Below are positions 1 through 64,000 of a DNA stretch of 64,000 nt, piece by piece. The translations under genes and the position numbers were made by a program. The notes beneath the pieces are model-generated. The model saw nothing but the letters and a program-made list of their open reading frames with translations, had not been told where the DNA came from and searched no databases. This DNA comes from an uncultured Cohaesibacter sp. (GTDB lineage: Bacteria; Pseudomonadota; Alphaproteobacteria; Rhizobiales; Cohaesibacteraceae): the NCBI RefSeq assembly GCF_963682185.1, contig NZ_OY821667.1, positions 2,294,001-2,358,000 on the forward strand, given 5' to 3'. The stretch's first letter is position 1, and the number at the start of each line of letters is the position of its first letter.

Positions 1-501
1 GCTTTGATTGACAATGTCGTCAATGGTCTTGGGCTTGGTGTAAAAACCCGGAACCGGCGGCATAATGATCGCACCACTGCGCGTTGCCTGATCCATTAGT
101 GCGATATGGCCCGCATGAAACGGTGTTTCCCTCAGCATCAGCACGAGCCTGCGGCGTTCCTTGAGGCAGACATCGGCGGCACGCGATATCAGATCTTCGG
201 CATAGCAGTTAGCAATGCCGCTCAAGGTCTTGACGGAACAGGGAGCCACCAGCATCCCTTCGCAGGAGAAAGAACCCGAAGCGATGGCCGCACCAATATC
301 CTTGTGGCTGTATGTTACGTCGGCCAAAGCACGAATTTCGTCGCCACTGATTTCAAGCCCCTCTTCCTGCGCGGTGCGCAGGGCCGATGGAGAGATGACC
401 AGATGCGTTTCCACGTCTTTCAGCCCCTTGAGCATTTGCAGCGCACGAACGCCGTAGATGGTACCGGAAGCACCGGTGATGGCGACGATCATTCTTTTCA
501 T
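1..501 (-). CDS. ubiX: UbiX-family flavin prenyltransferase, 3' end outside window
   Basis: UbiX enzymes join dimethylallyl phosphate to FMN and make the prenylated FMN cofactor needed by UbiD decarboxylases. The 167 visible codons begin MKRMIVAITGASG, with the GASG turn of the FMN-binding Rossmann-like fold, and continue through the family features APCSVKTLSGIA and IMPPVPGFYTKP. No stop is reached, so roughly the last 20-25 residues lie outside the window. The ATG overlaps the TGA of the upstream UbiD gene (ATGA), so the two are translationally coupled. The dedicated pairing suggests that this copy serves the neighbouring UbiD. It may not be the ubiquinone-pathway copy. The family call is secure and the pathway is open. 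Confidence 0.93.
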   Translation of the reverse strand, partial: MKRMIVAITGASGTIYGVRALQMLKGLKDVETHLVISPSALRTAQEEGLEISGDEIRALADVTYSHKDIGAAIASGSFSCEGMLVAPCSVKTLSGIANCYAEDLISRAADVCLKERRRLVLMLRETPFHAGHIALMDQATRSGAIIMPPVPGFYTKPKTIDDIVNQS

Positions 502-1943
502 GACTTGAAGTCCGGACGGATGGAATGAAGCAGAGCCCGCATGCGTTCGGTGACGTCTTCGGGAGGCAATGCCCTGTCATATCCCTGTCCACGGTCCCCG
601 GCTTTGCAGGTGGCGTCGTAGCCAACCTTGGTTACAAGGCCGTTGGTTTCCTGTGCTTCGGAGCGGTCGCCGGGCATGTCTTCGACAATGAGAATGTCCC
701 GCTCGGATTTCATGCGGTTGAGTTTGGCCAATTCTACCTGCTGCAGATCCCACGGATCGACATCGGAATCGACGACTGTTACATTCTTGATGATACTGAC
801 CGCACCCCAGCACAACGATATGGCGCGACGCGCCTGCCCCGGACGAGGGTTGTGCAACTGGATAACGACATTGTTCCGACCACTGCCGGTTGTCGTCACC
901 GCGACCTCGCCAACATTCTGCAGAACGCGGGACAGATTTGCCTTAAGGCTCGCCGCAATGGGAACGCCTGCAATATAGCTATGTTCCATGTGGTAACCGG
1001 GTTCAATGACCTGCAACATTGCATCGTCTCGGCAGGTCATGCAGCTGAATGTAACGAGAAAACCGTGACCGTAGTCTTCGTACATGCCGTGATATTCTGA
1101 AACAGGCCCTTCCTTGATCAGCTGATCGACATGAATGTGCCCTTCGAGAATGATTTCTGCTTCTGCCGGCACATCAAGGTTAAGTGTCTTGGCTTTTGCC
1201 AAGCGCACAGGCTCTCCCAGAAGTGCACCTGCATTGTGCAACTCGTCATCGCCCAGCCCCAGATAAAGGCATGCCGCCAACTGGATGACAGGATGCGCCC
1301 CAAGCACGACGGCTAGTTCAAGAGCCTCTCCACGGGCGGCAGCTTTCTGCGCCATAATGGCAAGGTGATGGTTGGGTGCGATACCGATCATCGCGGTCTC
1401 AGGTCCCAAAATTTTGAGCCGGGCGTAAGAGGCATTGCCCTCTCCGGTTTCGGGATCTTTTGCCACCATGAGACCGGCAGAAATATAGGGTCCGCTTTCT
1501 TTGGTGAAGAAGGTCGGAACCGGAAGGTTCGAGAAAATATTTTCCTTGATGACCGTCTGTTGAACGGGAGCATCATCTACCAGAACGGGAGCAACCGGTT
1601 TCTTGACAGAGTTTGTCAGTGTGCTGAGGATGTCCGAGACGGGTACTCCGAGAGCCAACGCAATGCGCTCCCGGCTGCTCAGAAGATTGCCAAAGACTGG
1701 AATGCCAAGGTCATCGACATTGTTCATGACAACAGCGGCGCGATCATCAACCAGCGACAGCAGTGATGATACTTCATAGTTGCTATTAACCTTTTCCTCG
1801 ATGACAAACAGTTCGTCCTGTTCATTCAGCGCAGCCAACATCGGGCGGCAGGATTGGGCACTTTTACCTGACTTTTCAATGGCAAATGGAATGCCCTTCT
1901 TGGGCTGACGCTTGGCATCGGAAGAAGAGGGTGCAGTTGTCAC
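498..1943 (-). CDS. UbiD-family prenyl-FMN-dependent decarboxylase
   Basis: UbiD-family enzymes reversibly decarboxylate aromatic, heteroaromatic or alpha,beta-unsaturated acids using prenyl-FMN. Visible family features are NASYARLKILGPE, the APNHHLAIMAQKA helix, VVLGAHPVIQLAA, the SEYHGMYEDYGHGF active-site segment and VVDSDVDPWDLQQVE near the C-terminus. I place the start at GTG 1943 because AAGGAG lies six bases upstream, giving 481 residues; a TTG at 1970 would add nine. It overlaps ubiX by four bases and diverges from a double LysR regulator. The residues resemble the decarboxylase group that handles phenolic or heterocyclic acids more than biosynthetic UbiD, but the substrate cannot be read from the sequence. 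Confidence 0.9.
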   Translation of the reverse strand: MTTAPSSSDAKRQPKKGIPFAIEKSGKSAQSCRPMLAALNEQDELFVIEEKVNSNYEVSSLLSLVDDRAAVVMNNVDDLGIPVFGNLLSSRERIALALGVPVSDILSTLTNSVKKPVAPVLVDDAPVQQTVIKENIFSNLPVPTFFTKESGPYISAGLMVAKDPETGEGNASYARLKILGPETAMIGIAPNHHLAIMAQKAAARGEALELAVVLGAHPVIQLAACLYLGLGDDELHNAGALLGEPVRLAKAKTLNLDVPAEAEIILEGHIHVDQLIKEGPVSEYHGMYEDYGHGFLVTFSCMTCRDDAMLQVIEPGYHMEHSYIAGVPIAASLKANLSRVLQNVGEVAVTTTGSGRNNVVIQLHNPRPGQARRAISLCWGAVSIIKNVTVVDSDVDPWDLQQVELAKLNRMKSERDILIVEDMPGDRSEAQETNGLVTKVGYDATCKAGDRGQGYDRALPPEDVTERMRALLHSIRPDFKS

Positions 1944-2134
1944 GCTAGGCTCCTTGGCATTTTCTATCAATCATATTGTCGATTATGCCCAGAGCGCTCG
2001 GAGAGGATAGCAGTCAAATTTCGAACCAGCCCATAACAAAAACAGAACGACTTCTCGCCCTAATTGGACGCGCGAAACAAAGCCATCAAAGGAGAAGTGA
2101 AAAGTCTGACCTCCCAGCAAAACCTATGGTTGCC

Positions 2135-2170
2135 CAATTATTATGCAATTAAATTTTCGCATAATATTTG
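2135..2170. promoter_or_regulatory. 36-bp dyad, probable operator between ubiD and the double LysR gene
   Basis: CAATTATTATGC at 2135-2146 and GCATAATATTTG at 2159-2170 are inverted repeats matching at 11 of 12 positions, with a 12-base AT-rich spacer. The dyad lies in the 263-base divergent region (1971-2233), about 65 bases before the LysR start and 190 before the UbiD start. LysR regulators usually bind dyads with an AT-rich centre in exactly this setting, so it is the best candidate for autoregulation and control of ubiDX. Binding is inferred. Confidence 0.6.
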
Positions 2171-2233
2171 ACCACTTTCGCCGATCTGTATAAATTTACG
2201 TAATAACCCGCCAAAGACTTTCGGAGCGTCTCA

Positions 2234-4156
2234 ATGGGCAACCATGTCCCAAGCATTGACTTCCGGCATCTCTCAAACTTCGTTCAGACCTGCCAGAGTC
2301 CCTCTGTTACCAGCGCAGCCAGCAAGCTCAATCTTGCCACATCTTCTCTCAGTTCCAGTCTGCGAACACTAGAAGAGCAGATCGAGATCAAGCTGTTCCG
2401 GCGCATTGGTCGCCATCTCTATTTGCTGCCAAGTGCTAACTGGCTGTTTCAATGGGCGCTGAAAATATTGCATGAGGAAGCTTATGCGCGGTCGATGACA
2501 CGATATCCCTCTGATCAGTTGCGTGTGATCTTGGTTGAATTCAGGCTGAAGGCATCCATCGGATTGGTTTCGAAAGCATTGGTTCGTGCCATTTCCGACA
2601 TGCGTCAAGCTCATCCGGATCTACGCATCGACTATCGCTTTGCGAATGAACCCGGATTCCACTGGATCACCTCGCAGGAACAGTTTCCCAATGCACGCAA
2701 ACCGAACATTGTTGTCGGTTACAAGTTGGATACCGAGACACTTTCGGGCGAAGTAAGCGCTGTCAAAACCTTGCTGGCGGATCACTGGGTCTCTGCGGGA
2801 GTGGCATTTGACGCTGACGAGGAAAGCGACTGGGCCCTTTCCTCCGCAGAAACTCTATCAGTGATGAATCTGGGAGAGCAATTGATCGCATCTCTCGTTG
2901 CTGACGCAGAGATCAATGGCTATAAACATCGCCTTCGCTTTCTCGATGATCGGCCGATCACCCTGCCTACCCTGATCACCGAAAATCCCGGCACGCGCTT
3001 CATTCTTCCCAAGAGCATGCTGACGAAACGTCTCGGCATGAGCGGTGTTGCGGTGCAACCCATCAGTCCGACCCTGTCCGCCGATATTCAATATTGCGTT
3101 AATCGAGAAAATGACCCCGCGATCGACGACTTTATCGAAGCTATGCGTTGGCATCTGGCCAATCCGGACGACGGTATCATCTTTCAGCCCCAGATGACCT
3201 ACCGCGAATTGCGCTATTTCAATCAGACCATCAAGTGCGGAAGTATCGCGGCTGCCTCCCGCGCCGAACAGGTCGCTCAGCCCGCTATGTCCACTCAAAT
3301 TCGCAAGTTGGAAAATGTGATGCAGGGTCGACTCTTCGTTCGTCAGAGCAGCGGGCTTGAACCAACCGAGCTGGGAGACAGGCTGCGCCGTCATGCCCAA
3401 TTGGTCGAGAATGGCGTTAATCGTCTGTTTCTCGAACGCCAGAATATTGCCAGCGACACACAGAACCGCTTGACGATCGGGTTGTTACCAAGTTCTGGGC
3501 ACGACAGTCTCATGACCGAGAGTGTCGCCCGCGCATTGACGCGCTTTCTGAAAGACCATCCGCATTGCCAGTTGAACATCATCGAAGGGTCGACAAGCGA
3601 GTTGCACCAAGACGTCAGCAACAGGGCTTTGAATTTCGCCATAGTCGGTAATGCCCAGCCGCAGATGGCCAGAATCAGCATTGGCAAAAGCGAGAAACTG
3701 TCCCTTGTAGCAAACGCATCTCTAGGATTGCAGACCAGAAAGCGGATCTCGCTATCAGAGATGTCAGAATTGCCTCTCATTCTGGCTCCTCGCAGCCTAT
3801 CCATGCATGCTGACGCGATTCAGGAGGCTGTATTGCACAAGCTTTCCTTGAAGTCGGTCATGGAAATCGGATCGGTGCCGCTTTTAATCGCCCTGCTGCG
3901 TCAGGCACCGCTCTGCACCATTTTGCCCGTTTCTGCGGTACGTGCCGATTTGATCAACGGAACAGTTACAGCCACCCCCATTGTCGAGGAATTCAGCCTG
4001 CGCCAACTGATGCTGATTTATTCAACCGAGCGCACCTTGTCCAACCTGGAACGCTCGCTCATCAGCTTTCTGAAGGACGCGTTCCGAGAACGCTCCGATC
4101 ACTTTGTGCAGCGCTCAGATCAGGCCCCCAATTCCGCGATGGAGGACACCTTGTAA
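2234..4156 (+). CDS. Tandem double LysR-type transcriptional regulator
   Basis: This 640-residue protein contains two full LysR units in one chain. Unit 1 has a winged helix-turn-helix at about residues 9-68 (RHLSNFVQTCQ, then AASKLNLATSSLSSSLRTLE) and a periplasmic-binding-protein-like effector domain to about 310. Unit 2 restarts at residue 321 (MTYRELRYFNQTIKCGS, then AASRAEQVAQPAMSTQIRKLE) with a second effector domain at about 410-615. Ordinary LysR proteins have about 300 residues and one unit. There is no stop or start between the units, so this is a real fusion or intragenic duplication. It diverges from ubiDX and precedes two ABC transporter operons, which it probably regulates. Confidence 0.92.
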   Translation: MGNHVPSIDFRHLSNFVQTCQSPSVTSAASKLNLATSSLSSSLRTLEEQIEIKLFRRIGRHLYLLPSANWLFQWALKILHEEAYARSMTRYPSDQLRVILVEFRLKASIGLVSKALVRAISDMRQAHPDLRIDYRFANEPGFHWITSQEQFPNARKPNIVVGYKLDTETLSGEVSAVKTLLADHWVSAGVAFDADEESDWALSSAETLSVMNLGEQLIASLVADAEINGYKHRLRFLDDRPITLPTLITENPGTRFILPKSMLTKRLGMSGVAVQPISPTLSADIQYCVNRENDPAIDDFIEAMRWHLANPDDGIIFQPQMTYRELRYFNQTIKCGSIAAASRAEQVAQPAMSTQIRKLENVMQGRLFVRQSSGLEPTELGDRLRRHAQLVENGVNRLFLERQNIASDTQNRLTIGLLPSSGHDSLMTESVARALTRFLKDHPHCQLNIIEGSTSELHQDVSNRALNFAIVGNAQPQMARISIGKSEKLSLVANASLGLQTRKRISLSEMSELPLILAPRSLSMHADAIQEAVLHKLSLKSVMEIGSVPLLIALLRQAPLCTILPVSAVRADLINGTVTATPIVEEFSLRQLMLIYSTERTLSNLERSLISFLKDAFRERSDHFVQRSDQAPNSAMEDTL

Positions 4157-4296
4157 TTTTGAACGGCCCGATATCCTGAGTTGTATCATTCGGAATTTGA
4201 TATTTCCCACTTCACTTTTTCCGATATTTTCTCCCGCCATTTTAGGTCGTTTACTTAAGTCATCTGTCAAGCCAGACAGAACACGAGCAATAAGGG

Positions 4297-4310
4297 GCAG
4301 ACGCGTCTGC
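4297..4310. promoter_or_regulatory. 14-bp perfect palindrome upstream of the first ABC operon
   Basis: GCAGACGCGTCTGC is a perfect palindrome 92 bases before the binding-protein start, in the 245-base gap 4157-4401. It may be an operator or a short hairpin. There is no T tract, so it is unlikely to terminate the LysR transcript. The rest of the gap is AT-rich near 4190-4250 and shows nothing else I can assign. Confidence 0.3.
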
Positions 4311-4401
4311 GCTAGCCCGATCACCTGAGAAAACAATAAATGCTCGAGAGTCATTCTGGCGATCTGAACAGACCACGGGAACAGTTAGAAAGGGTTACGC
4401 A

Positions 4402-5509
4402 ATGAATGGATCCAAGCCTTCAGTGGGATTCCAGAATTACCTACGTACCGCTGCAAAATTGAGTTTGCGCCTCAACAGCGCTCTTTTGGCAACGGTTTTT
4501 GCGACCGGCTTCATCGCTTCTGCTGAAGCCCAAGGACGCACCGGCCAAACCGGAAAAGCTGGTCATGAACGTCTGGGGTGGCCCGTTTGAGGCCTGCATC
4601 AGCACCTATTCGGCCAAACCGTTCGAGAAAGACACCGGCATCAAGGTCGAACTGCTCACCAAGGCTCCACCGCTTGCCAAATTGCAGGCAGAAGGAGACA
4701 GCCCGGAAGTCGACATTCTGATCGGCGGATCGGTCCAGCGCAAGATTGCTGAAGCACAGGGCCTGATTGTCGATATGGATGCAGACAATATCCCCGAGCT
4801 AAAAGACATTTATGACATGGCGAAATATCCCAATGGGGTCGTCGTCAACTTCTCCTCGCTTGGCCTTGCCTACGACACCACCAAGTGGGACACGCCACCA
4901 ACCTCATGGTTCGACCTGGTTTCCGCAGACACGCCAGGCAAGATCGTGGTCCGTCAGCCCGATGCGCAGAACACGGTTGCATGGATGGCGATCATGGCCA
5001 AGGAGCTGAATGGCGACTGGCCAACGACCATCGATGAATACAAGAAGGTCGGAGAACTGCTCAGCGAGAATATGAAACCTCGTCTTGCCGTGATCGCGAC
5101 CAACACCGCCACCACACGCGCAGCCTTCACCGACGCTGGCGTTTCTCTTGGCGTATGGACAGATACGCAGGTTTCCAACTTTGCCAAAGCCTCCGGATTG
5201 CCAATCGCCTTTGCCGCACCGAAAGAAGGTGCGACCATGATTGACTCGACCGCGATGATCACCAAAACCCCGAATAAATACTGGGCGGAAAAGCTGATCG
5301 GCTACATTCTTAGCCATGATGCTCAAAAGGGCTGTGCGGAGACCGGGTTCTATGCCCCCTCCAACTCAACCGTCGTGCTTGGTGACGAATTGGTCGGCAA
5401 AGTGACCTTTGGCAAAGAAGCCATTGGCAATCTGGTCAGCATCCCCTGGGACAAACTCAATCCTATCAATCAGGACATCGCCGAGCTTTTCTACGCTTCG
5501 GTCCAATAA
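4402..5509 (+). CDS. PotD-type ABC transporter substrate-binding protein, signal peptide frameshifted
   Basis: This is the periplasmic binding protein of an importer in the spermidine/putrescine/iron/thiamine class. The mature part reads VMNVWGGPFEACISTYSAKP and ends YASVQ at 5509. A convincing signal peptide starts at ATG 4402 (core LNSALLATVFATGFIASAEA) but lies in a different frame. Frame one runs into a stop at 4590, and the mature protein needs a +1 shift near 4530-4534 at GAAGCCCAAGG. Dropping one C of the CCC run restores AEA followed by KDAPAKPEK. The alternative TTG start at 4499 gives a protein without a signal peptide. It is either a recent indel or a base error; the operon behind it is intact. 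Confidence 0.8.
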
Positions 5510-5594
5510 GTCAATTCCCCGCAGAAGATGCAGGGCAGCCCACAGGGCTGCTCTGCCCCTTTTGTCTTACAAAAGCCAAATCAGGATTTTCGAG

Positions 5595-6698
5595 TTGAGC
5601 ACCCTATCCAGTACAGCCAGCAAAGTTGACCCTCATCAGACAGCAGCCATCGAGCTCAGAGATATCAGTTTCTCGTATGATGGTGAACGCACTATCCTCA
5701 ATCGACTGTATTTGCATATCCTGCCTGGCGAGTTCTTTTCCCTCATCGGCCCGAGCGGTTGCGGCAAAACAACCATCCTTAGCCTCGTATCGGGCCTCAT
5801 GACGCCGGACTCCGGCCAAATTCTTATCGGTGACAAAGATGTCACCACAATGCCGACCCACAAGCGCGACATCGGAGTTGTCTTTCAGAATTACGCTCTT
5901 TTTCCGCATATGACCGTTTTCGAGAATGTCGGATACGGTTTGAAAATGCGCGGCGTATCGGCAGCGGAGCGCAAGGACATTGTCGAAGACGCGCTCGAGA
6001 TGGTTGGCATGGGTGCTATGATGAAGCGCTTCCCCGGAGAGCTTTCCGGAGGCCAGCAGCAGCGCATCGGCCTTGCCCGTGCCGTTGCCTCCCGTCCGCG
6101 CGTGATGTTGCTAGACGAGCCACTCTCCAACCTCGATGCCAAATTGCGCGAGCAGATGTGCATCGAGATTTCCGACCTCCAGCGCCGCCTCGGCATGACC
6201 ATGCTTTATGTCACGCATGATCAGGGCGAAGCGATGGCCATGTCCAGCCGTCTGGCCATCATGAATGGTGGTGTTGTCGAAGAACTGGGCGCTCCTCATA
6301 GCGTCTATGAGAAACCCAAAAGTCATTTCGGAGCGCAATTTCTCGGTAACGTCAATCTGTTCAAGGCATCCGCGAACAAGAAGGGATATCGGCTTACAGA
6401 AAACATAACCCTCGCCGCAGCCAGCCTCGTAGACGCAGACACAGAAGTGACGGTCATGGTGCGCCCGGAGGCCATTCTGCTCGATGCACCAGCAGACAGC
6501 GCCAACCGGTTCGAGGCAACAGTCACCCGATGCGTCTATCGTGGGGGCTATGACGAATTGACGCTCGCCATTCCGGGCATTCAGCAAGAAGTACTGGCAA
6601 CCGCCTACGGCAAGCGCGGATACGCAGCAGACGACAAACTGTTTTGCGCCATTCCGCCAGAAAGCATCCATATTCTGGAGGCGAATGAGAAATCATGA
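5595..6698 (+). CDS. PotA-type ABC transporter ATP-binding protein
   Basis: This is the cytoplasmic ATPase that powers the importer. Walker A is GPSGCGKTT, the Q loop lies in VVFQNYALFPH, the signature is LSGGQQQR, Walker B is VMLLDEPLSNLD and the H loop is YVTHDQ. A C-terminal TOBE-like regulatory region follows (about residues 275-360, VMVRPEAILL). The frame is open well upstream, but TTG 5595 preceded by AGGA gives 367 residues, the usual PotA length. The end overlaps the next permease start by four bases (ATGA at 6695-6698), as expected in a coupled operon. Confidence 0.92.
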   Translation: MSTLSSTASKVDPHQTAAIELRDISFSYDGERTILNRLYLHILPGEFFSLIGPSGCGKTTILSLVSGLMTPDSGQILIGDKDVTTMPTHKRDIGVVFQNYALFPHMTVFENVGYGLKMRGVSAAERKDIVEDALEMVGMGAMMKRFPGELSGGQQQRIGLARAVASRPRVMLLDEPLSNLDAKLREQMCIEISDLQRRLGMTMLYVTHDQGEAMAMSSRLAIMNGGVVEELGAPHSVYEKPKSHFGAQFLGNVNLFKASANKKGYRLTENITLAAASLVDADTEVTVMVRPEAILLDAPADSANRFEATVTRCVYRGGYDELTLAIPGIQQEVLATAYGKRGYAADDKLFCAIPPESIHILEANEKS

Positions 6699-7582
6699 GC
6701 GCTGCCATCCGTCACAAGAAAAAGTCTCGCCTGTTTGCTTCCTCCCCCCTGTGGAGCCTGCCCGGGCTACCTATGGCCTTGGTGTTCGGCGCCAGTCTTG
6801 TCTTTCTCGTCGTTATCAGCTTTTTCAAGCCTTCGGTCTTGTCTCTGTTCGAACCTGCAATTTCGATGCAGAACTATGTCAAGGCCTTCACCTCGCCTCT
6901 CTATACCAAGGCCATCTGGCTCAGCGTGCTCTATGCGGTAATAGCGACCCCTATTGCTGCCCTCATAGCCTACCCGATGGCCTTTTACATCGCCCGATTT
7001 GCCGGACGGTACAAAGGGTTTTTCATCGCCATTATCGTATCCGTCTTTCTGGTTACCTTCGTGGTCAAGATTTTCGCCTGGCAGATTTTGCTGCAACAGA
7101 ATGGCCCTATTGCACAGTTTTTCTATGCAATCGGTATCACCAGTGAGCCGGAATCTCTGGTGGGCACGGCAACCGGCGTGATCATCGGGCTTATCTATGC
7201 GCCGCTGCCCTACATGATCCTTGCGATGCTTGCTTCGATCGAAGGACTGCCGCGCAATCTGGAACACGCATCCGCTGTATGTGGCGCGTCACCTCTCAAG
7301 ACCTTTCTCACGGTAACTCTGCCGCTTTCCATGCCAGGCGTCGTCACGTCGCTGTTGTTCGGCTTCGCGCTCAATGTGGCCGCCTATATCGTTCCAGCGA
7401 TGTTAGGTGCGGGCAAGATTTCCATGTCTGGGCTGGTCATCCAGCGCGTATCGGTCGGCTTTGGTTCTATCGGTGGTAACTGGCCGCTGGCTGCGGCTCT
7501 GTCCGTCCAGTTGCTCGTCATCAGCATGGCCTTTTCGACCATTCTACTCAAACTCTTTACCGGCAGGAGGTGGCGTCGATGA
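6695..7582 (+). CDS. PotB-type ABC transporter permease
   Basis: This is an inner-membrane permease of 295 residues with about six hydrophobic segments, beginning MALVFGASLVFLVVISFF after a basic N-terminus. The coupling motif that docks on the ATPase is around EHASAVCGASPLKTFLTVTL, the EAA loop of binding-protein-dependent permeases. The start overlaps the ATPase stop and the end overlaps the next permease start. It is probably paired with the following gene as a heterodimer. Confidence 0.9.
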   Translation: MSAAIRHKKKSRLFASSPLWSLPGLPMALVFGASLVFLVVISFFKPSVLSLFEPAISMQNYVKAFTSPLYTKAIWLSVLYAVIATPIAALIAYPMAFYIARFAGRYKGFFIAIIVSVFLVTFVVKIFAWQILLQQNGPIAQFFYAIGITSEPESLVGTATGVIIGLIYAPLPYMILAMLASIEGLPRNLEHASAVCGASPLKTFLTVTLPLSMPGVVTSLLFGFALNVAAYIVPAMLGAGKISMSGLVIQRVSVGFGSIGGNWPLAAALSVQLLVISMAFSTILLKLFTGRRWRR

Positions 7583-8421
7583 ATGCCCCGATCAAAAGCA
7601 AGGACAGTGCTATGACGCCGGGCAGGCTCATCCTGACCATCATATTCGCGCTAGGTCTCATCTTCATGATCGCCCCCATCATCGTGGTTGTTGCGACGTC
7701 CTTCACCCGTGGAGGCATCATTTCGTTTCCTCCGCAAGGGCTGGGCTTGCGATGGTATCACGCGGCGATGGCCCGAACAGACTTCATCTCGGCGCTCGGC
7801 ACCAGCGTTCTCCTTGCGATCACCGTCAGTGCCTTCACGCTTGTAGTAGGCATTCTCGTCACATTGCCAATTGTTCGAGGCCGGTTCCGCGGACAAAAGC
7901 TGCTTGAAAATTATGTGCTGTTGCCGTTGTTTGTCCCCAATGTGGTCATCGGTTTTGCAGCACTGCCGATCATCAGCTATCTGGGACTGCTCGGCACGAT
8001 GACTGCAGTGTTCGTCGTCTATGCGATTGTCATCCTGCCCTTTGTGGTACGCAGCCTGATAGGCTCGTTCCTGAGTGCCGACATGTCGCTTGAAAACGCT
8101 GCCCAGGTTTTCGGAGCCAACCCGATGCGGGCCTTTTTCGACACCACCCTGCAACTCTCCATCAGAGGCATCTTTGCGGCAAGCATCTTTGCAGTGGTTT
8201 CGGTGATGGACGAAGCGGTGATCATCAACTTTATCGGCGGCAACGATGTGGTCACCTTCCCGATGCGCTTTTTTTCCTATCTATCAGAAACCTATGACCC
8301 GATCGCCTCGGTCTTCGCCACCATCATGATCGTTGCCACAACAGCAATCATGCTGGTCCTCAACAAATTGATGAATTTCGACCAGTTGGCGCGAAATCTC
8401 GGAATGCAGAAACAGAAATAA
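7579..8421 (+). CDS. PotC-type ABC transporter permease
   Basis: This second inner-membrane permease has 280 residues. Its ATG at 7579 overlaps the TGA of the first permease and follows AGGAGG at 7565-7570; a GTG at 7570 would add three residues but lies inside that Shine-Dalgarno. Hydrophobic segments include LILTIIFALGLIFMIAPIIV, and the EAA-type loop reads ENAAQVFGANPMRAFFDTTL. It completes a PotD-PotA-PotB-PotC set and is followed after 27 bases by the cyclophilin-like gene. Confidence 0.9.
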   Translation: MNAPIKSKDSAMTPGRLILTIIFALGLIFMIAPIIVVVATSFTRGGIISFPPQGLGLRWYHAAMARTDFISALGTSVLLAITVSAFTLVVGILVTLPIVRGRFRGQKLLENYVLLPLFVPNVVIGFAALPIISYLGLLGTMTAVFVVYAIVILPFVVRSLIGSFLSADMSLENAAQVFGANPMRAFFDTTLQLSIRGIFAASIFAVVSVMDEAVIINFIGGNDVVTFPMRFFSYLSETYDPIASVFATIMIVATTAIMLVLNKLMNFDQLARNLGMQKQK

Positions 8422-8448
8422 CCAAACCAGCAAATTTGGAAATATGCC

Positions 8449-8880
8449 ATGACACAGAACCCCAAGCAGGACCTGAGCCTTGTCGTCGAGGATCTCGACA
8501 TAAACATCAGGATCGCCCTTGAAACAGAACGCAACCCTGAGCTTGTCGAAGCTATTGCCACCCAATTGCCGCTCACCAGCCCCATGGGCCATGTGGTCAT
8601 CTCGGGCGAAGGCATCTGGATGCCGACACGCCTCGTTTATCTGAGTCAGCCGAAAATGGTCCAGCGCCAGAAGGGCTCGGTCTATCTCAATGCCCCCGGT
8701 CAGTCGATCTGCATCACCTACGGCATCATCACGGAAACTGCGGTGGTCAACCAGTTCGGGGCCATTCCGGAGGATGACTTCCCGGCGCTTGAAAAGCTGG
8801 GACAGGCCGTATGGAAACTGACTGTCGAGCAGCCACGTCGCGTGCCTGTCATTGCAAAACTCGACTGGATCAAAAGCTGA
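8449..8880 (+). CDS. Cyclophilin-like domain protein (DUF3830-like), cucumopine-synthase-related
   Basis: This is a 143-residue soluble protein with no signal peptide. Residues about 20-140 form a single domain: RNPELVEAIATQLPL, then MGHVVISGEGIWMP, then GSVYLNAPGQSICITYG and a C-terminal helix ALEKLGQAVWKLTVEQ. The same ordered motifs recur in the C-terminal half of the fused gene at 12324-13274. From memory, this is the small cyclophilin-like beta-barrel of DUF3830/TM1367 proteins, also described as one half of cucumopine synthase. The next gene, 17 bases on, encodes the partner helical domain. A role in making, breaking or binding the transported compound is inferred. Confidence 0.7.
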   Translation: MTQNPKQDLSLVVEDLDINIRIALETERNPELVEAIATQLPLTSPMGHVVISGEGIWMPTRLVYLSQPKMVQRQKGSVYLNAPGQSICITYGIITETAVVNQFGAIPEDDFPALEKLGQAVWKLTVEQPRRVPVIAKLDWIKS

Positions 8881-8897
8881 GAGTGAGGAAAAAGATC

Positions 8898-9428
8898 ATG
8901 AAAAAATGGCAAGAACTACAGGCCGAGCTTGAAGCGGAAATCGATGCGATCTGGCTTGACGAACCACTCGAAATTGAAAAACTCCGCCGAGGCGTCATGG
9001 ACACCGGAGCGGGCAGCGGCGAGCAGGTCTTCAGCATTCTGGTCCATCTGGAAAGCTTTCTGATGCTGTTTGGCGCCAACGTCTTCTATCGCTTTGTGCG
9101 CCTTGCACATGACAAGACACTGGACGTCGATCAACTGCGCGCCACCGTGAAAGTGTTCGTGCATAAGCCCTTCAACGTGTTCGAATTCATGGGCGACATG
9201 GGCCTGCATCGTCTGCATGCTCTGGGCAATGACTACATCGAGGCGATTGACGATGTGGAGACCCTGGAAGATTTCATGGCCCTCACCGGTTCCATGCAGA
9301 CCTACATCATCCGTCTGCACCGCTGGATCCACTTCTATTTTCCGTGGAACCTGGGTGTTGCCTTCCCGCATCACGATCCATCAGAATTCGGTGCCTTTGC
9401 GGAACGCCTCAAGGCTACCGAGAAATAG
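8898..9428 (+). CDS. Helical-bundle protein, partner of the cyclophilin-like protein (Cucumopine_C-like)
   Basis: ATG 8898 follows GAGGAA and gives 176 residues. The protein looks almost wholly helical. Its diagnostic stretch is IIRLHRWIHFYFPWNLG, which matches LNSWSHHYFPWDLGEHF in the N-terminal half of the fused gene at 12324. The histidines and the YFPW core are the best active-site candidates. From memory, it matches the helical-bundle domain named from cucumopine synthase; here that domain stands alone just after its cyclophilin-like mate, so the two probably form one complex. The catalytic activity is unproven. Confidence 0.68.
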   Translation: MKKWQELQAELEAEIDAIWLDEPLEIEKLRRGVMDTGAGSGEQVFSILVHLESFLMLFGANVFYRFVRLAHDKTLDVDQLRATVKVFVHKPFNVFEFMGDMGLHRLHALGNDYIEAIDDVETLEDFMALTGSMQTYIIRLHRWIHFYFPWNLGVAFPHHDPSEFGAFAERLKATEK

Positions 9429-9453
9429 AGTTCCGATTTTCTAATTCCCTCTG

Positions 9454-9488
9454 CCACATTCCGTCCCCTTGTTCCTGACGGAATGTGG
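9454..9488. repeat. 12-bp perfect inverted repeat after the first operon
   Basis: CCACATTCCGTC (9454-9465) and GACGGAATGTGG (9477-9488) pair perfectly around an 11-base loop, 25 bases after the helical-bundle stop. No T tract follows. It may protect the 3' end of the first operon's mRNA or act with the terminator at 9583. Confidence 0.6.
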
Positions 9489-9582
9489 AACTACGAAGCC
9501 AGATGCCTTTTATCCCGGCAATGGTTTCGATACTCCTCTACTGGCTCCCCCAGTTCTCTGCCGACTTGTGGAGCCAACCTTG

Positions 9583-9616
9583 ACGCATGTCCATCCGGGC
9601 ATGCGTTTTTGTTTTT
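9583..9616 (+). terminator. Probable rho-independent terminator between the two ABC operons
   Basis: ACGCATG and CATGCGT form a 7-bp stem (9583-9589 with 9600-9606) followed by TTTTTGTTTTT. It lies in the 391-base gap 9429-9819. The rest of that gap has no convincing gene and probably carries the promoter of the second operon. Confidence 0.6.
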
Positions 9617-9819
9617 GCGCTCCTCTGGGCGTTTCGAATGCGCTTCTTCCTTCGTTCGAAAAACGATATTGGCGGCTTTGGCTTTTCAGGGATGCCCTCG
9701 AGAATTGCCATCCCTTTATCATCTCCTCATTCAAAAACTCACATTTCCTCGCAAGCCGGCGCAAGACCGGCAAGACGATGAATTCACCATTTGCAATCGC
9801 AAACAAGAAGGTTGGAACC

Positions 9820-10656
9820 ATGAAAAATTGGCTTGCCATGCTTGGAATGACCGCTGTGGTCGGTTTTTCCGCAAGCGCATCTTTCGCCGCAGATATTGCC
9901 GTCCCTGATAAATTGAAAGATCAGGGAAAGATCATTTTCTGCTCGGATCTGAAAAGTCCTCCGAGCCAGTTTATCGCTGAAGACGGGCAGACTCCGACCG
10001 GCGTTGCCTATGACATGCTCGAGGGCATCGGTGAAGAGCTGAACCTGCCGATTGAAATGTTCAACGTTTCTTTCTCCGGCATTTTCGCCGCACTGGACTC
10101 AGGCCATTGCAACGGCATCATGGCATCGACCTCCAAGAACCCGACCCGTCTGGAAAAATACAATTTCGTCGATTACTGGTCTGTTCAGTCCGGTCTTCTG
10201 GTCAAGAAAGGCAATCCGGATCACCTGTCAACCTTTGAAGACCTCAGCGGTAAGCGGGTCGCCGTTCTGCTCGGATCTGCCAATGAGCGTCGTCTCAAGG
10301 CAGCCAATGAAAAGCTGACCGAAGCAGGCAAACCCGTCATGGAAATCGCCACATATCCGGGCAACACGACTGCATTCCAGGAACTCGATCTTGGTCGTGT
10401 TGATGCCATGGTGAGCGACACGCTCGTGCTCTCCTACTTCATGAACCGTTCCAACGGCAAATTCGAGATTGGCGGCGCACCAGTTCCTCCCGCAACCCTT
10501 GGCATCATTGTCGCCAAACAGGATGTTGATACAGCCAATGCATTCCGTGCAGCACTGGATGACATGGAAGCCACAGGCAAGCTGACCAAGATCATCGACA
10601 AGTGGGGTGTCGGCGACGGCCTCACCGTCTGTACCAGCACAAGCCCTTGTAAGTAA
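9820..10656 (+). CDS. Polar-amino-acid-type ABC transporter substrate-binding protein
   Basis: This periplasmic binding protein has 278 residues. ATG 9820 gives a good signal peptide (MKNWLAMLGMTAVVGFSASA, cleavage after SFA). The mature part has the SBP family 3 pattern: IIFCSDLKSPPSQFIAEDGQ, GVAYDMLEGIGEEL, GHCNGIMASTSKNPTRLEKY and LSGKRVAVLLGS. An in-frame ATG at 9778 would put 14 extra residues before the signal and is less likely. Octopine- and nopaline-type opine transporters belong to this class, which fits the context but does not fix the ligand. Confidence 0.9.
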   Translation: MKNWLAMLGMTAVVGFSASASFAADIAVPDKLKDQGKIIFCSDLKSPPSQFIAEDGQTPTGVAYDMLEGIGEELNLPIEMFNVSFSGIFAALDSGHCNGIMASTSKNPTRLEKYNFVDYWSVQSGLLVKKGNPDHLSTFEDLSGKRVAVLLGSANERRLKAANEKLTEAGKPVMEIATYPGNTTAFQELDLGRVDAMVSDTLVLSYFMNRSNGKFEIGGAPVPPATLGIIVAKQDVDTANAFRAALDDMEATGKLTKIIDKWGVGDGLTVCTSTSPCK

Positions 10657-10671
10657 TAATCTGATTATACG

Positions 10672-10702
10672 CTCCGGAGCAGTCATCCTCTCTGCTCCGG
10701 AG
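10672..10702 (+). promoter_or_regulatory. Intercistronic hairpin after the binding-protein gene
   Basis: CTCCGGAGCAG (10672-10682) and CTGCTCCGGAG (10692-10702) are perfect 11-bp arms with a 9-base loop. There is no T tract, so read-through is expected. Such hairpins commonly stabilise the upstream binding-protein message so that more of it is made than of the permease. Confidence 0.6.
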
Positions 10703-10719
10703 TATTCTGGAGTGTTTGG

Positions 10720-11514
10720 ATGTCCGGTTTTCTTGATGCATTTTTCGGTAGCAATGGTGGCCCAGGCCTCATGTTTGACACCGATTATTTTCTGCAATTC
10801 GTCTTTTCGCCTTCGGCAGCGATGATGAAAGGCATGCTCCTCACAGTGATTGCTGCGGTCGTATCGCAACTTGGCGGCGTCACAGTGGGCGGGTTATTGG
10901 CGATCTCTGGCCTCAGCCAATCGCGTTTTTTCCGAGCGGTCAATCAAACCTACATCTTCTTCTTTCGCGGCACACCGGTGCTTGTCCAGTTGGTTTTGAT
11001 CTATTTCGGTCTCCCCTATCTGCTCGGAGGCTTTGACCTGTTTCCCGCCCGCATCTACATCGGACCTTTCATTCTGCCAGGTGCTCTGGTCGCAGGCATT
11101 CTCACTTTCATGCTGCATGAAGCAGCCTATATGAGCGAGATCATCCGCGCGGGCATCCTGTCCATCGAAGAAGGGCAGGAGGAAGCCAGCAAGTCACTTG
11201 GCATGTCTCCGGCCAAAACCATGATGTATATCATCATGCCACAAGCGATCCGCGTCATCATTCCCCCTCTTGGCAACCAATTCAACCAGATGCTCAAGAC
11301 AACATCTCTACTGAGCGTGATCGCTGTGCCGGAAATGTTCCGTATTACCGAGGAAATGCAATCGGCCACCTACAAGAGCTTTGAAGTTTATCTCGGTGTC
11401 TCAGTTTTCTATCTGGTCCTGACCGGCATCTGGACCATCATCCAGTTTCAAATCGAGCGGCATTACGGCCATAGCCGCAACCAGACCACTGCCATGGGAG
11501 TGTCTCAGCCATGA
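10720..11514 (+). CDS. Polar-amino-acid-type ABC transporter permease
   Basis: This inner-membrane permease has 264 residues, of the HisM/GlnP class. Family features are YIFFFRGTPVLVQLVLIYFG, the EAA loop EEGQEEASKSLGMSPAKTMM and IIPPLGNQFNQMLKTTSLLS. Only one permease gene is present, so it probably works as a homodimer. The TGA overlaps the next ATG (ATGA at 11511-11514). Confidence 0.92.
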   Translation: MSGFLDAFFGSNGGPGLMFDTDYFLQFVFSPSAAMMKGMLLTVIAAVVSQLGGVTVGGLLAISGLSQSRFFRAVNQTYIFFFRGTPVLVQLVLIYFGLPYLLGGFDLFPARIYIGPFILPGALVAGILTFMLHEAAYMSEIIRAGILSIEEGQEEASKSLGMSPAKTMMYIIMPQAIRVIIPPLGNQFNQMLKTTSLLSVIAVPEMFRITEEMQSATYKSFEVYLGVSVFYLVLTGIWTIIQFQIERHYGHSRNQTTAMGVSQP

Positions 11515-12287
11515 CCCGTTTAAAAGACAAGATTGTAGAATGTGCCGATGTGGTCGCCGGCTTTAGCGACAAGGCGATCGTAAAGGGCGTCAATCTCGAT
11601 GTCATTCGGGGCGAAGTGGTCGCCATCATCGGACCGTCCGGTTCCGGCAAAACCACATTCCTGCGCTGTATCAATCATCTACACCCCATCAGCAAGGGGG
11701 TCATCCGAGTCGATGGTGAATTTGTCGGCTATGAGGCCCGCGAAGACGGCCTTCTTCATCCCCTGCCCGAAAAGAAGATTGCACCGGCTCGCCGGAAAAT
11801 AGGCTTCGTCTTCCAGCGCTTCAATCTGTTCCCGCACCGCACCGCGCTTGGCAATGTCACGGAAGCCCCTGTACGTGTGCTCAAGATGTCACGGGATGAA
11901 GCCAACGAGCGTGGCAAGGATTTATTACGCCGCGTAGGGCTTGGCGACAAGTTCGATTCCTACCCGAGTGCGCTGTCTGGCGGACAGCTGCAGCGCGTCG
12001 CTATTGCCCGTGCCCTTGCCATGAACCCCAAAATGTTCCTTTTCGACGAACCGACAAGTGCGCTCGACCCGGAGATGGTCGGAGAGGTGATTTCTGTCAT
12101 CAAGGATCTTGCCAGTCAGGGCATGACGATGATCGCCGTCAGCCACGAGATGCGTTTCGTACGAGAGATCAGTGACCGCGTTGTGGTGTTTGATGAGGGC
12201 AAGATCGTCGAAACCGCGCCGCCGGAAAAGCTTTTCAATGATCCCGCAAGTGATCGTACACGCGATTTTCTTTCCAAGATTGCTTAA
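11511..12287 (+). CDS. Polar-amino-acid-type ABC transporter ATP-binding protein
   Basis: This ATPase has 258 residues, of the GlnQ/HisP class. Walker A is GPSGSGKTT, the Q loop lies in VFQRFNLFPH, the signature is LSGGQLQR, Walker B is MFLFDEPTSALD and the H loop is AVSHEM. An insert between Walker A and the Q loop (EARE-DGLLHPLPEKKIAPA) is longer than in GlnQ, a variation known in this class. It is followed after 36 bases by the fused two-domain gene, evidently in the same operon. Confidence 0.93.
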   Translation: MTRLKDKIVECADVVAGFSDKAIVKGVNLDVIRGEVVAIIGPSGSGKTTFLRCINHLHPISKGVIRVDGEFVGYEAREDGLLHPLPEKKIAPARRKIGFVFQRFNLFPHRTALGNVTEAPVRVLKMSRDEANERGKDLLRRVGLGDKFDSYPSALSGGQLQRVAIARALAMNPKMFLFDEPTSALDPEMVGEVISVIKDLASQGMTMIAVSHEMRFVREISDRVVVFDEGKIVETAPPEKLFNDPASDRTRDFLSKIA

Positions 12288-12323
12288 AGCGCAATCCAAA
12301 CAAGACAAAAGATTGGAGAATTC

Positions 12324-13274
12324 ATGTCTACTGTCAGTGACATCATCAAGAAGATCGAGGCGCAAATTGCTGCCTCCATGGACGCCGAGCCAGAAGAAAT
12401 GCGCATGGTGCGCACCGGGGAGCATGGTGACAATGCTGGCTCCTACGGGCAGTATTTCGCCACGCTCGATATCTATGCAGGCATGATGCGTGACTATGCC
12501 GGTTATACCCTCTATCCGATGATCCGCATGGCACGGTCTGGAGACTATGACGCCAAGACGCTCGCCAATATGTTTGCGGCTTTCAGCCCCGCCTACCATA
12601 ACTATCTGGGCTATTCGGGCGTGCGCAAACTGGGTGAATTTGCCGCTGCACTCGTTGATGCCTTCCCGGCCGCCAGCGTCGAAGAAATCGGTGACGGCCT
12701 GATTGCGCTCAATCGCTATGTGAACCGTCTGAACAGCTGGTCTCACCACTATTTTCCATGGGATCTGGGCGAGCATTTCCGCTATGACAGCATACCTGAA
12801 GAAGACGAGACATATTATGAGAGCGGACGTGATTTCGTTAAGGGTTCCATTGGCGATCAATATATCCGCATGACCTGGGAACCGCTCGGCATCACCGCAG
12901 TTGCCGAACTTGCGACAAGACAGAATCCCGAACTCTGCGCAGACCTGCTCAGCACCATTCCGTTTCGCGTGACTCAAGAGCACGCCGTTGTCACAGGTAA
13001 ATCCATGTATGCTTGGACGCCGGCCATGTCTGTCGCACCCGTCGGCTGGCGCGAAATGATCCGCGAGGCTCCGTTTGGCCGCATGCGTTACTCCCAGAAT
13101 ACCGGTCAGAAGCTGATCATCCAGTATGGCCCGACCACCGAGGATCTCTATGCACCCGTCCTGGGGCAGATCCTGCCTGAATATCTCGACGGTCTCCACA
13201 CGCTGGCCGAAAAGGTCTGGGATGCAAACTACAACAGCAAAGAACTGATCTGGCTAACGGTCGAGAAGATCTGA
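12324..13274 (+). CDS. Fused helical-bundle and cyclophilin-like protein (cucumopine-synthase-like, domains in reversed order)
   Basis: This 316-residue cytoplasmic protein begins at ATG 12324 after GGAG. Residues about 30-155 are a helical bundle ending LNSWSHHYFPWDLGEHF, like the separate protein at 8898-9428. Residues about 175-316 are a cyclophilin-like domain with RQNPELCADLLSTIPF, HAVVTGKSMYAWTP, EAPFGRMRY, GQKLIIQYGPTTEDLY and LHTLAEKVW, like the separate protein at 8449-8880. The fusion has helical bundle first, whereas the split genes run cyclophilin-like first. Pairing each version with its own importer suggests two related substrates or two steps on one substrate. The enzyme activity is inferred only. 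Confidence 0.75.
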   Translation: MSTVSDIIKKIEAQIAASMDAEPEEMRMVRTGEHGDNAGSYGQYFATLDIYAGMMRDYAGYTLYPMIRMARSGDYDAKTLANMFAAFSPAYHNYLGYSGVRKLGEFAAALVDAFPAASVEEIGDGLIALNRYVNRLNSWSHHYFPWDLGEHFRYDSIPEEDETYYESGRDFVKGSIGDQYIRMTWEPLGITAVAELATRQNPELCADLLSTIPFRVTQEHAVVTGKSMYAWTPAMSVAPVGWREMIREAPFGRMRYSQNTGQKLIIQYGPTTEDLYAPVLGQILPEYLDGLHTLAEKVWDANYNSKELIWLTVEKI

Positions 13275-13346
13275 GCCGTCAGTGCTGAAAGGCTCTTCGC
13301 TCCTGACACAAACCGTCTTTAAAAAGTAACTGAAGACAAACTTGAT

Positions 13347-13386
13347 ATGTCTGGACAGGGACAACCCCGTTCAGACATTTCTTTTT
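13347..13386 (+). terminator. Rho-independent terminator of the second ABC operon
   Basis: TGTCTGGACAGGG (13348-13360) pairs imperfectly with CCCCGTTCAGACA (13365-13377), followed by TTTCTTTTT. It lies 73 bases after the fused gene. The rest of 13387-13679 shows no gene I can support. Confidence 0.75.
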
Positions 13387-13679
13387 CGGCCGAGAAGATC
13401 TGAAATAACCCACCGACGATAGCTACCAGATCGGGAAAAGCGACGGCACCTTCTCGATTGCACCAGATCATGCCTTGCTACAGCAATCAGATTGCAACAC
13501 CCTCAAAAACTACTATTAGGCAATTTCCTCTGTGATAAATTGTCCGGTTTGTTTTGGTTCTAAAGGTACAAATGGCAATATTTCCACCTCTGAACCACCT
13601 TCATCAGTCCCCTCATAGCTATCGATTCATGACGTGATCAGGCACCTCTTCTCCTTACCTTGTGTAAGGGGGCGTTTGA

Positions 13680-13925
13680 GTGCGCCATCGCTCACGGAAA
13701 CCGGGGAACGAATTGAGAAAACAGAGCCTGTTATTGCCGGCCTTGGCAGCCAGCCTTTGCCTTTCGAAATCGGATGCGGCATTGGCGGCCGGAGATCTGA
13801 TCGTTGACGACGCCAACATCCCACATGCTGTAAACAATGTTGCCGTAACGTATGATACCGTTACCGTTGCCGACGGAGGTACCGGCACTCTGACCATTTC
13901 TGATGGTGGGTCGGTATCCAACACG
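13680..13925 (+). pseudogene. Autotransporter 5' fragment
   Basis: The frame reads a long signal peptide (LLLPALAASLCLSKSDAALA) followed by DDANIPHAVNNVAV and VADGGTGTLTISDGGSVSN, the repeat-like start of an autotransporter passenger domain. It then breaks abruptly at about 13925 where IS21-derived sequence on the other strand begins. The passenger and beta-barrel are missing. The start is probably TTG 13713 or GTG 13680. This is a remnant with no expected function. Confidence 0.6.
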
Positions 13926-14186
13926 GTCTACTGCTGTCTTCATATTGTCTTAGATACCGCGCCCAGGAACGCCACCAAAAACACGGAATGCATACCAGAG
14001 AGCATCAAACAGCATCTCAGGGGTTTGAAGGGGATACGCTCGCACCAGAAAGGCACGGCTGTGAGAGAGCTTAATATGAGCCACCTGCAGTTTAACACGT
14101 TCGCCTGCGACGGTTGCCCAATCCTCACTCCAATCAAATTGAAAAGCTTCTCCGGGCCGGAATACAAATGGCACAAAGGTACCGCG
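13922..14186 (-). mobile_element. Internal fragment of an IS21-family transposase (IstA)
   Basis: On the minus strand the frame reads FVPFVFRPGEAFQFDWSEDW, then VKLQVAHIKLSHSRAFLVRA and DALWYAFRVFGGVPGRGI. A stop then replaces the usual Tyr, and DNMKTAVDRVG follows. The FDW aspartate and DNMKTAV belong to the DDE core of IstA. Only about 88 of some 500 residues are left, with a nonsense codon at 13950-13952 and no terminal repeats or istB. It is dead DNA. Confidence 0.75.
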
Positions 14187-14318
14187 ACCAAGGTAATCCT
14201 TGGTCTTCAGCAAGAAGGTTTCTTCCGTTTTGGGGTAGGTATCCCTGATATCAACCGGGACGGCAGCTCGATGATAATAAGTAGCTTTTCGACGATATAG
14301 GCGGGGATGGCCAGACAT
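14187..14318 (-). pseudogene. N-terminal stub of a tyrosine recombinase (DUF6538-type integrase)
   Basis: The stub begins MSGHPRLYRRKATYYHRAAV and runs to EETFLLKTKD, the typical N-terminus of island and phage integrases carrying DUF6538. It then fuses directly into IS21 sequence, so the catalytic domain is gone. It starts about 100 bases from the 3' end of tRNA-Ser, reading away from it, which is where an integrase lies in an element integrated at that tRNA. Confidence 0.65.
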
Positions 14319-14417
14319 CTTTTCCATAGCTCCACTGTAACACTATTATGGAACAACGGGAAGCTAGAAGTCTGAAATATCAATAAGTTGTTGATGTTAT
14401 TGACATCAAAATTGATA

Positions 14418-14507
14418 TGGCGGAGAGAGAGGGATTCGAACCCTCGGAACGCTTGCGCGATCAACGGTTTTCGAGACCGCCCCGTTCGACCACTCCGGCA
14501 CCTCTCC
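14418..14507 (-). tRNA. tRNA-Ser (anticodon CGA)
   Basis: The minus strand reads GGAGAGGTGCCGGAGTGG at the 5' end. The anticodon loop is CTCGAAA between GCGGT and ACCGT, followed by a variable arm, GGTTCGAATCC and the acceptor CTCTCTCC. CCA is encoded at 14418-14420. Anticodon CGA reads UCG. The gene is 90 nt, normal for a class II tRNA. Confidence 0.95.
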
Positions 14508-14701
14508 GCAACACTTTTTGAGCATTGTGTGGTCCAATATGGCTCAAAAAGGTGGCCGGACCATACACATCCATTCAGTCAAGCTCAAGACTCCAAACGA
14601 AAAAATCCCCACTCACGCACAAGAGACCATCAATTGAGAGCAGGATGCCTTTGCGGTTCCGTCAGATCTACCCCTATTTGGCCAACCAGAACGAGCTCAA
14701 C

Positions 14702-15136
14702 TTAAAGCCAGGAGAGCCCCAGCATCACGATAAGAACAAGCTGGGCCAGTATAGCAAGAATAAAGAAGTAACTGCGCAAACTGGGATTCTTGCGCGTTGC
14801 CACGAGATAATAGGTAATCATGTGAGCCAGCCGACCGCCCACATAGACCCAACTCAGCAGAGCAAGCCAAAAGGCATCAAAGCCTGTCATGGCAGCAAGG
14901 ATGATGAGGCCGATCATAAAAGGCACATTCTCAATGGAATTCATGAAAGTGCGATGGCTTCTGAAAACGAAGGATTCAGGCCCTAATGACTCATCGACAA
15001 TGCCGGGCACATAGGATTTCTGTGCTCGATGCGCGACGGCCGCCACCAGCGATTGCACGAAGACCATCACCAACAAGGCGTAAACAGCCACGAATGCCCC
15101 ACCGTAGCTGGTGAAGGCAGAAAATCCTTCTTTCAT
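14702..15136 (-). CDS. MAPEG-family membrane protein
   Basis: This is a 144-residue integral membrane protein with four hydrophobic segments, such as FVAVYALLVMVFVQSLVAAV and FMIGLIILAAMTGF. The MAPEG-like signature is FRSHRTFMNSIENVPF, with the Arg/Asn/Glu pattern of glutathione-dependent eicosanoid-type membrane enzymes. ATG 15136 follows GGAAAGGA; a start at 15163 would add nine residues. Bacterial relatives are poorly characterised, so only the fold family is claimed. The 194-base gap to the tRNA gene shows nothing else. Confidence 0.8.
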   Translation of the reverse strand: MKEGFSAFTSYGGAFVAVYALLVMVFVQSLVAAVAHRAQKSYVPGIVDESLGPESFVFRSHRTFMNSIENVPFMIGLIILAAMTGFDAFWLALLSWVYVGGRLAHMITYYLVATRKNPSLRSYFFILAILAQLVLIVMLGLSWL

Positions 15137-15451
15137 GACAAAGCAATCCTTTCCAAACGACATTTATAATATGATCAACCATGTGGGATCCGGCTCGGTA
15201 GCCTTCAAGGCCAGATTTAAAGCCCCTCCTAACAAGGCAAAAACCGCAGCTTTTTCTTGACTCTGATGCCTTTCCAAGTATATTGCCCGAGAATTCAAGG
15301 CGTGGACGCGAATCCGCGCCCTTTTGCTTGTCTGATTTTAAATCAACAAATCTTTGATTTTATTAGCCAAACAAGCTTCCTATTAACTGACTGAAAAAAG
15401 ACAGACCCGCCGATTGGAAAATCCCGGAGCCTGGACTGAACGGAGAAAAAA

Positions 15452-16063
15452 ATGTTCGCAGTCATCAAAACCGGTGGTAAGCAGTACACTGTTTCCCCCG
15501 AAGATATAATCAAGGTCGAAAAGCTCGAAGGCGAAGCTGGCGAAACCGTTGTTTTTGACAGCGTTCTGCTGGTTGGCGGCGAAGGCGAAGCTGAAGTTGG
15601 CGCTCCTCTGGTTGATGGCGCTTCCGTAGCAGCTGAGATTGTTGATCAGGGCCGTGGCCGCAAGATCATCATCTTCAAGAAACGTCGTCGTCAGAACTCG
15701 CGTCGCCGCAATGGCCATCGCCAGTATTTCACCACCGTCAAGATCTCCGAGATCCTGACCGGCGGTAAAGCACCTGCGAAAGCAGCCAAGAAAGCAACCC
15801 CAGCCAAAGCTGAAGCCGCTCCGGCAGCAGCTGCGCCTGTTGCCGCTGCTCCAGAAGGCGAAAAAGACGACCTGAAGAAACTGAAAGGTCTCGGCAAGGT
15901 CATGGAAGGCAAGCTGAATGATCTGGGCATCACCACATACGCTCAGATTGCTGCCTTCACTGCTGAAGACATCGAAAAAGCCGAAGAAGCCCTGAGTGCA
16001 AAAGGCCGCTTCGAACGTGATAACTGGATCGAGCAGGCCGCTGCTCTTGCAGCCGAGAAATAA
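15452..16063 (+). CDS. rplU: 50S ribosomal protein L21 with C-terminal helix-hairpin-helix extension
   Basis: Residues 1-103 are canonical L21 ([46 protein letters not shown]). An Ala/Lys-rich linker follows (about 105-138). Residues about 139-203 are an extra domain, [20 protein letters not shown], typical of helix-hairpin-helix units. L21 alone is about 103 residues; this tail is known in alphaproteobacterial L21. The gene lies 23 bases before rpmA. The upstream gap (15164-15451) presumably holds its promoter. Confidence 0.97.
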
Positions 16064-16086
16064 GATAGAGACCAGGAGACACCAAA

Positions 16087-16356
16087 ATGGCACATAAAAA
16101 AGCAGGTGGTTCATCCCGTAACGGTCGCGATACAGCCGGCCGTCGTCTGGGCGTGAAAAAGTTTGGCGGTGAAACTGTCATCGCAGGCAACATTATTATT
16201 CGTCAGCGCGGCACCAAGTGGCATCCGGGCAACAATGTCGGTATGGGCAAAGATCACACCATTTTTGCGACCACCGAAGGCAACGTAGAGTTCAAGACCA
16301 AGTCTAATGGCCGAACTTACGTGTCCGTGAACCCGATGGCGGAAGCGGCTGAATAA
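16087..16356 (+). CDS. rpmA: 50S ribosomal protein L27
   Basis: This 89-residue L27 begins [20 protein letters not shown] and continues [20 protein letters not shown], all standard. L27 sits near the peptidyl-transferase centre and its N-terminal tail touches tRNA. It is co-transcribed with rplU. There is no N-terminal cleavage extension of the Firmicutes kind. Confidence 0.98.
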
Positions 16357-16517
16357 CACTGGCATGAACATAATACGATTTGCCGGTGTCCCAGACCCCG
16401 GCAAATCGAAAAGCCTCCCTCCTGAAAAGGGCTAAAGAGGCAAAAGATTTAAAGGGGAGATGGGACACCATCTTCCCTTTTTCTTTTGACCTTACCCAAG
16501 CCCTTAGGAGGGACAAA

Positions 16518-17198
16518 ATGTTGGAAATAGACGAAAGCTTAAAGCAGACCGAACCTGACTGTAGAGAGGGTTCGGAAAGCAAACCTTTCCTGTTGCGCCA
16601 CCCAGCTCGCACAGATCTGGAAGTGCTGGTCGCTCTGGCAAATACTCCGGCCATGACCAAGAACCTTTGCAGCAACTGGCTGCCGATTTCCGCCAAAGGG
16701 GCGGACTCATGGTTCCTCAATCAGACGGAAAAGACAGACCCGACGGAATTTCCTTTCATCATTACCGATATGAAAGGCGCCATGATCGGCGTGATTTGCC
16801 TGCTTCTCGAAGAGAACCGAAAGCAGGCTGAAATCAGCGTGATCATCAACCGCGACCAATGGCAGCACGGCTATGCCACACGAGCCATTCAGGCTGTGGC
16901 AGACTTTGCATTTTCGAGCCCGAACATCAACCAACCAACCCTCGAGGCGCTGATGGCGCAATGCAGGGTTTCATGCGGCAGCTCCCGACGTGTTGTCGAG
17001 AAATGCGGCTTTCAATATAGCGGCACCGGTATGGCGCATTCCCAGCACTATAACGGCATGATCCCTATCGACCGCTATCGCCTCGACAGAGGAGTCTGGT
17101 ACGCCCTGCGGAACTGGTCTGGCATGGGCCAGTCAAACGCATGGTCCTTCGGCCCCAACAGCGGGCCAAAAACCTATAGCCTGAAAGGAGCAGCATGA
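16518..17198 (+). CDS. GNAT-family N-acetyltransferase (RimJ/RimL-like)
   Basis: The protein has 226 residues. ATG 16518 follows AGGAGGGA, which decides the start although the frame opens earlier. The acetyl-CoA binding fold is seen in EISVIINRDQWQHGYATRAI, followed by a helix and SSRRVVEKCGFQYSGTG. It is coupled to a second GNAT gene by ATGA. Both lie between rpmA and obg, a position shared by many Rhizobiales. The substrate, possibly a ribosomal protein N-terminus, is inferred from location only. Confidence 0.8.
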   Translation: MLEIDESLKQTEPDCREGSESKPFLLRHPARTDLEVLVALANTPAMTKNLCSNWLPISAKGADSWFLNQTEKTDPTEFPFIITDMKGAMIGVICLLLEENRKQAEISVIINRDQWQHGYATRAIQAVADFAFSSPNINQPTLEALMAQCRVSCGSSRRVVEKCGFQYSGTGMAHSQHYNGMIPIDRYRLDRGVWYALRNWSGMGQSNAWSFGPNSGPKTYSLKGAA

Positions 17199-17749
17199 TG
17201 AGAATCCCTGATCTGGCGAGTGACCGGCTTGTCTTGCGCCCTCTGCGCCCAAGCGATGCACCAGACCTTGTAAAATATTGTCAGGATATCGAGGTTTCGA
17301 AATATCTGGCTGTGATGCCCCACCCATATCCTGAAAATGCCGCCAACGATTGGCTGGAAAAACAGGATAAAGGGGTCGCCGGAATCAACATGGCCATCAC
17401 CAAAGATGACACCCTGATGGGCATCGTTGGCATAAAGGCTTCCAGCGAACGGGACGTCGGCATCTTTGCACCAACCATAGGCTATTGGCTTGCGACCGCC
17501 TATTGGGGCAAAGGCTTCATGCAAGAGGCCGTGCGCCGTCTGCTCGACTGGTACCTGCCGCTCGAACCGACGGAAAAGATGTGCGCGGCAGCTTTTGAAG
17601 ACAACCCGCGCTCGATCAATCTCCTGCGCAATCTCGGCTTTGAAGAAGTCCGCCGCGATACCGGATACAGCGTCGCCCGAGGCGAGAAAGTACCCGAAAT
17701 CATCATGCAGCTGACCTCGGAACGGTTTCTGCAGATGGGCTGTGCCTGA
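17195..17749 (+). CDS. GNAT-family N-acetyltransferase (RimJ/RimL-like)
   Basis: The protein has 184 residues. The start overlaps the previous stop and follows AAAGGAG. Hallmarks are ASDRLVLRPLRPSDAPDL, GYWLATAYWGKGFMQEAVRR (the acetyl-CoA binding motif) and NPRSINLLRNLGFEE. It resembles ribosomal-protein-alanine acetyltransferases, but the target is not readable. It is similar in class to its upstream neighbour without being a close duplicate. Confidence 0.85.
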   Translation: MMRIPDLASDRLVLRPLRPSDAPDLVKYCQDIEVSKYLAVMPHPYPENAANDWLEKQDKGVAGINMAITKDDTLMGIVGIKASSERDVGIFAPTIGYWLATAYWGKGFMQEAVRRLLDWYLPLEPTEKMCAAAFEDNPRSINLLRNLGFEEVRRDTGYSVARGEKVPEIIMQLTSERFLQMGCA

Positions 17750-17780
17750 CAAGACACGCCCCTTTCGTAAGGTCAAAACA

Positions 17781-17811
17781 GGCCGCACCCCACAAAAGCA
17801 CGGGTGCGGCC
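17781..17811 (+). terminator. Hairpin after the GNAT pair, probable terminator
   Basis: GGCCGCACCC (17781-17790) and GGGTGCGGCC (17802-17811) form a perfect 10-bp stem with an 11-base loop, 31 bases after the stop. The following bases are CTTCGCT, so the T tract is poor. The rest of the 302-base gap 17750-18051 probably holds the obg promoter. Confidence 0.5.
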
Positions 17812-17874
17812 CTTCGCTACAACGATTGGCTATTGGCTTGGAACCCCATGCTGGGGTATAGGCTGTAACAATGA

Positions 17875-19089
<1,215 letters not shown>

Positions 19090-19203
19090 AGGCCAAACGC
19101 CTTTGATAGCCGTCGTGGAGTGGATGCAGACGCCCGGCGGCTTGGACCCAGTTACCAGCAACGTCGGCCTGACCTCTCGGGCCTTTAAGAGACGGACTTC
19201 CAA

Positions 19204-20364
19204 GTGAGACTCGAGGATCAAAAGAGAATTGTCGTCAAAATCGGATCGGCAACTCTTGTAGACGAAAAAACCGGACGCCTACGCGCCGCCTGGCTGCAAA
19301 CCCTGATCGATGACATAGCCATGCTGTATGAGCAGGGCAAGGAAATCATTATTGTTTCGTCTGGCGCCATCGCGCTTGGGCGACGCAAGATCGCCCTGCC
19401 AAAGGGCAAGCTGAGACTGCATGAAAGCCAGGCTGCGGCCGCCATCGGCCAGATTGCTCTGGGCGAAGCCTATGCGGACGCCCTGCACAAGGTCGATCTG
19501 ACAACAGGGCAGGTTTTGCTGACCTTGAGCGACACCGAAGAGCGCCGCCGCTATCTCAATGCCCGCGCAACGCTGGCGACCATGCTCAAACTGGGCGCTG
19601 TGCCGATCATCAATGAGAATGACACGGTCGCCACGACGGAAATCAAGTTCGGCGACAACGACCGCCTTGCCGCCCGCGTCGCCACCATGATCAGCGCCGA
19701 CTGCCTCATCTTGCTCTCCGACATCGACGGTCTCTATACCGCCCCGCCTGCCCAAGACCCTGACGCGCAACATATTCCGGTGATCGAGCATATCACGCCG
19801 GAAATTGAGGCTATGGCAGGAAGTGCTGGCTCGGCCCTTGCCAAAGGCGGCATGACCACGAAGATCGCAGCCGCCAAGATTGCGGTGAATGCCGGCACCG
19901 CCATGATCATTGCCAATGGCAGCGACTATAATCCGCTAAGGGCCATCATGAATGGCGCCAAACACAGCTGGTTCGAGCCCAAATCCAACCCGATCACCCA
20001 GCGCAAGCGCTGGATCAACGGCAATCTGGAGCCCCACGGCACCATCACGCTGGATGAAGGCGCGGTGCATGCGCTGATGTGTGGCAAAAGCCTGCTTCCT
20101 GCCGGGGTTACCCATCTGGAAGGCGATTTCGCCAAGGGCGATGCGCTGATCATTCTCGATTCTGCCGGTCTTGAAATCGCACGCGGCCTTGTCGCCTATG
20201 ACCGTTCAGAAGCCGACCAGATCAAGGGCTGCAAATCTTCGCAGATCGCTGACATTTTGGGTTATGATGGCCGGGCGGAGCTGATCCATCGGGACGATAT
20301 GGTCCTGAGCGGAGCGGACCACGCAGACCACATCGACCATTCAGATCATGCCGATCATAGTTGA
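19204..20364 (+). CDS. proB: Glutamate 5-kinase
   Basis: ProB phosphorylates glutamate in the first step of proline synthesis. The amino-acid kinase domain (1-260) has [47 protein letters not shown] and [20 protein letters not shown] domain follows (about 280-360). The start is GTG 19204. The C-terminus ends in an unusual His/Asp tail, [18 protein letters not shown], absent from typical ProB and perhaps metal-binding. It is 126 bases upstream of proA. Confidence 0.97.
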
Positions 20365-20490
20365 AACGCAACCATCAACCCCGTAAAGCCAAAGACAGCT
20401 GAGAGCGCGCATGGCAAGACACCTTGCCGAAAATCCGCCAAACGCCTATATCCGCAGACATAAAGTCACTTTCCCGAAGGGGGACACGCC

Positions 20491-21765
20491 ATGAATGATA
20501 TGACAGGGACTGTTACCGAAATCATGACCGCGCTGGGGGCCAAGGCCCGCAAGGCAGCGCGCCATCTGGCCAATGCCCCGACGGAGCAAAAGAACGCAGC
20601 CCTCAGTCAGGCAGCCGCCGCCATGCGCGCTGATGTGCCTGCCATTCTGGAGGCCAATGCCAAAGATATTGCCAAGGGCAAGGAAGATGGCATGACCGAG
20701 GCCTTCCTCGATCGTCTAACGCTGAGCGCCGACCGCATCGAAGCCATCGCTGCGGGCCTTGACGCCATCGTCGCCCTACCCGACCCTGTCGGCACCATCA
20801 TCACCGGCTGGGATCGTCCCAACGGTCTGCATATCGAGCGTGTACGCACCCCGCTCGGCGTCATCGGCGTCATTTATGAAAGCCGCCCCAATGTCACCGC
20901 AGATGCAGGAGCGCTCTGTCTGAAAGCTGGCAACGCATCCATTTTGCGCGGTGGCTCGGACAGCTATCATTCTTCCCGCGCCATCCATGCCTGTCTGGCC
21001 AAGGGGCTTGAGAGCGCCGGCTTGCCTGCCGATTGCATCCAGATTGTCCCCACCACAGATCGGGCCGCCGTTGGCGAAATGCTCAAGGGGCTGGATGGCA
21101 ATCTTGACGTGCTCGTTCCCCGCGGCGGCAAAGGGCTGGTCGGTCGTGTGCAGTCTGAAGCGCGGGTGCCCGTCTTTTCCCATCTGGAAGGCATTTGCCA
21201 TATCTATATCGACAAGGAAGCCGAGCCTGAAAAGGCGAAGGCCATTACGCTCAATGCCAAGATGCGCCGCACCGGTATTTGTGGTGCCGCCGAGACTTTG
21301 CTGATTGATCGTTCCATTGCCAATACCATCGGCAAGGACGTGCTGCAAACCCTCAGCCAGGCAGGCTGCGTGGTGCGCGGCACCGATGAGATCAAGGCTC
21401 TTCTGCCTGCCGCAGAACCGGCCAGCGATGAGGATTGGTCAACAGAATATCTCGACGCCATCATCTCGGCAAAGATCGTGGACGGTGTCGACGCCGCCAT
21501 CGACCATATCGCCCAATACAGCTCGCACCACACCGAGAGCATCATCACGGAGAATACCGTGGCCGCCGACAAGTTCCTAAAGGAAGTGGACAGCGCCATC
21601 GTTATGCACAATGCGTCCACCCAGTTTGCCGATGGTGGCGAGTTCGGCATGGGCGCTGAAATCGGTATCGCAACAGGCCGCATGCATGCGCGTGGACCGG
21701 TTGGTCTGGAGCAATTGACCAGTTTCAAATACCGAGTGCACGGGTCAGGGCAGACACGCCCCTGA
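20491..21765 (+). CDS. proA: Glutamate-5-semialdehyde dehydrogenase (gamma-glutamyl phosphate reductase)
   Basis: ProA reduces gamma-glutamyl phosphate to glutamate semialdehyde with NADPH in the second step of proline synthesis. It has 424 residues, a normal length. Family features are [34 protein letters not shown], the catalytic cysteine region [15 protein letters not shown] and [20 protein letters not shown]. The start has GAAGGGGG upstream. It works directly after ProB. Confidence 0.97.
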
Positions 21766-21831
21766 TTTCAACATCTCATCCACACGGATTTGGCCCTTTG
21801 CCCCACCCCTCTTTTCCAGTCGGTTGACGCG

Positions 21832-22476
21832 ATGACACGATCCCGCATTTATCCTCATGATCTTCCGCTCGTCGCGCCGGGCATGCGCATCGGCCTTTAC
21901 GGAGGCAGTTTCAATCCAGCCCATGAGGGTCACAGGCATGTGGCTCTCACGGCGCTCAAACGCCTGCAGCTGGATCGTATCTGGTGCCTGGTCACACCAG
22001 GCAACCCGCTGAAAGATATAAGGGAACTGCCACCCCTTGAAACAAGACTGGCTGATACGGCGCGTATCATGGATCACCCGCGCATCGATATCACCGGGGT
22101 TGAGGCCAAGGCAGGCACGCATTTCACCGCAGAAACACTGGACTGGCTAGGCACACGATCAAAAGGCGCTCATCTGGTCTGGTTGATGGGGGCGGACAAT
22201 CTTAAGCAGTTTCACAAATGGCAAAGATGGGAGGATATTTTCAACAGAATCCCTGTTGCCATTATAGACCGTCCCGGCTACAGTCTCTCACCGCTTAACG
22301 CACTGGCAGCGCGGAACTTTGCATGGGCGCGGCTTCCTTCTCGCAAGGAGGCGACACTCGCGACTTCGCAATGTCCGGTTTGGACCTTCATTTATGGTCC
22401 GCGCTCGGAATTGTCTTCCACCGCACTAAGGCAAAGCACGAAAGTCCAAGGCACGCATAACGCGCAAGAGCCTTGA
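21832..22476 (+). CDS. nadD: Nicotinate-nucleotide adenylyltransferase
   Basis: NadD adenylates nicotinate mononucleotide in NAD synthesis. The nucleotidyltransferase signature is LYGGSFNPAHEGHRHVAL and the second motif is SSTALR near the end. VWLMGADNLKQFHKWQRW is typical of NadD. ATG 21832 gives 214 residues; a TTG at 21790 would add 14. The classic nadD-rsfS-rlmH order follows. Confidence 0.95.
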   Translation: MTRSRIYPHDLPLVAPGMRIGLYGGSFNPAHEGHRHVALTALKRLQLDRIWCLVTPGNPLKDIRELPPLETRLADTARIMDHPRIDITGVEAKAGTHFTAETLDWLGTRSKGAHLVWLMGADNLKQFHKWQRWEDIFNRIPVAIIDRPGYSLSPLNALAARNFAWARLPSRKEATLATSQCPVWTFIYGPRSELSSTALRQSTKVQGTHNAQEP

Positions 22477-22638
22477 AAATGTCACATAGCATGACTTATT
22501 CTTATGGGGCGAAGATTCGATCCGTGATCAGTCTTGGCCCTGTCCATGTCCGTTCATCCACCCTGATCGGCTGATGAACGGGAGAGAAACTGTCTGCAGT
22601 TTGATTCAAGAGGTATATTCCTGTCCACCGCAGCACAA

Positions 22639-23028
22639 ATGGAGATCATGCCAGAAGGTCCGTCTCCCATCCGTCTCGTTTCGGGTCGCAAGGATCCTGA
22701 ACAGGCGCTCGCAGTCATCCTCTCGAGCCTTGACGAAGCCAAGGCCGAAGATATTCTGTCAATTGATCTGCGCGGCAAGTCCGCACTTGCCGACTATATG
22801 GTCATCACATCCGGTCGTTCCCACAGACATGTCGGTGCCGTTTCTGATCGTCTCCTCAGAGACCTCAAGGACAATGGCTTTGGCAGCGCCAATGTGGAAG
22901 GTCTGCCCAATTGCGATTGGGTGCTGATCGACACCGGCGACGTGATCGTTCACATCTTCCGTCCAGAAGTACGCGAATTCTACAACATCGAAAAGATGTG
23001 GGCCGCGGACGCAGACGAAGATCTGTAA
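22639..23028 (+). CDS. rsfS: Ribosomal silencing factor RsfS
   Basis: RsfS binds L14 on the 50S subunit and blocks subunit joining in starvation. The sequence has ADYMVITSGRSHRHVGAVSD, GLPNCDWVLIDTGDVIVHIF and REFYNIEKMW, all hallmarks. It has 129 residues from ATG 22639 (126 from 22648). It lies between nadD and rlmH as in most bacteria. Confidence 0.96.
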   Translation: MEIMPEGPSPIRLVSGRKDPEQALAVILSSLDEAKAEDILSIDLRGKSALADYMVITSGRSHRHVGAVSDRLLRDLKDNGFGSANVEGLPNCDWVLIDTGDVIVHIFRPEVREFYNIEKMWAADADEDL

Positions 23029-23116
23029 TCCCGTCTGACAGACTGGTCTCTTGATATGACGGTCTGACCGATACCCAAATCGGCCAGATTTCCCGCAGAG
23101 ACCAGCCGGAAAGAGG

Positions 23117-23602
23117 ATGATGAAGCTACTAATCAGCGCTATCGGGCGGCAAAAGGCTGGCCCCGAAACGGATCTCGTTGCGCGCTATCAGGACCGAACC
23201 CAGAAAGCTGGCAGGAATCTCGGTCTCTATGGACCTGATATCCTTGAGTTCACCGAAAGCCGCGCCCGCAAGACCGCCGAGCGCAAGGCGCAGGAAGCCG
23301 AGCAGACTCTGGCCGCTTTGCCAACGGGCACCTTCATCGTCGCGCTGGATGAGCATGGCAAGAACATGTCCAGCGAAGATTTTGCCAAACTGATAGACAG
23401 GGAACGCAATCAGGGAACGCCGGCCATGGCCTTCTGCCTTGGCGGACCTGATGGACACGGCCAGCAACTGCTGGGTGCGGCCAATGCAAAGCTGGCACTG
23501 GGCGCCATGACATGGCCTCACCAGATCGCGCGTATTCTTCTCTCCGAGCAGATTTACCGCGCCATGACCATTCTCTCGGGCCATCCTTATCATCGCAGCT
23601 GA
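23117..23602 (+). CDS. rlmH: 23S rRNA pseudouridine(1915) N3-methyltransferase RlmH
   Basis: This is a SPOUT-type methyltransferase of 161 residues that modifies pseudouridine 1915 in helix 69. AMAFCLGGPDGHG is the SAM-binding trefoil knot, and the C-terminal LGAMTWPHQIARILLSEQIY plus GHPYH are characteristic. The start follows GGAAAGAGG. RlmH acts on 70S ribosomes, consistent with its place beside rsfS and obg. Confidence 0.97.
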   Translation: MMKLLISAIGRQKAGPETDLVARYQDRTQKAGRNLGLYGPDILEFTESRARKTAERKAQEAEQTLAALPTGTFIVALDEHGKNMSSEDFAKLIDRERNQGTPAMAFCLGGPDGHGQQLLGAANAKLALGAMTWPHQIARILLSEQIYRAMTILSGHPYHRS

Positions 23603-23713
23603 CCTATCCGTCCAAAAGTCGTCACAAAAGGTCGATATTTGCAGCCTTTTCACGCATAGACGATTCCACCCGTCAAGGGCATGCACTAAATTGCAGACAA
23701 ATCGGCGCAACAG

Positions 23714-25192
23714 GTGATTCGGGTGCGAGACAAAAAGGCAAGCAGACCCACTCTGAGAACAAAGTCATGCACAAGGTCGTTCCTCGGCCTTGCCTTTGCG
23801 GTTGTCACTCTGCTCACCCTGACATCCCACACAGGGCTTGCCCAGGATGCGCAACCGCTTCCGACCCCTGCACCCAATTCAGCAACGTCAATCCCGGATA
23901 CAGAGGAAAAAGAGCCGCCGCAGAAGACCGAAGCCGAACAGCAGGCGGAACGGGCTCTGGAAGCGCGCCTGAAGGCGCGCAAGGATCAGGAAGAGGCCCT
24001 TGCAAACCTGGAATCCAGCATCGCTCTCTCTCAAAAGCGACAGCAAGAACTGAGCGCGGAAATCGACCAGCTGAAATCAGACCGGGAAACCATTCAGAGC
24101 GATATGATCGCCACCGGCGAACGAATTTCCAATCTGGAAAGCTCCATTTCGCAGCGCGAAGACCGGCTCAGAGTGCTGTTTGAAGACCAGACAGAGCTGA
24201 AGGTTTCGCTGGCTGAAGAACGGGATTCCCTTTCCGAAATCCTGGCGGCGCTGCAGAGAATTGGCCGAAATCCGCCACCAGCCCTTGTCATTCGCCCCAA
24301 TGAAGCGCTCGACGCCGTGCGCTCTGCCATCCTTCTTTCTACGCTGGTTCCCGAAATCCGGGTGGAGGCCAACGCGTTGGCGACCCAGTTGGCAGAAATG
24401 ATCCGATTGCAAAAAGACATCGAAGAAGAAAAAGACGCGCTGCAATCCAGCCTCTCCAGCCTTGAAGAAGAAAATGAGCGCCTCGCCCTGCTGATTGAAA
24501 AGAAGAAGTCTCAGGAGTCGAAAACCGCTCAGGCAGCAGAGCAGGAGCAGCAGAAGACATCCGAACTGGCAGCCAGAGCCCGGACGCTTGAGCAACTCAT
24601 CAATAGTATGGAACAGGAAATCGAAGCAGCCCGCATTGCCGTCAAGGAAGCGCAGGAAGCAGAGAAAAGAGCCCTTGAGCAAGAAATTGAAACAAAAAAG
24701 CAGAAGATAGCCGCATTAAAAGATGCTGCTCGCCTTTCTCCTGCCATACCTTTTGTTAAGATGAAAGGCCTTATGCATTTACCTGCCAATGGTGCAATTT
24801 TAAAAGCCTATGGCAATGATGATGGATTTGGTGGCCAAACCAAGGGCATGTCGGTTGCGACACGCATTGGTGCACAGGTCTCCAGCCCGGCCGATGGTTG
24901 GATTGTCTATGCAGGCCCCTTCCGCTCGTTTGGGAAACTCTTGATTATCAATGCCGGAGGCGGCTACCATATCGTTCTGTCAGGAATGGACGAAGTATAT
25001 CCCGAAGTAGGGAGTTTTGTTTTGGCCAATGAACCTGTAGGAAAGATGCAGCAGACAAGACTGGCTTCCAGCGATTTACTGGATGCAAGCGCCTCGCGGC
25101 CAGTTTTATATATTGAATTGAGAAAAGATGGTGTTGCGATCGATCCTTCACCATGGTGGACAGCAGATTTGAAGGAAAAGGCAGACGGATGA
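23714..25192 (+). CDS. EnvC-like murein hydrolase activator with degenerate LytM domain
   Basis: The protein has 492 residues with a signal peptide (LGLAFAVVTLLTLTSHTGLA). It has a long coiled coil (about 75-340, rich in Glu, Gln and Lys) and a C-terminal M23/LytM-like domain (about 350-485). The zinc ligands of active M23 peptidases are missing: the first motif reads TKGMS instead of HxGxD, and the HxH motif reads VLYIE. EnvC is likewise inactive and instead activates amidases that split septal peptidoglycan. The start is GTG 23714. The end overlaps ctpA by ATGA. Confidence 0.9.
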   Translation: MIRVRDKKASRPTLRTKSCTRSFLGLAFAVVTLLTLTSHTGLAQDAQPLPTPAPNSATSIPDTEEKEPPQKTEAEQQAERALEARLKARKDQEEALANLESSIALSQKRQQELSAEIDQLKSDRETIQSDMIATGERISNLESSISQREDRLRVLFEDQTELKVSLAEERDSLSEILAALQRIGRNPPPALVIRPNEALDAVRSAILLSTLVPEIRVEANALATQLAEMIRLQKDIEEEKDALQSSLSSLEEENERLALLIEKKKSQESKTAQAAEQEQQKTSELAARARTLEQLINSMEQEIEAARIAVKEAQEAEKRALEQEIETKKQKIAALKDAARLSPAIPFVKMKGLMHLPANGAILKAYGNDDGFGGQTKGMSVATRIGAQVSSPADGWIVYAGPFRSFGKLLIINAGGGYHIVLSGMDEVYPEVGSFVLANEPVGKMQQTRLASSDLLDASASRPVLYIELRKDGVAIDPSPWWTADLKEKADG

Positions 25193-26574
25193 TCCGGAAA
25201 CTTTCACTATTGCTAATCGGCGCTCTCATGGGAGCTGGTCTGGTCGTGACCCTTTCAGTTGCCTCTTGGGAGGCGACAGGCACCGCCAACGCCGCAAGTT
25301 CGGACACCTATCGCCAACTGAATCTGTTTGGTGATGTGTTTGAGCGCGTTCGGCGCGAATATGTCGAGATTCCCGACGATGACAAGCTGATCGCTTCAGC
25401 CCTCAACGGAATGCTCACCTCCCTTGACCCGCATTCGAGCTACATGTCTCCGGACAGCTTCGAAGACATGACCGTTGAAACGCAGGGCGAATTCGGCGGA
25501 CTGGGCATTCAGGTGACCATGGACAAGGGCGTCGTCAAGGTTATCTCCCCGATGGATGACACCCCGGCTCATGCCGCAGGCATTCTGGCCGATGACTATA
25601 TCACCCATCTGGATGGCAAACCCGTACGCGGCATGACCCTCAGCGAGGCTGTCGACAAGATGCGCGGCCGGGTTGGCACCAAGATCAAGCTGACGATCGT
25701 GCGTGAAAATGTCGAAAAGCCGATCGAAGTGGAAATCACACGCGAAATCATCAAGCTGACCTCAGTCAAGTTCAAGGCTCAGGGCGACATTGGCTATATC
25801 CGCATTACCCAGTTCAATGGCCAGGCCTTTGCCGGTCTGACAGATGCCATCGAAAAACTGGAAGGGGAAATCGGGCAAGACAAGATCAAGGGCTACATCC
25901 TCGACCTGCGGTCCAACCCGGGCGGCCAGCTGGATCAGTCTATCGCTGTGGCCGACACTTTCCTTGATCAGGGCGAGATCGTCTCCACCCGCGGTCGCAA
26001 CAAGGAAGAAGTCAAGCGCTACTATTCCCGCGCTGGCGATCTGGCCAAAGGTCATCCGCTTATTGTGTTGATCAATGGTGGCTCCGCATCCGCATCCGAG
26101 ATTGTTGCCGGTGCCCTGTCTGATCATCATCGTGCTACGCTCATTGGCTCCAAGTCGTTCGGCAAGGGATCGGTACAGACCATCATCCCGCTCTCCAACA
26201 ATGGCGCCATCCGCCTCACCACGGCGCGCTACTATACCCCGTCTGGCACGTCCATTCAGGCCAAGGGTATTGTGCCGGATATCTTCGTCAAACAGGAACT
26301 GCCTGACGATCTCAAAGACAAGTTCCCGCAGACGACGACCACGGAAGCCACGTTGAAAGGGCATCTGGAAGCTGAAGGCGAAAGCGAAACAGCAACCGAT
26401 GCGCTGCTTGGTGAAGAGGAAACCGGCGAAGAAGCAAAGGATGAAAAGGAAGCCTATTCCCCATCCTATGTGCCTGTTGAAGCTGAAAAAGACACCCAGC
26501 TTCAGTTTGCTCTTGAGCTGATGCGCGGTGAAATCACCAATGAAGCGTTCCCTCCCAAAGGGGAAACAGAATAA
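25189..26574 (+). CDS. ctpA: Carboxyl-terminal processing protease (S41 family)
   Basis: This is a periplasmic serine protease of 461 residues. ATG 25189 overlaps the EnvC stop and follows GAAGGAAAAGG; an upstream ATG at 25153 is less likely. The signal/anchor is LLLIGALMGAGLVVTLSVAS. A PDZ domain lies at about 85-170 (EFGGLGIQVTMDKGVVKVI). The catalytic serine is in GGSASASEIVAGAL, with the lysine in GSKSFGKGSVQT. An acidic tail (about 395-440) follows. Pairing with EnvC suggests shared control of cell-wall hydrolases. Confidence 0.95.
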   Translation: MIRKLSLLLIGALMGAGLVVTLSVASWEATGTANAASSDTYRQLNLFGDVFERVRREYVEIPDDDKLIASALNGMLTSLDPHSSYMSPDSFEDMTVETQGEFGGLGIQVTMDKGVVKVISPMDDTPAHAAGILADDYITHLDGKPVRGMTLSEAVDKMRGRVGTKIKLTIVRENVEKPIEVEITREIIKLTSVKFKAQGDIGYIRITQFNGQAFAGLTDAIEKLEGEIGQDKIKGYILDLRSNPGGQLDQSIAVADTFLDQGEIVSTRGRNKEEVKRYYSRAGDLAKGHPLIVLINGGSASASEIVAGALSDHHRATLIGSKSFGKGSVQTIIPLSNNGAIRLTTARYYTPSGTSIQAKGIVPDIFVKQELPDDLKDKFPQTTTTEATLKGHLEAEGESETATDALLGEEETGEEAKDEKEAYSPSYVPVEAEKDTQLQFALELMRGEITNEAFPPKGETE

Positions 26575-26586
26575 AGCACTATCAAG

Positions 26587-26606
26587 GGTGGGCTGAACAG
26601 CCCACC
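26587..26606 (+). promoter_or_regulatory. Hairpin between ctpA and the deacetylase gene
   Basis: GGTGGGCTG (26587-26595) and CAGCCCACC (26598-26606) pair perfectly around AA. TTCACCCTCTTTT follows, so it may be a partial terminator or attenuator inside the operon. The Shine-Dalgarno of the next gene follows directly. Confidence 0.5.
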
Positions 26607-26632
26607 TTCACCCTCTTTTGAGGAGACGGATC

Positions 26633-27748
26633 ATGGCGGCGAGTGATCTGAGCAAGCCTCTGGGCCAAGATCAAAGCGAAGCATCCGGAATAAGCCGGTT
26701 GTTCATGTTTGGCTCCTTCGGGTTGCTGGCGCTGGTTCTGCTTGGTCTTACATCCGTGATCATGCTGACAGACAATCCCGATGGAGGATTGCCAACCCAA
26801 GAAGTTGACCTGAACGCTTCGATCGATACCGATTCCCGTATTGGGGTTGCTGGCATTCGCCCCAGCATCAAGCCGGGTATTCCCGAAACGGCCCGCCCCG
26901 ATCAACAGGATTCTCCTTCGCCACAGCTTGAACAAGCCATGCCGGCAAACGCCAACACGTCTGACGAGATTCGCGTGCTTGACCCTGCCGACCCCAGCTT
27001 GAATTCGGCTACGGCAACCAACGGCACAGTGCCCTATGAAGCCTTTGCCCGCCCGATCAACACGGACGCCATTGCCGGACTGCCCAAAATCGCCATTATC
27101 GTGGATGGCCTCGGCCTTTCTCAAACCACGACAGAAGAAGCCCTGACTCTGCTCACACCGGACATAACTCTGGCCTTCGCCCCTTATGGCAACAGCCTTT
27201 CCCGCTGGACACGCAAGGCACGCAGTCAGGGCCATGAGTTGCTCGTGCAGGTTCCCATGGAACCCTTTGACTATCCCAACAATGACCCAGGCCCGCACAC
27301 CCTTCTGACCTCGGCCAATGCCGAGGCAAACAAGGCCAACCTCAATTGGGTGCTGGAACGCTTTGATCAATATGTTGGCGTCATCAACTATATGGGCGCC
27401 CGCTTTGCCACCGATGAGCTGGCGGGCTCGGAATTCATGACCGAGTTGAAGAATAAAGGCCTTCTTTATGTCGAGAATGGCTCTTCTGGCCGCAGTCATC
27501 TCAACACCATAGCCAGCAAGATGAGCATTCCCAATCTGCGCTCGGATCTCGTCATCGACTTCCGGGGCCGCCCCTCGGACATCGAAACCCGCCTTGTTCA
27601 GCTCGAATCCATCGCGCAGGAAAGCGGGTCTGCGCTTGGTGTTGCCTCGGCCTTCCCCACCTCGATCAGATCCATTTCCGACTGGACCCAGTCCCTGCGG
27701 CAGCGTGGCTTCGCACTGGTGCCCGTCACCACACTCCTGAAGCAATAA
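26633..27748 (+). CDS. Divergent polysaccharide deacetylase family protein (YibQ-like)
   Basis: The protein has 371 residues. ATG 26633 has GAGGAGACG just upstream, which decides it over ATG 26618. A single N-terminal membrane anchor (LFMFGSFGLLALVLLGLTSV) is followed by a low-complexity linker. The catalytic-fold domain begins at KIAIIVDGLGLSQTTTEEAL and includes HELLVQVPMEPF and VINYMGARFATDE. YibQ-like proteins are predicted periplasmic NodB-fold hydrolases usually found with EnvC and CtpA, as here, and are probably linked to cell-wall turnover. The activity is unknown. Confidence 0.9.
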   Translation: MAASDLSKPLGQDQSEASGISRLFMFGSFGLLALVLLGLTSVIMLTDNPDGGLPTQEVDLNASIDTDSRIGVAGIRPSIKPGIPETARPDQQDSPSPQLEQAMPANANTSDEIRVLDPADPSLNSATATNGTVPYEAFARPINTDAIAGLPKIAIIVDGLGLSQTTTEEALTLLTPDITLAFAPYGNSLSRWTRKARSQGHELLVQVPMEPFDYPNNDPGPHTLLTSANAEANKANLNWVLERFDQYVGVINYMGARFATDELAGSEFMTELKNKGLLYVENGSSGRSHLNTIASKMSIPNLRSDLVIDFRGRPSDIETRLVQLESIAQESGSALGVASAFPTSIRSISDWTQSLRQRGFALVPVTTLLKQ

Positions 27749-27758
27749 GGCACCCAAG

Positions 27759-28262
27759 ATGGCCAAAAAAGATAATCTGCCCTACCGCGATTGTGCGGGT
27801 ATCTGCTTGTTCAATCATGAAAACAAGGTCTGGATCGGCAACCGCTATGGCGCATCCGAACTTGAGAACAGCGATTATACCTGGCAAATGCCCCAAGGTG
27901 GCATAGACAAGGGCGAGGAGCCCCTCCAAGCGGCAATTCGTGAACTCTACGAGGAAACCTCCATCAAGTCCGTATCGCTTATCAGAGAGGCGCCTGACTG
28001 GCTGTATTATGACTTTCCCGATCATGTGGTGAAGGCAGGCAAAATAGGCAAGTTCAAGGGCCAAAGACAGAGATGGTTTGCCTTTCGCTTTGAAGGCGAC
28101 GAATCCGAAATTGACGTAATCAATCCAGCCAAAGGCAAGCATCCGCAGGAATTTGAAGACTGGCGCTGGGAAACCTTGACCAAAACACCAGACCTCATCG
28201 TTCCTTTCAAACGCGAAGTCTATCTTGATGTCGTCAAGGCCTTCGCTGATCTGGCAGATTGA
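27759..28262 (+). CDS. rppH: RNA pyrophosphohydrolase (NUDIX)
   Basis: RppH removes pyrophosphate from 5' triphosphate RNA and starts RNase E decay. The 167 residues carry the Nudix box GGIDKGEEPLQAAIRELYEE, with PYRDCAGICLFN and DWLYYDFPDH typical of RppH. It is the last gene of the run from obg, 11 bases after the deacetylase. Confidence 0.95.
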   Translation: MAKKDNLPYRDCAGICLFNHENKVWIGNRYGASELENSDYTWQMPQGGIDKGEEPLQAAIRELYEETSIKSVSLIREAPDWLYYDFPDHVVKAGKIGKFKGQRQRWFAFRFEGDESEIDVINPAKGKHPQEFEDWRWETLTKTPDLIVPFKREVYLDVVKAFADLAD

Positions 28263-28281
28263 ACCGATAGCCGCAAGCCAC

Positions 28282-28312
28282 CCACAAAAAAGAGGCTGCG
28301 CCGCGCAGCCTC
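28282..28312 (-). terminator. Rho-independent terminator of the first chemoreceptor gene
   Basis: On the minus strand GAGGCTGCG and CGCAGCCTC make a 9-bp stem with a 3-base loop (28292-28312), followed by a run of six T before GTGG. It lies 44 bases beyond the chemoreceptor stop and also sits 30 bases after rppH, where read from the plus strand it has no T tract. Confidence 0.8.
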
Positions 28313-28355
28313 AAAAGATGTTGGGGGACTTTTCTTATCGTTGCTCGCTCACCAT

Positions 28356-30464
28356 TTATGCATTGCGCACCTGCTCCATGAATTTATCGACTTCAGCCTT
28401 GAGCAGAGCGGATTGTTTGTTCAGCTCTTCTGCGGCCCCCATCACTTGAGAAGACGCAGCCGCAGCCTCCTGCGAGGCTTTGGAAACGTGCTGAATATTC
28501 TCGCTAACAACCTCGGTTCCCTGAGCTGCATGGAACACGCTGCCCGAAATTTCCTTAGTTGCAGCATTCTGTTCCTCCATCGCGGACGCGATGGCTGCTG
28601 AAATCTCATCCAGAGATTGAATGACATGAGAAACCTCATCCATGGAGATGGATGCATCGCGTGATGCGGTCTGGATCTCGTCAATCTGCTTGGCGATTTC
28701 GTCGGTCGCCTTGGCCGTTTGCCCGGCAAGCGCCTTGACCTCGCCAGCCACCACGGCAAAGCCCTTACCAGCCTCTCCGGCTCTCGCAGATTCGATGGTC
28801 GCGTTGAGCGCCAGAAGGTTTGTCTGCTCGGCGATAGAGGAAATCATTTCCACCACCTTGCCAATCTTGGACGACGTCTCAGCCAGCGTGGCCATCTGCG
28901 CCGTTGTCTGGGTCACCTTGCCTGCCGCATCACGCGCACATTTGGACGCCTGAAGCACTTGCTCGCTGATCTCGCCAATCGTGCTCGTCATCTCCTCCGT
29001 TGCTGTGGCAACCGTCTGAACATTGCCCGAAGTCTGCTGAGAGGCAGCCGAAGCGTCCGTTACCTGTTTGGCCGTCCGCTCGGACACGTCAGACATCGAC
29101 TTGGCACTGGCATTGAGCTCGGTAGACGCAGCGGACACGGTCTGGACAATGCTACCCACATGGGCGTCGAAATCATCGGCCATGGAAAGCATCATCTGAC
29201 GCTTCTCTTCTTCGTTGCGCCGCTTCTGCTCTTCCTGCTCGGCCTCAAGCGCACGCGCCCGGATCGCATTCTGCTTGAAGACCTCCACCGCAGCAGCCAT
29301 TCTGCCCAGCTCATCACCCCGTTCTAGTCCTGGCACCTGAACTTCCAGATCGTCATGCGCCAGACGGCCCATGCTTGAGGTAAGCGCAACAACTGGCTTG
29401 GTAATGCCACGAGCGATAACAAACGCACTCACAAGACCGGCAAGCAATGCAGCAGCCCCAACGCTCAGCAGCATCAAGTGAAAATCATCGATCTGCTTGT
29501 TGACGCCTTCCTGTGTGCTCTCCTCTTCGGCTTTGGCAGAGACAGTAATGGCTTTCGCAGCAGCCATAATCTCTGAAGCACCCTCATCCAGGGTCTCCAG
29601 CCTGATGCGCTGGCTTTCTTCGATCGCCTCTACCATCTTTTGGAAAGATGACTGGTAAAGCTGAGCATTCTTGAGGGCTAGCTCCAGCTTGAACTGGTCC
29701 TGCTCTCCGATGATCACCCCGCGCATTTGCACAAGCTTGTTTTGCAATTCGGTCAGATATTGCGTGACTTTGGTTGCGGCTTCTCTTTCTCCATCTGACC
29801 AGAAGTGCATGACAGATAGTCGTGCGAGCAGCATGCTTTCCTGCGCATCCCCGATCTTGTTGAGCAAGGATAGCTGGCTGTTGGAAAATGCGCCTTCATG
29901 GATCGTGTGCAAGGCGTCGGTGATGATATCTCCCGTAGGCGTAAGAATATCATAGAGCTGATGATGGGTTTCTTCCTTTAGCCTCGTGATATCATCGAAC
30001 CCATCTTTATAGTCCCCTAGCCTATTCTCGATTTTGTTGAGCAGCACCACGCGATCCGGCTTTTGCAACTCATCGTGCGCGTCCACCATCAGATTCTGAA
30101 TGACATCAAATCGGGCTTTATACTCCCTTTCAGCTTCCTTTGCGGCAGCTTGAGACGTCGTTCCAACATATTCACGCGCCGCCAGCTGAATTTCCGTTAC
30201 GGCTCTTTGTATATCGGATACCAGAAGTGCATCTCCGGCCTTGTCACCATAGAACAAGATGTTTTCTTCCAAGCCAGTCAGCTTTGAATTTCCGTAGATC
30301 GTCAAACCGGCAAGAAGGCAGAGCACAATGGCAAAACCCAAATAAATCCGCGCACCAATTTTCAAATTTCGAAAAAAGAAGCCCCCGCTCTTTTGCGAAG
30401 CGCCCGGAGAAATCAACGGAGCACTAACAAGAGAGGCACTACCCTCAGTTGATTGTAACGACAT
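28356..30464 (-). CDS. Methyl-accepting chemotaxis protein with HBM-type sensor
   Basis: This is a 702-residue membrane chemoreceptor. Its layout is TM1 at about 36-56 ([19 protein letters not shown]), a helical periplasmic sensor at about 57-310 resembling the helical bimodular domain, TM2 at about 317-340, HAMP, and a signalling domain with the hairpin tip [20 protein letters not shown]. There is no CheR-binding pentapeptide at the C-terminus (EQVRNA). It is paralogous to the next gene. HBM domains in characterised receptors bind small organic acids; the ligand here is unknown. Confidence 0.95.
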
Positions 30465-30770
30465 GCCAAGTTCCCCCAGAAACTACACTTCTAGATGAGG
30501 TGAATCAGAAAACAACCTCAAGACTTGGTTAGCATGGTTAACAATTGGTTAATTTATATTAAAGGAAATATCAGAGAAATTAACGATTTGAATATAAACG
30601 TTAATTTAAATTGACAAATTGTTAAAAAAAACAGATGAACAGAGAGAAACATTAAAAACAAAAAAGTACAAAACCTTACTGTCTAAAATTTTACAATTGT
30701 ATCTTAAATGTATATTTTGAAATATTTGATCTTTCAGGCATGAATTTAATCAATATTCATTATAATACAA
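30465..30770. other. AT-rich spacer between chemoreceptor genes
   Basis: This very AT-rich stretch (long A and T runs from 30540 to 30770) has no supported gene. It presumably carries the promoter of the first chemoreceptor at its left end. Confidence 0.5.
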
Positions 30771-30804
30771 AAAATAAAAGGCCATGCATACTAAGCACGG
30801 CCTT
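30771..30804 (-). terminator. Rho-independent terminator of the second chemoreceptor gene
   Basis: On the minus strand AAGGCCGTGC and GCATGGCCTT pair (30778-30804, one G-T pair), followed by TTATTTT. It lies 25 bases past the stop of the chemoreceptor at 30830. Confidence 0.75.
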
Positions 30805-30829
30805 TCTCAAATATCCGCTCCAGGAAAGG

Positions 30830-32920
30830 TTAACCCTCTCTGACATGAGAAATGAAGCTCTGAACCTCAGACTTCAAAAAGTCTGATTGCTTTGCCAGTT
30901 CACGAGCCGCAACCATAACATGTGATGATGCTTGCGAGGCTTCCTGCGACGCCTTGGAGACCGAATTGATGCTATTGTCGACAATTTCCGTCCCTTGCGC
31001 AGCCTGATGGATCGAGCTTGAAATCTCGCTCGTGGCAGCATTTTGCTGCTCCATGGCCGAGGCGATTGTAGCCGTAAATTCGTCCAGCTTCTGAATAACC
31101 TGACTGACATCATTCATAGACAAGGATGCCTTCTCGGTTGCCGACTGGATTTCGTTGATCTGCAAAGCAATCTCGTCGGTCGCCTTGGCGGTTTGCCCTG
31201 CCAGTGCCTTGACCTCCCCTGCAACAACAGCAAAGCCCTTGCCGGCCTCTCCGGCACGCGCCGATTCAATGGTCGCATTGAGAGCCAGAAGATTGGTCTG
31301 TTCCGCGATCTTGGAAATCATTTCGACCACTTCACCAATCTTGTTAGAGTTATGCGCGAGCATCTCCATCATTTGATTGGTCGCATCCACTTTATGCACG
31401 GCATCCCGCGCAGAGCCGGACGCCTGCTGCACCTGCAAACTGATTTCACCAATCGTACTGGTCATCTCTTCAGTCGCCGTCGCAACCGTCTGCACGTTAC
31501 CCGACGTCTGAGCGGAGGCTACAGAAGCCTCTGAGACCTGTTTTTCAGTTTGTTCGGACACATCAGCCATTGCCTGAGCATTGGAACTGAGCTCTTCAGA
31601 AGCATTGGACACGGTGTCGATGATTCCCCCGATATGCTCGTTGAAGTCATCAGCCATCTTGCCCATCATTGCACGTTTTTCAACTTCCGCTCGACGCTGG
31701 TTTTCTTCCTGCGTCTGCTCCATCTCTTTGGTCCGGAGTGCATTCTGCTTGAACACTTCCAAAGCGACGGACATTTCTCCAATTTCGTCACCCCGCTCCT
31801 TGCCCGGCACATCCAGATCGAGCTGCCCCGATGCCAACTGCTTCATAGCCGCAGTAATCGCAAGCAAGGGCTTCGTGATACCCCGAGAAATCAACAGCGC
31901 ACATCCAATACCAACCAACACGGAAACAATCGTTGCCAGGATCAGCATCTCCGTCGTGCTTTTGAAATTGCTTTTTACAGTCGCCTCAACCGCACTGCTA
32001 TCAGCTGATACGGTCGAAACAATCTCCCTTGATGCCGTCAGAATTTCTGTTGCGCGGGTATCCAAAGTCTGTTCGCGCACCATATTGCGCTCGGCAATGG
32101 TATTCTGCAAAGACGCCATCATGCTTTTATAATCATCCACCCTTGAGGATAGACGAATGAGAGCAGTCTTCAGATCTTCATTCACCGTTGCATCACGGAT
32201 CTTTCTGACCGCTACGCGCAACGCGTCGAGATGGGACGAAGCAGCGGCCAAGCTGTCTTCCTTGCCATCATCTATGAATTTCATCAGATTGACGCGGGCG
32301 AGCAGCATGCTTTCCCGAATGTCGACAGCATAGATGCTCAAGCCAAGGTCGAGGGAATTGGCGATTGTGTTGTCAATCGCGTCAATTTTGGTGTCGATAT
32401 CATCTGAAATTTCAGCAAGTGTCTTGTTGACCAACTCGTTGCGCTTATTCATCAGTGCGACAAGCGTATCAAAACCGATATCGTAGTCTTCAACATTGAA
32501 ATCGATCGACTCCAGCAGCTTGACCCGCGCAGGATCTTCAATTTCGTCATGCGCCGTAGCCAATAGCTGTTGTAGATCATCATAACGCTGCTTGAAACGA
32601 TCTACATTTTTCTTGCTTGGTTGAGCGAGATATTCCCGCGCCGACAACTGTAGCTCGACAAGTTGAGTTTGCAGTTCCGTCGCGATAATGGAATCCCCTG
32701 CAAAGTCACCATACCTCTCAAAATTCGTATCAAGCTTGTTCAGCGCCTGTGCAGCAAAGAATGACACTCCATTGAGAACCGCGATCACAACAAGGAAGCC
32801 AATAAAAATCCGATGGCCAATTTTAAGGCGCTTAAGCCAATGCATAGACTTACTTGCTTTCCGCCCCTTTTTGTGACCTCGCCCCCCTGCGCGGTCGGTG
32901 ATTTCTTTTTCAACAGACAT
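30830..32920 (-). CDS. Methyl-accepting chemotaxis protein with HBM-type sensor
   Basis: This 696-residue chemoreceptor has the same layout as its neighbour at 28356: TM1 ([19 protein letters not shown]), a long helical sensor, TM2 ([20 protein letters not shown]), HAMP and a signalling hairpin with the identical tip [20 protein letters not shown]. The signalling halves are nearly identical, while the sensors are related but diverged, which indicates duplication followed by ligand change. The basic N-terminus ([13 protein letters not shown]) is distinct. The C-terminus ends ISHVREG, with no CheR pentapeptide. Confidence 0.95.
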
Positions 32921-33227
32921 CTTTTACTTTCCTAAAGCAACGCCTCTGCGTGTTCAGCAGCACATTCCACCCAGCTCTAGGATTGATTTTGGGAGTTAAC
33001 GCATCTTTAAATCGCAAGAAAAAGGATAGTCCCCGCCTGTGGACACCACTACAGGTTTAGAAAGAAACATTAATAAATTCAAATAATTGCACCGATCGGT
33101 TGACTTACACTGTCAATTTTACTCCACAATATATTTTTCGATAGATACCGCTTTACTGGTCAAAACCGTTCAATATTGAAAAAAATGACAATGATGTAAA
33201 TACTTACAAGATTCAAGTATTAAACAC
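32921..33227. other. AT-rich spacer between chemoreceptor and ATP synthase operon
   Basis: No gene is supported here. The right half is strongly AT-rich. It should hold the promoter of the chemoreceptor at 30830. Confidence 0.5.
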
Positions 33228-33260
33228 AAAAAAAAGCCGCGAATGAAACCATCCGCAGCT
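33228..33260 (-). terminator. Rho-independent terminator of the ATP synthase operon
   Basis: On the minus strand AGCTGCG (33260-33254) pairs with CGCGGCT (33241-33235), with one G-T pair, followed by eight T. It lies 26 bases after atpC. Confidence 0.85.
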
Positions 33261-33285
33261 TCGTGATTGTAAATGTCTTGTTCAA

Positions 33286-33690
33286 TTACTGAGCGACAGC
33301 AACCTGAATTTTCTGCAAACGAGCAAGGCGCAAAGCCGCTTCGTTACGTTGATCATCGGTCTCCGCGTCAGCAACATCCTCTTCAGCATCCTTGATCAGC
33401 TGGGCCATTTTTTCATGATCCAGCTCTTCAACGGGAAGTGCCTGCTCAACGAGGATCTTCAGACCGGTATCGTTGACATCGGCAAACCCACCGCGAACAT
33501 AGATATCGCGCTTGCTGCCATCTTCCAGTTCCGCTTCGAGGATACCCGGAGCAATCGTGGAAATCACGGGAGCGTGGTTATTGAGCACGGTGAAGTAACC
33601 GTCTGAACCCGGAACCAGAACAGAGACACAGGATTCGGAAATAACCAGCCTCTCGGGAGACACCAGTTCAAAACCAAAAGCTTCAGCCAT
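33286..33690 (-). CDS. atpC: F1 ATP synthase epsilon subunit
   Basis: This 134-residue subunit of the central stalk couples proton flow to catalysis and inhibits hydrolysis. It begins MAEAFGFELVSPERLV with PGSDGYFTVLNNHAPVI, the beta-sandwich, followed by the two-helix C-terminus. It is the last gene of atpHAGDC, 39 bases after atpD. Confidence 0.97.
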   Translation of the reverse strand: MAEAFGFELVSPERLVISESCVSVLVPGSDGYFTVLNNHAPVISTIAPGILEAELEDGSKRDIYVRGGFADVNDTGLKILVEQALPVEELDHEKMAQLIKDAEEDVADAETDDQRNEAALRLARLQKIQVAVAQ

Positions 33691-33729
33691 GATGAATACC
33701 TACTTCCTTCTCCGCCGGGAAGAAGCCGC

Positions 33730-36071
<2,342 letters not shown>

Positions 36072-36101
36072 GATTAGCCTCCGTTCCCCGTCAGTCCAGA
36101 G

Positions 36102-37631
36102 TTACGCAAAATTCTTTGCGAAACCGTCGACCGCCGCCTTCAGTTTAGATGTAATTTCGTCATCGAGAGCCTTCTTCTCGCGAATGGCTTCCAGCACATC
36201 CTTGTGCTCATTGCGCATCACGGAAAGCAGACCTTCTTCGAACGAGCGAACCTGGCTAACTTCGATGGTGTCCAGATAACCGTTCACACCGGCATAGATC
36301 ACAGCAACCTGTTCTTCCACCCGAAGCGGAGAGAATTGCGGCTGTTTCAAAAGCTCGGTCAAACGGGCACCACGGTTCAGCAAGCGCTGGGTTGTGGCAT
36401 CAAGGTCGGACCCGAACTGCGCAAACGCGGCCATTTCACGATACTGTGCCAATTCACCCTTAATCGGGCCGGCAACCTGTTTCATGGCCTTGATCTGTGC
36501 CGAAGAGCCTACGCGGGACACGGACAGACCAACGTTCACAGCAGGACGAACACCCTGATAGAACAAATCGGTTTCCAGGAAGATCTGACCATCGGTAATG
36601 GAAATCACGTTGGTCGGAATGAACGCAGACACGTCGTTTGCCTGGGTTTCAATAACCGGCAGAGCGGTCATGGAGCCAGAGCCATTGTCTTCGTTCAGCT
36701 TCGCAGCGCGTTCCAGCAGACGAGAATGCAGATAGAACACGTCACCTGGGTAAGCTTCACGCCCTGGTGGGCGGCGAAGCAGCAGGGACATCTGGCGATA
36801 AGCCACGGCCTGCTTGGTCAGGTCATCATAAACCAGAAGCGAATGCATGCCATTGTCACGGAAGAATTCGCCCATGGCGCAACCGGCAAACGGAGCCAGA
36901 TACTGCATTGGAGCAGGATCGGAAGCCGTAGCAGCCACGATGATCGAATATTCCAGCGCCCCGTTTTCTTCCAGCGTTTTCACGAACTGGGCAACGGTGG
37001 AGCGCTTCTGACCAATAGCAACATAAACGCAATAGAGTTTTTCGCTTTCCTCGCCAGAGTCGTTGACCGACTTCTGGTTCAGGATCGCGTCAAGAGCAAT
37101 CGCGGTTTTACCGGTCTGACGGTCACCAATGATCAGCTCGCGCTGTCCACGACCGATCGGGATCAAGGCGTCCACGGCCTTCAGGCCCGTCTGCATTGGT
37201 TCATGAACGGATTTACGCGGGATAATGCCCGGCGCTTTCACATCCACACGACGGCGTTCGTCGGCCTCGATCGGGCCTTTACCATCAATTGGGTTTCCGA
37301 GCGGATCAACGACACGGCCCAGAAGGCCCTTGCCGACAGGTACGTCAACGATGGCGCCGGTCCTTTTGACCACATCGCCTTCCTTAACGCCGCGGTCATC
37401 GCCAAACAGCACGACGCCGACATTGTCCATTTCAAGGTTGAGCGCCATACCGCGCATTCCACCAGGGAATTCCACCATCTCACCGGCCTGGACATTATCC
37501 AGACCATAGATGCGGGCGATACCGTCACCAACAGACAGAACCTGACCAACTTCGGAGACATGAGCGTCTGTACCGAAGTTTTTGATCTGCTCTTTGAGGA
37601 TTGCGGAAATTTCCGCGGCCCGAATATCCAT
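36102..37631 (-). CDS. atpA: F1 ATP synthase alpha subunit
   Basis: This nucleotide-binding subunit of the F1 hexamer has 509 residues. The P loop is [36 protein letters not shown] and [17 protein letters not shown] are signature stretches. Its ATG shares one base with the atpH stop, so the two are coupled. Confidence 0.98.
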
Positions 37632-38209
37632 CAGCCGACCTCTTTCAGTGCAATCTTGAGCGAGTTGAGTTTTGTGCGCACAGATGAGTCAATCATCCGC
37701 GAGCCTACTTTTACAACAAGGCCGCCCAGAATATCTGCATCGACCTTGGCATGAATTGCAATATCCTTGCCCAACGCTTCCTTGAGCGACGCTTTGAGCG
37801 CGGCCAAGTCGTCATCGCCCAAAGGCTGAGCGGACGTGACTTCTGCCACCTGCTCACCACGATGGATGGAAAGGATTTTGCGAAAAGCTTTAATTATTCC
37901 CGGCAGAGAGAACAGCCGGCGATTTTGAGCAACGACACGAACAAAGTTTCCGACAGTGCCAGACATGCCGACCTTGTCCAAAAGCGCTGAAACAGCCGAG
38001 AGTTGCTCGTCAGCAGTGAAGACAGGGCTTTCAACAAGCCGCATGAAATCTTCACTTTCATCCATGATGGCTTCAATGCGTGCAAGATCAGCTTCCACCG
38101 CATCGATTGCCTTTTCTTCGAGAGCAAGATCGAACAACGCGCGAGCGTAACGTTCGGCCACTCCTGAAACTTCTGAATTTGTATCTGTCACTTGGTCGCT
38201 CTCTGACAT
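37631..38209 (-). CDS. atpH: F1 ATP synthase delta subunit
   Basis: This peripheral stalk subunit links F1 to F0. I prefer the ATG at 38209 (MSESDQV), giving 192 residues; 38230 would add seven. The helical N-terminal domain includes [16 protein letters not shown]. It is the first gene of the operon, and 38210-38444 should hold the operon promoter. Confidence 0.94.
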
Positions 38210-38444
38210 TTGGAGAATACCCCCAACCATAATGCAAAAACATGAGCCAATAAAAGCCCTTATCTTGACTGGAAGTCTGTCTCATCTGTCCGGGGATATA
38301 AATCCCTGAAACCGCTTGCTCGTCTAGCACATGGAATGAGCATGCGCAACATTGCGGTTAAAGCCATAAGTCGTAAATCGTATCGTGAATACAGGCTTAT
38401 GAGCCTTTTCTACACAGCTTCAACCCTTCGCATAAGCAAAATAT

Positions 38445-40661
38445 TTACATGAAGGAAACCGGATCTACGTCTATCTGTATACGTAAAGATCCTGCGATTT
38501 TAGGGCTTTGTGCGAGCCAGCGACGCAGCCATTGCGACAGCGAGAAGGAGCGCGGAGCCATCACCAAAAGTCTAAAGCGAAAACGCCCGCGAAGCACGGA
38601 AATCGGGGCTTCAGCAGGCCCTAGAACCCGCACGCCCTCCTCATGAGGAGCAGCCTTCATCATCTGCCGGCCATAGGCCAAAGCGGCCTCACGATGCTCT
38701 GAAGACAGAATCACGGCAGCCAATCGTCCGAAAGGCGGCATAGCCGCTTTGCGACGTTGGTCCAACTCATATGTGTAAAACTCTTCCCTGTCGCCTTTCG
38801 CAAGCGCAGCAATAACAGGGTGATCAGGTACATAGCTCTGCAGCAGACCACGTCCCTGCCCCAGCACGCGACCAGCCCGCCCTGTCACTTGTGCCAGTGT
38901 CTGGAAGACCTTTTCACCCGCCCTGAGATCTCCATGGGCGAGCCCCAGATCGGCATCAATCACCCCGACCAGCGTCATGGCAGGAAAATTGTGTCCCTTG
39001 GCGACCAGCTGTGTGCCAATCACAATATCCGCCTCCCCTGAGGCGATCAGGTCAAGCTCGGCCCGTAATTGCTGCACCCCGTGTATGAGATCGCTGGAAA
39101 GTATAACAATTTTGTGATCCGACCAACGGCTCGCTGCTTCTTCGGCGATCCGCTCCACGCCTGGGCCACATGCCACCAGACTATGCTCGTCTCCACAGCT
39201 CGGACAGACAGTCGGCACTGGTTCGGAATGCCCGCAATGATGACAGACAAGCTGCTTGCGAAAGCGATGCTCCACAAGCCATGTGGAACAATTGGGACAC
39301 TGGAAGCGATGCCCGCAGGTCCGGCAAAGGGTCAACGGCGCATAGCCGCGCCGGTTCAGGAACAACAGGCTCTGCTGCCCTGCTTCAATGGTTTCGTTGA
39401 CCGCGTCTATGAGTACAGGCGAAAGCCAACTGCCCTTCTCGGGCGGATTGGCGCGCATATCAATCAGGGAAATATCCGGCATGGACTGCCCGCCATAACG
39501 GCTTGGTAGACGGATATGCCTGTAGCGCCCCTGATCGGCATTATTTCGGCTCTCTACCGAAGGGGTAGCGCTGGCTAGAATCACGGGAAAGCCGGAAAGA
39601 TGGCCGCGCACCACCGACATGTCCCGCGCGTTATAGATAACACGGTCTTCCTGCTTGTAGGCACCGTCATGCTCTTCATCGACCACGATCAGCCCCAGAT
39701 CGCGGAAAGGAAGCATAAGAGAAGACCGTGCCCCGACCACAACTTGCACGTCACCTGTAGCCACCCCGCGCCAGACAAGATTCTTGTAGCGCTGGGCCTG
39801 GCCGGAATGCCATTCCCCCGGTCGCACACCGAATCGGCTCTCGAAGCGACGCAAAAAGGCGTCCGTAAGAGCTATTTCAGGGACGAGAATAAGGATCTGT
39901 TTGCCCTGCCGCAGGGCTTCGGCCACCGCCTCGAAATAGACTTCAGTCTTGCCTGAGCCGGTCACCCCGTCCAGCAACACACCCTCGAAGGCCTGTGCCT
40001 CGACAATCTTGCGAATCTCTTCGGCTGCCTCAGCCTGAAGATCAGACAGGGCTGGCGGTGCAAAATCGGCCTGCGGAGGCTCCATCAAGGCTGGTGGAGG
40101 CAATTGGCATGGAGTGAGTGTGCCACCTTTGACCAATCCATCGACCACCGATGACGAGACGCCAGCCCGCTCCGCGATGGCGGCCTTGGTTTCAGCCAAC
40201 CCGCCTTCCATAGCTTCCAACACACGCGCACGCGCCTTGGTCATCCGCTCTGGTGCCTCCCCTGTCAACCGAAACGCATCGACCGGTTTGGGCGGCAGCA
40301 GAGCATCTTCTCCGCGCAGCACCATGCGCAGCACCATACCGCGCTGAGCCAGCGTATATTGCGCAATCCAGTCAATAAATTTGCGGAAATCCTCAGACAG
40401 GCGCACCCCGTGGTAAACTTCCTGAATATCCTTGAGCCTTGCTTCATCGGAAAATTCACTCGGATCATCCCACACCACGCCAAGCACGGAGCGCGGGCCC
40501 AGCGGAACCCTGACCAGCTGACCAGGCTCAAGTCCGCCATCAAATCCCCGCCCTGTTTCATCACCAAATAGAGAAGGCGAATCGATTGGAACCCGATAGC
40601 TGTAGCAACTATCCACATAAACCGGGACGAGAACTGACACAATTTGGCGTTTTGACGACAA
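38445..40661 (-). CDS. priA: Primosomal protein N' (replication restart helicase PriA)
   Basis: PriA reloads the replisome at stalled forks. Helicase motifs are Walker A GVTGSGKTEVYFE, the DEEH box VVDEEHDGAYKQED and the C-terminal VTGRAGR. Eight zinc-binding cysteines lie in CRTCGHRFQCPNC and CHHCGHSEPVPTVCPSCG. I chose TTG 40661, giving 738 residues, close to the family length; the longer open frame would extend into the fsa promoter. Other nearby starts are possible. Confidence 0.93.
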   Translation of the reverse strand: MSSKRQIVSVLVPVYVDSCYSYRVPIDSPSLFGDETGRGFDGGLEPGQLVRVPLGPRSVLGVVWDDPSEFSDEARLKDIQEVYHGVRLSEDFRKFIDWIAQYTLAQRGMVLRMVLRGEDALLPPKPVDAFRLTGEAPERMTKARARVLEAMEGGLAETKAAIAERAGVSSSVVDGLVKGGTLTPCQLPPPALMEPPQADFAPPALSDLQAEAAEEIRKIVEAQAFEGVLLDGVTGSGKTEVYFEAVAEALRQGKQILILVPEIALTDAFLRRFESRFGVRPGEWHSGQAQRYKNLVWRGVATGDVQVVVGARSSLMLPFRDLGLIVVDEEHDGAYKQEDRVIYNARDMSVVRGHLSGFPVILASATPSVESRNNADQGRYRHIRLPSRYGGQSMPDISLIDMRANPPEKGSWLSPVLIDAVNETIEAGQQSLLFLNRRGYAPLTLCRTCGHRFQCPNCSTWLVEHRFRKQLVCHHCGHSEPVPTVCPSCGDEHSLVACGPGVERIAEEAASRWSDHKIVILSSDLIHGVQQLRAELDLIASGEADIVIGTQLVAKGHNFPAMTLVGVIDADLGLAHGDLRAGEKVFQTLAQVTGRAGRVLGQGRGLLQSYVPDHPVIAALAKGDREEFYTYELDQRRKAAMPPFGRLAAVILSSEHREAALAYGRQMMKAAPHEEGVRVLGPAEAPISVLRGRFRFRLLVMAPRSFSLSQWLRRWLAQSPKIAGSLRIQIDVDPVSFM

Positions 40662-40825
40662 GATGATCCCTATTCCTTTACGAAGGAAGCAAATAAATTG
40701 ATTTCGCCTTAGAGGTGGGCTGACGATCCATGTACTATAGTTTATTGAACATATCGTACCTCGCCCGCGATTTCCAATCAGGTAGTCGCGCATGCATGGC
40801 TAACGGAAACGGAGCACGAAAGACA

Positions 40826-41479
40826 ATGAAATTCTTCGTCGATACTGCCGAAACAAAAGATATCCGCGAACTGGCGTCTACAGGCCTGATCGACGGTGTT
40901 ACCACCAACCCATCCCTGATCGTGAAATCCGGGCGCGACTTCAAAGAAGTTATTGCTGAAATCTGCGAAATCACCGATGGTCCGGTTTCTGCCGAAGTCA
41001 CCGCGCTTGAAACCACCCAGATGCTGGCAGAAGCCAAAGAACTTCTCAAGATCGCAAACAACATTGCCATCAAGGTTCCACTGACGATCGACGGCCTGAA
41101 AACCTGTAAGGCCCTGACCGACGAAGGCCACATGGTCAACGTAACCCTGTGCTTCTCTGCCAACCAGGCTCTTCTGGCTGCAAAAGCTGGTGCAACCTTT
41201 ATTTCTCCGTTCATCGGTCGTCTGGATGATCTGAACATCGACGGCATGGAACTGATCGAAGATATCCGCACCATCTATGACAATTACGGCTTCGAAACCG
41301 AAATTCTGGCTGCGTCCATCCGCAATGCCAACCATGTCAAGGAATGTGCGCTTGCTGGTGCTGATGTGGCAACCATTCCACCAGCAGTGATCAAGGGTCT
41401 TGCAAACCATGCCCTGACCGACAAAGGCATCGAGGCCTTCATGAAAGACTGGGCAACCACCGGTCAGTCCATCCTGTAA
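40826..41479 (+). CDS. fsa: Fructose-6-phosphate aldolase / transaldolase (TalC-like)
   Basis: The protein has 217 residues. ATG 40826 ([13 protein letters not shown]) is the standard start, although the frame opens earlier. The Schiff-base lysine lies in [33 protein letters not shown] and [20 protein letters not shown] are typical of the small transaldolase group. Either transaldolase or aldolase activity fits the sequence. It diverges from priA. Confidence 0.93.
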
Positions 41480-41531
41480 TCAACAGGGGCGAAGGCGGAC
41501 CCGGTTCTGCCTTAAAGCTTGTGTAAATTTT

Positions 41532-41568
41532 ATCCCCGATGCTGAGACCACCAGCACCGGGGATTTTT
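41532..41568 (+). terminator. Rho-independent terminator of fsa
   Basis: ATCCCCG (41532-41538) pairs with CGGGGAT (41558-41564), extended by GCTG with CAGC inside, and five T follow. The stem covers the ATG at 41539, which argues against that codon as the xerC start. Confidence 0.8.
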
Positions 41569-41634
41569 GATTCCCCGAGTATCACTCCCGAAACAGCATC
41601 CCGCCTCGGGCTCGACAGAATGAGACACGGCACC

Positions 41635-42618
41635 ATGCCAGGCAATCAGGCCAAGAAGCAGACAAGAAAGCAGATCAACAGCGATGCACCGCTCATCATC
41701 GCAACGCCGGCCCTACGCGAAAAGCAAAGCCGCTGGCTCAAGAGTCTGGAAGGCGAACGCCGCCTCTCGGCCGCAACGCTGGAAGCCTATGATCGCGATC
41801 TTGACCAGTTTTTTGCATTCCTGACCCGCCATATGGGCGAAGTCTCGGACTTGCCGCATTTTCCCGACCTCAGACCGGCTGATATACGCGCCTATATGGC
41901 CGAGCGCCGCCGCCAGGGCACCGGCTCACGCTCTTTGGCGCGTGGCATGGCTGGCATCCGCTCTTTTGTCAGATATCTGGAAGAACAGGGCCTCGCCTCC
42001 AGCGCGCCATTCAACGCCATCCAGACGCCCAAATATTCCCGCTCACTGCCCAAGCCACTCAGCGAGGAAAAGGCGAGCCAGCTGGTCGATCCAAGACAGT
42101 CACTCTCCGATGAACCATGGGTAACAGCCCGCGACAGCGCCATCATGCTTCTGCTCTACGCCGTTGGCCTTCGCATATCCGAGGCTCTGTCGCTGACTCC
42201 AAACAGCGCCCCGCTGCCCGGACAGGACGCCATGACCATAACCGGCAAGGGCGGCAAGCAACGCAGACTTCCGGTGCTGCCCGTCGTGCAGTCGGCTCTG
42301 CAGCACTATCTCTCCCTTTGCCCCTTCGATCTGGAACCAGATGAAGCCCTATTCAGAGGCGTCCGCGGCGGCGCCCTTAATCCACGCATCGTGCAAAAGA
42401 CGATCGCTTCCATGCGCGGAGCCCTCGGGCTGCCCGACAGCGCAACACCACATGCCCTGCGTCATTCTTTTGCCACCCACCTTCTGGCCAACGGTGGCGA
42501 TTTGCGCACCATTCAGGAATTGCTTGGCCATGCCAGCCTTTCGACAACACAAGCCTATACTGAGGTGGAGATGTCTGAACTGATGCAGATCTATCAAAAA
42601 GCACATCCGCGCTCATAA
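41635..42618 (+). CDS. xerC: Tyrosine recombinase XerC (chromosome dimer resolution)
   Basis: XerC resolves chromosome dimers at dif. The N-terminal core-binding domain (about 25-115) includes RRLSAATLEAYDRDLDQFFA. The catalytic domain has Arg in VGLRISEAL, Lys in GKGGKQRRLPV, HALRHSFATH, GHASLSTTQAYT and the Tyr nucleophile in it. The start is uncertain: 41635 gives 327 residues and 41620 is an alternative; 41539 lies in a terminator. It is not associated with mobile genes and sits beside priA/fsa as in related genomes. Confidence 0.9.
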   Translation: MPGNQAKKQTRKQINSDAPLIIATPALREKQSRWLKSLEGERRLSAATLEAYDRDLDQFFAFLTRHMGEVSDLPHFPDLRPADIRAYMAERRRQGTGSRSLARGMAGIRSFVRYLEEQGLASSAPFNAIQTPKYSRSLPKPLSEEKASQLVDPRQSLSDEPWVTARDSAIMLLLYAVGLRISEALSLTPNSAPLPGQDAMTITGKGGKQRRLPVLPVVQSALQHYLSLCPFDLEPDEALFRGVRGGALNPRIVQKTIASMRGALGLPDSATPHALRHSFATHLLANGGDLRTIQELLGHASLSTTQAYTEVEMSELMQIYQKAHPRS

Positions 42619-42851
42619 GCATCAATCATAGTAAAAAATAACTATTCTAACAAAAATTGCAGAGCTCTTTCTTACAGCTCAGCCATTAGATGAATTTAAA
42701 TTCAACAATTTAGATACGACTAAGAATTAATTTTCTATTATTTTTCTTAATTACAACGTAACACATTTAGTCTATACTTTACAAAAGACGTTCATAACGT
42801 TGAGAAACTACCTGTTTTGGCAATCAAACGATATATCGGAGGAGGAGCCAA

Positions 42852-43262
42852 ATGGTATATCGCGCCGCTTTAGTATTTTTACTGGGGCTATTTGTTTCGA
42901 GCTTCGCGCAAGCAGGCGAATGCGTTGACTCTCAAACGCTTGGGACTTGGGAGAATCCCTTCGCCGGACATCGTTACGATCTCACAAAACTCGAGATCAA
43001 GGAAATCTGCAACGCACGCACCGTTCCCCATATTCAGGTGAAAGCCTACACCGCATGCGCACCCCGCGATTGCACATGGGGACGGTCCATTGCCCATCAA
43101 AGCAGCTCGACCAGCCTGACGGTTGGCTACAACACCTTTTTCGCAAGGCGCACGGTTACTGTGTCCATCAATGGCAAGCGCATGGACGCCACAGTCTATG
43201 ACGATTTCCATGACCCACGCAAAGCAAACACCACACGGTCTTTTGTCCTCTGGCGCAAATAA
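42852..43262 (+). CDS. Small secreted protein of unknown function
   Basis: The 136 residues start with a signal peptide (VYRAALVFLLGLFVSSFAQA, cleavage after AQA). The mature part of about 116 residues has four cysteines (CVDS, EICN, TACAPRDCTWG), probably two disulfides. It looks beta-rich: HIQVKAYTACAPRDCTWGRS, LTVGYNTFFARRTVTVSING and TTRSFVLWRK. I recognise the pattern of a small beta domain with a C-P-x-D-C-x-W-G turn seen in assorted secreted proteins, but no function. A very strong ribosome binding site (GGAGGAGGAG) precedes it. The AT-rich 233-base gap upstream holds its promoter. Confidence 0.75.
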   Translation: MVYRAALVFLLGLFVSSFAQAGECVDSQTLGTWENPFAGHRYDLTKLEIKEICNARTVPHIQVKAYTACAPRDCTWGRSIAHQSSSTSLTVGYNTFFARRTVTVSINGKRMDATVYDDFHDPRKANTTRSFVLWRK

Positions 43263-43310
43263 CCAATACTGTCTGCACCCGACAAAAGATCTGGACATCG
43301 CGATCCAACA

Positions 43311-43341
43311 AAAAGGCCGCCCTGATAGAGAGCGGCCTTTT
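43311..43341. terminator. Bidirectional terminator between the secreted-protein gene and lpd
   Basis: AAAAGGCCGC (43311-43320) and GCGGCCTTTT (43332-43341) pair perfectly. A runs and T runs flank both sides, so it can stop the converging plus-strand gene and the minus-strand lpd. Confidence 0.85.
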
Positions 43342-43382
43342 GTATATTCTCAAAGACGATATCAGCGGCAAGAGCCACCCGA

Positions 43383-44783
43383 TCACATATGGATCGGACG
43401 TTTATCGACCGCCAATGCGGCTTCCTTGACCGCTTCGGAAAGGGTCGGATGCGCATGAATGGTGCGGGCCAGATCCTCAGCCGAACCCGAAAAGGCCATC
43501 AGAACAGAGGCTTCATGGATCATTTCACCGACACCGGCGCCGATCATATGCACGCCCAAAACCTTGTCTGATGTCTTGTCAGCCAAGATCTTGACGAAAC
43601 CTTCCGTATGACGCTGCGCCTTGGCGCGACCATTGGCAGTAAAGGGGAATTTGCCGACATTATAGGCGATACCGGCTTCCTTGAGCTGTTCTTCCGTCTT
43701 TCCGATAACAGCAATTTCTGGCATCGTGTAAACAACGCCCGGAACAAGGTTATAATCCACATGACCGGCCTGCCCGGCCAGAGTTTCAGCCAGCGCAACG
43801 CCATCATCTTCAGCCTTGTGCGCCAGCATAGGACCGGCAATCACATCACCAATGGCATAGATGCCGTCAACATTGGTCTTGAAATGCCCGTCAGTCGCCA
43901 CGCGACCGCGTTCATCCAGAGCAACACCGGCTTCTTCAAGGCCCAGACCTTCGGTATAAGGACGCCGCCCGATTGCCACCAGAACGATGTCAGCCTCCAG
44001 CTCGGATGCATCCCCGCCCTTGGCTGGCTCGAGGGTCACCTTGACCCCTTTCTTGCTCTTTTCAACGCCGGTCACCTTGGTGCCCAGTTTGAAGTCGGAG
44101 CCCTGCTTCTTGAAGATGCGCTGAGCATTCTTGACCACTTCGCCATCCATACCCGGCAGGATGCGATCAAGGAACTCGACCACAGTCACTTCCGAGCCCA
44201 GACGACGCCAAACGGACCCAAGTTCCAAACCGATAACACCGGCCCCGACCACGATCAGCTTGCCCGGAACCTTGTCCAGTTCCAGCGCACCGGTGGAAGA
44301 AACAACCTGCTTTTCGTCAATTTCAACGCCCGGCAACGGCGCAACATCCGAACCGGTCGCAATCACGATTGCCTTGGCTTCAAGGGTCTGTGCCTCGCCG
44401 GTTTCCGGCGTGACTTCCACCTTGCCTGCAGCAAGGATCTTGCCTGCACCATGAAAGACATCGATCTTGTTTTTCTTGAACAGGAAGTCGACACCGCCGA
44501 CATTGCCATCGATCACGGCCTGCTTGTGGCCCATCATGGCCTTCAGGTCGAGAGACGGCTTGCCGACCTTGATGCCCATATTGGCAAAGTCATGGCCAGC
44601 TTCCTCAAACAGTTCCGAGGCATGCAGCAGGGCTTTTGAAGGAATACAGCCAACATTCAGGCATGTCCCACCATGGGTGCTGCGCTTTTCGACCACAGCC
44701 ACCTTCATGCCCAACTGCGCGGCACGAATCGCGCAAACATATCCGCCAGGGCCGGTACCGATCACGACCATATCATAAGACAT
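43383..44783 (-). CDS. lpdA: Dihydrolipoyl dehydrogenase (E3)
   Basis: E3 reoxidises lipoyl groups of 2-oxo acid dehydrogenases using FAD and NAD. It has 466 residues from ATG 44783, which follows AGGAG; the frame is open further up. The redox disulfide is in GGTCLNVGCIPSKALLH, the NAD-binding fold is in VVGAGVIGLELGSVWRRLG and the C-terminal His-Glu is in HAHPTLSEAVKEAAL. It is the last gene of the sucABlpd block. Confidence 0.97.
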   Translation of the reverse strand: MSYDMVVIGTGPGGYVCAIRAAQLGMKVAVVEKRSTHGGTCLNVGCIPSKALLHASELFEEAGHDFANMGIKVGKPSLDLKAMMGHKQAVIDGNVGGVDFLFKKNKIDVFHGAGKILAAGKVEVTPETGEAQTLEAKAIVIATGSDVAPLPGVEIDEKQVVSSTGALELDKVPGKLIVVGAGVIGLELGSVWRRLGSEVTVVEFLDRILPGMDGEVVKNAQRIFKKQGSDFKLGTKVTGVEKSKKGVKVTLEPAKGGDASELEADIVLVAIGRRPYTEGLGLEEAGVALDERGRVATDGHFKTNVDGIYAIGDVIAGPMLAHKAEDDGVALAETLAGQAGHVDYNLVPGVVYTMPEIAVIGKTEEQLKEAGIAYNVGKFPFTANGRAKAQRHTEGFVKILADKTSDKVLGVHMIGAGVGEMIHEASVLMAFSGSAEDLARTIHAHPTLSEAVKEAALAVDKRPIHM

Positions 44784-44845
44784 TTCATTCACTCCTGAAG
44801 AATGCTGGATTGATGGAGTGTTGGCAAAAACCAAACTCGAATAGC

Positions 44846-44871
44846 AAAAACGGGGCACACTGGCCCCGTTT
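44846..44871 (-). terminator. Terminator-like hairpin between sucB and lpd
   Basis: On the minus strand AAACGGGGC pairs with GCCCCGTTT, followed by TTTGC, in the 102-base gap. It would end the sucAB message in part and lower lpd read-through, or lpd has its own promoter. Confidence 0.65.
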
Positions 44872-44885
44872 CATAAATCGTCAAA

Positions 44886-46121
44886 TCAGATGTCCATAAC
44901 CAGACGCTGTGGATCTTCAAGGCTTTCCTTGATGCGCACAAGGAAGGTAACCGCTTCCTTGCCATCCACGACGCGGTGGTCATAAGACAATGCCAGATAC
45001 ATCATCGGACGAATAACGATCTCGCCATTGCGCACCACAGGGCGCTCTTCAATGCGATGCATGCCCAGAATACCGGACTGAGGCGCATTAAGAATAGGCG
45101 TGGACATCATGGAACCATAAACACCGCCGTTGGAAACGGTGAAAGTGCCACCCTGCATTTCCTCGATGGTCAGCTGACCATCGCGGGCGCGGCGGCCAAA
45201 GTCTGCGATTTCTTTTTCAATTTCGGAAAGCGACTTCTGATCCGCATCCCGCAGAACCGGAACCACCAGACCGCGAGGAGAGCCCACGGCAACGCCAAGA
45301 TGGACGAAATGCTTGTAGACCAGATCCGTACCATCAATCTCGGCATTCACAGCCGGGATTTCTTCCAGAGCCTTACAGATGGCCTTGGCGAAGAAGCCCA
45401 TGAAGCCGAGGCGAACGCCGTGTTTCTTCTCGAACAGATCCTTATACTGCTTGCGCATCCCCATGACGGCGGACATGTCCACATCGTTGAAGGTGGTCAG
45501 CATGGCGGCCGTGTTCTGGGCATCCTTGAGGCGGCGTGCAATGGTCTGGCGCAGCTTGGTCATGCGAACACGTTCTTCACGGGCCGCATCTTCAGGGGCA
45601 GAAGCCGCACGCTTCGCAGCCGGCTGAGGCGCAGAGCCAGAAGGAGCGGTTACGCCACCAGCGATCGCATTGATCACGTCGCCCTTGAGCACCTGACCGC
45701 GCACACCAGTGCCGGAAACAGAAGCGGGATCCACTTTCTGTTCGGTCATCATCTTGGCAGCGCTAGGAGCTGGAGGCATGGAGGTCGGTGCAGCGCTCTG
45801 AGCAGCAGGAGCAGGAGCTGCGGCAGGCGCGGCTTCTTCCTTCGGAGCTTCTTTCTTGGGAGCAGGAGCCGCAGCTTCGCCTTCCCCTTCAAGCAGCATC
45901 GCCAACAGCGCGCCAACTTCAACGGTTTCCCCTTCCGGAGCAACAATATCGCCCATGGTACCGGAAACCGGCGCAGGCACCTCAATGGTCACCTTGTCGG
46001 TTTCAAGTTCTACGAGCGGCTCATCGGCTTGAACCGCATCACCTGTTGCCTTGAACCATTGACCGATCGTTGCTTCGGTCACAGATTCGCCCAGTGTAGG
46101 GACTTTGATTTCCGTAGCCAT
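44886..46121 (-). CDS. sucB: 2-oxoglutarate dehydrogenase E2 (dihydrolipoyl succinyltransferase)
   Basis: The 411-residue E2 core transfers succinyl to CoA. The lipoyl domain (1-75) carries the lysine in [16 protein letters not shown]. An Ala/Pro linker leads to the E1/E3-binding domain ([20 protein letters not shown]). The catalytic domain ends with [14 protein letters not shown], holding the active His and Asp. One lipoyl domain is present, as usual. It starts 35 bases after sucA. Confidence 0.97.
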
Positions 46122-46156
46122 TTGGTTTTCTCACATTTATTTATTTGGTTCAGCCG

Positions 46157-49153
46157 TTATTCGGCAAACGCATCATCAAGAAAGGCCCTGAGCTGGTTCA
46201 TATGCCTGCTCATCAGACCGGTAGCTGTCGCTGCGGATGCCGGACGCCCTACATAGGCCGGCCGTTTGACACTCGCATCAATCTGGTTGAGAACCCATTC
46301 CATATAAGGCTCAATGAAGGTCCAGGAGCCCTGGTTCTTCGGCTCTTCCTGACACCAGACCATATCGGCCTGCTTGAAGCGCCCCAGTTCCTTGATCAGG
46401 GTCTTGGCCGGGAATGGATAGAGTTGCTCGACACGCATCAGATAGACATCATTGATGCCGCGTTTCTCGCGCTCTTCATAAAGATCGTAATAGACCTTGC
46501 CAGAACACAAAATGACACGACGGATCTTGTCATCCGACGCCAGCTTGATTTCCTGGTTAGGCCGGATCTCTGCATCATCCCAGAGCACACGATGGAACGT
46601 GCTGCCCGCACCAAGCTCGGCGAGATTGGATACCGCGCGTTTGTGGCGCAGCAGGCTCTTTGGTGTCATCAGAATCAGTGGCTTACGGAAGCTACGTCTC
46701 ACCTGACGGCGCAGGATATGGAAATAGTTGGCCGGCGTGGAACAGTTGGCCACCTGAATATTATCCTCGGCACATGACTGAAGATAGCGTTCAAGACGAG
46801 CCGAGCTATGTTCCGGCCCCTGCCCTTCATATCCGTGTGGCAGCAGAACCACCAAACCGGACGCACGCAGCCATTTGCGTTCTGCAGAGGAAAGGAACTG
46901 GTCGAATACCACCTGAGCGCCGTTGGCAAAGTCACCAAACTGGGCTTCCCACATGGTCAGCCCACCCGGCTCAGCCAGAGAGTAGCCATATTCAAAGCCG
47001 AGAACAGCTTCTTCCGAGAGCATCGAGTTGATGACCTCGTAACGGTTCTGGCCTTCCCCTACATGGTTGAGCGGAATATAGCGGCTTTCGTCCTGTTGAT
47101 CATACAGAACCGTATGACGCTGGGAGAAGGTGCCGCGTTCACTGTCCTGACCGGAGAGACGCACCGGATGGCCATCGCGGACCAGAGAGCCAAAGGCCAG
47201 AGACTCTGCCGTTGCCCAGTCGATTCCCTCCCCGGTTTCCAACATCTTGGCCCGGTTGTTGAGGAAACGCTGCACAGTGCGGTGAACATTGAACCCTTCG
47301 GGGACTGTTGTCAGCTTTTCGCCAATTTCCCTGAGTTCCTCAACATCCACACCGGTATTACCAGAACGACGATCATCTTCAGCGCTGGCGGTCGTCAGCC
47401 CAGACCATTTGCCATCGAACCAATCTGCCTTGTTGGGAGAGAAGCTCTGGCCAGCTTGGAATTCATCATCAAGCATCTTGCGCACGTCGGCGCGCATCTG
47501 CTCGAAATCTTCCGGCGTGATGACCCCTTCAGCAATCAACTGATCTGCATAACGCTGCAGGCTGGTTGGGTGCTTGCGGATCTTCTTATACATCAGCGGC
47601 TGGGTAAAGGCCGGTTCATCGCCCTCGTTATGACCAAAGCGACGATAGCAGAACATGTCGATCACGACCGGTTTGCCGAACAGCTGACGGAATTCCGTGG
47701 CAATCTTGGCTGCGAACACCACCGATTCCGGGTCGTCCCCGTTACAGTGGAAGATCGGCGCCTCGATCATCTTGGCCAGATCAGATGGATATGGCGACGA
47801 ACGCGAGAAGCGCGGATAGGTCGTAAAGCCAATCTGGTTATTGATGATGAAATGGATCGAGCCGCCGGTCCGATGCCCTCTAAGCCCGGAAAGGCCGAAA
47901 CACTCAGCCACGACGCCCTGCCCTGCAAAGGCCGCGTCACCGTGGATCAGCAGAGGCATCACCGAAGTACGGTCCACTTCCGTGGTCTCGATGAACTTGC
48001 CATCGTCAGCAGAGAGCTGGTCCTGCTTGGCACGCGCCTTGCCCAGAACAACCGGGTTCACGATCTCAAGGTGAGACGGGTTTGCCGTCAGCGACAGATG
48101 CACATTGTTGTCATCGAATGACCGGTCGGAAGAGGCACCAAGGTGATATTTGACGTCACCGGAGCCTTCCACATCGTCGGGCGTAATAGACCCACCCTTG
48201 AACTCATGGAAGATGGCGCGATGTGGCTTGCCCATCACCTGACTGAGAACGTTGAGGCGACCACGGTGGGCCATGCCGAATACGATCTGCTTGACGCCCA
48301 TGGCGCCACCACGCTTGATGATCTGTTCAAGCGCGGGTATGAGCGACTCGCCACCATCAAGACCGAAGCGCTTGGTGCCGGTATATTTAAGATCGAGGAA
48401 TTTCTCGAAACCTTCCGCTTCCACCAGCTTGTAGAGAATGGCCTTCTTGCCGTTTTCGGTGAAGGCAATCTGCTTGTCCGGCCCTTCAATGCGTTCCTGA
48501 ATCCAGGACTTTTCAGCCGGATCGGAAATATGCATGAATTCCACACCAAGAGTGGAACAATAAGTCCGTCGCAGAATTTCGAGCATTTCAGGGATGGTAG
48601 CAAACTCAAGCCCCAGAACATGGTCGATGAAAATCTTGCGGGTGTAATCGGCTTCTGTGAAGCCGTAGGAGGAAGGATGCAGCTCTTCATGATCCTTGGC
48701 ATCGGCCAGATTGAGCGGATCAAGCTCTGCATGCAAGTGACCGCGCATGCGATAAGCACGGATCATCATGAGCGCGCGAACGGAATCGCGCGTTGCCTGC
48801 TGAACGGCAGCATCGGTCAGTTCCACACCCTGACCCTGCGCTTTGCTTTTGAGCTTGTCGCCCAGCTTTTTCTCGTCGACGACAAAATCGCCGCCAGCCA
48901 ATGCAGAAACCAACTCACCATTGGTCGCCGGAGGCCAGTCATCTCGTTTCCAGGATGCGCCGCGCGCATTTGCGGCAATATCACCGCTGTCATCCTGCAA
49001 ATCCTTGAAGAAGACTCGCCACTCTTCTTCTACAGATGTCGGATCTTTTTGAAAACGGGCATAAAGATCTTCGATATAAGACGCGTTACCTCCATAGAGG
49101 AAGGAAGATAACGCAAACGCTTCATTTGCGTCCTGACGTGCCATCGCCACCAC
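46157..49153 (-). CDS. sucA: 2-oxoglutarate dehydrogenase E1
   Basis: The 998-residue thiamine-diphosphate E1 decarboxylates 2-oxoglutarate. Hallmarks are KQIVFGMAHRGRLNVLSQVM, the ThDP motif GDAAFAGQGVVAE ending in NNQIGFTT, and VVLLPHGYEGQGPEHSSARL. GTG 49153 has GAAGG seven bases upstream; ATG 49144 is the alternative. It is a usual length and heads the sucAB unit after sucCD. Confidence 0.97.
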   Translation of the reverse strand: MVAMARQDANEAFALSSFLYGGNASYIEDLYARFQKDPTSVEEEWRVFFKDLQDDSGDIAANARGASWKRDDWPPATNGELVSALAGGDFVVDEKKLGDKLKSKAQGQGVELTDAAVQQATRDSVRALMMIRAYRMRGHLHAELDPLNLADAKDHEELHPSSYGFTEADYTRKIFIDHVLGLEFATIPEMLEILRRTYCSTLGVEFMHISDPAEKSWIQERIEGPDKQIAFTENGKKAILYKLVEAEGFEKFLDLKYTGTKRFGLDGGESLIPALEQIIKRGGAMGVKQIVFGMAHRGRLNVLSQVMGKPHRAIFHEFKGGSITPDDVEGSGDVKYHLGASSDRSFDDNNVHLSLTANPSHLEIVNPVVLGKARAKQDQLSADDGKFIETTEVDRTSVMPLLIHGDAAFAGQGVVAECFGLSGLRGHRTGGSIHFIINNQIGFTTYPRFSRSSPYPSDLAKMIEAPIFHCNGDDPESVVFAAKIATEFRQLFGKPVVIDMFCYRRFGHNEGDEPAFTQPLMYKKIRKHPTSLQRYADQLIAEGVITPEDFEQMRADVRKMLDDEFQAGQSFSPNKADWFDGKWSGLTTASAEDDRRSGNTGVDVEELREIGEKLTTVPEGFNVHRTVQRFLNNRAKMLETGEGIDWATAESLAFGSLVRDGHPVRLSGQDSERGTFSQRHTVLYDQQDESRYIPLNHVGEGQNRYEVINSMLSEEAVLGFEYGYSLAEPGGLTMWEAQFGDFANGAQVVFDQFLSSAERKWLRASGLVVLLPHGYEGQGPEHSSARLERYLQSCAEDNIQVANCSTPANYFHILRRQVRRSFRKPLILMTPKSLLRHKRAVSNLAELGAGSTFHRVLWDDAEIRPNQEIKLASDDKIRRVILCSGKVYYDLYEEREKRGINDVYLMRVEQLYPFPAKTLIKELGRFKQADMVWCQEEPKNQGSWTFIEPYMEWVLNQIDASVKRPAYVGRPASAATATGLMSRHMNQLRAFLDDAFAE

Positions 49154-49213
49154 CGCCGAACCTTCGTTCGGTCTCTTTTTTCTAGCTCAGCACCATTGCT
49201 GAACTGATCTGCT

Positions 49214-49246
49214 GCCACGAGATAAGTACAATCCCCATCTCGTGGC
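49214..49246 (-). promoter_or_regulatory. Perfect 10-bp hairpin between sucD and sucA
   Basis: GCCACGAGAT (49214-49223) and ATCTCGTGGC (49237-49246) pair around 13 bases, 20 bases past sucD and 60 before sucA. There is no T tract. It probably shields the sucCD mRNA 3' end or forms part of the sucA leader. Confidence 0.55.
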
Positions 49247-49266
49247 AATAACATAATGTCGCGCTT

Positions 49267-50178
49267 TTACTTACCTTTGAGCAAGTCAACCAAAGTGGTA
49301 CCGAGACTTGCCGGGGAAGGCGAAACGCGGATCCCTGCGCTTTCCATCGCAGCAATTTTATCTTCAGCCCCGCCTTTTCCGCCGGAAATCACGGCACCTG
49401 CGTGCCCCATTGTCCGGCCGGGAGGAGCCGTACGGCCAGCAATAAAGCCGACCATTGGCTTCTTGCGCCCTTTTTCTGCCTGCTCCTTGAGCCATTCGGC
49501 AGCATCCTCTTCAGCGGATCCACCAATCTCACCAATCATGATGATGGATTCCGTTTCAGGATCATCAAGGAACAGATCCAGTACATCGATAAATTCGGTG
49601 CCTTTGACCGGATCACCGCCAATCCCAACGGCAGTGGTCTGGCCCAGACCTTCATTCGTCGTCTGAAACACTGCTTCATACGTAAGTGTACCGGACCGGG
49701 AAACAATACCAACCGAGCCTTTCTTGAAGATGGAACCGGGCATAATGCCGATTTTGCACTCTTCAGGAGTAAGGACACCGGGGCAGTTCGGGCCAAGAAG
49801 ACGGGAATTGGAGTTTTCAAGGCGCTGCTTGACCTTCACCATATCCACCACAGGAATCCCTTCGGTGATACAGGTGATGAATTCAACGCCGGCATCAATC
49901 GCTTCGATAATCGCAGCAGCAGCCCCTGCAGGCGGCACATAGATCACCGAAGCCGTGGCGCCCGTTGCGTCCTTGGCTTCCTTCACATTGGCAAAGATCG
50001 GCAGCTCGGCAGCGCACTCAACGCCGGAAGACCAGGTTTCCCCGCCCTTCTTGGGATGAACACCCGCCACCATTTTCGTGCCGAAATAATTGAGAGCCTG
50101 CTCGGTGTGAAACGTACCGGTTTTACCGGTCAGACCCTGCACGATGATTTTGGTATCTTTGTTGACAAGAATGGACAT
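49267..50178 (-). CDS. sucD: Succinyl-CoA synthetase alpha subunit
   Basis: This subunit binds CoA and carries the phospho-histidine. It has 303 residues, beginning [20 protein letters not shown]. The active His is in [20 protein letters not shown] and the CoA site is in VHPKKGG. It forms a complex with SucC, encoded four bases upstream. The length is slightly above the E. coli form. Confidence 0.97.
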
Positions 50179-50182
50179 CGTA

Positions 50183-51379
50183 TTAGGCCCCCTTCACAGC
50201 TGCGACGATTTTCTGAGCGGCATCGTTGAGATCATCAGCAGGAATGACATTGAGGTCGCTTTCAGCGATCAATTTCTTGCCTTCTTCAACACGCGTGCCT
50301 TCCAGTCGCACCACGAGGGGCACTTCAAGCCCGACTTCCTGAACAGCCGTCAACACACCTTGCGCAATCACATCGCACCGCATGATCCCACCGAAGATGT
50401 TGACCAGAATGCCCTTCACATTGGGATCAGACGTAATGATCTTGAAGGCCGCCGTTACCTTTTCAACGCTCGCCCCACCGCCAACATCAAGGAAGTTGGC
50501 CGGTTCAGCACCGTAAAGCTTGATGATGTCCATCGTGGCCATGGCAAGACCAGCACCGTTCACCATGCAACCGATGTTGCCATCAAGGGCCACATAGGCA
50601 AGATCATATTTGGAGGCCTCGATCTCCTTGGCGTCTTCTTCGGTCTTGTCGCGAAGCGCCATCACATCTGGATGACGGAACAGCGCATTGCCATCGAAGG
50701 ACACCTTGGCGTCCAACACACGCAGACGCTGATTTTCCATCACGATCAGAGGGTTGATCTCGAGAAGAGACATGTCCTTCTCGACGAAAGCCTTGTAGAG
50801 GATCGGAAAGAGATGCATGCCGTCATCGCGTGCAGTGCCTTCCAGCTTCAGCGCATCGCACAGCGCGATGGCATTGTCCGCCGTCACTCCCGCATCCGGA
50901 TTAATCGGCACGGTGAGGATCTTTTCCGGCGTCTCTTCGGCAACGGCTTCGATATCCATGCCGCCTTCGGTCGAAACCACGAAGGCTACGCGACCGCTTG
51001 TCCGGTCGACGAGGATGGATAGATAGAGCTCGCGGTCAATATCGGCACCATCTTCAAGATAGATGCGGTTGACCTGCTTACCGGCTTCACCGGTCTGGTT
51101 CGTTACCAGGGTTGACCCCAGCATCTGTCCGACAAACTCGACAACTTCCTCCTTGGAGAAAGCGAGTCGAACACCCCCTTTTTCGCCGGCAGACTCTTCT
51201 TTGAATTTGCCTTTGCCGCGACCGCCCGCGTGGATCTGGGATTTAACCACCCAGAGCGGACCACCCAGTTTTTCTGCAGCAGCACCTGCTTCGTCAGCGG
51301 AAAAGATGGGCAAACCGTCAGCGACGGGCGCACCATATTCCTTAAGCAAGGCCTTAGCCTGATACTCATGAATATTCAT
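50183..51379 (-). CDS. sucC: Succinyl-CoA synthetase beta subunit
   Basis: This is an ATP-grasp subunit of 398 residues. ATG 51379 ([18 protein letters not shown]) follows GGGGAGA and is preferred to the longer frame. [31 protein letters not shown] and [13 protein letters not shown] are characteristic. With SucD it makes ATP or GTP from succinyl-CoA. The 262-base gap to mdh contains no gene and probably a promoter. Confidence 0.97.
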
Positions 51380-51641
51380 GGGATCTCCCCTAATCTTTGG
51401 ATCGGCCTGATGAACACCGTGAGCAAGCGCCACCAGACTGGTCTTTGCTTGTGGTCTTAATGCACCACTCCCGCGCGCTTCCCGCCCCATCCCCATGGGC
51501 CGTTTCACGCTTGGAAGTGATGCAAAAATTTAGGCCGGGGAATTCCTGAGCCGTAAGCCAGGAGCGCAGGAAAACCCGGTATCAATCCCTCTCGATTGTT
51601 CAAGCCGTCTCAAGAGGGGGGATCTCAATCGCCTATCTTAC

Positions 51642-52755
<1,114 letters not shown>

Positions 52756-53901
52756 TTATAACCTTGAGCAATCTTCAAGATATTCGTCTGATTGCATTTC
52801 GGTAAGGCGGGAGGCTGTGCGATCAAACTCGAAGGCCTCCGTTCCGTTCATATTCTGCGCCAAATCAAACTGGGAAACATCGGCCAACGCAATGACACGC
52901 ACATGGTTGTCATAGAGCGTATCGATCAGGATGATGAAGCGTTTGGCCTCGTTGCGCATGGACCGCTCAAATGGCGGAATACCGTCGATAAAGATCGTAT
53001 GATAGACCTCGCACAAGCGTAAATAGTCCGAGGCACCCAAGGGGCGCGCGCAGAGATCTGCGAACGAAAAACGGGCCATGCCATGATAGGCCTCAGGCAC
53101 ATGAATGCTGCGCCCCTGATTTTCCACCGCATCGCTGGGCGCGCGCGGTGCCTCGATCACCGTTTCCCACATAGACTGGAAACGGGCTTCGGTTTCTGCA
53201 TTTTTCGGGAAAAGATAAACCGGTTGACCGCCCAACTTTTCCATCCGGAAATCAGTCCGAGACGAGAGCCGAAGCACCTCGCACCGCTCTTTCAAAAGTG
53301 CGATGAAGGGCAAGAATAACTGCCGGTTCAGCCCGTCCTTATACAGCAGATCCGGATCGACGTTGGAGGTGGCAACCACCACCACCCCATCCGCAAACAG
53401 ACGAGAGAAGAGACGCCCAAGAAGCATCGCATCGGCAATGTCAGTGACGCTAAACTCATCAAAGCACAACAGACGCATTTCCTGACACAAAGCGTCAGCC
53501 ACGGGCTTGATCGGATCATCGCCCTTGATCTTGCCGCTGGCGATGTCGGCCCGCGCCTGCTTGATGCGCGCATGCATGTTGCGCATGAATTCATGGAAGT
53601 GATAGCGCCCCTTGCGCCTGACCGGGGCCACCTCGAAAAACAGGTCCATGATCATGGTTTTGCCGCGACCGACCTCACCCCAGATATAAAGCCCCCTTAC
53701 GGGCTCGACGGGCTGACGTTTGGCAAACAGCCATCCAAGGGAAGATGTTTTCCGCGAGAGCCGCTTTTCACTCACCTTTTCAAGCAATTGGTCGAAACGA
53801 ACGGCCAATGCTCTCTGATCAGCATCCTCATCGATATCGCCGTGCCTTACCTTGCTGTCATAGAGATCCGATACCGAAATGTCGCCCAATTCACTGCTCA
53901 A
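52756..53901 (-). CDS. zapE: Cell division protein ZapE (AFG1-family ATPase)
   Basis: This 381-residue ATPase interacts with FtsZ in characterised bacteria. Walker A is WGEVGRGKTMIMDLF, Walker B is LLCFDEFSVTDIAD, and GVVVVATSNVDPDLLYKDGL is family-specific. It is usually next to mdh in alphaproteobacteria. The 314-base gap upstream (53902-54215) has a short hairpin (AGAGCAT with ATGCTCT at 54133-54159) and probably its promoter. Confidence 0.95.
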   Translation of the reverse strand: MSSELGDISVSDLYDSKVRHGDIDEDADQRALAVRFDQLLEKVSEKRLSRKTSSLGWLFAKRQPVEPVRGLYIWGEVGRGKTMIMDLFFEVAPVRRKGRYHFHEFMRNMHARIKQARADIASGKIKGDDPIKPVADALCQEMRLLCFDEFSVTDIADAMLLGRLFSRLFADGVVVVATSNVDPDLLYKDGLNRQLFLPFIALLKERCEVLRLSSRTDFRMEKLGGQPVYLFPKNAETEARFQSMWETVIEAPRAPSDAVENQGRSIHVPEAYHGMARFSFADLCARPLGASDYLRLCEVYHTIFIDGIPPFERSMRNEAKRFIILIDTLYDNHVRVIALADVSQFDLAQNMNGTEAFEFDRTASRLTEMQSDEYLEDCSRL

Positions 53902-54215
53902 TTGCTTGCCTCATCAAGATCCGGCATAAGAATGCCCTGTGAAAATATACGTCTCTGCGCTTGCCTGTCGCTGTTTCCACCAAATCGCAAAATATGGCAT
54001 CAAAAGAAAGGCGACAACGGCACCTTAACCTGCAAACGTTGAACGGCAGTCGCTTGCGGAGAAAGCACAAATAAGAATGGTTCTGCTTTAGGGGAAATGA
54101 GGGTGCAAGGAAATCATCCCTAAGACGGATGAAGAGCATAAAGCCCCGCTTCATGCTCTCCCACATACACCATCATGCTTGGAGGACGCTTTCAGATCGA
54201 GAAAGCTTACCCAAC

Positions 54216-54806
54216 TCAGCGGGTAAAGGACAAACTCCGACCATCCATCGTTGCCTGACCGGAGAAGCGCCCCGGCCCATTCGAATGGAACCGTCCAAGA
54301 ATGGTCGAACCGTCTTCAGCCAGGAAGACAACCAGCTTTTCACCATCCAGACGCCATGCATTGATTCTCTGCAGATCGGAAGAACTACAGCCACGCGAAG
54401 ACGCCCGATATCCGCCAGTCCAGTTGGTCAAATTGATATTCAATTTGCACTGCTCGGCTCCAGAGGTCAGCGTCCAGGCCCCCAGAAGATCGGTTCGCTT
54501 CAAATTGCGCGCCGAAGACGGCACGGGCTGGGATAGCGCCGACATGTCATTCTGAACCGGAGGCGCCAGTTCGGCCTCAGCCCCCATTGCATTGTTGATC
54601 GGCTGTCCGGACTGCTGCCCCGTCGAATAGGACTGGTTCGGATACTGATCATTGGGAATAAGAGATCCAAGCGCCTGACTCTCGACAGGCGACGTCGGAG
54701 CTGGGTTCAATGGGGATGCGTCATTGCCACCAAACCGGTCAAATCCAGCGGATGAACAAGCTGTCAGCAACAAACCGGCACACAAAAGCGCGGAATAGCG
54801 AATCAT
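54216..54806 (-). CDS. Omp19/Inh-like outer-membrane lipoprotein (protease-inhibitor fold)
   Basis: The 196-residue lipoprotein has a lipobox, LLLTACSS. A disordered Ser/Pro/Gln-rich linker is followed by the C-terminal AprI/Inh domain (about 103-196): DLLGAWTLTSGAEQCKLNIN, then GYRASSRGC and INAWRLDGEKLVVFLAEDG. Inh proteins inhibit serralysin-type metalloproteases in the periplasm, and Brucella Omp19 blocks host proteases. A second Inh-like lipoprotein gene lies immediately upstream. Confidence 0.88.
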   Translation of the reverse strand: MIRYSALLCAGLLLTACSSAGFDRFGGNDASPLNPAPTSPVESQALGSLIPNDQYPNQSYSTGQQSGQPINNAMGAEAELAPPVQNDMSALSQPVPSSARNLKRTDLLGAWTLTSGAEQCKLNINLTNWTGGYRASSRGCSSSDLQRINAWRLDGEKLVVFLAEDGSTILGRFHSNGPGRFSGQATMDGRSLSFTR

Positions 54807-54903
54807 ACCACTCTCCTTACGTCACACAGATAAGAGTTTTGATTCTTATTGGTAAATATTCAAGGACCAACTGAAAGATCCGTTAATTTCAAGCAGAAAC
54901 TGG

Positions 54904-55551
54904 TCAAGATTTCTTCAGAACCAGCATATTGCCTTCTTTATTCACACCAACCCAGACACCACGCCCATCAGACCGCAGTTTGACAATGTCGTCGCCCATA
55001 TGGTCGCGCAACACCAAACGGTCATCAAAAGCCACCCAGCTATCCAGCATGAACAGGCTCGTCGGGCAAGCAGAATTTCCAGAAGCCTTGTAGCCATAAT
55101 CCCTGCGGGCATCTTCAAGAACAAGCTCACAACTCTCTGAGAGCCCCAAAGACGAGCCTATCTGTCTGAGCTTTTCTCTTGAACTCTTAGGCTGCAACTT
55201 CCAACGGCCAACAAAGGGCTTAAGTTCCGCGTGGGTCGTGCCTTTAGGCACAAAATCCTGAGAGGCTTCGGCATAAGCCTGACGGAATTCAGCATCAACG
55301 GCATCGAACGCCGCGCCCGGCTCGTCAGCCCCCAGCGCCTCTTCATTTGGCTTGGAGAATTTGTCCGCAGCAGCGGCTAAAGCAAGATCAGCGCTTTGGT
55401 CGGGCGCGGAGACCACCCAGTCACCACCCACAGCATCAGAGGTTTGCAGTGGTCTGCTCTGGCCCGATGAAAGCCCTCCAGAAGACACCGCACAGCCCCC
55501 CAGCGCCAAGGCGAAGAGAGAGATGGTCATGAGTGTTCCAGATCGTTTCAC
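54904..55551 (-). CDS. Second Inh-like lipoprotein
   Basis: GTG 55551 (VKRSGTLMTISLFALALGGC) follows GAGG and gives 215 residues with a lipobox at LGGC. An Ala-rich linker precedes the Inh-like domain (about 118-215): FVGRWKL, SCELVLEDARRDYGYKASG, LFMLDSWVAFDDRLVLRDHM. It is more diverged than the gene at 54216, with two cysteines in the same positions. It is probably a paralogue with a different target. The assignment to the Inh fold rests on the pattern, not on a search. Confidence 0.7.
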   Translation of the reverse strand: MKRSGTLMTISLFALALGGCAVSSGGLSSGQSRPLQTSDAVGGDWVVSAPDQSADLALAAAADKFSKPNEEALGADEPGAAFDAVDAEFRQAYAEASQDFVPKGTTHAELKPFVGRWKLQPKSSREKLRQIGSSLGLSESCELVLEDARRDYGYKASGNSACPTSLFMLDSWVAFDDRLVLRDHMGDDIVKLRSDGRGVWVGVNKEGNMLVLKKS

Positions 55552-55794
55552 AATCAGCCTCGAAAGCGCACAAAGAAGAAATGCGGCCCCGCCTTGTACG
55601 CCCCAAAACCACACAGAGCCAGCCAAAAGCCGGAAACATCAGTAGTTTGCGCAAGGCGGATACCCGATACGCCCCAACGGATAACAGGGAATTGTGGCAA
55701 AGACAAAAGTTTTTTGCCCAAGCCCGTGTTCCATAAGACCAATTCACAGGGCCCCGCCAATATCACGCGCTCTAAGGCACAAAAGGCGGACAAC

Positions 55795-55824
55795 AAAAAA
55801 GCTCTCCGAGAGCACCCGGAGAGC
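55795..55824 (-). terminator. Rho-independent terminator of fba
   Basis: On the minus strand GCTCTCCG and CGGAGAGC pair around 8 bases, followed by six T. It lies 30 bases past the aldolase stop. The rest of 55552-55853 holds nothing else I can support. Confidence 0.85.
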
Positions 55825-55853
55825 CTTGTTCTTAAAGCAACAGTGCTCGTCTA

Positions 55854-56936
55854 TTACTTGTCAGCAACAGAACGGCCAGCCGAACCAAGATCCTGCATGG
55901 CTTCTTCGAGGCGGGCAATCATGCCCTGTTCGCCTGCACGCAGCCATTTGCGCGGATCATAGAATTTCTTGTATGGCGTGCCATCTTTCGGATCCACCTG
56001 ATGCTTGAAGGCAACCGGATTTTCGTCGAGTTTCGCGCCAACAGCCTCAGCAAAGGCAAACTGGATGTCGGTGTCGATATTCATCTTGAACACGCCATAA
56101 GACACAGCTTCGGAAATCTGCTCTTTCGGAGACCCAGAGCCACCGTGGAACACCAGGCTCAACGGCTTGTCGGCCAGATTGCGTTCCTTAGCAACCAGCT
56201 CCTGAGAATGTTTCAGGATTTCCGGACGCAGCTTGACGTTGCCCGGAGCATAAACGCCATGCACGTTACCGAAGGATGCAGCCACGGTGAAGTGACCGAT
56301 CTTGGACAGGATGTCATAGGCATAAAGAACATCTTCAGGCTGGGTGTAGAGACGTGGATCGGCTGCATCACCTTCTTCCAGCTCTTTACCAATGCCGTCT
56401 TCTTCGCCGCCGGTAACGCCAAGCTCGATTTCAAGGCTCATGCCCATCGGCGCCATGCGTTCCAGATATTTGGCGCTGATCGCAACGTTGTCTTCCAGAG
56501 ATTCTTCGGACAGGTCGATCATGTGAGAGGTGTAAAGCGGACGACCATTCGCTTTATAGTATTTTTCACCTTCGTCCAGCAGACCGTCGACCCATGGCAG
56601 CAGTTTCTTGTTGCAGTGGTCGGTGTGAAGAACGGCACAGATGCCATATTCTTTTGCCAGCAGATGCACATGCTGCGCAATGGATACAGAACCCAAAACG
56701 CGTGCGCGCATCGCATCAGGAGCACCCTGACCAGCGAAGAACTGTGCGCCGCCGTTCGACATCTGAATGATGATATCGGATTTTGCTTTGGCAGCTGCTT
56801 CCATTACCGCATTGAGACTGTTGGTGCCGGTAACGTTGACGGCTGGCAGAGCATATCCACCTTCTTTGCATGCTTCCAGAAGCTGCAAATACTCTTCGCC
56901 GGTGATGACGCCCGGGCTCAATTTGATTCCGCTCAC
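55854..56936 (-). CDS. fbaA: Class II fructose-bisphosphate aldolase
   Basis: This zinc-dependent aldolase of glycolysis and gluconeogenesis has 360 residues. Zinc ligands lie in AVLHTDHCNKKLLPW. LVFHGGSGSPKEQISEAV, KMNIDTDIQFAFAEAV and DPRKWLRAGEQGM are family hallmarks of the E. coli FbaA type. The 294-base gap upstream has no supported gene. Confidence 0.97.
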   Translation of the reverse strand: MSGIKLSPGVITGEEYLQLLEACKEGGYALPAVNVTGTNSLNAVMEAAAKAKSDIIIQMSNGGAQFFAGQGAPDAMRARVLGSVSIAQHVHLLAKEYGICAVLHTDHCNKKLLPWVDGLLDEGEKYYKANGRPLYTSHMIDLSEESLEDNVAISAKYLERMAPMGMSLEIELGVTGGEEDGIGKELEEGDAADPRLYTQPEDVLYAYDILSKIGHFTVAASFGNVHGVYAPGNVKLRPEILKHSQELVAKERNLADKPLSLVFHGGSGSPKEQISEAVSYGVFKMNIDTDIQFAFAEAVGAKLDENPVAFKHQVDPKDGTPYKKFYDPRKWLRAGEQGMIARLEEAMQDLGSAGRSVADK

Positions 56937-57230
56937 GCTGATCTCCCTTAAAGTTTCGAGACTAAATTAATTCTCGATAGTCAAATAAAACATTCCTTCT
57001 CCAACGTCCAGAAAATAGCAAAGAAAGAAGCGATATCGGAACTATCGATTAGTATTTTTCCTGTGTTAGCACAAATCATTGAACAGCTTCAATGTTTACA
57101 CGCAAACACCGAAAAGCAAATGCCAATCAGTAGCATTTCATTGCTTATGTCAGCCTTTTTACATGAGCTGGCATGCAGTTAGAGCAGACCGATCTCCTTA
57201 ATGCCCCGCTCTGAAAGACAAATGATTGCA

Positions 57231-57686
57231 TCAAGCAGCCATGGAACCGGGCAACAATCCCGTCGCAACGGCCCTATCGATGGCAAGGCGCAGATCTGCA
57301 TAGGTTTCCCTTACCGCCCTCTTGCGATGTCCCGGAAGGTCAATCCTGTCATACGAGTCCGGCACATTGAGATAGATGATCGGCGGATTGTAAGGGAAGA
57401 TCGGATGCTTGTGCGACCTGCTTTTAGGCTCAAATCCAACGACGATGTCAATGCGCGGCGAATAGGCTTGCAGGAAAATGTCGACCGGCTTTGGACAATA
57501 GTCTTCCGGCGCAATACCATTCTCTCTGAGCACGTCAAACACATGCCTGTCCAATCGTTCTGCAGGTTCGAAACCGGCGCTGAATGCACGGACGGCATTG
57601 TTAAGCCCCCGATTGAAATAAGCTTCGGCCATGATGCTCCGATCATTATTCGTTTCATCAAGGAACAGGATATTCGTTTGCAGCAT
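57231..57686 (-). CDS. Low-molecular-weight phosphatase-fold protein lacking the catalytic cysteine
   Basis: ATG 57686 follows GGAGGG and gives 151 residues. The fold is that of ArsC/LMW protein tyrosine phosphatases: ILFLDETNNDRSIMAEAYFN, then RAFSAGFEP, then RENGIAPEDYCPKPVDIFLQ and DIVVGFEP. In active members the loop is C-x5-R (for example CTGNSCRS). Here both cysteines are Asp (DETNNDRS), so catalysis by the usual cysteine route is impossible. It may be a regulatory or binding protein. No ars genes are nearby. Confidence 0.75.
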   Translation of the reverse strand: MLQTNILFLDETNNDRSIMAEAYFNRGLNNAVRAFSAGFEPAERLDRHVFDVLRENGIAPEDYCPKPVDIFLQAYSPRIDIVVGFEPKSRSHKHPIFPYNPPIIYLNVPDSYDRIDLPGHRKRAVRETYADLRLAIDRAVATGLLPGSMAA

Positions 57687-57973
57687 GAAACCCTCCGTTC
57701 TGCCAACGCTCAGGCAGCCAACTAAACAAACTTTCCGACAACTCCGTGACAACCCAAAAAGAATTGTCATTCTCTCCCCCGAAGCAGGCCGGAAATCAGA
57801 ATTGGTGTTTGGTTGACAATGTCATCACTCACATGGGCTTAAGCAGACAGCATTTCAAGAATTCAGTTTTCTTATTTATTTCAATAACTAAGATGGAGTG
57901 GCCTCGCATTCTTGACACATTCCTGACAATCCACATTTGGACACTATCGCTTAAAAACAAATGAGCCCAAACC

Positions 57974-58010
57974 AAAAAAACCGCCCACCAGATCTCTCTG
58001 GAGGGCGGTT
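57974..58010 (-). terminator. Rho-independent terminator of the sdhCDAB operon
   Basis: On the minus strand ACCGCCC pairs with GGGCGGT, with CCAG/CTGG inside, followed by seven T (57980-57974). It lies 47 bases after sdhB. The rest of 57687-57973 has no supported gene. Confidence 0.85.
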
Positions 58011-58056
58011 CTGATTCACTCAGCATCCAGCTTATAGCCAGAAGCAACACACCATA

Positions 58057-58839
58057 TTAAACAGCGCGTTCAAGCAGCATACGCTTGATTTCGGCAATTG
58101 CCTTGGCCGGGTTCAGGCCTTTCGGGCAAACCTTGGTGCAGTTCATGATCGTGTGACAACGATAGGCACCGAAGGCATGATCGAGTTGATCAAGACGTTC
58201 ACCGGTATATTCGTCACGGCTATCGATGATCCAGCGATAAGCCTGAAGAAGAGCCGATGGGCCGATGTAACGATCACCATTCCACCAGTAGGATGGGCAA
58301 GAGGTCGAGCAGCAGGCACACAGGATACATTCATAAAGGCCGTCAAGTTTCTGACGATCTTCATGAGACTGCAGCCATTCGGTGTCTGGAGCCGGCGTAT
58401 CGGTCTTCAGATAAGGCTCGATGGAAGCATGCTGGGCATAGAAATTGTTGAGGTCCGGTACAAGGTCCTTGACCACTTTCATATGCGGCAGCGGATACAC
58501 ATTCACAGACTTGGACTTGCATTCGTCCATACCGAAGGTACAGGCGAGATTGTTTGCCCCGTCGATGTTCATGGCGCAGGAACCGCAGATGCCTTCACGG
58601 CAAGAACGGCGCAACGTCAGGGTTGCATCGATATTGTCTTTAATGTAGAGCAGCCCATCGAGAACCATCGGGCCACAATCGTCACGATCGACATAATATG
58701 TGTCGATCTGGGGGTTTTTGCCGTCATCAGGATTCCAGCGATAAACGCGGAATTCGGTCAAGTTGGTCGCACCTTCAGGCTTTGGCCAAGTCTTGCCTTC
58801 TTTAATCCGTGAATTTTTCGGCAGCGCAAGTTCAACCAT
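58057..58839 (-). CDS. sdhB: Succinate dehydrogenase iron-sulfur subunit
   Basis: The 260-residue SdhB carries three iron-sulfur clusters. The 2Fe-2S ligands lie in [18 protein letters not shown], and the 4Fe-4S and 3Fe-4S ligands in [18 protein letters not shown] and [17 protein letters not shown]. The start is [10 protein letters not shown]. It is the last gene of sdhCDAB. Confidence 0.97.
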
Positions 58840-58942
58840 CTTTTCGCTCCGTATTCGGGTCGCGCCCTTATCGCATCAAGGCGAGCTCGGGCTTTAATTT
58901 CGAAAAGGCCGGGCAACGTCATGCTGCCCGACTTGAAAGACA

Positions 58943-60790
58943 TTAGTAGACGCGAGCTTTCGGCGCGATCTTGGCAAGGTCGATACCGCCTTCTTCCTCG
59001 GAAGTGAGCGGATCGAGAATAACCGGACGATAGTCAAGTTTGACATCGCCATTCTCTGCGACCCAAGCCAGCGTATGCTTACGCCAGTTTTCGTCGTCAC
59101 GACCACCCAGAGGACCATCTTTATAGTCTTCACGAGCGTGTGCACCGCGGCTTTCCTTACGAGCTTCAGCACCAACGACCGTTGGAAGGGCGTTGATCAT
59201 CAGGTTCTGAAGTTCGAGGGATTCCATGAGGTCGGAGTTCCAGATCAGTGACCGGTCTGTCACTTTCATTTCACTCATTTCACCCCAAAGAGCAGCCATT
59301 TCCTTGCAGCCCTGTTCCAACGTTTCCTGAGTACGGAAGACAGCGGCGTTGTTCTGCATGCTCTTCTGCATTTTCAGGCGCAGCTGAGCAGTGGTCTGAG
59401 AGCCGTTTGCATGACGGACCATGTCGAAGTTGGCCATGATCTTGTCAAAGCAAGCCTGGTTCGGCGTCGGCATCGGAGCTTCGCGGTCGATAACCTTGCC
59501 AGCCTTGATAGCTGCTGCACGGCCAAAGACGACAAGGTCGATGAGCGAGTTGGACCCAAGACGGTTGGCACCGTGAACCGAGGCACAAGCCGCTTCACCG
59601 ACAGCCATGAGGCCCGGAGCAACTGCGTTCGGATCATCCTTGGTTGGGTTGAGCACTTCACCCCAATAGTTGGTCGGAATACCACCCATATTGTAGTGAA
59701 CGGTCGGCAGAACCGGAATAGGTTCCTTGGTCACGTCAACACCGGCAAAAATCTCGGCCGATTCGGAAATACCCGGCAGGCGCTCTGCCAGCATATCCGG
59801 ATCAAGGTGATCAAGATGCAGGAAGATGTGGTCCTTGTTCGGGCCAACACCGCGACCTTCGCGAATTTCGATGGTCATGCAGCGGGAAACCACGTCACGG
59901 GAAGCAAGGTCCTTGGCGCTCGGTGCATAACGCTCCATGAAGCGTTCGCCTTCGGAGTTGACCAGATACCCGCCTTCACCACGAACACCTTCGGTGATCA
60001 GGCAACCAGCGCCGTAGATGCCGGTCGGATGGAACTGAACGAATTCCATGTCCTGCAGCGGCAGGCCAGCACGGGCGATCATGGCGTTACCGTCACCGGT
60101 AATCGTGTGGGCAGACGTTGCGGAGAAGTAGCAACGACCATAACCACCGGTCGCCAGAACAACCATTTTGGCGTTGAAGCGATGGATGGTACCGTCATCA
60201 AGGTTCCAGGCAACCAGACCTTCGCAGGTCCCGTCTTCGTTCATCAGCAGGTCAAGACCGAAATATTCGATATAGAACTCAGCCTTGTTGCGGATGGACT
60301 GACCATAAAGCGTATGAAGGATAGCGTGCCCGGTACGGTCAGCAGCAGCACAGGTACGCTGCACAGCAGGCCCTTCACCATAGTTCTGCATATGGCCACC
60401 GAACGGACGCTGGTAGATCTTGCCTTCTTCGGTACGCGAGAAAGGAACACCATAATGTTCCAGCTCGTAAACCGCAGCCGGAGCTTCACGGGCAAGATAT
60501 TCCATGGCATCGGTATCACCGAGCCAGTCAGAGCCCTTGACGGTGTCATACATATGCCACTGCCAGCTGTCAGGCCCCATATTTTCCAGAGACGCCGCGA
60601 TGCCACCCTGTGCAGCAACGGTGTGCGAACGGGTTGGGAAAACCTTGGTTACGCAAGCAGTGCGCAGTCCCTGCTCGGCCATGCCGAGAGTTGCGCGCAG
60701 ACCAGCGCCACCAGCCCCCAAAACGACAACATCGTGATAGTGGTCGTGAACTTCATAGGCACGACCATTGATATTATAAGTATTGGCCAT
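58943..60790 (-). CDS. sdhA: Succinate dehydrogenase flavoprotein subunit
   Basis: This FAD subunit has 615 residues and oxidises succinate to fumarate. FAD binding is in [20 protein letters not shown], the flavin-attaching His is in [12 protein letters not shown], and substrate residues are in [20 protein letters not shown]. It begins 6 bases after sdhD. Confidence 0.98.
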
Positions 60791-60796
60791 CTGATC

Positions 60797-61171
60797 TTAC
60801 CCTCCAAATGCCACTTTAAGCACCGCGAAGAAAAGGGCGGCACAGACGACGATAGCCGCGAAGCTGTTCAGGATCTTGGACAGCGTGCGATAAAGCTGAT
60901 TCTGGAAATAGTCTTCCGGAATGGTGATCGCGCCCAGATAGGCGTGATATCCGGACACGGCGATAACCAACAGAAGGAAAATTGCGACAAGCGGATGTCC
61001 AACAAGCGCTTTGGCCTGCTCATAGTCGGATCCGGCAGCGGCTATTACAAAAATAACGAAGCCGATGGTGAGGAAAACCAGAGCAAAAGCTGTAAGCCGC
61101 ATCATCCAGTGATGTTCCGTGCCGTGATGAGTCTCACCAAGGCCACGGATGATTTTGGTAGATGTTTTCAT
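60797..61171 (-). CDS. sdhD: Succinate dehydrogenase membrane anchor subunit
   Basis: The 124-residue anchor has three membrane helices (LTAFALVFLTIGFVIFVIAA, AIFLLLVIAVSGYHAYLG and the C-terminal FAAIVVCAALFFAVLKVAF). The His in GYHAYLG is the likely haem b ligand. It starts 16 bases after sdhC. It holds SdhAB to the membrane and delivers electrons to ubiquinone. Confidence 0.93.
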   Translation of the reverse strand: MKTSTKIIRGLGETHHGTEHHWMMRLTAFALVFLTIGFVIFVIAAAGSDYEQAKALVGHPLVAIFLLLVIAVSGYHAYLGAITIPEDYFQNQLYRTLSKILNSFAAIVVCAALFFAVLKVAFGG

Positions 61172-61187
61172 TTTTCTCTCCCCGTCC

Positions 61188-61592
61188 TCACATTACAGCG
61201 TAACCGATGATCCAGATAACGACCGTCAACAGGAAGCCGCCCAGGATGGTTGCGCGATAAAGGAATTCAATCTGGGGCTTCTCCATCATCACAGGGATAT
61301 CCCACAGGAAGTGACGGATACCACCAAGCATGTGATGCATGAGTGACCAGGTTAGGCAGAACAACACAAAGCGCCCCAGAATGGAGCCCCAGAGGGTCTG
61401 CGCGGTTTCAAAAGCTTCAGGCCCGATTGCCAGAGCAATCAGCCAATACGCCAAAAAGAACATGCCGACATAAGCACCAATCCCTGTGACACGATGGCTA
61501 ATGGAAGTCGCCATCGACAGGGTGATCTTGTAGGCAGAGTTTTGGACATGGGGAGATGTAGGGCGTTTACCCTTCAGGTCGACGTCTGTCAT
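61188..61592 (-). CDS. sdhC: Succinate dehydrogenase cytochrome b556 subunit
   Basis: This 134-residue integral subunit has SISHRVTGIGAYVGMFFLAY with a conserved haem/quinone-site pattern and LMHHMLGGIRHFLWD with the haem ligand His. Three membrane helices are visible. It is the first gene of the operon; its promoter lies in 61593-62035. Confidence 0.95.
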   Translation of the reverse strand: MTDVDLKGKRPTSPHVQNSAYKITLSMATSISHRVTGIGAYVGMFFLAYWLIALAIGPEAFETAQTLWGSILGRFVLFCLTWSLMHHMLGGIRHFLWDIPVMMEKPQIEFLYRATILGGFLLTVVIWIIGYAVM

Positions 61593-62035
61593 ATTTTCGG
61601 TCCTCGACAGCTGACACTTACGTATTACGTAAAAATAACCAGTTTTTGGTCTGCATGTCTGTTGTCATAGCGAGATTTCTGGATCTGGTCAAAGCGACCA
61701 ACCCGCTAATTCGATGAATTTTGTCCAAACTGCGCCTAACGGACAGCATCACATTTGAACAATTATGCCATTATCTCGATCAAGATTAAGATCAAGTAAG
61801 CAATATCTTAGCGGACGTGACGTAACTTACTTGCAAATATGGGGGTGTAATATGATATTTCGCAAATCCTCCCTACTTTTGGCGAACTAGCCACAAACAA
61901 TTGTAAAAAACCCGTCGATACGCCTTCAAGCAAACTCTTGAGGCGACATCCCGGCATCTTTTCCTCCTGATGATCCAGCGCCCCGTGCTCATGAAAGCAT
62001 CAGGCACCAAACCGTATCACTCTTATCTACCATGT
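61593..62035. promoter_or_regulatory. sdh promoter region with a near-palindrome
   Basis: This 443-base gap lies upstream of sdhC and downstream of mch. TTACGTATTACGTAA at 61618-61632 is a near-perfect palindrome 26 bases before the sdhC start and may be an operator. AT-rich DNA at 61840-61920 could hold a promoter. No gene or riboswitch is supported here. Confidence 0.4.
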
Positions 62036-63085
62036 TCAGCGCGGAAGCACCAACCACAGATCCACATCCAAAATCACAGATGGTCCATAACCGGTCTCGC
62101 TTTTTCCCGGATATGCACTGCATGGCTCATCTTTTGTTGCATATAGACGCACCCTCAGCGCCCCGACATCATCGCGCGCTGGTAGCTCTGACTTGTCAAC
62201 AATCTCAGACCAGGCAAACACGGTTTCCCCGGCGAACAGGGGTGCGACATGTCGCCCCCCATTGATGGCAGCAATGTGGAAAGCATTGGATAACCCGTTG
62301 AAAGACAAAGCGCGGGCAAGCGAGATGACGTGCCCGCCATAAATGAGTCGGCGCCCGAATCGCCCCTCACCCTCAGTAAACTGGTTGAAATGTACTTTTG
62401 CCGTATTCTGATAAAGACGAGTCGCCATCTGGTGCTCGGCTTCCTCGACCGTCATCCCATCCACATGGTCGATTCTTTCGCCCACCTCATAGTCATCCCA
62501 CTTGTAGGGAGAGCCGGAAAGGTCCGTATCGAAGTTATCGACATCGAGAATGGGCACCGCATCCCCAAGCGCATCGGCGGCCAGAGCGGCCGGCAGTGAA
62601 GGCACCGTATCGTGCCCGGTCGGCACGGTGGGATCTTTTTTGCGCACCATCACCCAGCGAACATAATCCAACACCATCTCCCCATGCTGGTTCACCCCGC
62701 AGGAGCGCACATAGACAACGCCGGTCTTACCGCTTGAATTTTCCTTTAGGCCAATCACCTCCGACGTTGCCGTCAGGCTATCTCCGGGAAAAACAGGCAC
62801 AAGAAACCGACACCCGGCATAGCCAAGATTGGCCACAGCATTGAGGGAAATGTCCGGCACGGTTTTGCCAAAAACAATATGGAAGACCAACAGGTCATCC
62901 AGCGGGGCTCTTTCATAACCAATGGCCCGCGCGAAAGCATCAGAGCTCTGCACCGCAAAACGGGAGCCATAAAGCGCAGTATAGAGCGAAGCATCGCCCT
63001 CGGTCACCGTCCGTGGCGTCGCATGCCGAATGACCTGGCCGACTGAAAAATCTTCAAAAAAATTACCAGGATTGGTCTTGCTCAT
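62036..63085 (-). CDS. mch: Mesaconyl-CoA hydratase (MaoC-like double hotdog)
   Basis: The 349-residue protein has two hotdog domains. The N-terminal stretches NFFEDFSVGQVIRHATPRTV, LLVFHIVFGKTVPDISLNAV and NLGYAGCRFLVPVF are characteristic of mesaconyl-C1-CoA hydratase, an enzyme of the ethylmalonyl-CoA pathway for acetate and C1 assimilation. The second domain has FTEGEGRFGRRLIYGGHVIS, a MaoC catalytic motif. In several alphaproteobacteria this gene lies near mcl and the sdh operon. The family call is good, and mesaconyl-CoA as substrate is inferred from similarity recalled from memory. Confidence 0.8.
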   Translation of the reverse strand: MSKTNPGNFFEDFSVGQVIRHATPRTVTEGDASLYTALYGSRFAVQSSDAFARAIGYERAPLDDLLVFHIVFGKTVPDISLNAVANLGYAGCRFLVPVFPGDSLTATSEVIGLKENSSGKTGVVYVRSCGVNQHGEMVLDYVRWVMVRKKDPTVPTGHDTVPSLPAALAADALGDAVPILDVDNFDTDLSGSPYKWDDYEVGERIDHVDGMTVEEAEHQMATRLYQNTAKVHFNQFTEGEGRFGRRLIYGGHVISLARALSFNGLSNAFHIAAINGGRHVAPLFAGETVFAWSEIVDKSELPARDDVGALRVRLYATKDEPCSAYPGKSETGYGPSVILDVDLWLVLPR

Positions 63086-63185
63086 TATGCCCTCCCCTTA
63101 CACACCACCCGAGCGAAGCGATGGATCGTGCGAGCAATATATTGCACCGCAGCAAAGCTGTCATTTGGAGGAAAGGCGGATAAAC

Positions 63186-63213
63186 AAAAAGGGATGCCGT
63201 CTCCGGCACCCCT
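63186..63213 (-). terminator. Rho-independent terminator of the siderophore-interacting protein gene
   Basis: On the minus strand GGGGTGCCG (63212-63204) pairs with CGGCATCCC (63199-63191), with one G-T pair, followed by five T. It lies 29 bases past the stop. Confidence 0.8.
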
Positions 63214-63241
63214 CATATGACCACGCATCAAGAAGCGAAAA

Positions 63242-64000
63242 TCAGGCTGGCTTGACTGGCGCTTCGCCGATGGATTTTTCCGAACTGTCCGCCTGACCAT
63301 ACACCCAGTAGCCTGCAGCCTTCATCCACGGCAGCGGGTGGTTTTTCTCTTCAAGGAAAAAGGTTCGAATCGCCTTGGCAACCCGAGCTTCGGCAGCAAT
63401 CCATATATATGTGCCCTCACCGCAGGAGGCAGTCTTGATGGCATTAAGGAAAGGAGCTGGGCTTGTCGCATCCTTTCCAGAGCGATGAATCCAGTGCATC
63501 GTAAGCTTGGCATCGGTCTGGAAGGACTGCTCATCCTCCACTCCCGGAACGGCAGCAAAGGCTTCAACCTCGACATCAGGACCCATTTCTTCCACCCAGC
63601 GCCCCAGCGCAGGCAAGCCCGTTTCATCGGCGATCAAAACATAGCGCGCAATATCACCCTTGAGAACAGCAGAGCCACGCGGCCCAGCGATCTGCAGATG
63701 GTCTCCCGGTTTTACAGAAAGCGCCCAAGCCGTCGCCGGTCCGGCTTCATGCACAGCAAAATCAATGGTCAGCGTCCGCGCCTCATTATCATAGGCCCGC
63801 GGTGTGTAATCCCGCATTGCCATCATGCCACTGGAATCAGGCACAAACAGCTTTATATGATCATCGGCTGACAGACTGGTAAAATCCGCCAGTTCTTCTC
63901 CGATCAGGGTGACCCGGATCATCGAGGGCGTCAGCCGCTCGACCGTCTTCACTTCCAGATCCCGCCTTTTCAGCTCATGGCGCACGCGTTCAAGGGTCGG
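63242..64000 (-). CDS. Siderophore-interacting flavin reductase (SIP family), 5' end outside window
   Basis: SIP-family proteins are FAD-binding ferric-siderophore reductases in the cytoplasm. The flavin motif is MRDYTPRAYDNEARTLTIDF, then AGPRGSAVLKGD, ADETGLPALGRW and IWIAAEARVAKAIRTFFLEE. A GTG at 63985 could be a start (VRHELKRRDLEV), but the frame continues open to the window edge as PTLER-VRHE, typical of the family N-terminus, so the true start is probably outside. The C-terminus (WMKAAGYWVYGQADS) is complete. Confidence 0.88.
   Translation of the reverse strand, partial: PTLERVRHELKRRDLEVKTVERLTPSMIRVTLIGEELADFTSLSADDHIKLFVPDSSGMMAMRDYTPRAYDNEARTLTIDFAVHEAGPATAWALSVKPGDHLQIAGPRGSAVLKGDIARYVLIADETGLPALGRWVEEMGPDVEVEAFAAVPGVEDEQSFQTDAKLTMHWIHRSGKDATSPAPFLNAIKTASCGEGTYIWIAAEARVAKAIRTFFLEEKNHPLPWMKAAGYWVYGQADSSEKSIGEAPVKPA

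What the first reader, a model, noticed from the sequence alone, without database searches (positions are those of the whole stretch)
8449..13274. Split and fused versions of one two-domain protein, each tied to its own ABC importer
The protein at 8449-8880 (cyclophilin-like) and the one at 8898-9428 (helical bundle) match the two halves of the fused protein at 12324-13274. Shared marks are the YFPW-[ND]-LG core of the helical part and, in the barrel part, RNPELV/RQNPELC, HVVISGE/HAVVTGK, GQ-[SK]-x-[CI]-I-x-YG and VWxLTVE/VWDANY. The split pair follows a PotABCD-type importer; the fused gene follows a polar-amino-acid importer. These are the domains I recall for cucumopine synthase, which condenses histidine and 2-oxoglutarate. 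A bacterial locus with two forms beside two importers suggests uptake and conversion of opine-like or imidazole/hydantoin-like compounds.
Basis: partly seen in the sequence, partly recalled or inferred. Interest (0 to 1): 0.82.

Follow-up and report, generated by a model that had tools for sequence, protein, structure and literature searches.

The report
Twin opine-type Pictet-Spengler enzymes
A bacterial chromosome carries two distantly related versions of the enzyme type that makes the histidine-derived plant-gall compounds cucumopine and mikimopine, each beside its own uptake system and near histidine-breakdown genes, which suggests (not yet shown) that the bacterium eats such compounds by running the reaction backwards.

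Summary
8449-8880 is a cyclophilin-like barrel, 8898-9428 a Cucumopine_C helical bundle, and 12324-13274 carries both domains in the opposite order. The fused protein is 40-44% identical to KslB, a Pictet-Spenglerase solved with a Trp/2-oxoglutarate product. Trees give two old lineages: the split pair groups with the T-DNA gene of mikimopine plasmid pRi1724, the fused protein with the larger group holding that of cucumopine plasmid pRi2659. On those plasmids, non-T-DNA relatives sit among importers, hydantoinases and histidine-degradation genes. HutH lies in 14 of 25 proteobacterial and 0 of 7 actinobacterial relatives' loci. Upstream, the window's cluster continues with UbiX, ErtD- and ErtE-type hydrolases and a HutH-type lyase. 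Best reading: uptake and retro-Pictet-Spengler cleavage of histidine-type opines, perhaps one lineage per epimer. Direction and substrate are inferred. Against an exact match: three of ten diagnostic residues look actinobacterial, HyuAB is absent from the cluster, its lyase is divergent, and PotD is frame-broken. New variant of a known kind.

The parts
1..501 (-). UbiX flavin prenyltransferase (gene runs on beyond the window start)
   Evidence: PF02441 8e-41; NCBIfam UbiX above cut-off
498..1970 (-). UbiD-family decarboxylase
   Evidence: UbiD, UbiD_N, UbiD_C; TIGR00148 280 bits over 245; conserved in Martelella sp. HB161492 (65%) and G010 (86%)
2234..4156 (+). 640-aa regulator with two LysR-type HTH matches
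   Evidence: HTH_1 in two stretches plus LysR_substrate; 30% over 637 aa to the 624-aa LysR-family regulator near the T-DNA gene on pRi2659
4499..5509 (+). PotD-type solute-binding protein; signal peptide lies in another frame just upstream
   Evidence: SBP_bac_8 5e-23; frames differ in the window, one frame in G010
5409..6698 (+). PotA-type ATPase (the true start is probably inside this ORF)
   Evidence: ABC_tran 1.9e-36 and TOBE_2
6695..7582 (+). PotB-type permease
   Evidence: 32-33% to the pRi1724 and pRi2659 PotB-type permeases
7570..8421 (+). PotC-type permease
   Evidence: 24-28% to the pRi2659 and pRi1724 PotC-type permeases
8449..8880 (+). Split enzyme, barrel subunit (cyclophilin-like)
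   Evidence: Cyclophil_like2; model pLDDT 85.6; KslB barrel TM 0.85; N29, H48, Y91, E96 invariant
8898..9428 (+). Split enzyme, helical-bundle subunit (Cucumopine_C)
   Evidence: PF18631 2.4e-28; 48.5% to the pRi1724 subunit
9811..10656 (+). Family-3 solute-binding protein (start estimated; a signal peptide opens near 9820)
   Evidence: SBP_bac_3 2.5e-24; 43% to pRi2659 and 49% to P. phenoliruptrix, 25% to pRi1724
10720..11514 (+). Polar amino-acid permease
   Evidence: BPD_transp_1 4.5e-22; 62% to P. phenoliruptrix, 53% to pRi2659, 29-31% to pRi1724
11511..12287 (+). Polar amino-acid ATPase
   Evidence: ABC_tran 4.7e-32
12324..13274 (+). Fused enzyme, helical then barrel (KslB order)
   Evidence: PF18631 1.7e-19; KslB best E 2.4e-29, 44%; E273 and H220 invariant
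13950..14327 (-). Fragment with DUF6538 next to a tRNA gene; probable recombinase remnant (the link of DUF6538 to recombinases is recalled)
   Evidence: PF20172 1.1e-8
14418..14507 (-). tRNA-Ser(CGA), possible island end
   Evidence: ARAGORN

Best explanation
The locus is a chromosomal catabolic module for histidine-type opines or close analogues. Two ABC importers take the compounds in. The fused enzyme and the two-subunit enzyme both belong to the KslB/McbB/cucumopine-synthase family and run it backwards (retro-Pictet-Spengler), splitting the imidazo-pyridine adduct into an aromatic amino acid (probably histidine) and 2-oxoglutarate. The HutH-type lyase upstream of the window then deaminates histidine, and ErtD- and ErtE-type hydrolases finish a hydantoin-5-propionate to glutamate route. 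The two lineages would serve different stereoisomers, the split pair a mikimopine-like and the fused enzyme a cucumopine-like epimer. Shown: homology, fold, invariant residues, two lineages, gene context. Inferred: direction, substrate, epimer split, subunit assembly, the order of downstream steps, role of UbiD/UbiX.
For: Family and fold; the nearest solved enzyme is KslB, with entries bound to a Trp plus 2-oxoglutarate product. Lineages: the split clade (helical tree 21 rows, 99; barrel tree 19 rows, 100) holds the pRi1724 T-DNA gene; the other side (34 rows in each tree, 99 and 100) holds the T-DNA gene of pRi2659. The pRi1724 T-DNA gene is 54% and 40% identical to the adjacent split subunits and 24% (over 108 aa) to the window's fused enzyme; the pRi2659 T-DNA gene is 92% identical to the plasmid's own non-T-DNA copy. 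PMC5606197 (passages read) says pRi1724 carries mis and pRi2659 carries cus close to the right border. Context: non-T-DNA copies lie among importers, HyuAB and hutHUIG on pRi2659, pAvF25c and pRi1724, with an importer, a hydantoinase and hut genes on the P. phenoliruptrix Sym plasmid, and with an importer, HyuAB and hutH on the Sodalis praecaptivus plasmid. HutH occurs in 14 of 25 proteobacterial loci and 0 of 7 actinobacterial loci of the 32 found. The fused gene lies between the permease and ATPase genes of a polar amino-acid importer in L008, L057 and L060. In the window genome a second HutH-type gene lies about 11 kb upstream of the split pair, with ErtD (735 bits, cut-off 600) and ErtE (547, cut-off 520) genes between. 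In G010 the genes compared are 56-95% identical and include UbiX, UbiD, ErtD, ErtE and the lyase; in Martelella sp. HB161492 they are 59-84% identical, but its contig ends inside UbiD, so the upstream part cannot be seen there.
Against: No assay exists here for direction or substrate. At 10 columns that separate 7 actinobacterial from 14 other proteobacterial fused enzymes, the window protein agrees with the proteobacterial type at 5 (54, 62, 65, 104, 274), with the actinobacterial type at 3 (96, 141, 237) and with neither at 2 (200, 315). The cluster lacks HyuA/HyuB; four hydantoinase-B genes lie elsewhere in the genome. UbiD/UbiX has no place in a plain histidine route. The PotD gene is frame-broken in this assembly and the fused gene is frameshifted in G010. 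The cluster's HutH-type lyase is 39-42% identical to those of the plasmids, has Cys in the MIO triad, and is further from the pRi2659 HutH (41%) than the genome's other, canonical HutH is (63%). It falls below the TIGR01225 hutH cut-off. The PotD, PotB and PotC proteins are only 24-33% identical to the plasmid ones. 11 of 25 proteobacterial loci showed no HutH, several of them on short contigs.
Confidence: 0.58

Rival explanations
1. Biosynthesis: the two enzymes condense an amino acid with 2-oxoglutarate to make a secreted imidazole alkaloid, and the importers retrieve it or its precursors.
For: The named solved relatives are synthetic enzymes (KslB by its entry titles; McbB by PMC7024544, passages). 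A 98.1%-identical copy of the P. phenoliruptrix enzyme sits beside hisG, hisZ, hisC and an MFS transporter. Mixed diagnostic residues.
Against: Among the genes annotated here, those beside the enzymes are importers and degradative ones, and hisG and hisC probes found nothing in the window or the 10 kb before it. A CitMHS-type transporter lies further upstream, and the window right of 20 kb was not annotated. HutH linkage is seen in proteobacterial but not in actinobacterial loci.
Confidence: 0.15
2. Catabolism of a different imidazole adduct, for example one built on an oxidised or sulfur-bearing histidine, or with another carbonyl partner. The same retro reaction feeds the ErtD/ErtE route, and UbiD/UbiX removes a carboxylate that cucumopine does not need removed.
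For: ErtD and ErtE equivalogs, the unusual HutH-type lyase and UbiD/UbiX in place of HyuAB. Mixed diagnostic residues. UbiD and UbiX also lie beside a fused gene in a Rhodobacteraceae MAG (L067), though that UbiD is only 28% identical.
Against: No other part of the ergothioneine route (ErtA-C) was identified in the stretches read, and its presence elsewhere in the genome was not tested. The amino-acid importer subunits are closer to those of hut-linked fused loci (43-62%) than to those of pRi1724 (25-31%).
Confidence: 0.22
3. A decaying, non-functional island: genes acquired by transfer and already breaking.
For: Only 2 of 18 genomes of the genus, our own included, carry the family. PotD is frame-broken in the window and the fused gene in G010. 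A probable recombinase remnant and a tRNA lie at one side.
Against: The enzyme, amino-acid importer, UbiD and HutH-type ORFs are open in the window genome, and most of the layout is kept in two other genomes. Single frame breaks may be sequencing errors.
Confidence: 0.05

Closest known systems
KslB (PDB 9ns6, 9nst, 9k0a; kitasetaline pathway is recalled)
   Same: Helical-then-barrel order, 40-44% identity over the whole fused protein, 2-oxoglutarate product complex solved
   Different: KslB entries hold Trp and its products; actinobacterial relatives have no HutH nearby (0 of 7); the window differs from the actinobacterial rows at diagnostic columns 54, 62, 65, 104 and 274 but agrees at 96, 141 and 237
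T-DNA mikimopine synthase (mis) of pRi1724 and its two non-T-DNA homologues riorf22 and riorf23
   Same: Same clade as the window's split pair; the plasmid pair is split in the same order, with importers, HyuAB and hut genes within about 22 kb. PMC4242671 (passages read) already names riorf22 plus riorf23 as mis homologues outside the T-DNA; that these are the pair at 27055-28022 is my inference
   Different: The window pair is chromosomal, 56% (barrel) and 49% (helical) identical, and shares its locus with a fused enzyme
T-DNA cucumopine synthase (cus) of pRi2659 and the plasmid's helical-barrel and barrel-helical pair
   Same: Fused helical-barrel architecture, 42% identity; plasmid copies lie among importers, HyuAB and hutHUIG. 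A cucumopine-catabolic plasmid region (pAtAg67) is already in print (Hooykaas et al. 2022, seen only through passages of PMC10745273)
   Different: The window lacks the barrel-helical partner and HyuAB and has the split pair instead
McbB (PDB 3x27)
   Same: Both domains, in the order of the split genes; Pictet-Spengler chemistry (passages of PMC7024544)
   Different: One fused chain acting on Trp; 26-32% identity to window domains
Ergothioneine utilisation (ErtD, ErtE)
   Same: Both hydrolases pass the NCBIfam equivalog cut-offs; the ErtE candidate also passes a second Zn-dependent hydrolase model
   Different: ErtA, ErtB and ErtC not identified in the cluster

Membership tests
KslB/McbB/cucumopine-synthase Pictet-Spenglerases | Cucumopine_C helical domain | tested here: met
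   PF18631 99.6 and 70.9 bits, cut-off 27
KslB/McbB/cucumopine-synthase Pictet-Spenglerases | Cyclophilin-like barrel partner | tested here: met
   Fused: whole-length match to KslB. Split: TM 0.85 to the KslB barrel
KslB/McbB/cucumopine-synthase Pictet-Spenglerases | Conserved His and Glu of the barrel (Glu matching McbB E97, a recalled residue; numbering offset inferred) | tested here: met
   H48/H220 and E96/E273 the same in 51 of 51 aligned barrels; the two G010 barrel rows of the tree set of 53 were left out
KslB/McbB/cucumopine-synthase Pictet-Spenglerases | Pictet-Spengler activity in either direction | not testable with these tools
   Needs an enzyme assay
Mikimopine-synthase lineage | Groups with Mis | tested here: met
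   Split pair and Mis in one clade in both quick trees; long-branch warning for Mis; pairwise identities agree
Cucumopine-synthase lineage | Groups with Cus rather than KslB | tested here: inconclusive
   With the proteobacterial fused forms and a Rhodococcus one in the barrel tree (98), weaker in the helical tree (83); outside the Cus subclade; mixed diagnostic residues
Opine-catabolic locus of Ti/Ri type | Importer genes beside the enzymes | tested here: met
   but PotD is frame-broken
Opine-catabolic locus of Ti/Ri type | Histidine-degradation gene in the cluster | tested here: inconclusive
   HutH-type gene upstream of the window; PRK09367 550 bits over 524, but TIGR01225 521 below 539; ACG triad
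Opine-catabolic locus of Ti/Ri type | HyuA/HyuB beside the enzymes | tested here: not met
   None within the cluster; nearest Hydantoinase_B more than 600 kb away
Opine-catabolic locus of Ti/Ri type | On a Ti, Ri or opine-catabolic plasmid | tested here: not met
   Single 5.39-Mb contig
DUF3830 (PF12903) | Passes the curated cut-off | tested here: not met
   16.1 and 14.5 bits against 26; no match genome-wide at E 0.001
Ergothioneine utilisation | ErtA, ErtB, ErtC present | not tested
   One guessed accession proved to be another family

The most novel reading that the evidence does not exclude
One operon-sized locus holds a matched set of two retro-Pictet-Spenglerases of opposite stereochemistry, one split and one fused, so that the cell can use both epimers of a histidine/2-oxoglutarate opine or interconvert them through the shared open products. 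The two T-DNA synthases of plant-transforming bacteria would then be captured copies of two such bacterial lineages. In the same spirit, a Mimosa symbiont's Sym plasmid carries near-identical copies in a breakdown locus and beside histidine-biosynthesis genes and an MFS transporter, like a rhizopine system.
Probability: 0.33. Interest if true: 0.82.

Novelty: new variant of a known kind. Interest (0 to 1): 0.6.

Why it matters
Only asked for it directly; the library holds open-licence papers only, and Hooykaas et al. 2022 on the cucumopine-catabolic plasmid pAtAg67 was seen only as a citation, so the gene set of such loci may already be described. If true, the reading would name the cleavage step of cucumopine and mikimopine catabolism, explain where the two T-DNA synthases came from, and show a histidine-opine economy in bacteria far from Agrobacterium. 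It also offers a natural split version of a Pictet-Spenglerase.

Tried and rejected
Considered and dropped: (1) Split pair as a recent break of the fused gene. Rejected: opposite order, separate clades, 27% identity. (2) DUF3830 membership. Rejected: sub-threshold. (3) Transporter-linked cyclophilin chaperones. Rejected: family-wide invariant residues and the Pictet-Spenglerase match of both halves. (4) tRNA-Ser island with att repeats: a 24-base end of the tRNA (up to 3 mismatches) was found only at its own place in 40 kb upstream plus the window, so the island end is not established. (5) Promoter and terminator scan: no more sites than in shuffles (7 against a mean of 8.1; 10 against 12.2), so nothing is claimed. 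(6) A guess at ErtC by accession hit another family. (7) Structure model of the fused enzyme: the domain packing is uncertain (rmsd about 8.5-10 over the whole chain against KslB, linker pLDDT under 50), so only the family match is used. No model of the split pair as a complex was made. (8) PDB codes and KslB were searched in papers; the first gave none, the second listed nine, mostly unrelated, and I read none of them. (9) Random sampling of the phylum: 1 of 398 genomes, our own, so the family is rare but its prevalence is poorly measured.

Dropped rows: in the trees L014, L041, L072, L073 and L034 were left out (L014, L041 and L034 repeat genes already in; L072 and L073 hold the A. vitis gene of a kind already in), as were domain pieces shorter than 75 residues (55 helical and 53 barrel rows). 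In the residue count L015, L036 and L054 were also left out: four helical rows and two barrel rows, leaving 51 and 51. L069 and L072 lie on one contig, so the 25 proteobacterial loci are not all independent. The HutH count needs a tblastn match of at least 40% of the query length at 1e-10. In one search the group printed as HutH-linked holds 14 proteobacterial fused enzymes, of which four (L037, L062, L067, L071) showed no HutH in the stretch held; the window, L042 and L038 were kept out of both groups.

Full report
What is there. The window lies in a single-contig chromosome of 5.39 Mb. Its nearest relatives for this locus are an unnamed member of the same genus (G010) and Martelella sp. HB161492. 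From left to right on the plus strand: a 640-aa regulator with two LysR-type HTH matches, a PotDABC-type importer, the two small genes of the finding, a family-3 binding protein, permease and ATPase, and the fused gene. On the minus strand UbiD and UbiX begin just left of the regulator, and beyond the window start the same strand carries an ErtD-type hydantoin-5-propionate amidohydrolase (735 bits, cut-off 600), an ErtE-type N-carbamyl-L-glutamate amidohydrolase (547, cut-off 520), a HutH-type lyase and a small protein with a sub-threshold PNPOx match.

Check of the observation. The helical gene and the N-terminal part of the fused gene match Cucumopine_C at 2.4e-28 and 1.7e-19. Split against fused by BLASTP: 27% over 121 residues (E 4e-8) for the barrel, 27% over 162 (E 2e-14) for the helical part. 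The model of the split barrel (mean pLDDT 85.6) matches the barrel half of KslB at TM 0.85 and McbB at 0.83-0.85. Eight barrel positions and seven helical positions are the same in all 51 rows aligned across split and fused forms; among them are H48/H220 and E96/E273. I recall E97 of McbB as its catalytic Glu; with an inferred tag of 21 residues in PDB 3x27 it falls on the same column of the alignment. So the likeness is homology, not chance. The order differs: barrel then helical in the split genes, helical then barrel in the fused one.

What family. The best solved relatives are KslB entries, at 40-44% identity over the whole fused protein, some holding the product of L-Trp and 2-oxoglutarate; by sequence another entry group, 9uwa and 9uwb, scores about the same. 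McbB follows, with the other domain order. The enzymes of the Amycolatopsis pittospori and Streptomyces monashensis loci (L059, L063), the two that I searched, are close to these PDB chains.

Two lineages. One genome-collection scan with a mixed helical alignment gave 32 loci: 25 proteobacterial and 7 actinobacterial. Its single peptide pattern and a split protein as confirming query favour split forms, so the list is not a census. Thirteen hold the split barrel and helical pair (in L054 it is incomplete), 20 hold a helical-barrel fusion, five hold a barrel-helical fusion within about 5 kb of a helical-barrel one, and only L042 holds a split pair and a fusion together. Three other genomes hold both lineages at separate loci: Chelatococcus asaccharovorans, Martelella alba and Sodalis sp. 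dw_96. Quick maximum-likelihood trees (SH-aLRT support) put all split forms on one side and all helical-barrel and barrel-helical forms on the other, apart from the pRi1724 T-DNA gene, a barrel-helical fusion that falls with the split forms (99-100). The pRi2659 T-DNA gene falls with the fused ones. PMC5606197 (passages read) says pRi1724 carries mis and pRi2659 cus near the right border; I assign them to the ORFs at 25138-26064 and 147233-148195 by homology and by neighbouring RolB-family genes. The trees warn of long branches for Mis, but identities agree: Mis is 54% and 40% identical to the adjacent split subunits and 24% to the window's fused enzyme; Cus is 92% identical to the plasmid's own helical-barrel copy. 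That mis resembles two non-T-DNA genes, riorf22 and riorf23, is already in print (PMC4242671, passages read).

Context elsewhere. On pRi2659 and pAvF25c the non-T-DNA fused pair sits with two importers, HyuAB and hutHUIG; on pRi1724 the split pair is followed within about 22 kb by two importers, HyuAB and hutHUIG. P. phenoliruptrix has an importer, a hydantoinase and hutHUDIFG-type genes, and Sodalis praecaptivus an importer, HyuAB and hutH. HutH was found in 14 of 25 proteobacterial loci and 0 of 7 actinobacterial loci; HyuA or HyuB in 12 of 25. A random 20-kb stretch of a 5-Mb genome with one or two HutH genes would hold one in under 1% of cases (my estimate, not a computed control). In L008, L057 and L060 the fused gene lies between the permease and ATPase genes of a polar amino-acid importer. 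Split pairs lie within about 11 kb of PotABCD-type genes in pRi1724, L043, L044, L046 and L051.

How it most likely works. Cucumopine and mikimopine catabolism must break the bond made by the synthase. In the plasmid loci, of the gene products annotated, these synthase relatives are the obvious candidates for that chemistry; the hydantoinase-type proteins cannot be excluded. I therefore read the window as import, retro-Pictet-Spengler cleavage to histidine and 2-oxoglutarate, deamination by the HutH-type lyase, and a finish through hydantoin-5-propionate by ErtD and ErtE. The two lineages would serve the two epimers, since they hold the two T-DNA synthases; that mikimopine and cucumopine are epimers is recalled. 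A canonical HutH gene lies elsewhere in the genome. What UbiD/UbiX do is not known; UbiD and UbiX genes also stand beside a fused gene in L067, with a distant UbiD.

What speaks against it. Direction and substrate are untested. At ten diagnostic columns the window's fused enzyme agrees with the proteobacterial type at five, with the actinobacterial type at three, including H141 of the SHHYFPW motif, and with neither at two. HyuAB is missing from the cluster. The lyase is 39-42% identical to those of the plasmids, while the genome's other HutH is 63% identical to that of pRi2659; it carries ACG where the other HutH-type ORFs listed carry ASG, except G010. PotD has its signal peptide and mature part in different frames in the window, while G010 and L042 have longer ORFs there; G010's fused gene is frameshifted. 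The Pot-type importer proteins other than the ATPase are only 24-33% identical to the plasmid ones. The substrate may therefore be a relative of cucumopine rather than cucumopine itself.

Rarity. Within the genus 2 of 18 genomes, ours included, have the family, and 1 of 398 sampled from the phylum, our own. A DUF6538 fragment and a tRNA-Ser gene lie just right of the fused gene, which fits an acquired island, but no flanking repeat was found.

Verdict. Family membership by sequence and fold is firm, catabolic use is likely, and the epimer split is a testable idea. It is a new variant of a known kind.

Noticed in passing
L008:9983-10954 and L037:14236-15222 (NC_018696.1): Two 98.1%-identical fused enzymes about 24 kb apart on the Sym plasmid of a Mimosa symbiont: one in a hut/hydantoinase/importer locus, one beside hisG, hisZ, hisC and an MFS transporter. 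Looks like a synthesis and breakdown pair, as in rhizopine systems (recalled).
   Followed up: partly
L014:5610-7223 (minus strand; upstream of the window): HutH-type lyase with ACG in place of the ASG triad that forms the MIO cofactor; of the HutH-type ORFs listed only this gene and its G010 relative have it.
   Followed up: partly
window 4381-4620: Signal peptide and mature part of the PotD-type protein lie in different frames; G010 and Martelella sp. HB161492 have longer ORFs there. Decay or sequencing error.
   Followed up: partly
L015:9091-10017: The fused gene of the same-genus genome G010 is frameshifted after about residue 252.
   Followed up: no
L067:878-4351: A Rhodobacteraceae MAG has UbiD (28% to the window's), UbiX (59%) and a fused enzyme gene side by side.
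   Followed up: partly
window 13950-14507: DUF6538 fragment beside tRNA-Ser(CGA): possible integration site of an island; no flanking repeat found.
   Followed up: partly
L036:7997-9012 (NC_018696.1): A third, very divergent split pair on the same Sym plasmid, beside an amino-acid importer.
   Followed up: no
L005:10657-11613; also L007, L056, L062, L068, L069, L071: Several fused loci carry a second, barrel-helical paralogue near the helical-barrel one; its separate role is unknown.
   Followed up: partly
L013:8505-11280 (minus strand; about 9-11 kb left of the window start): AtuA-family protein and a CitMHS-type transporter upstream of the HutH-type gene; whether they belong to the cluster is unknown.
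   Followed up: no
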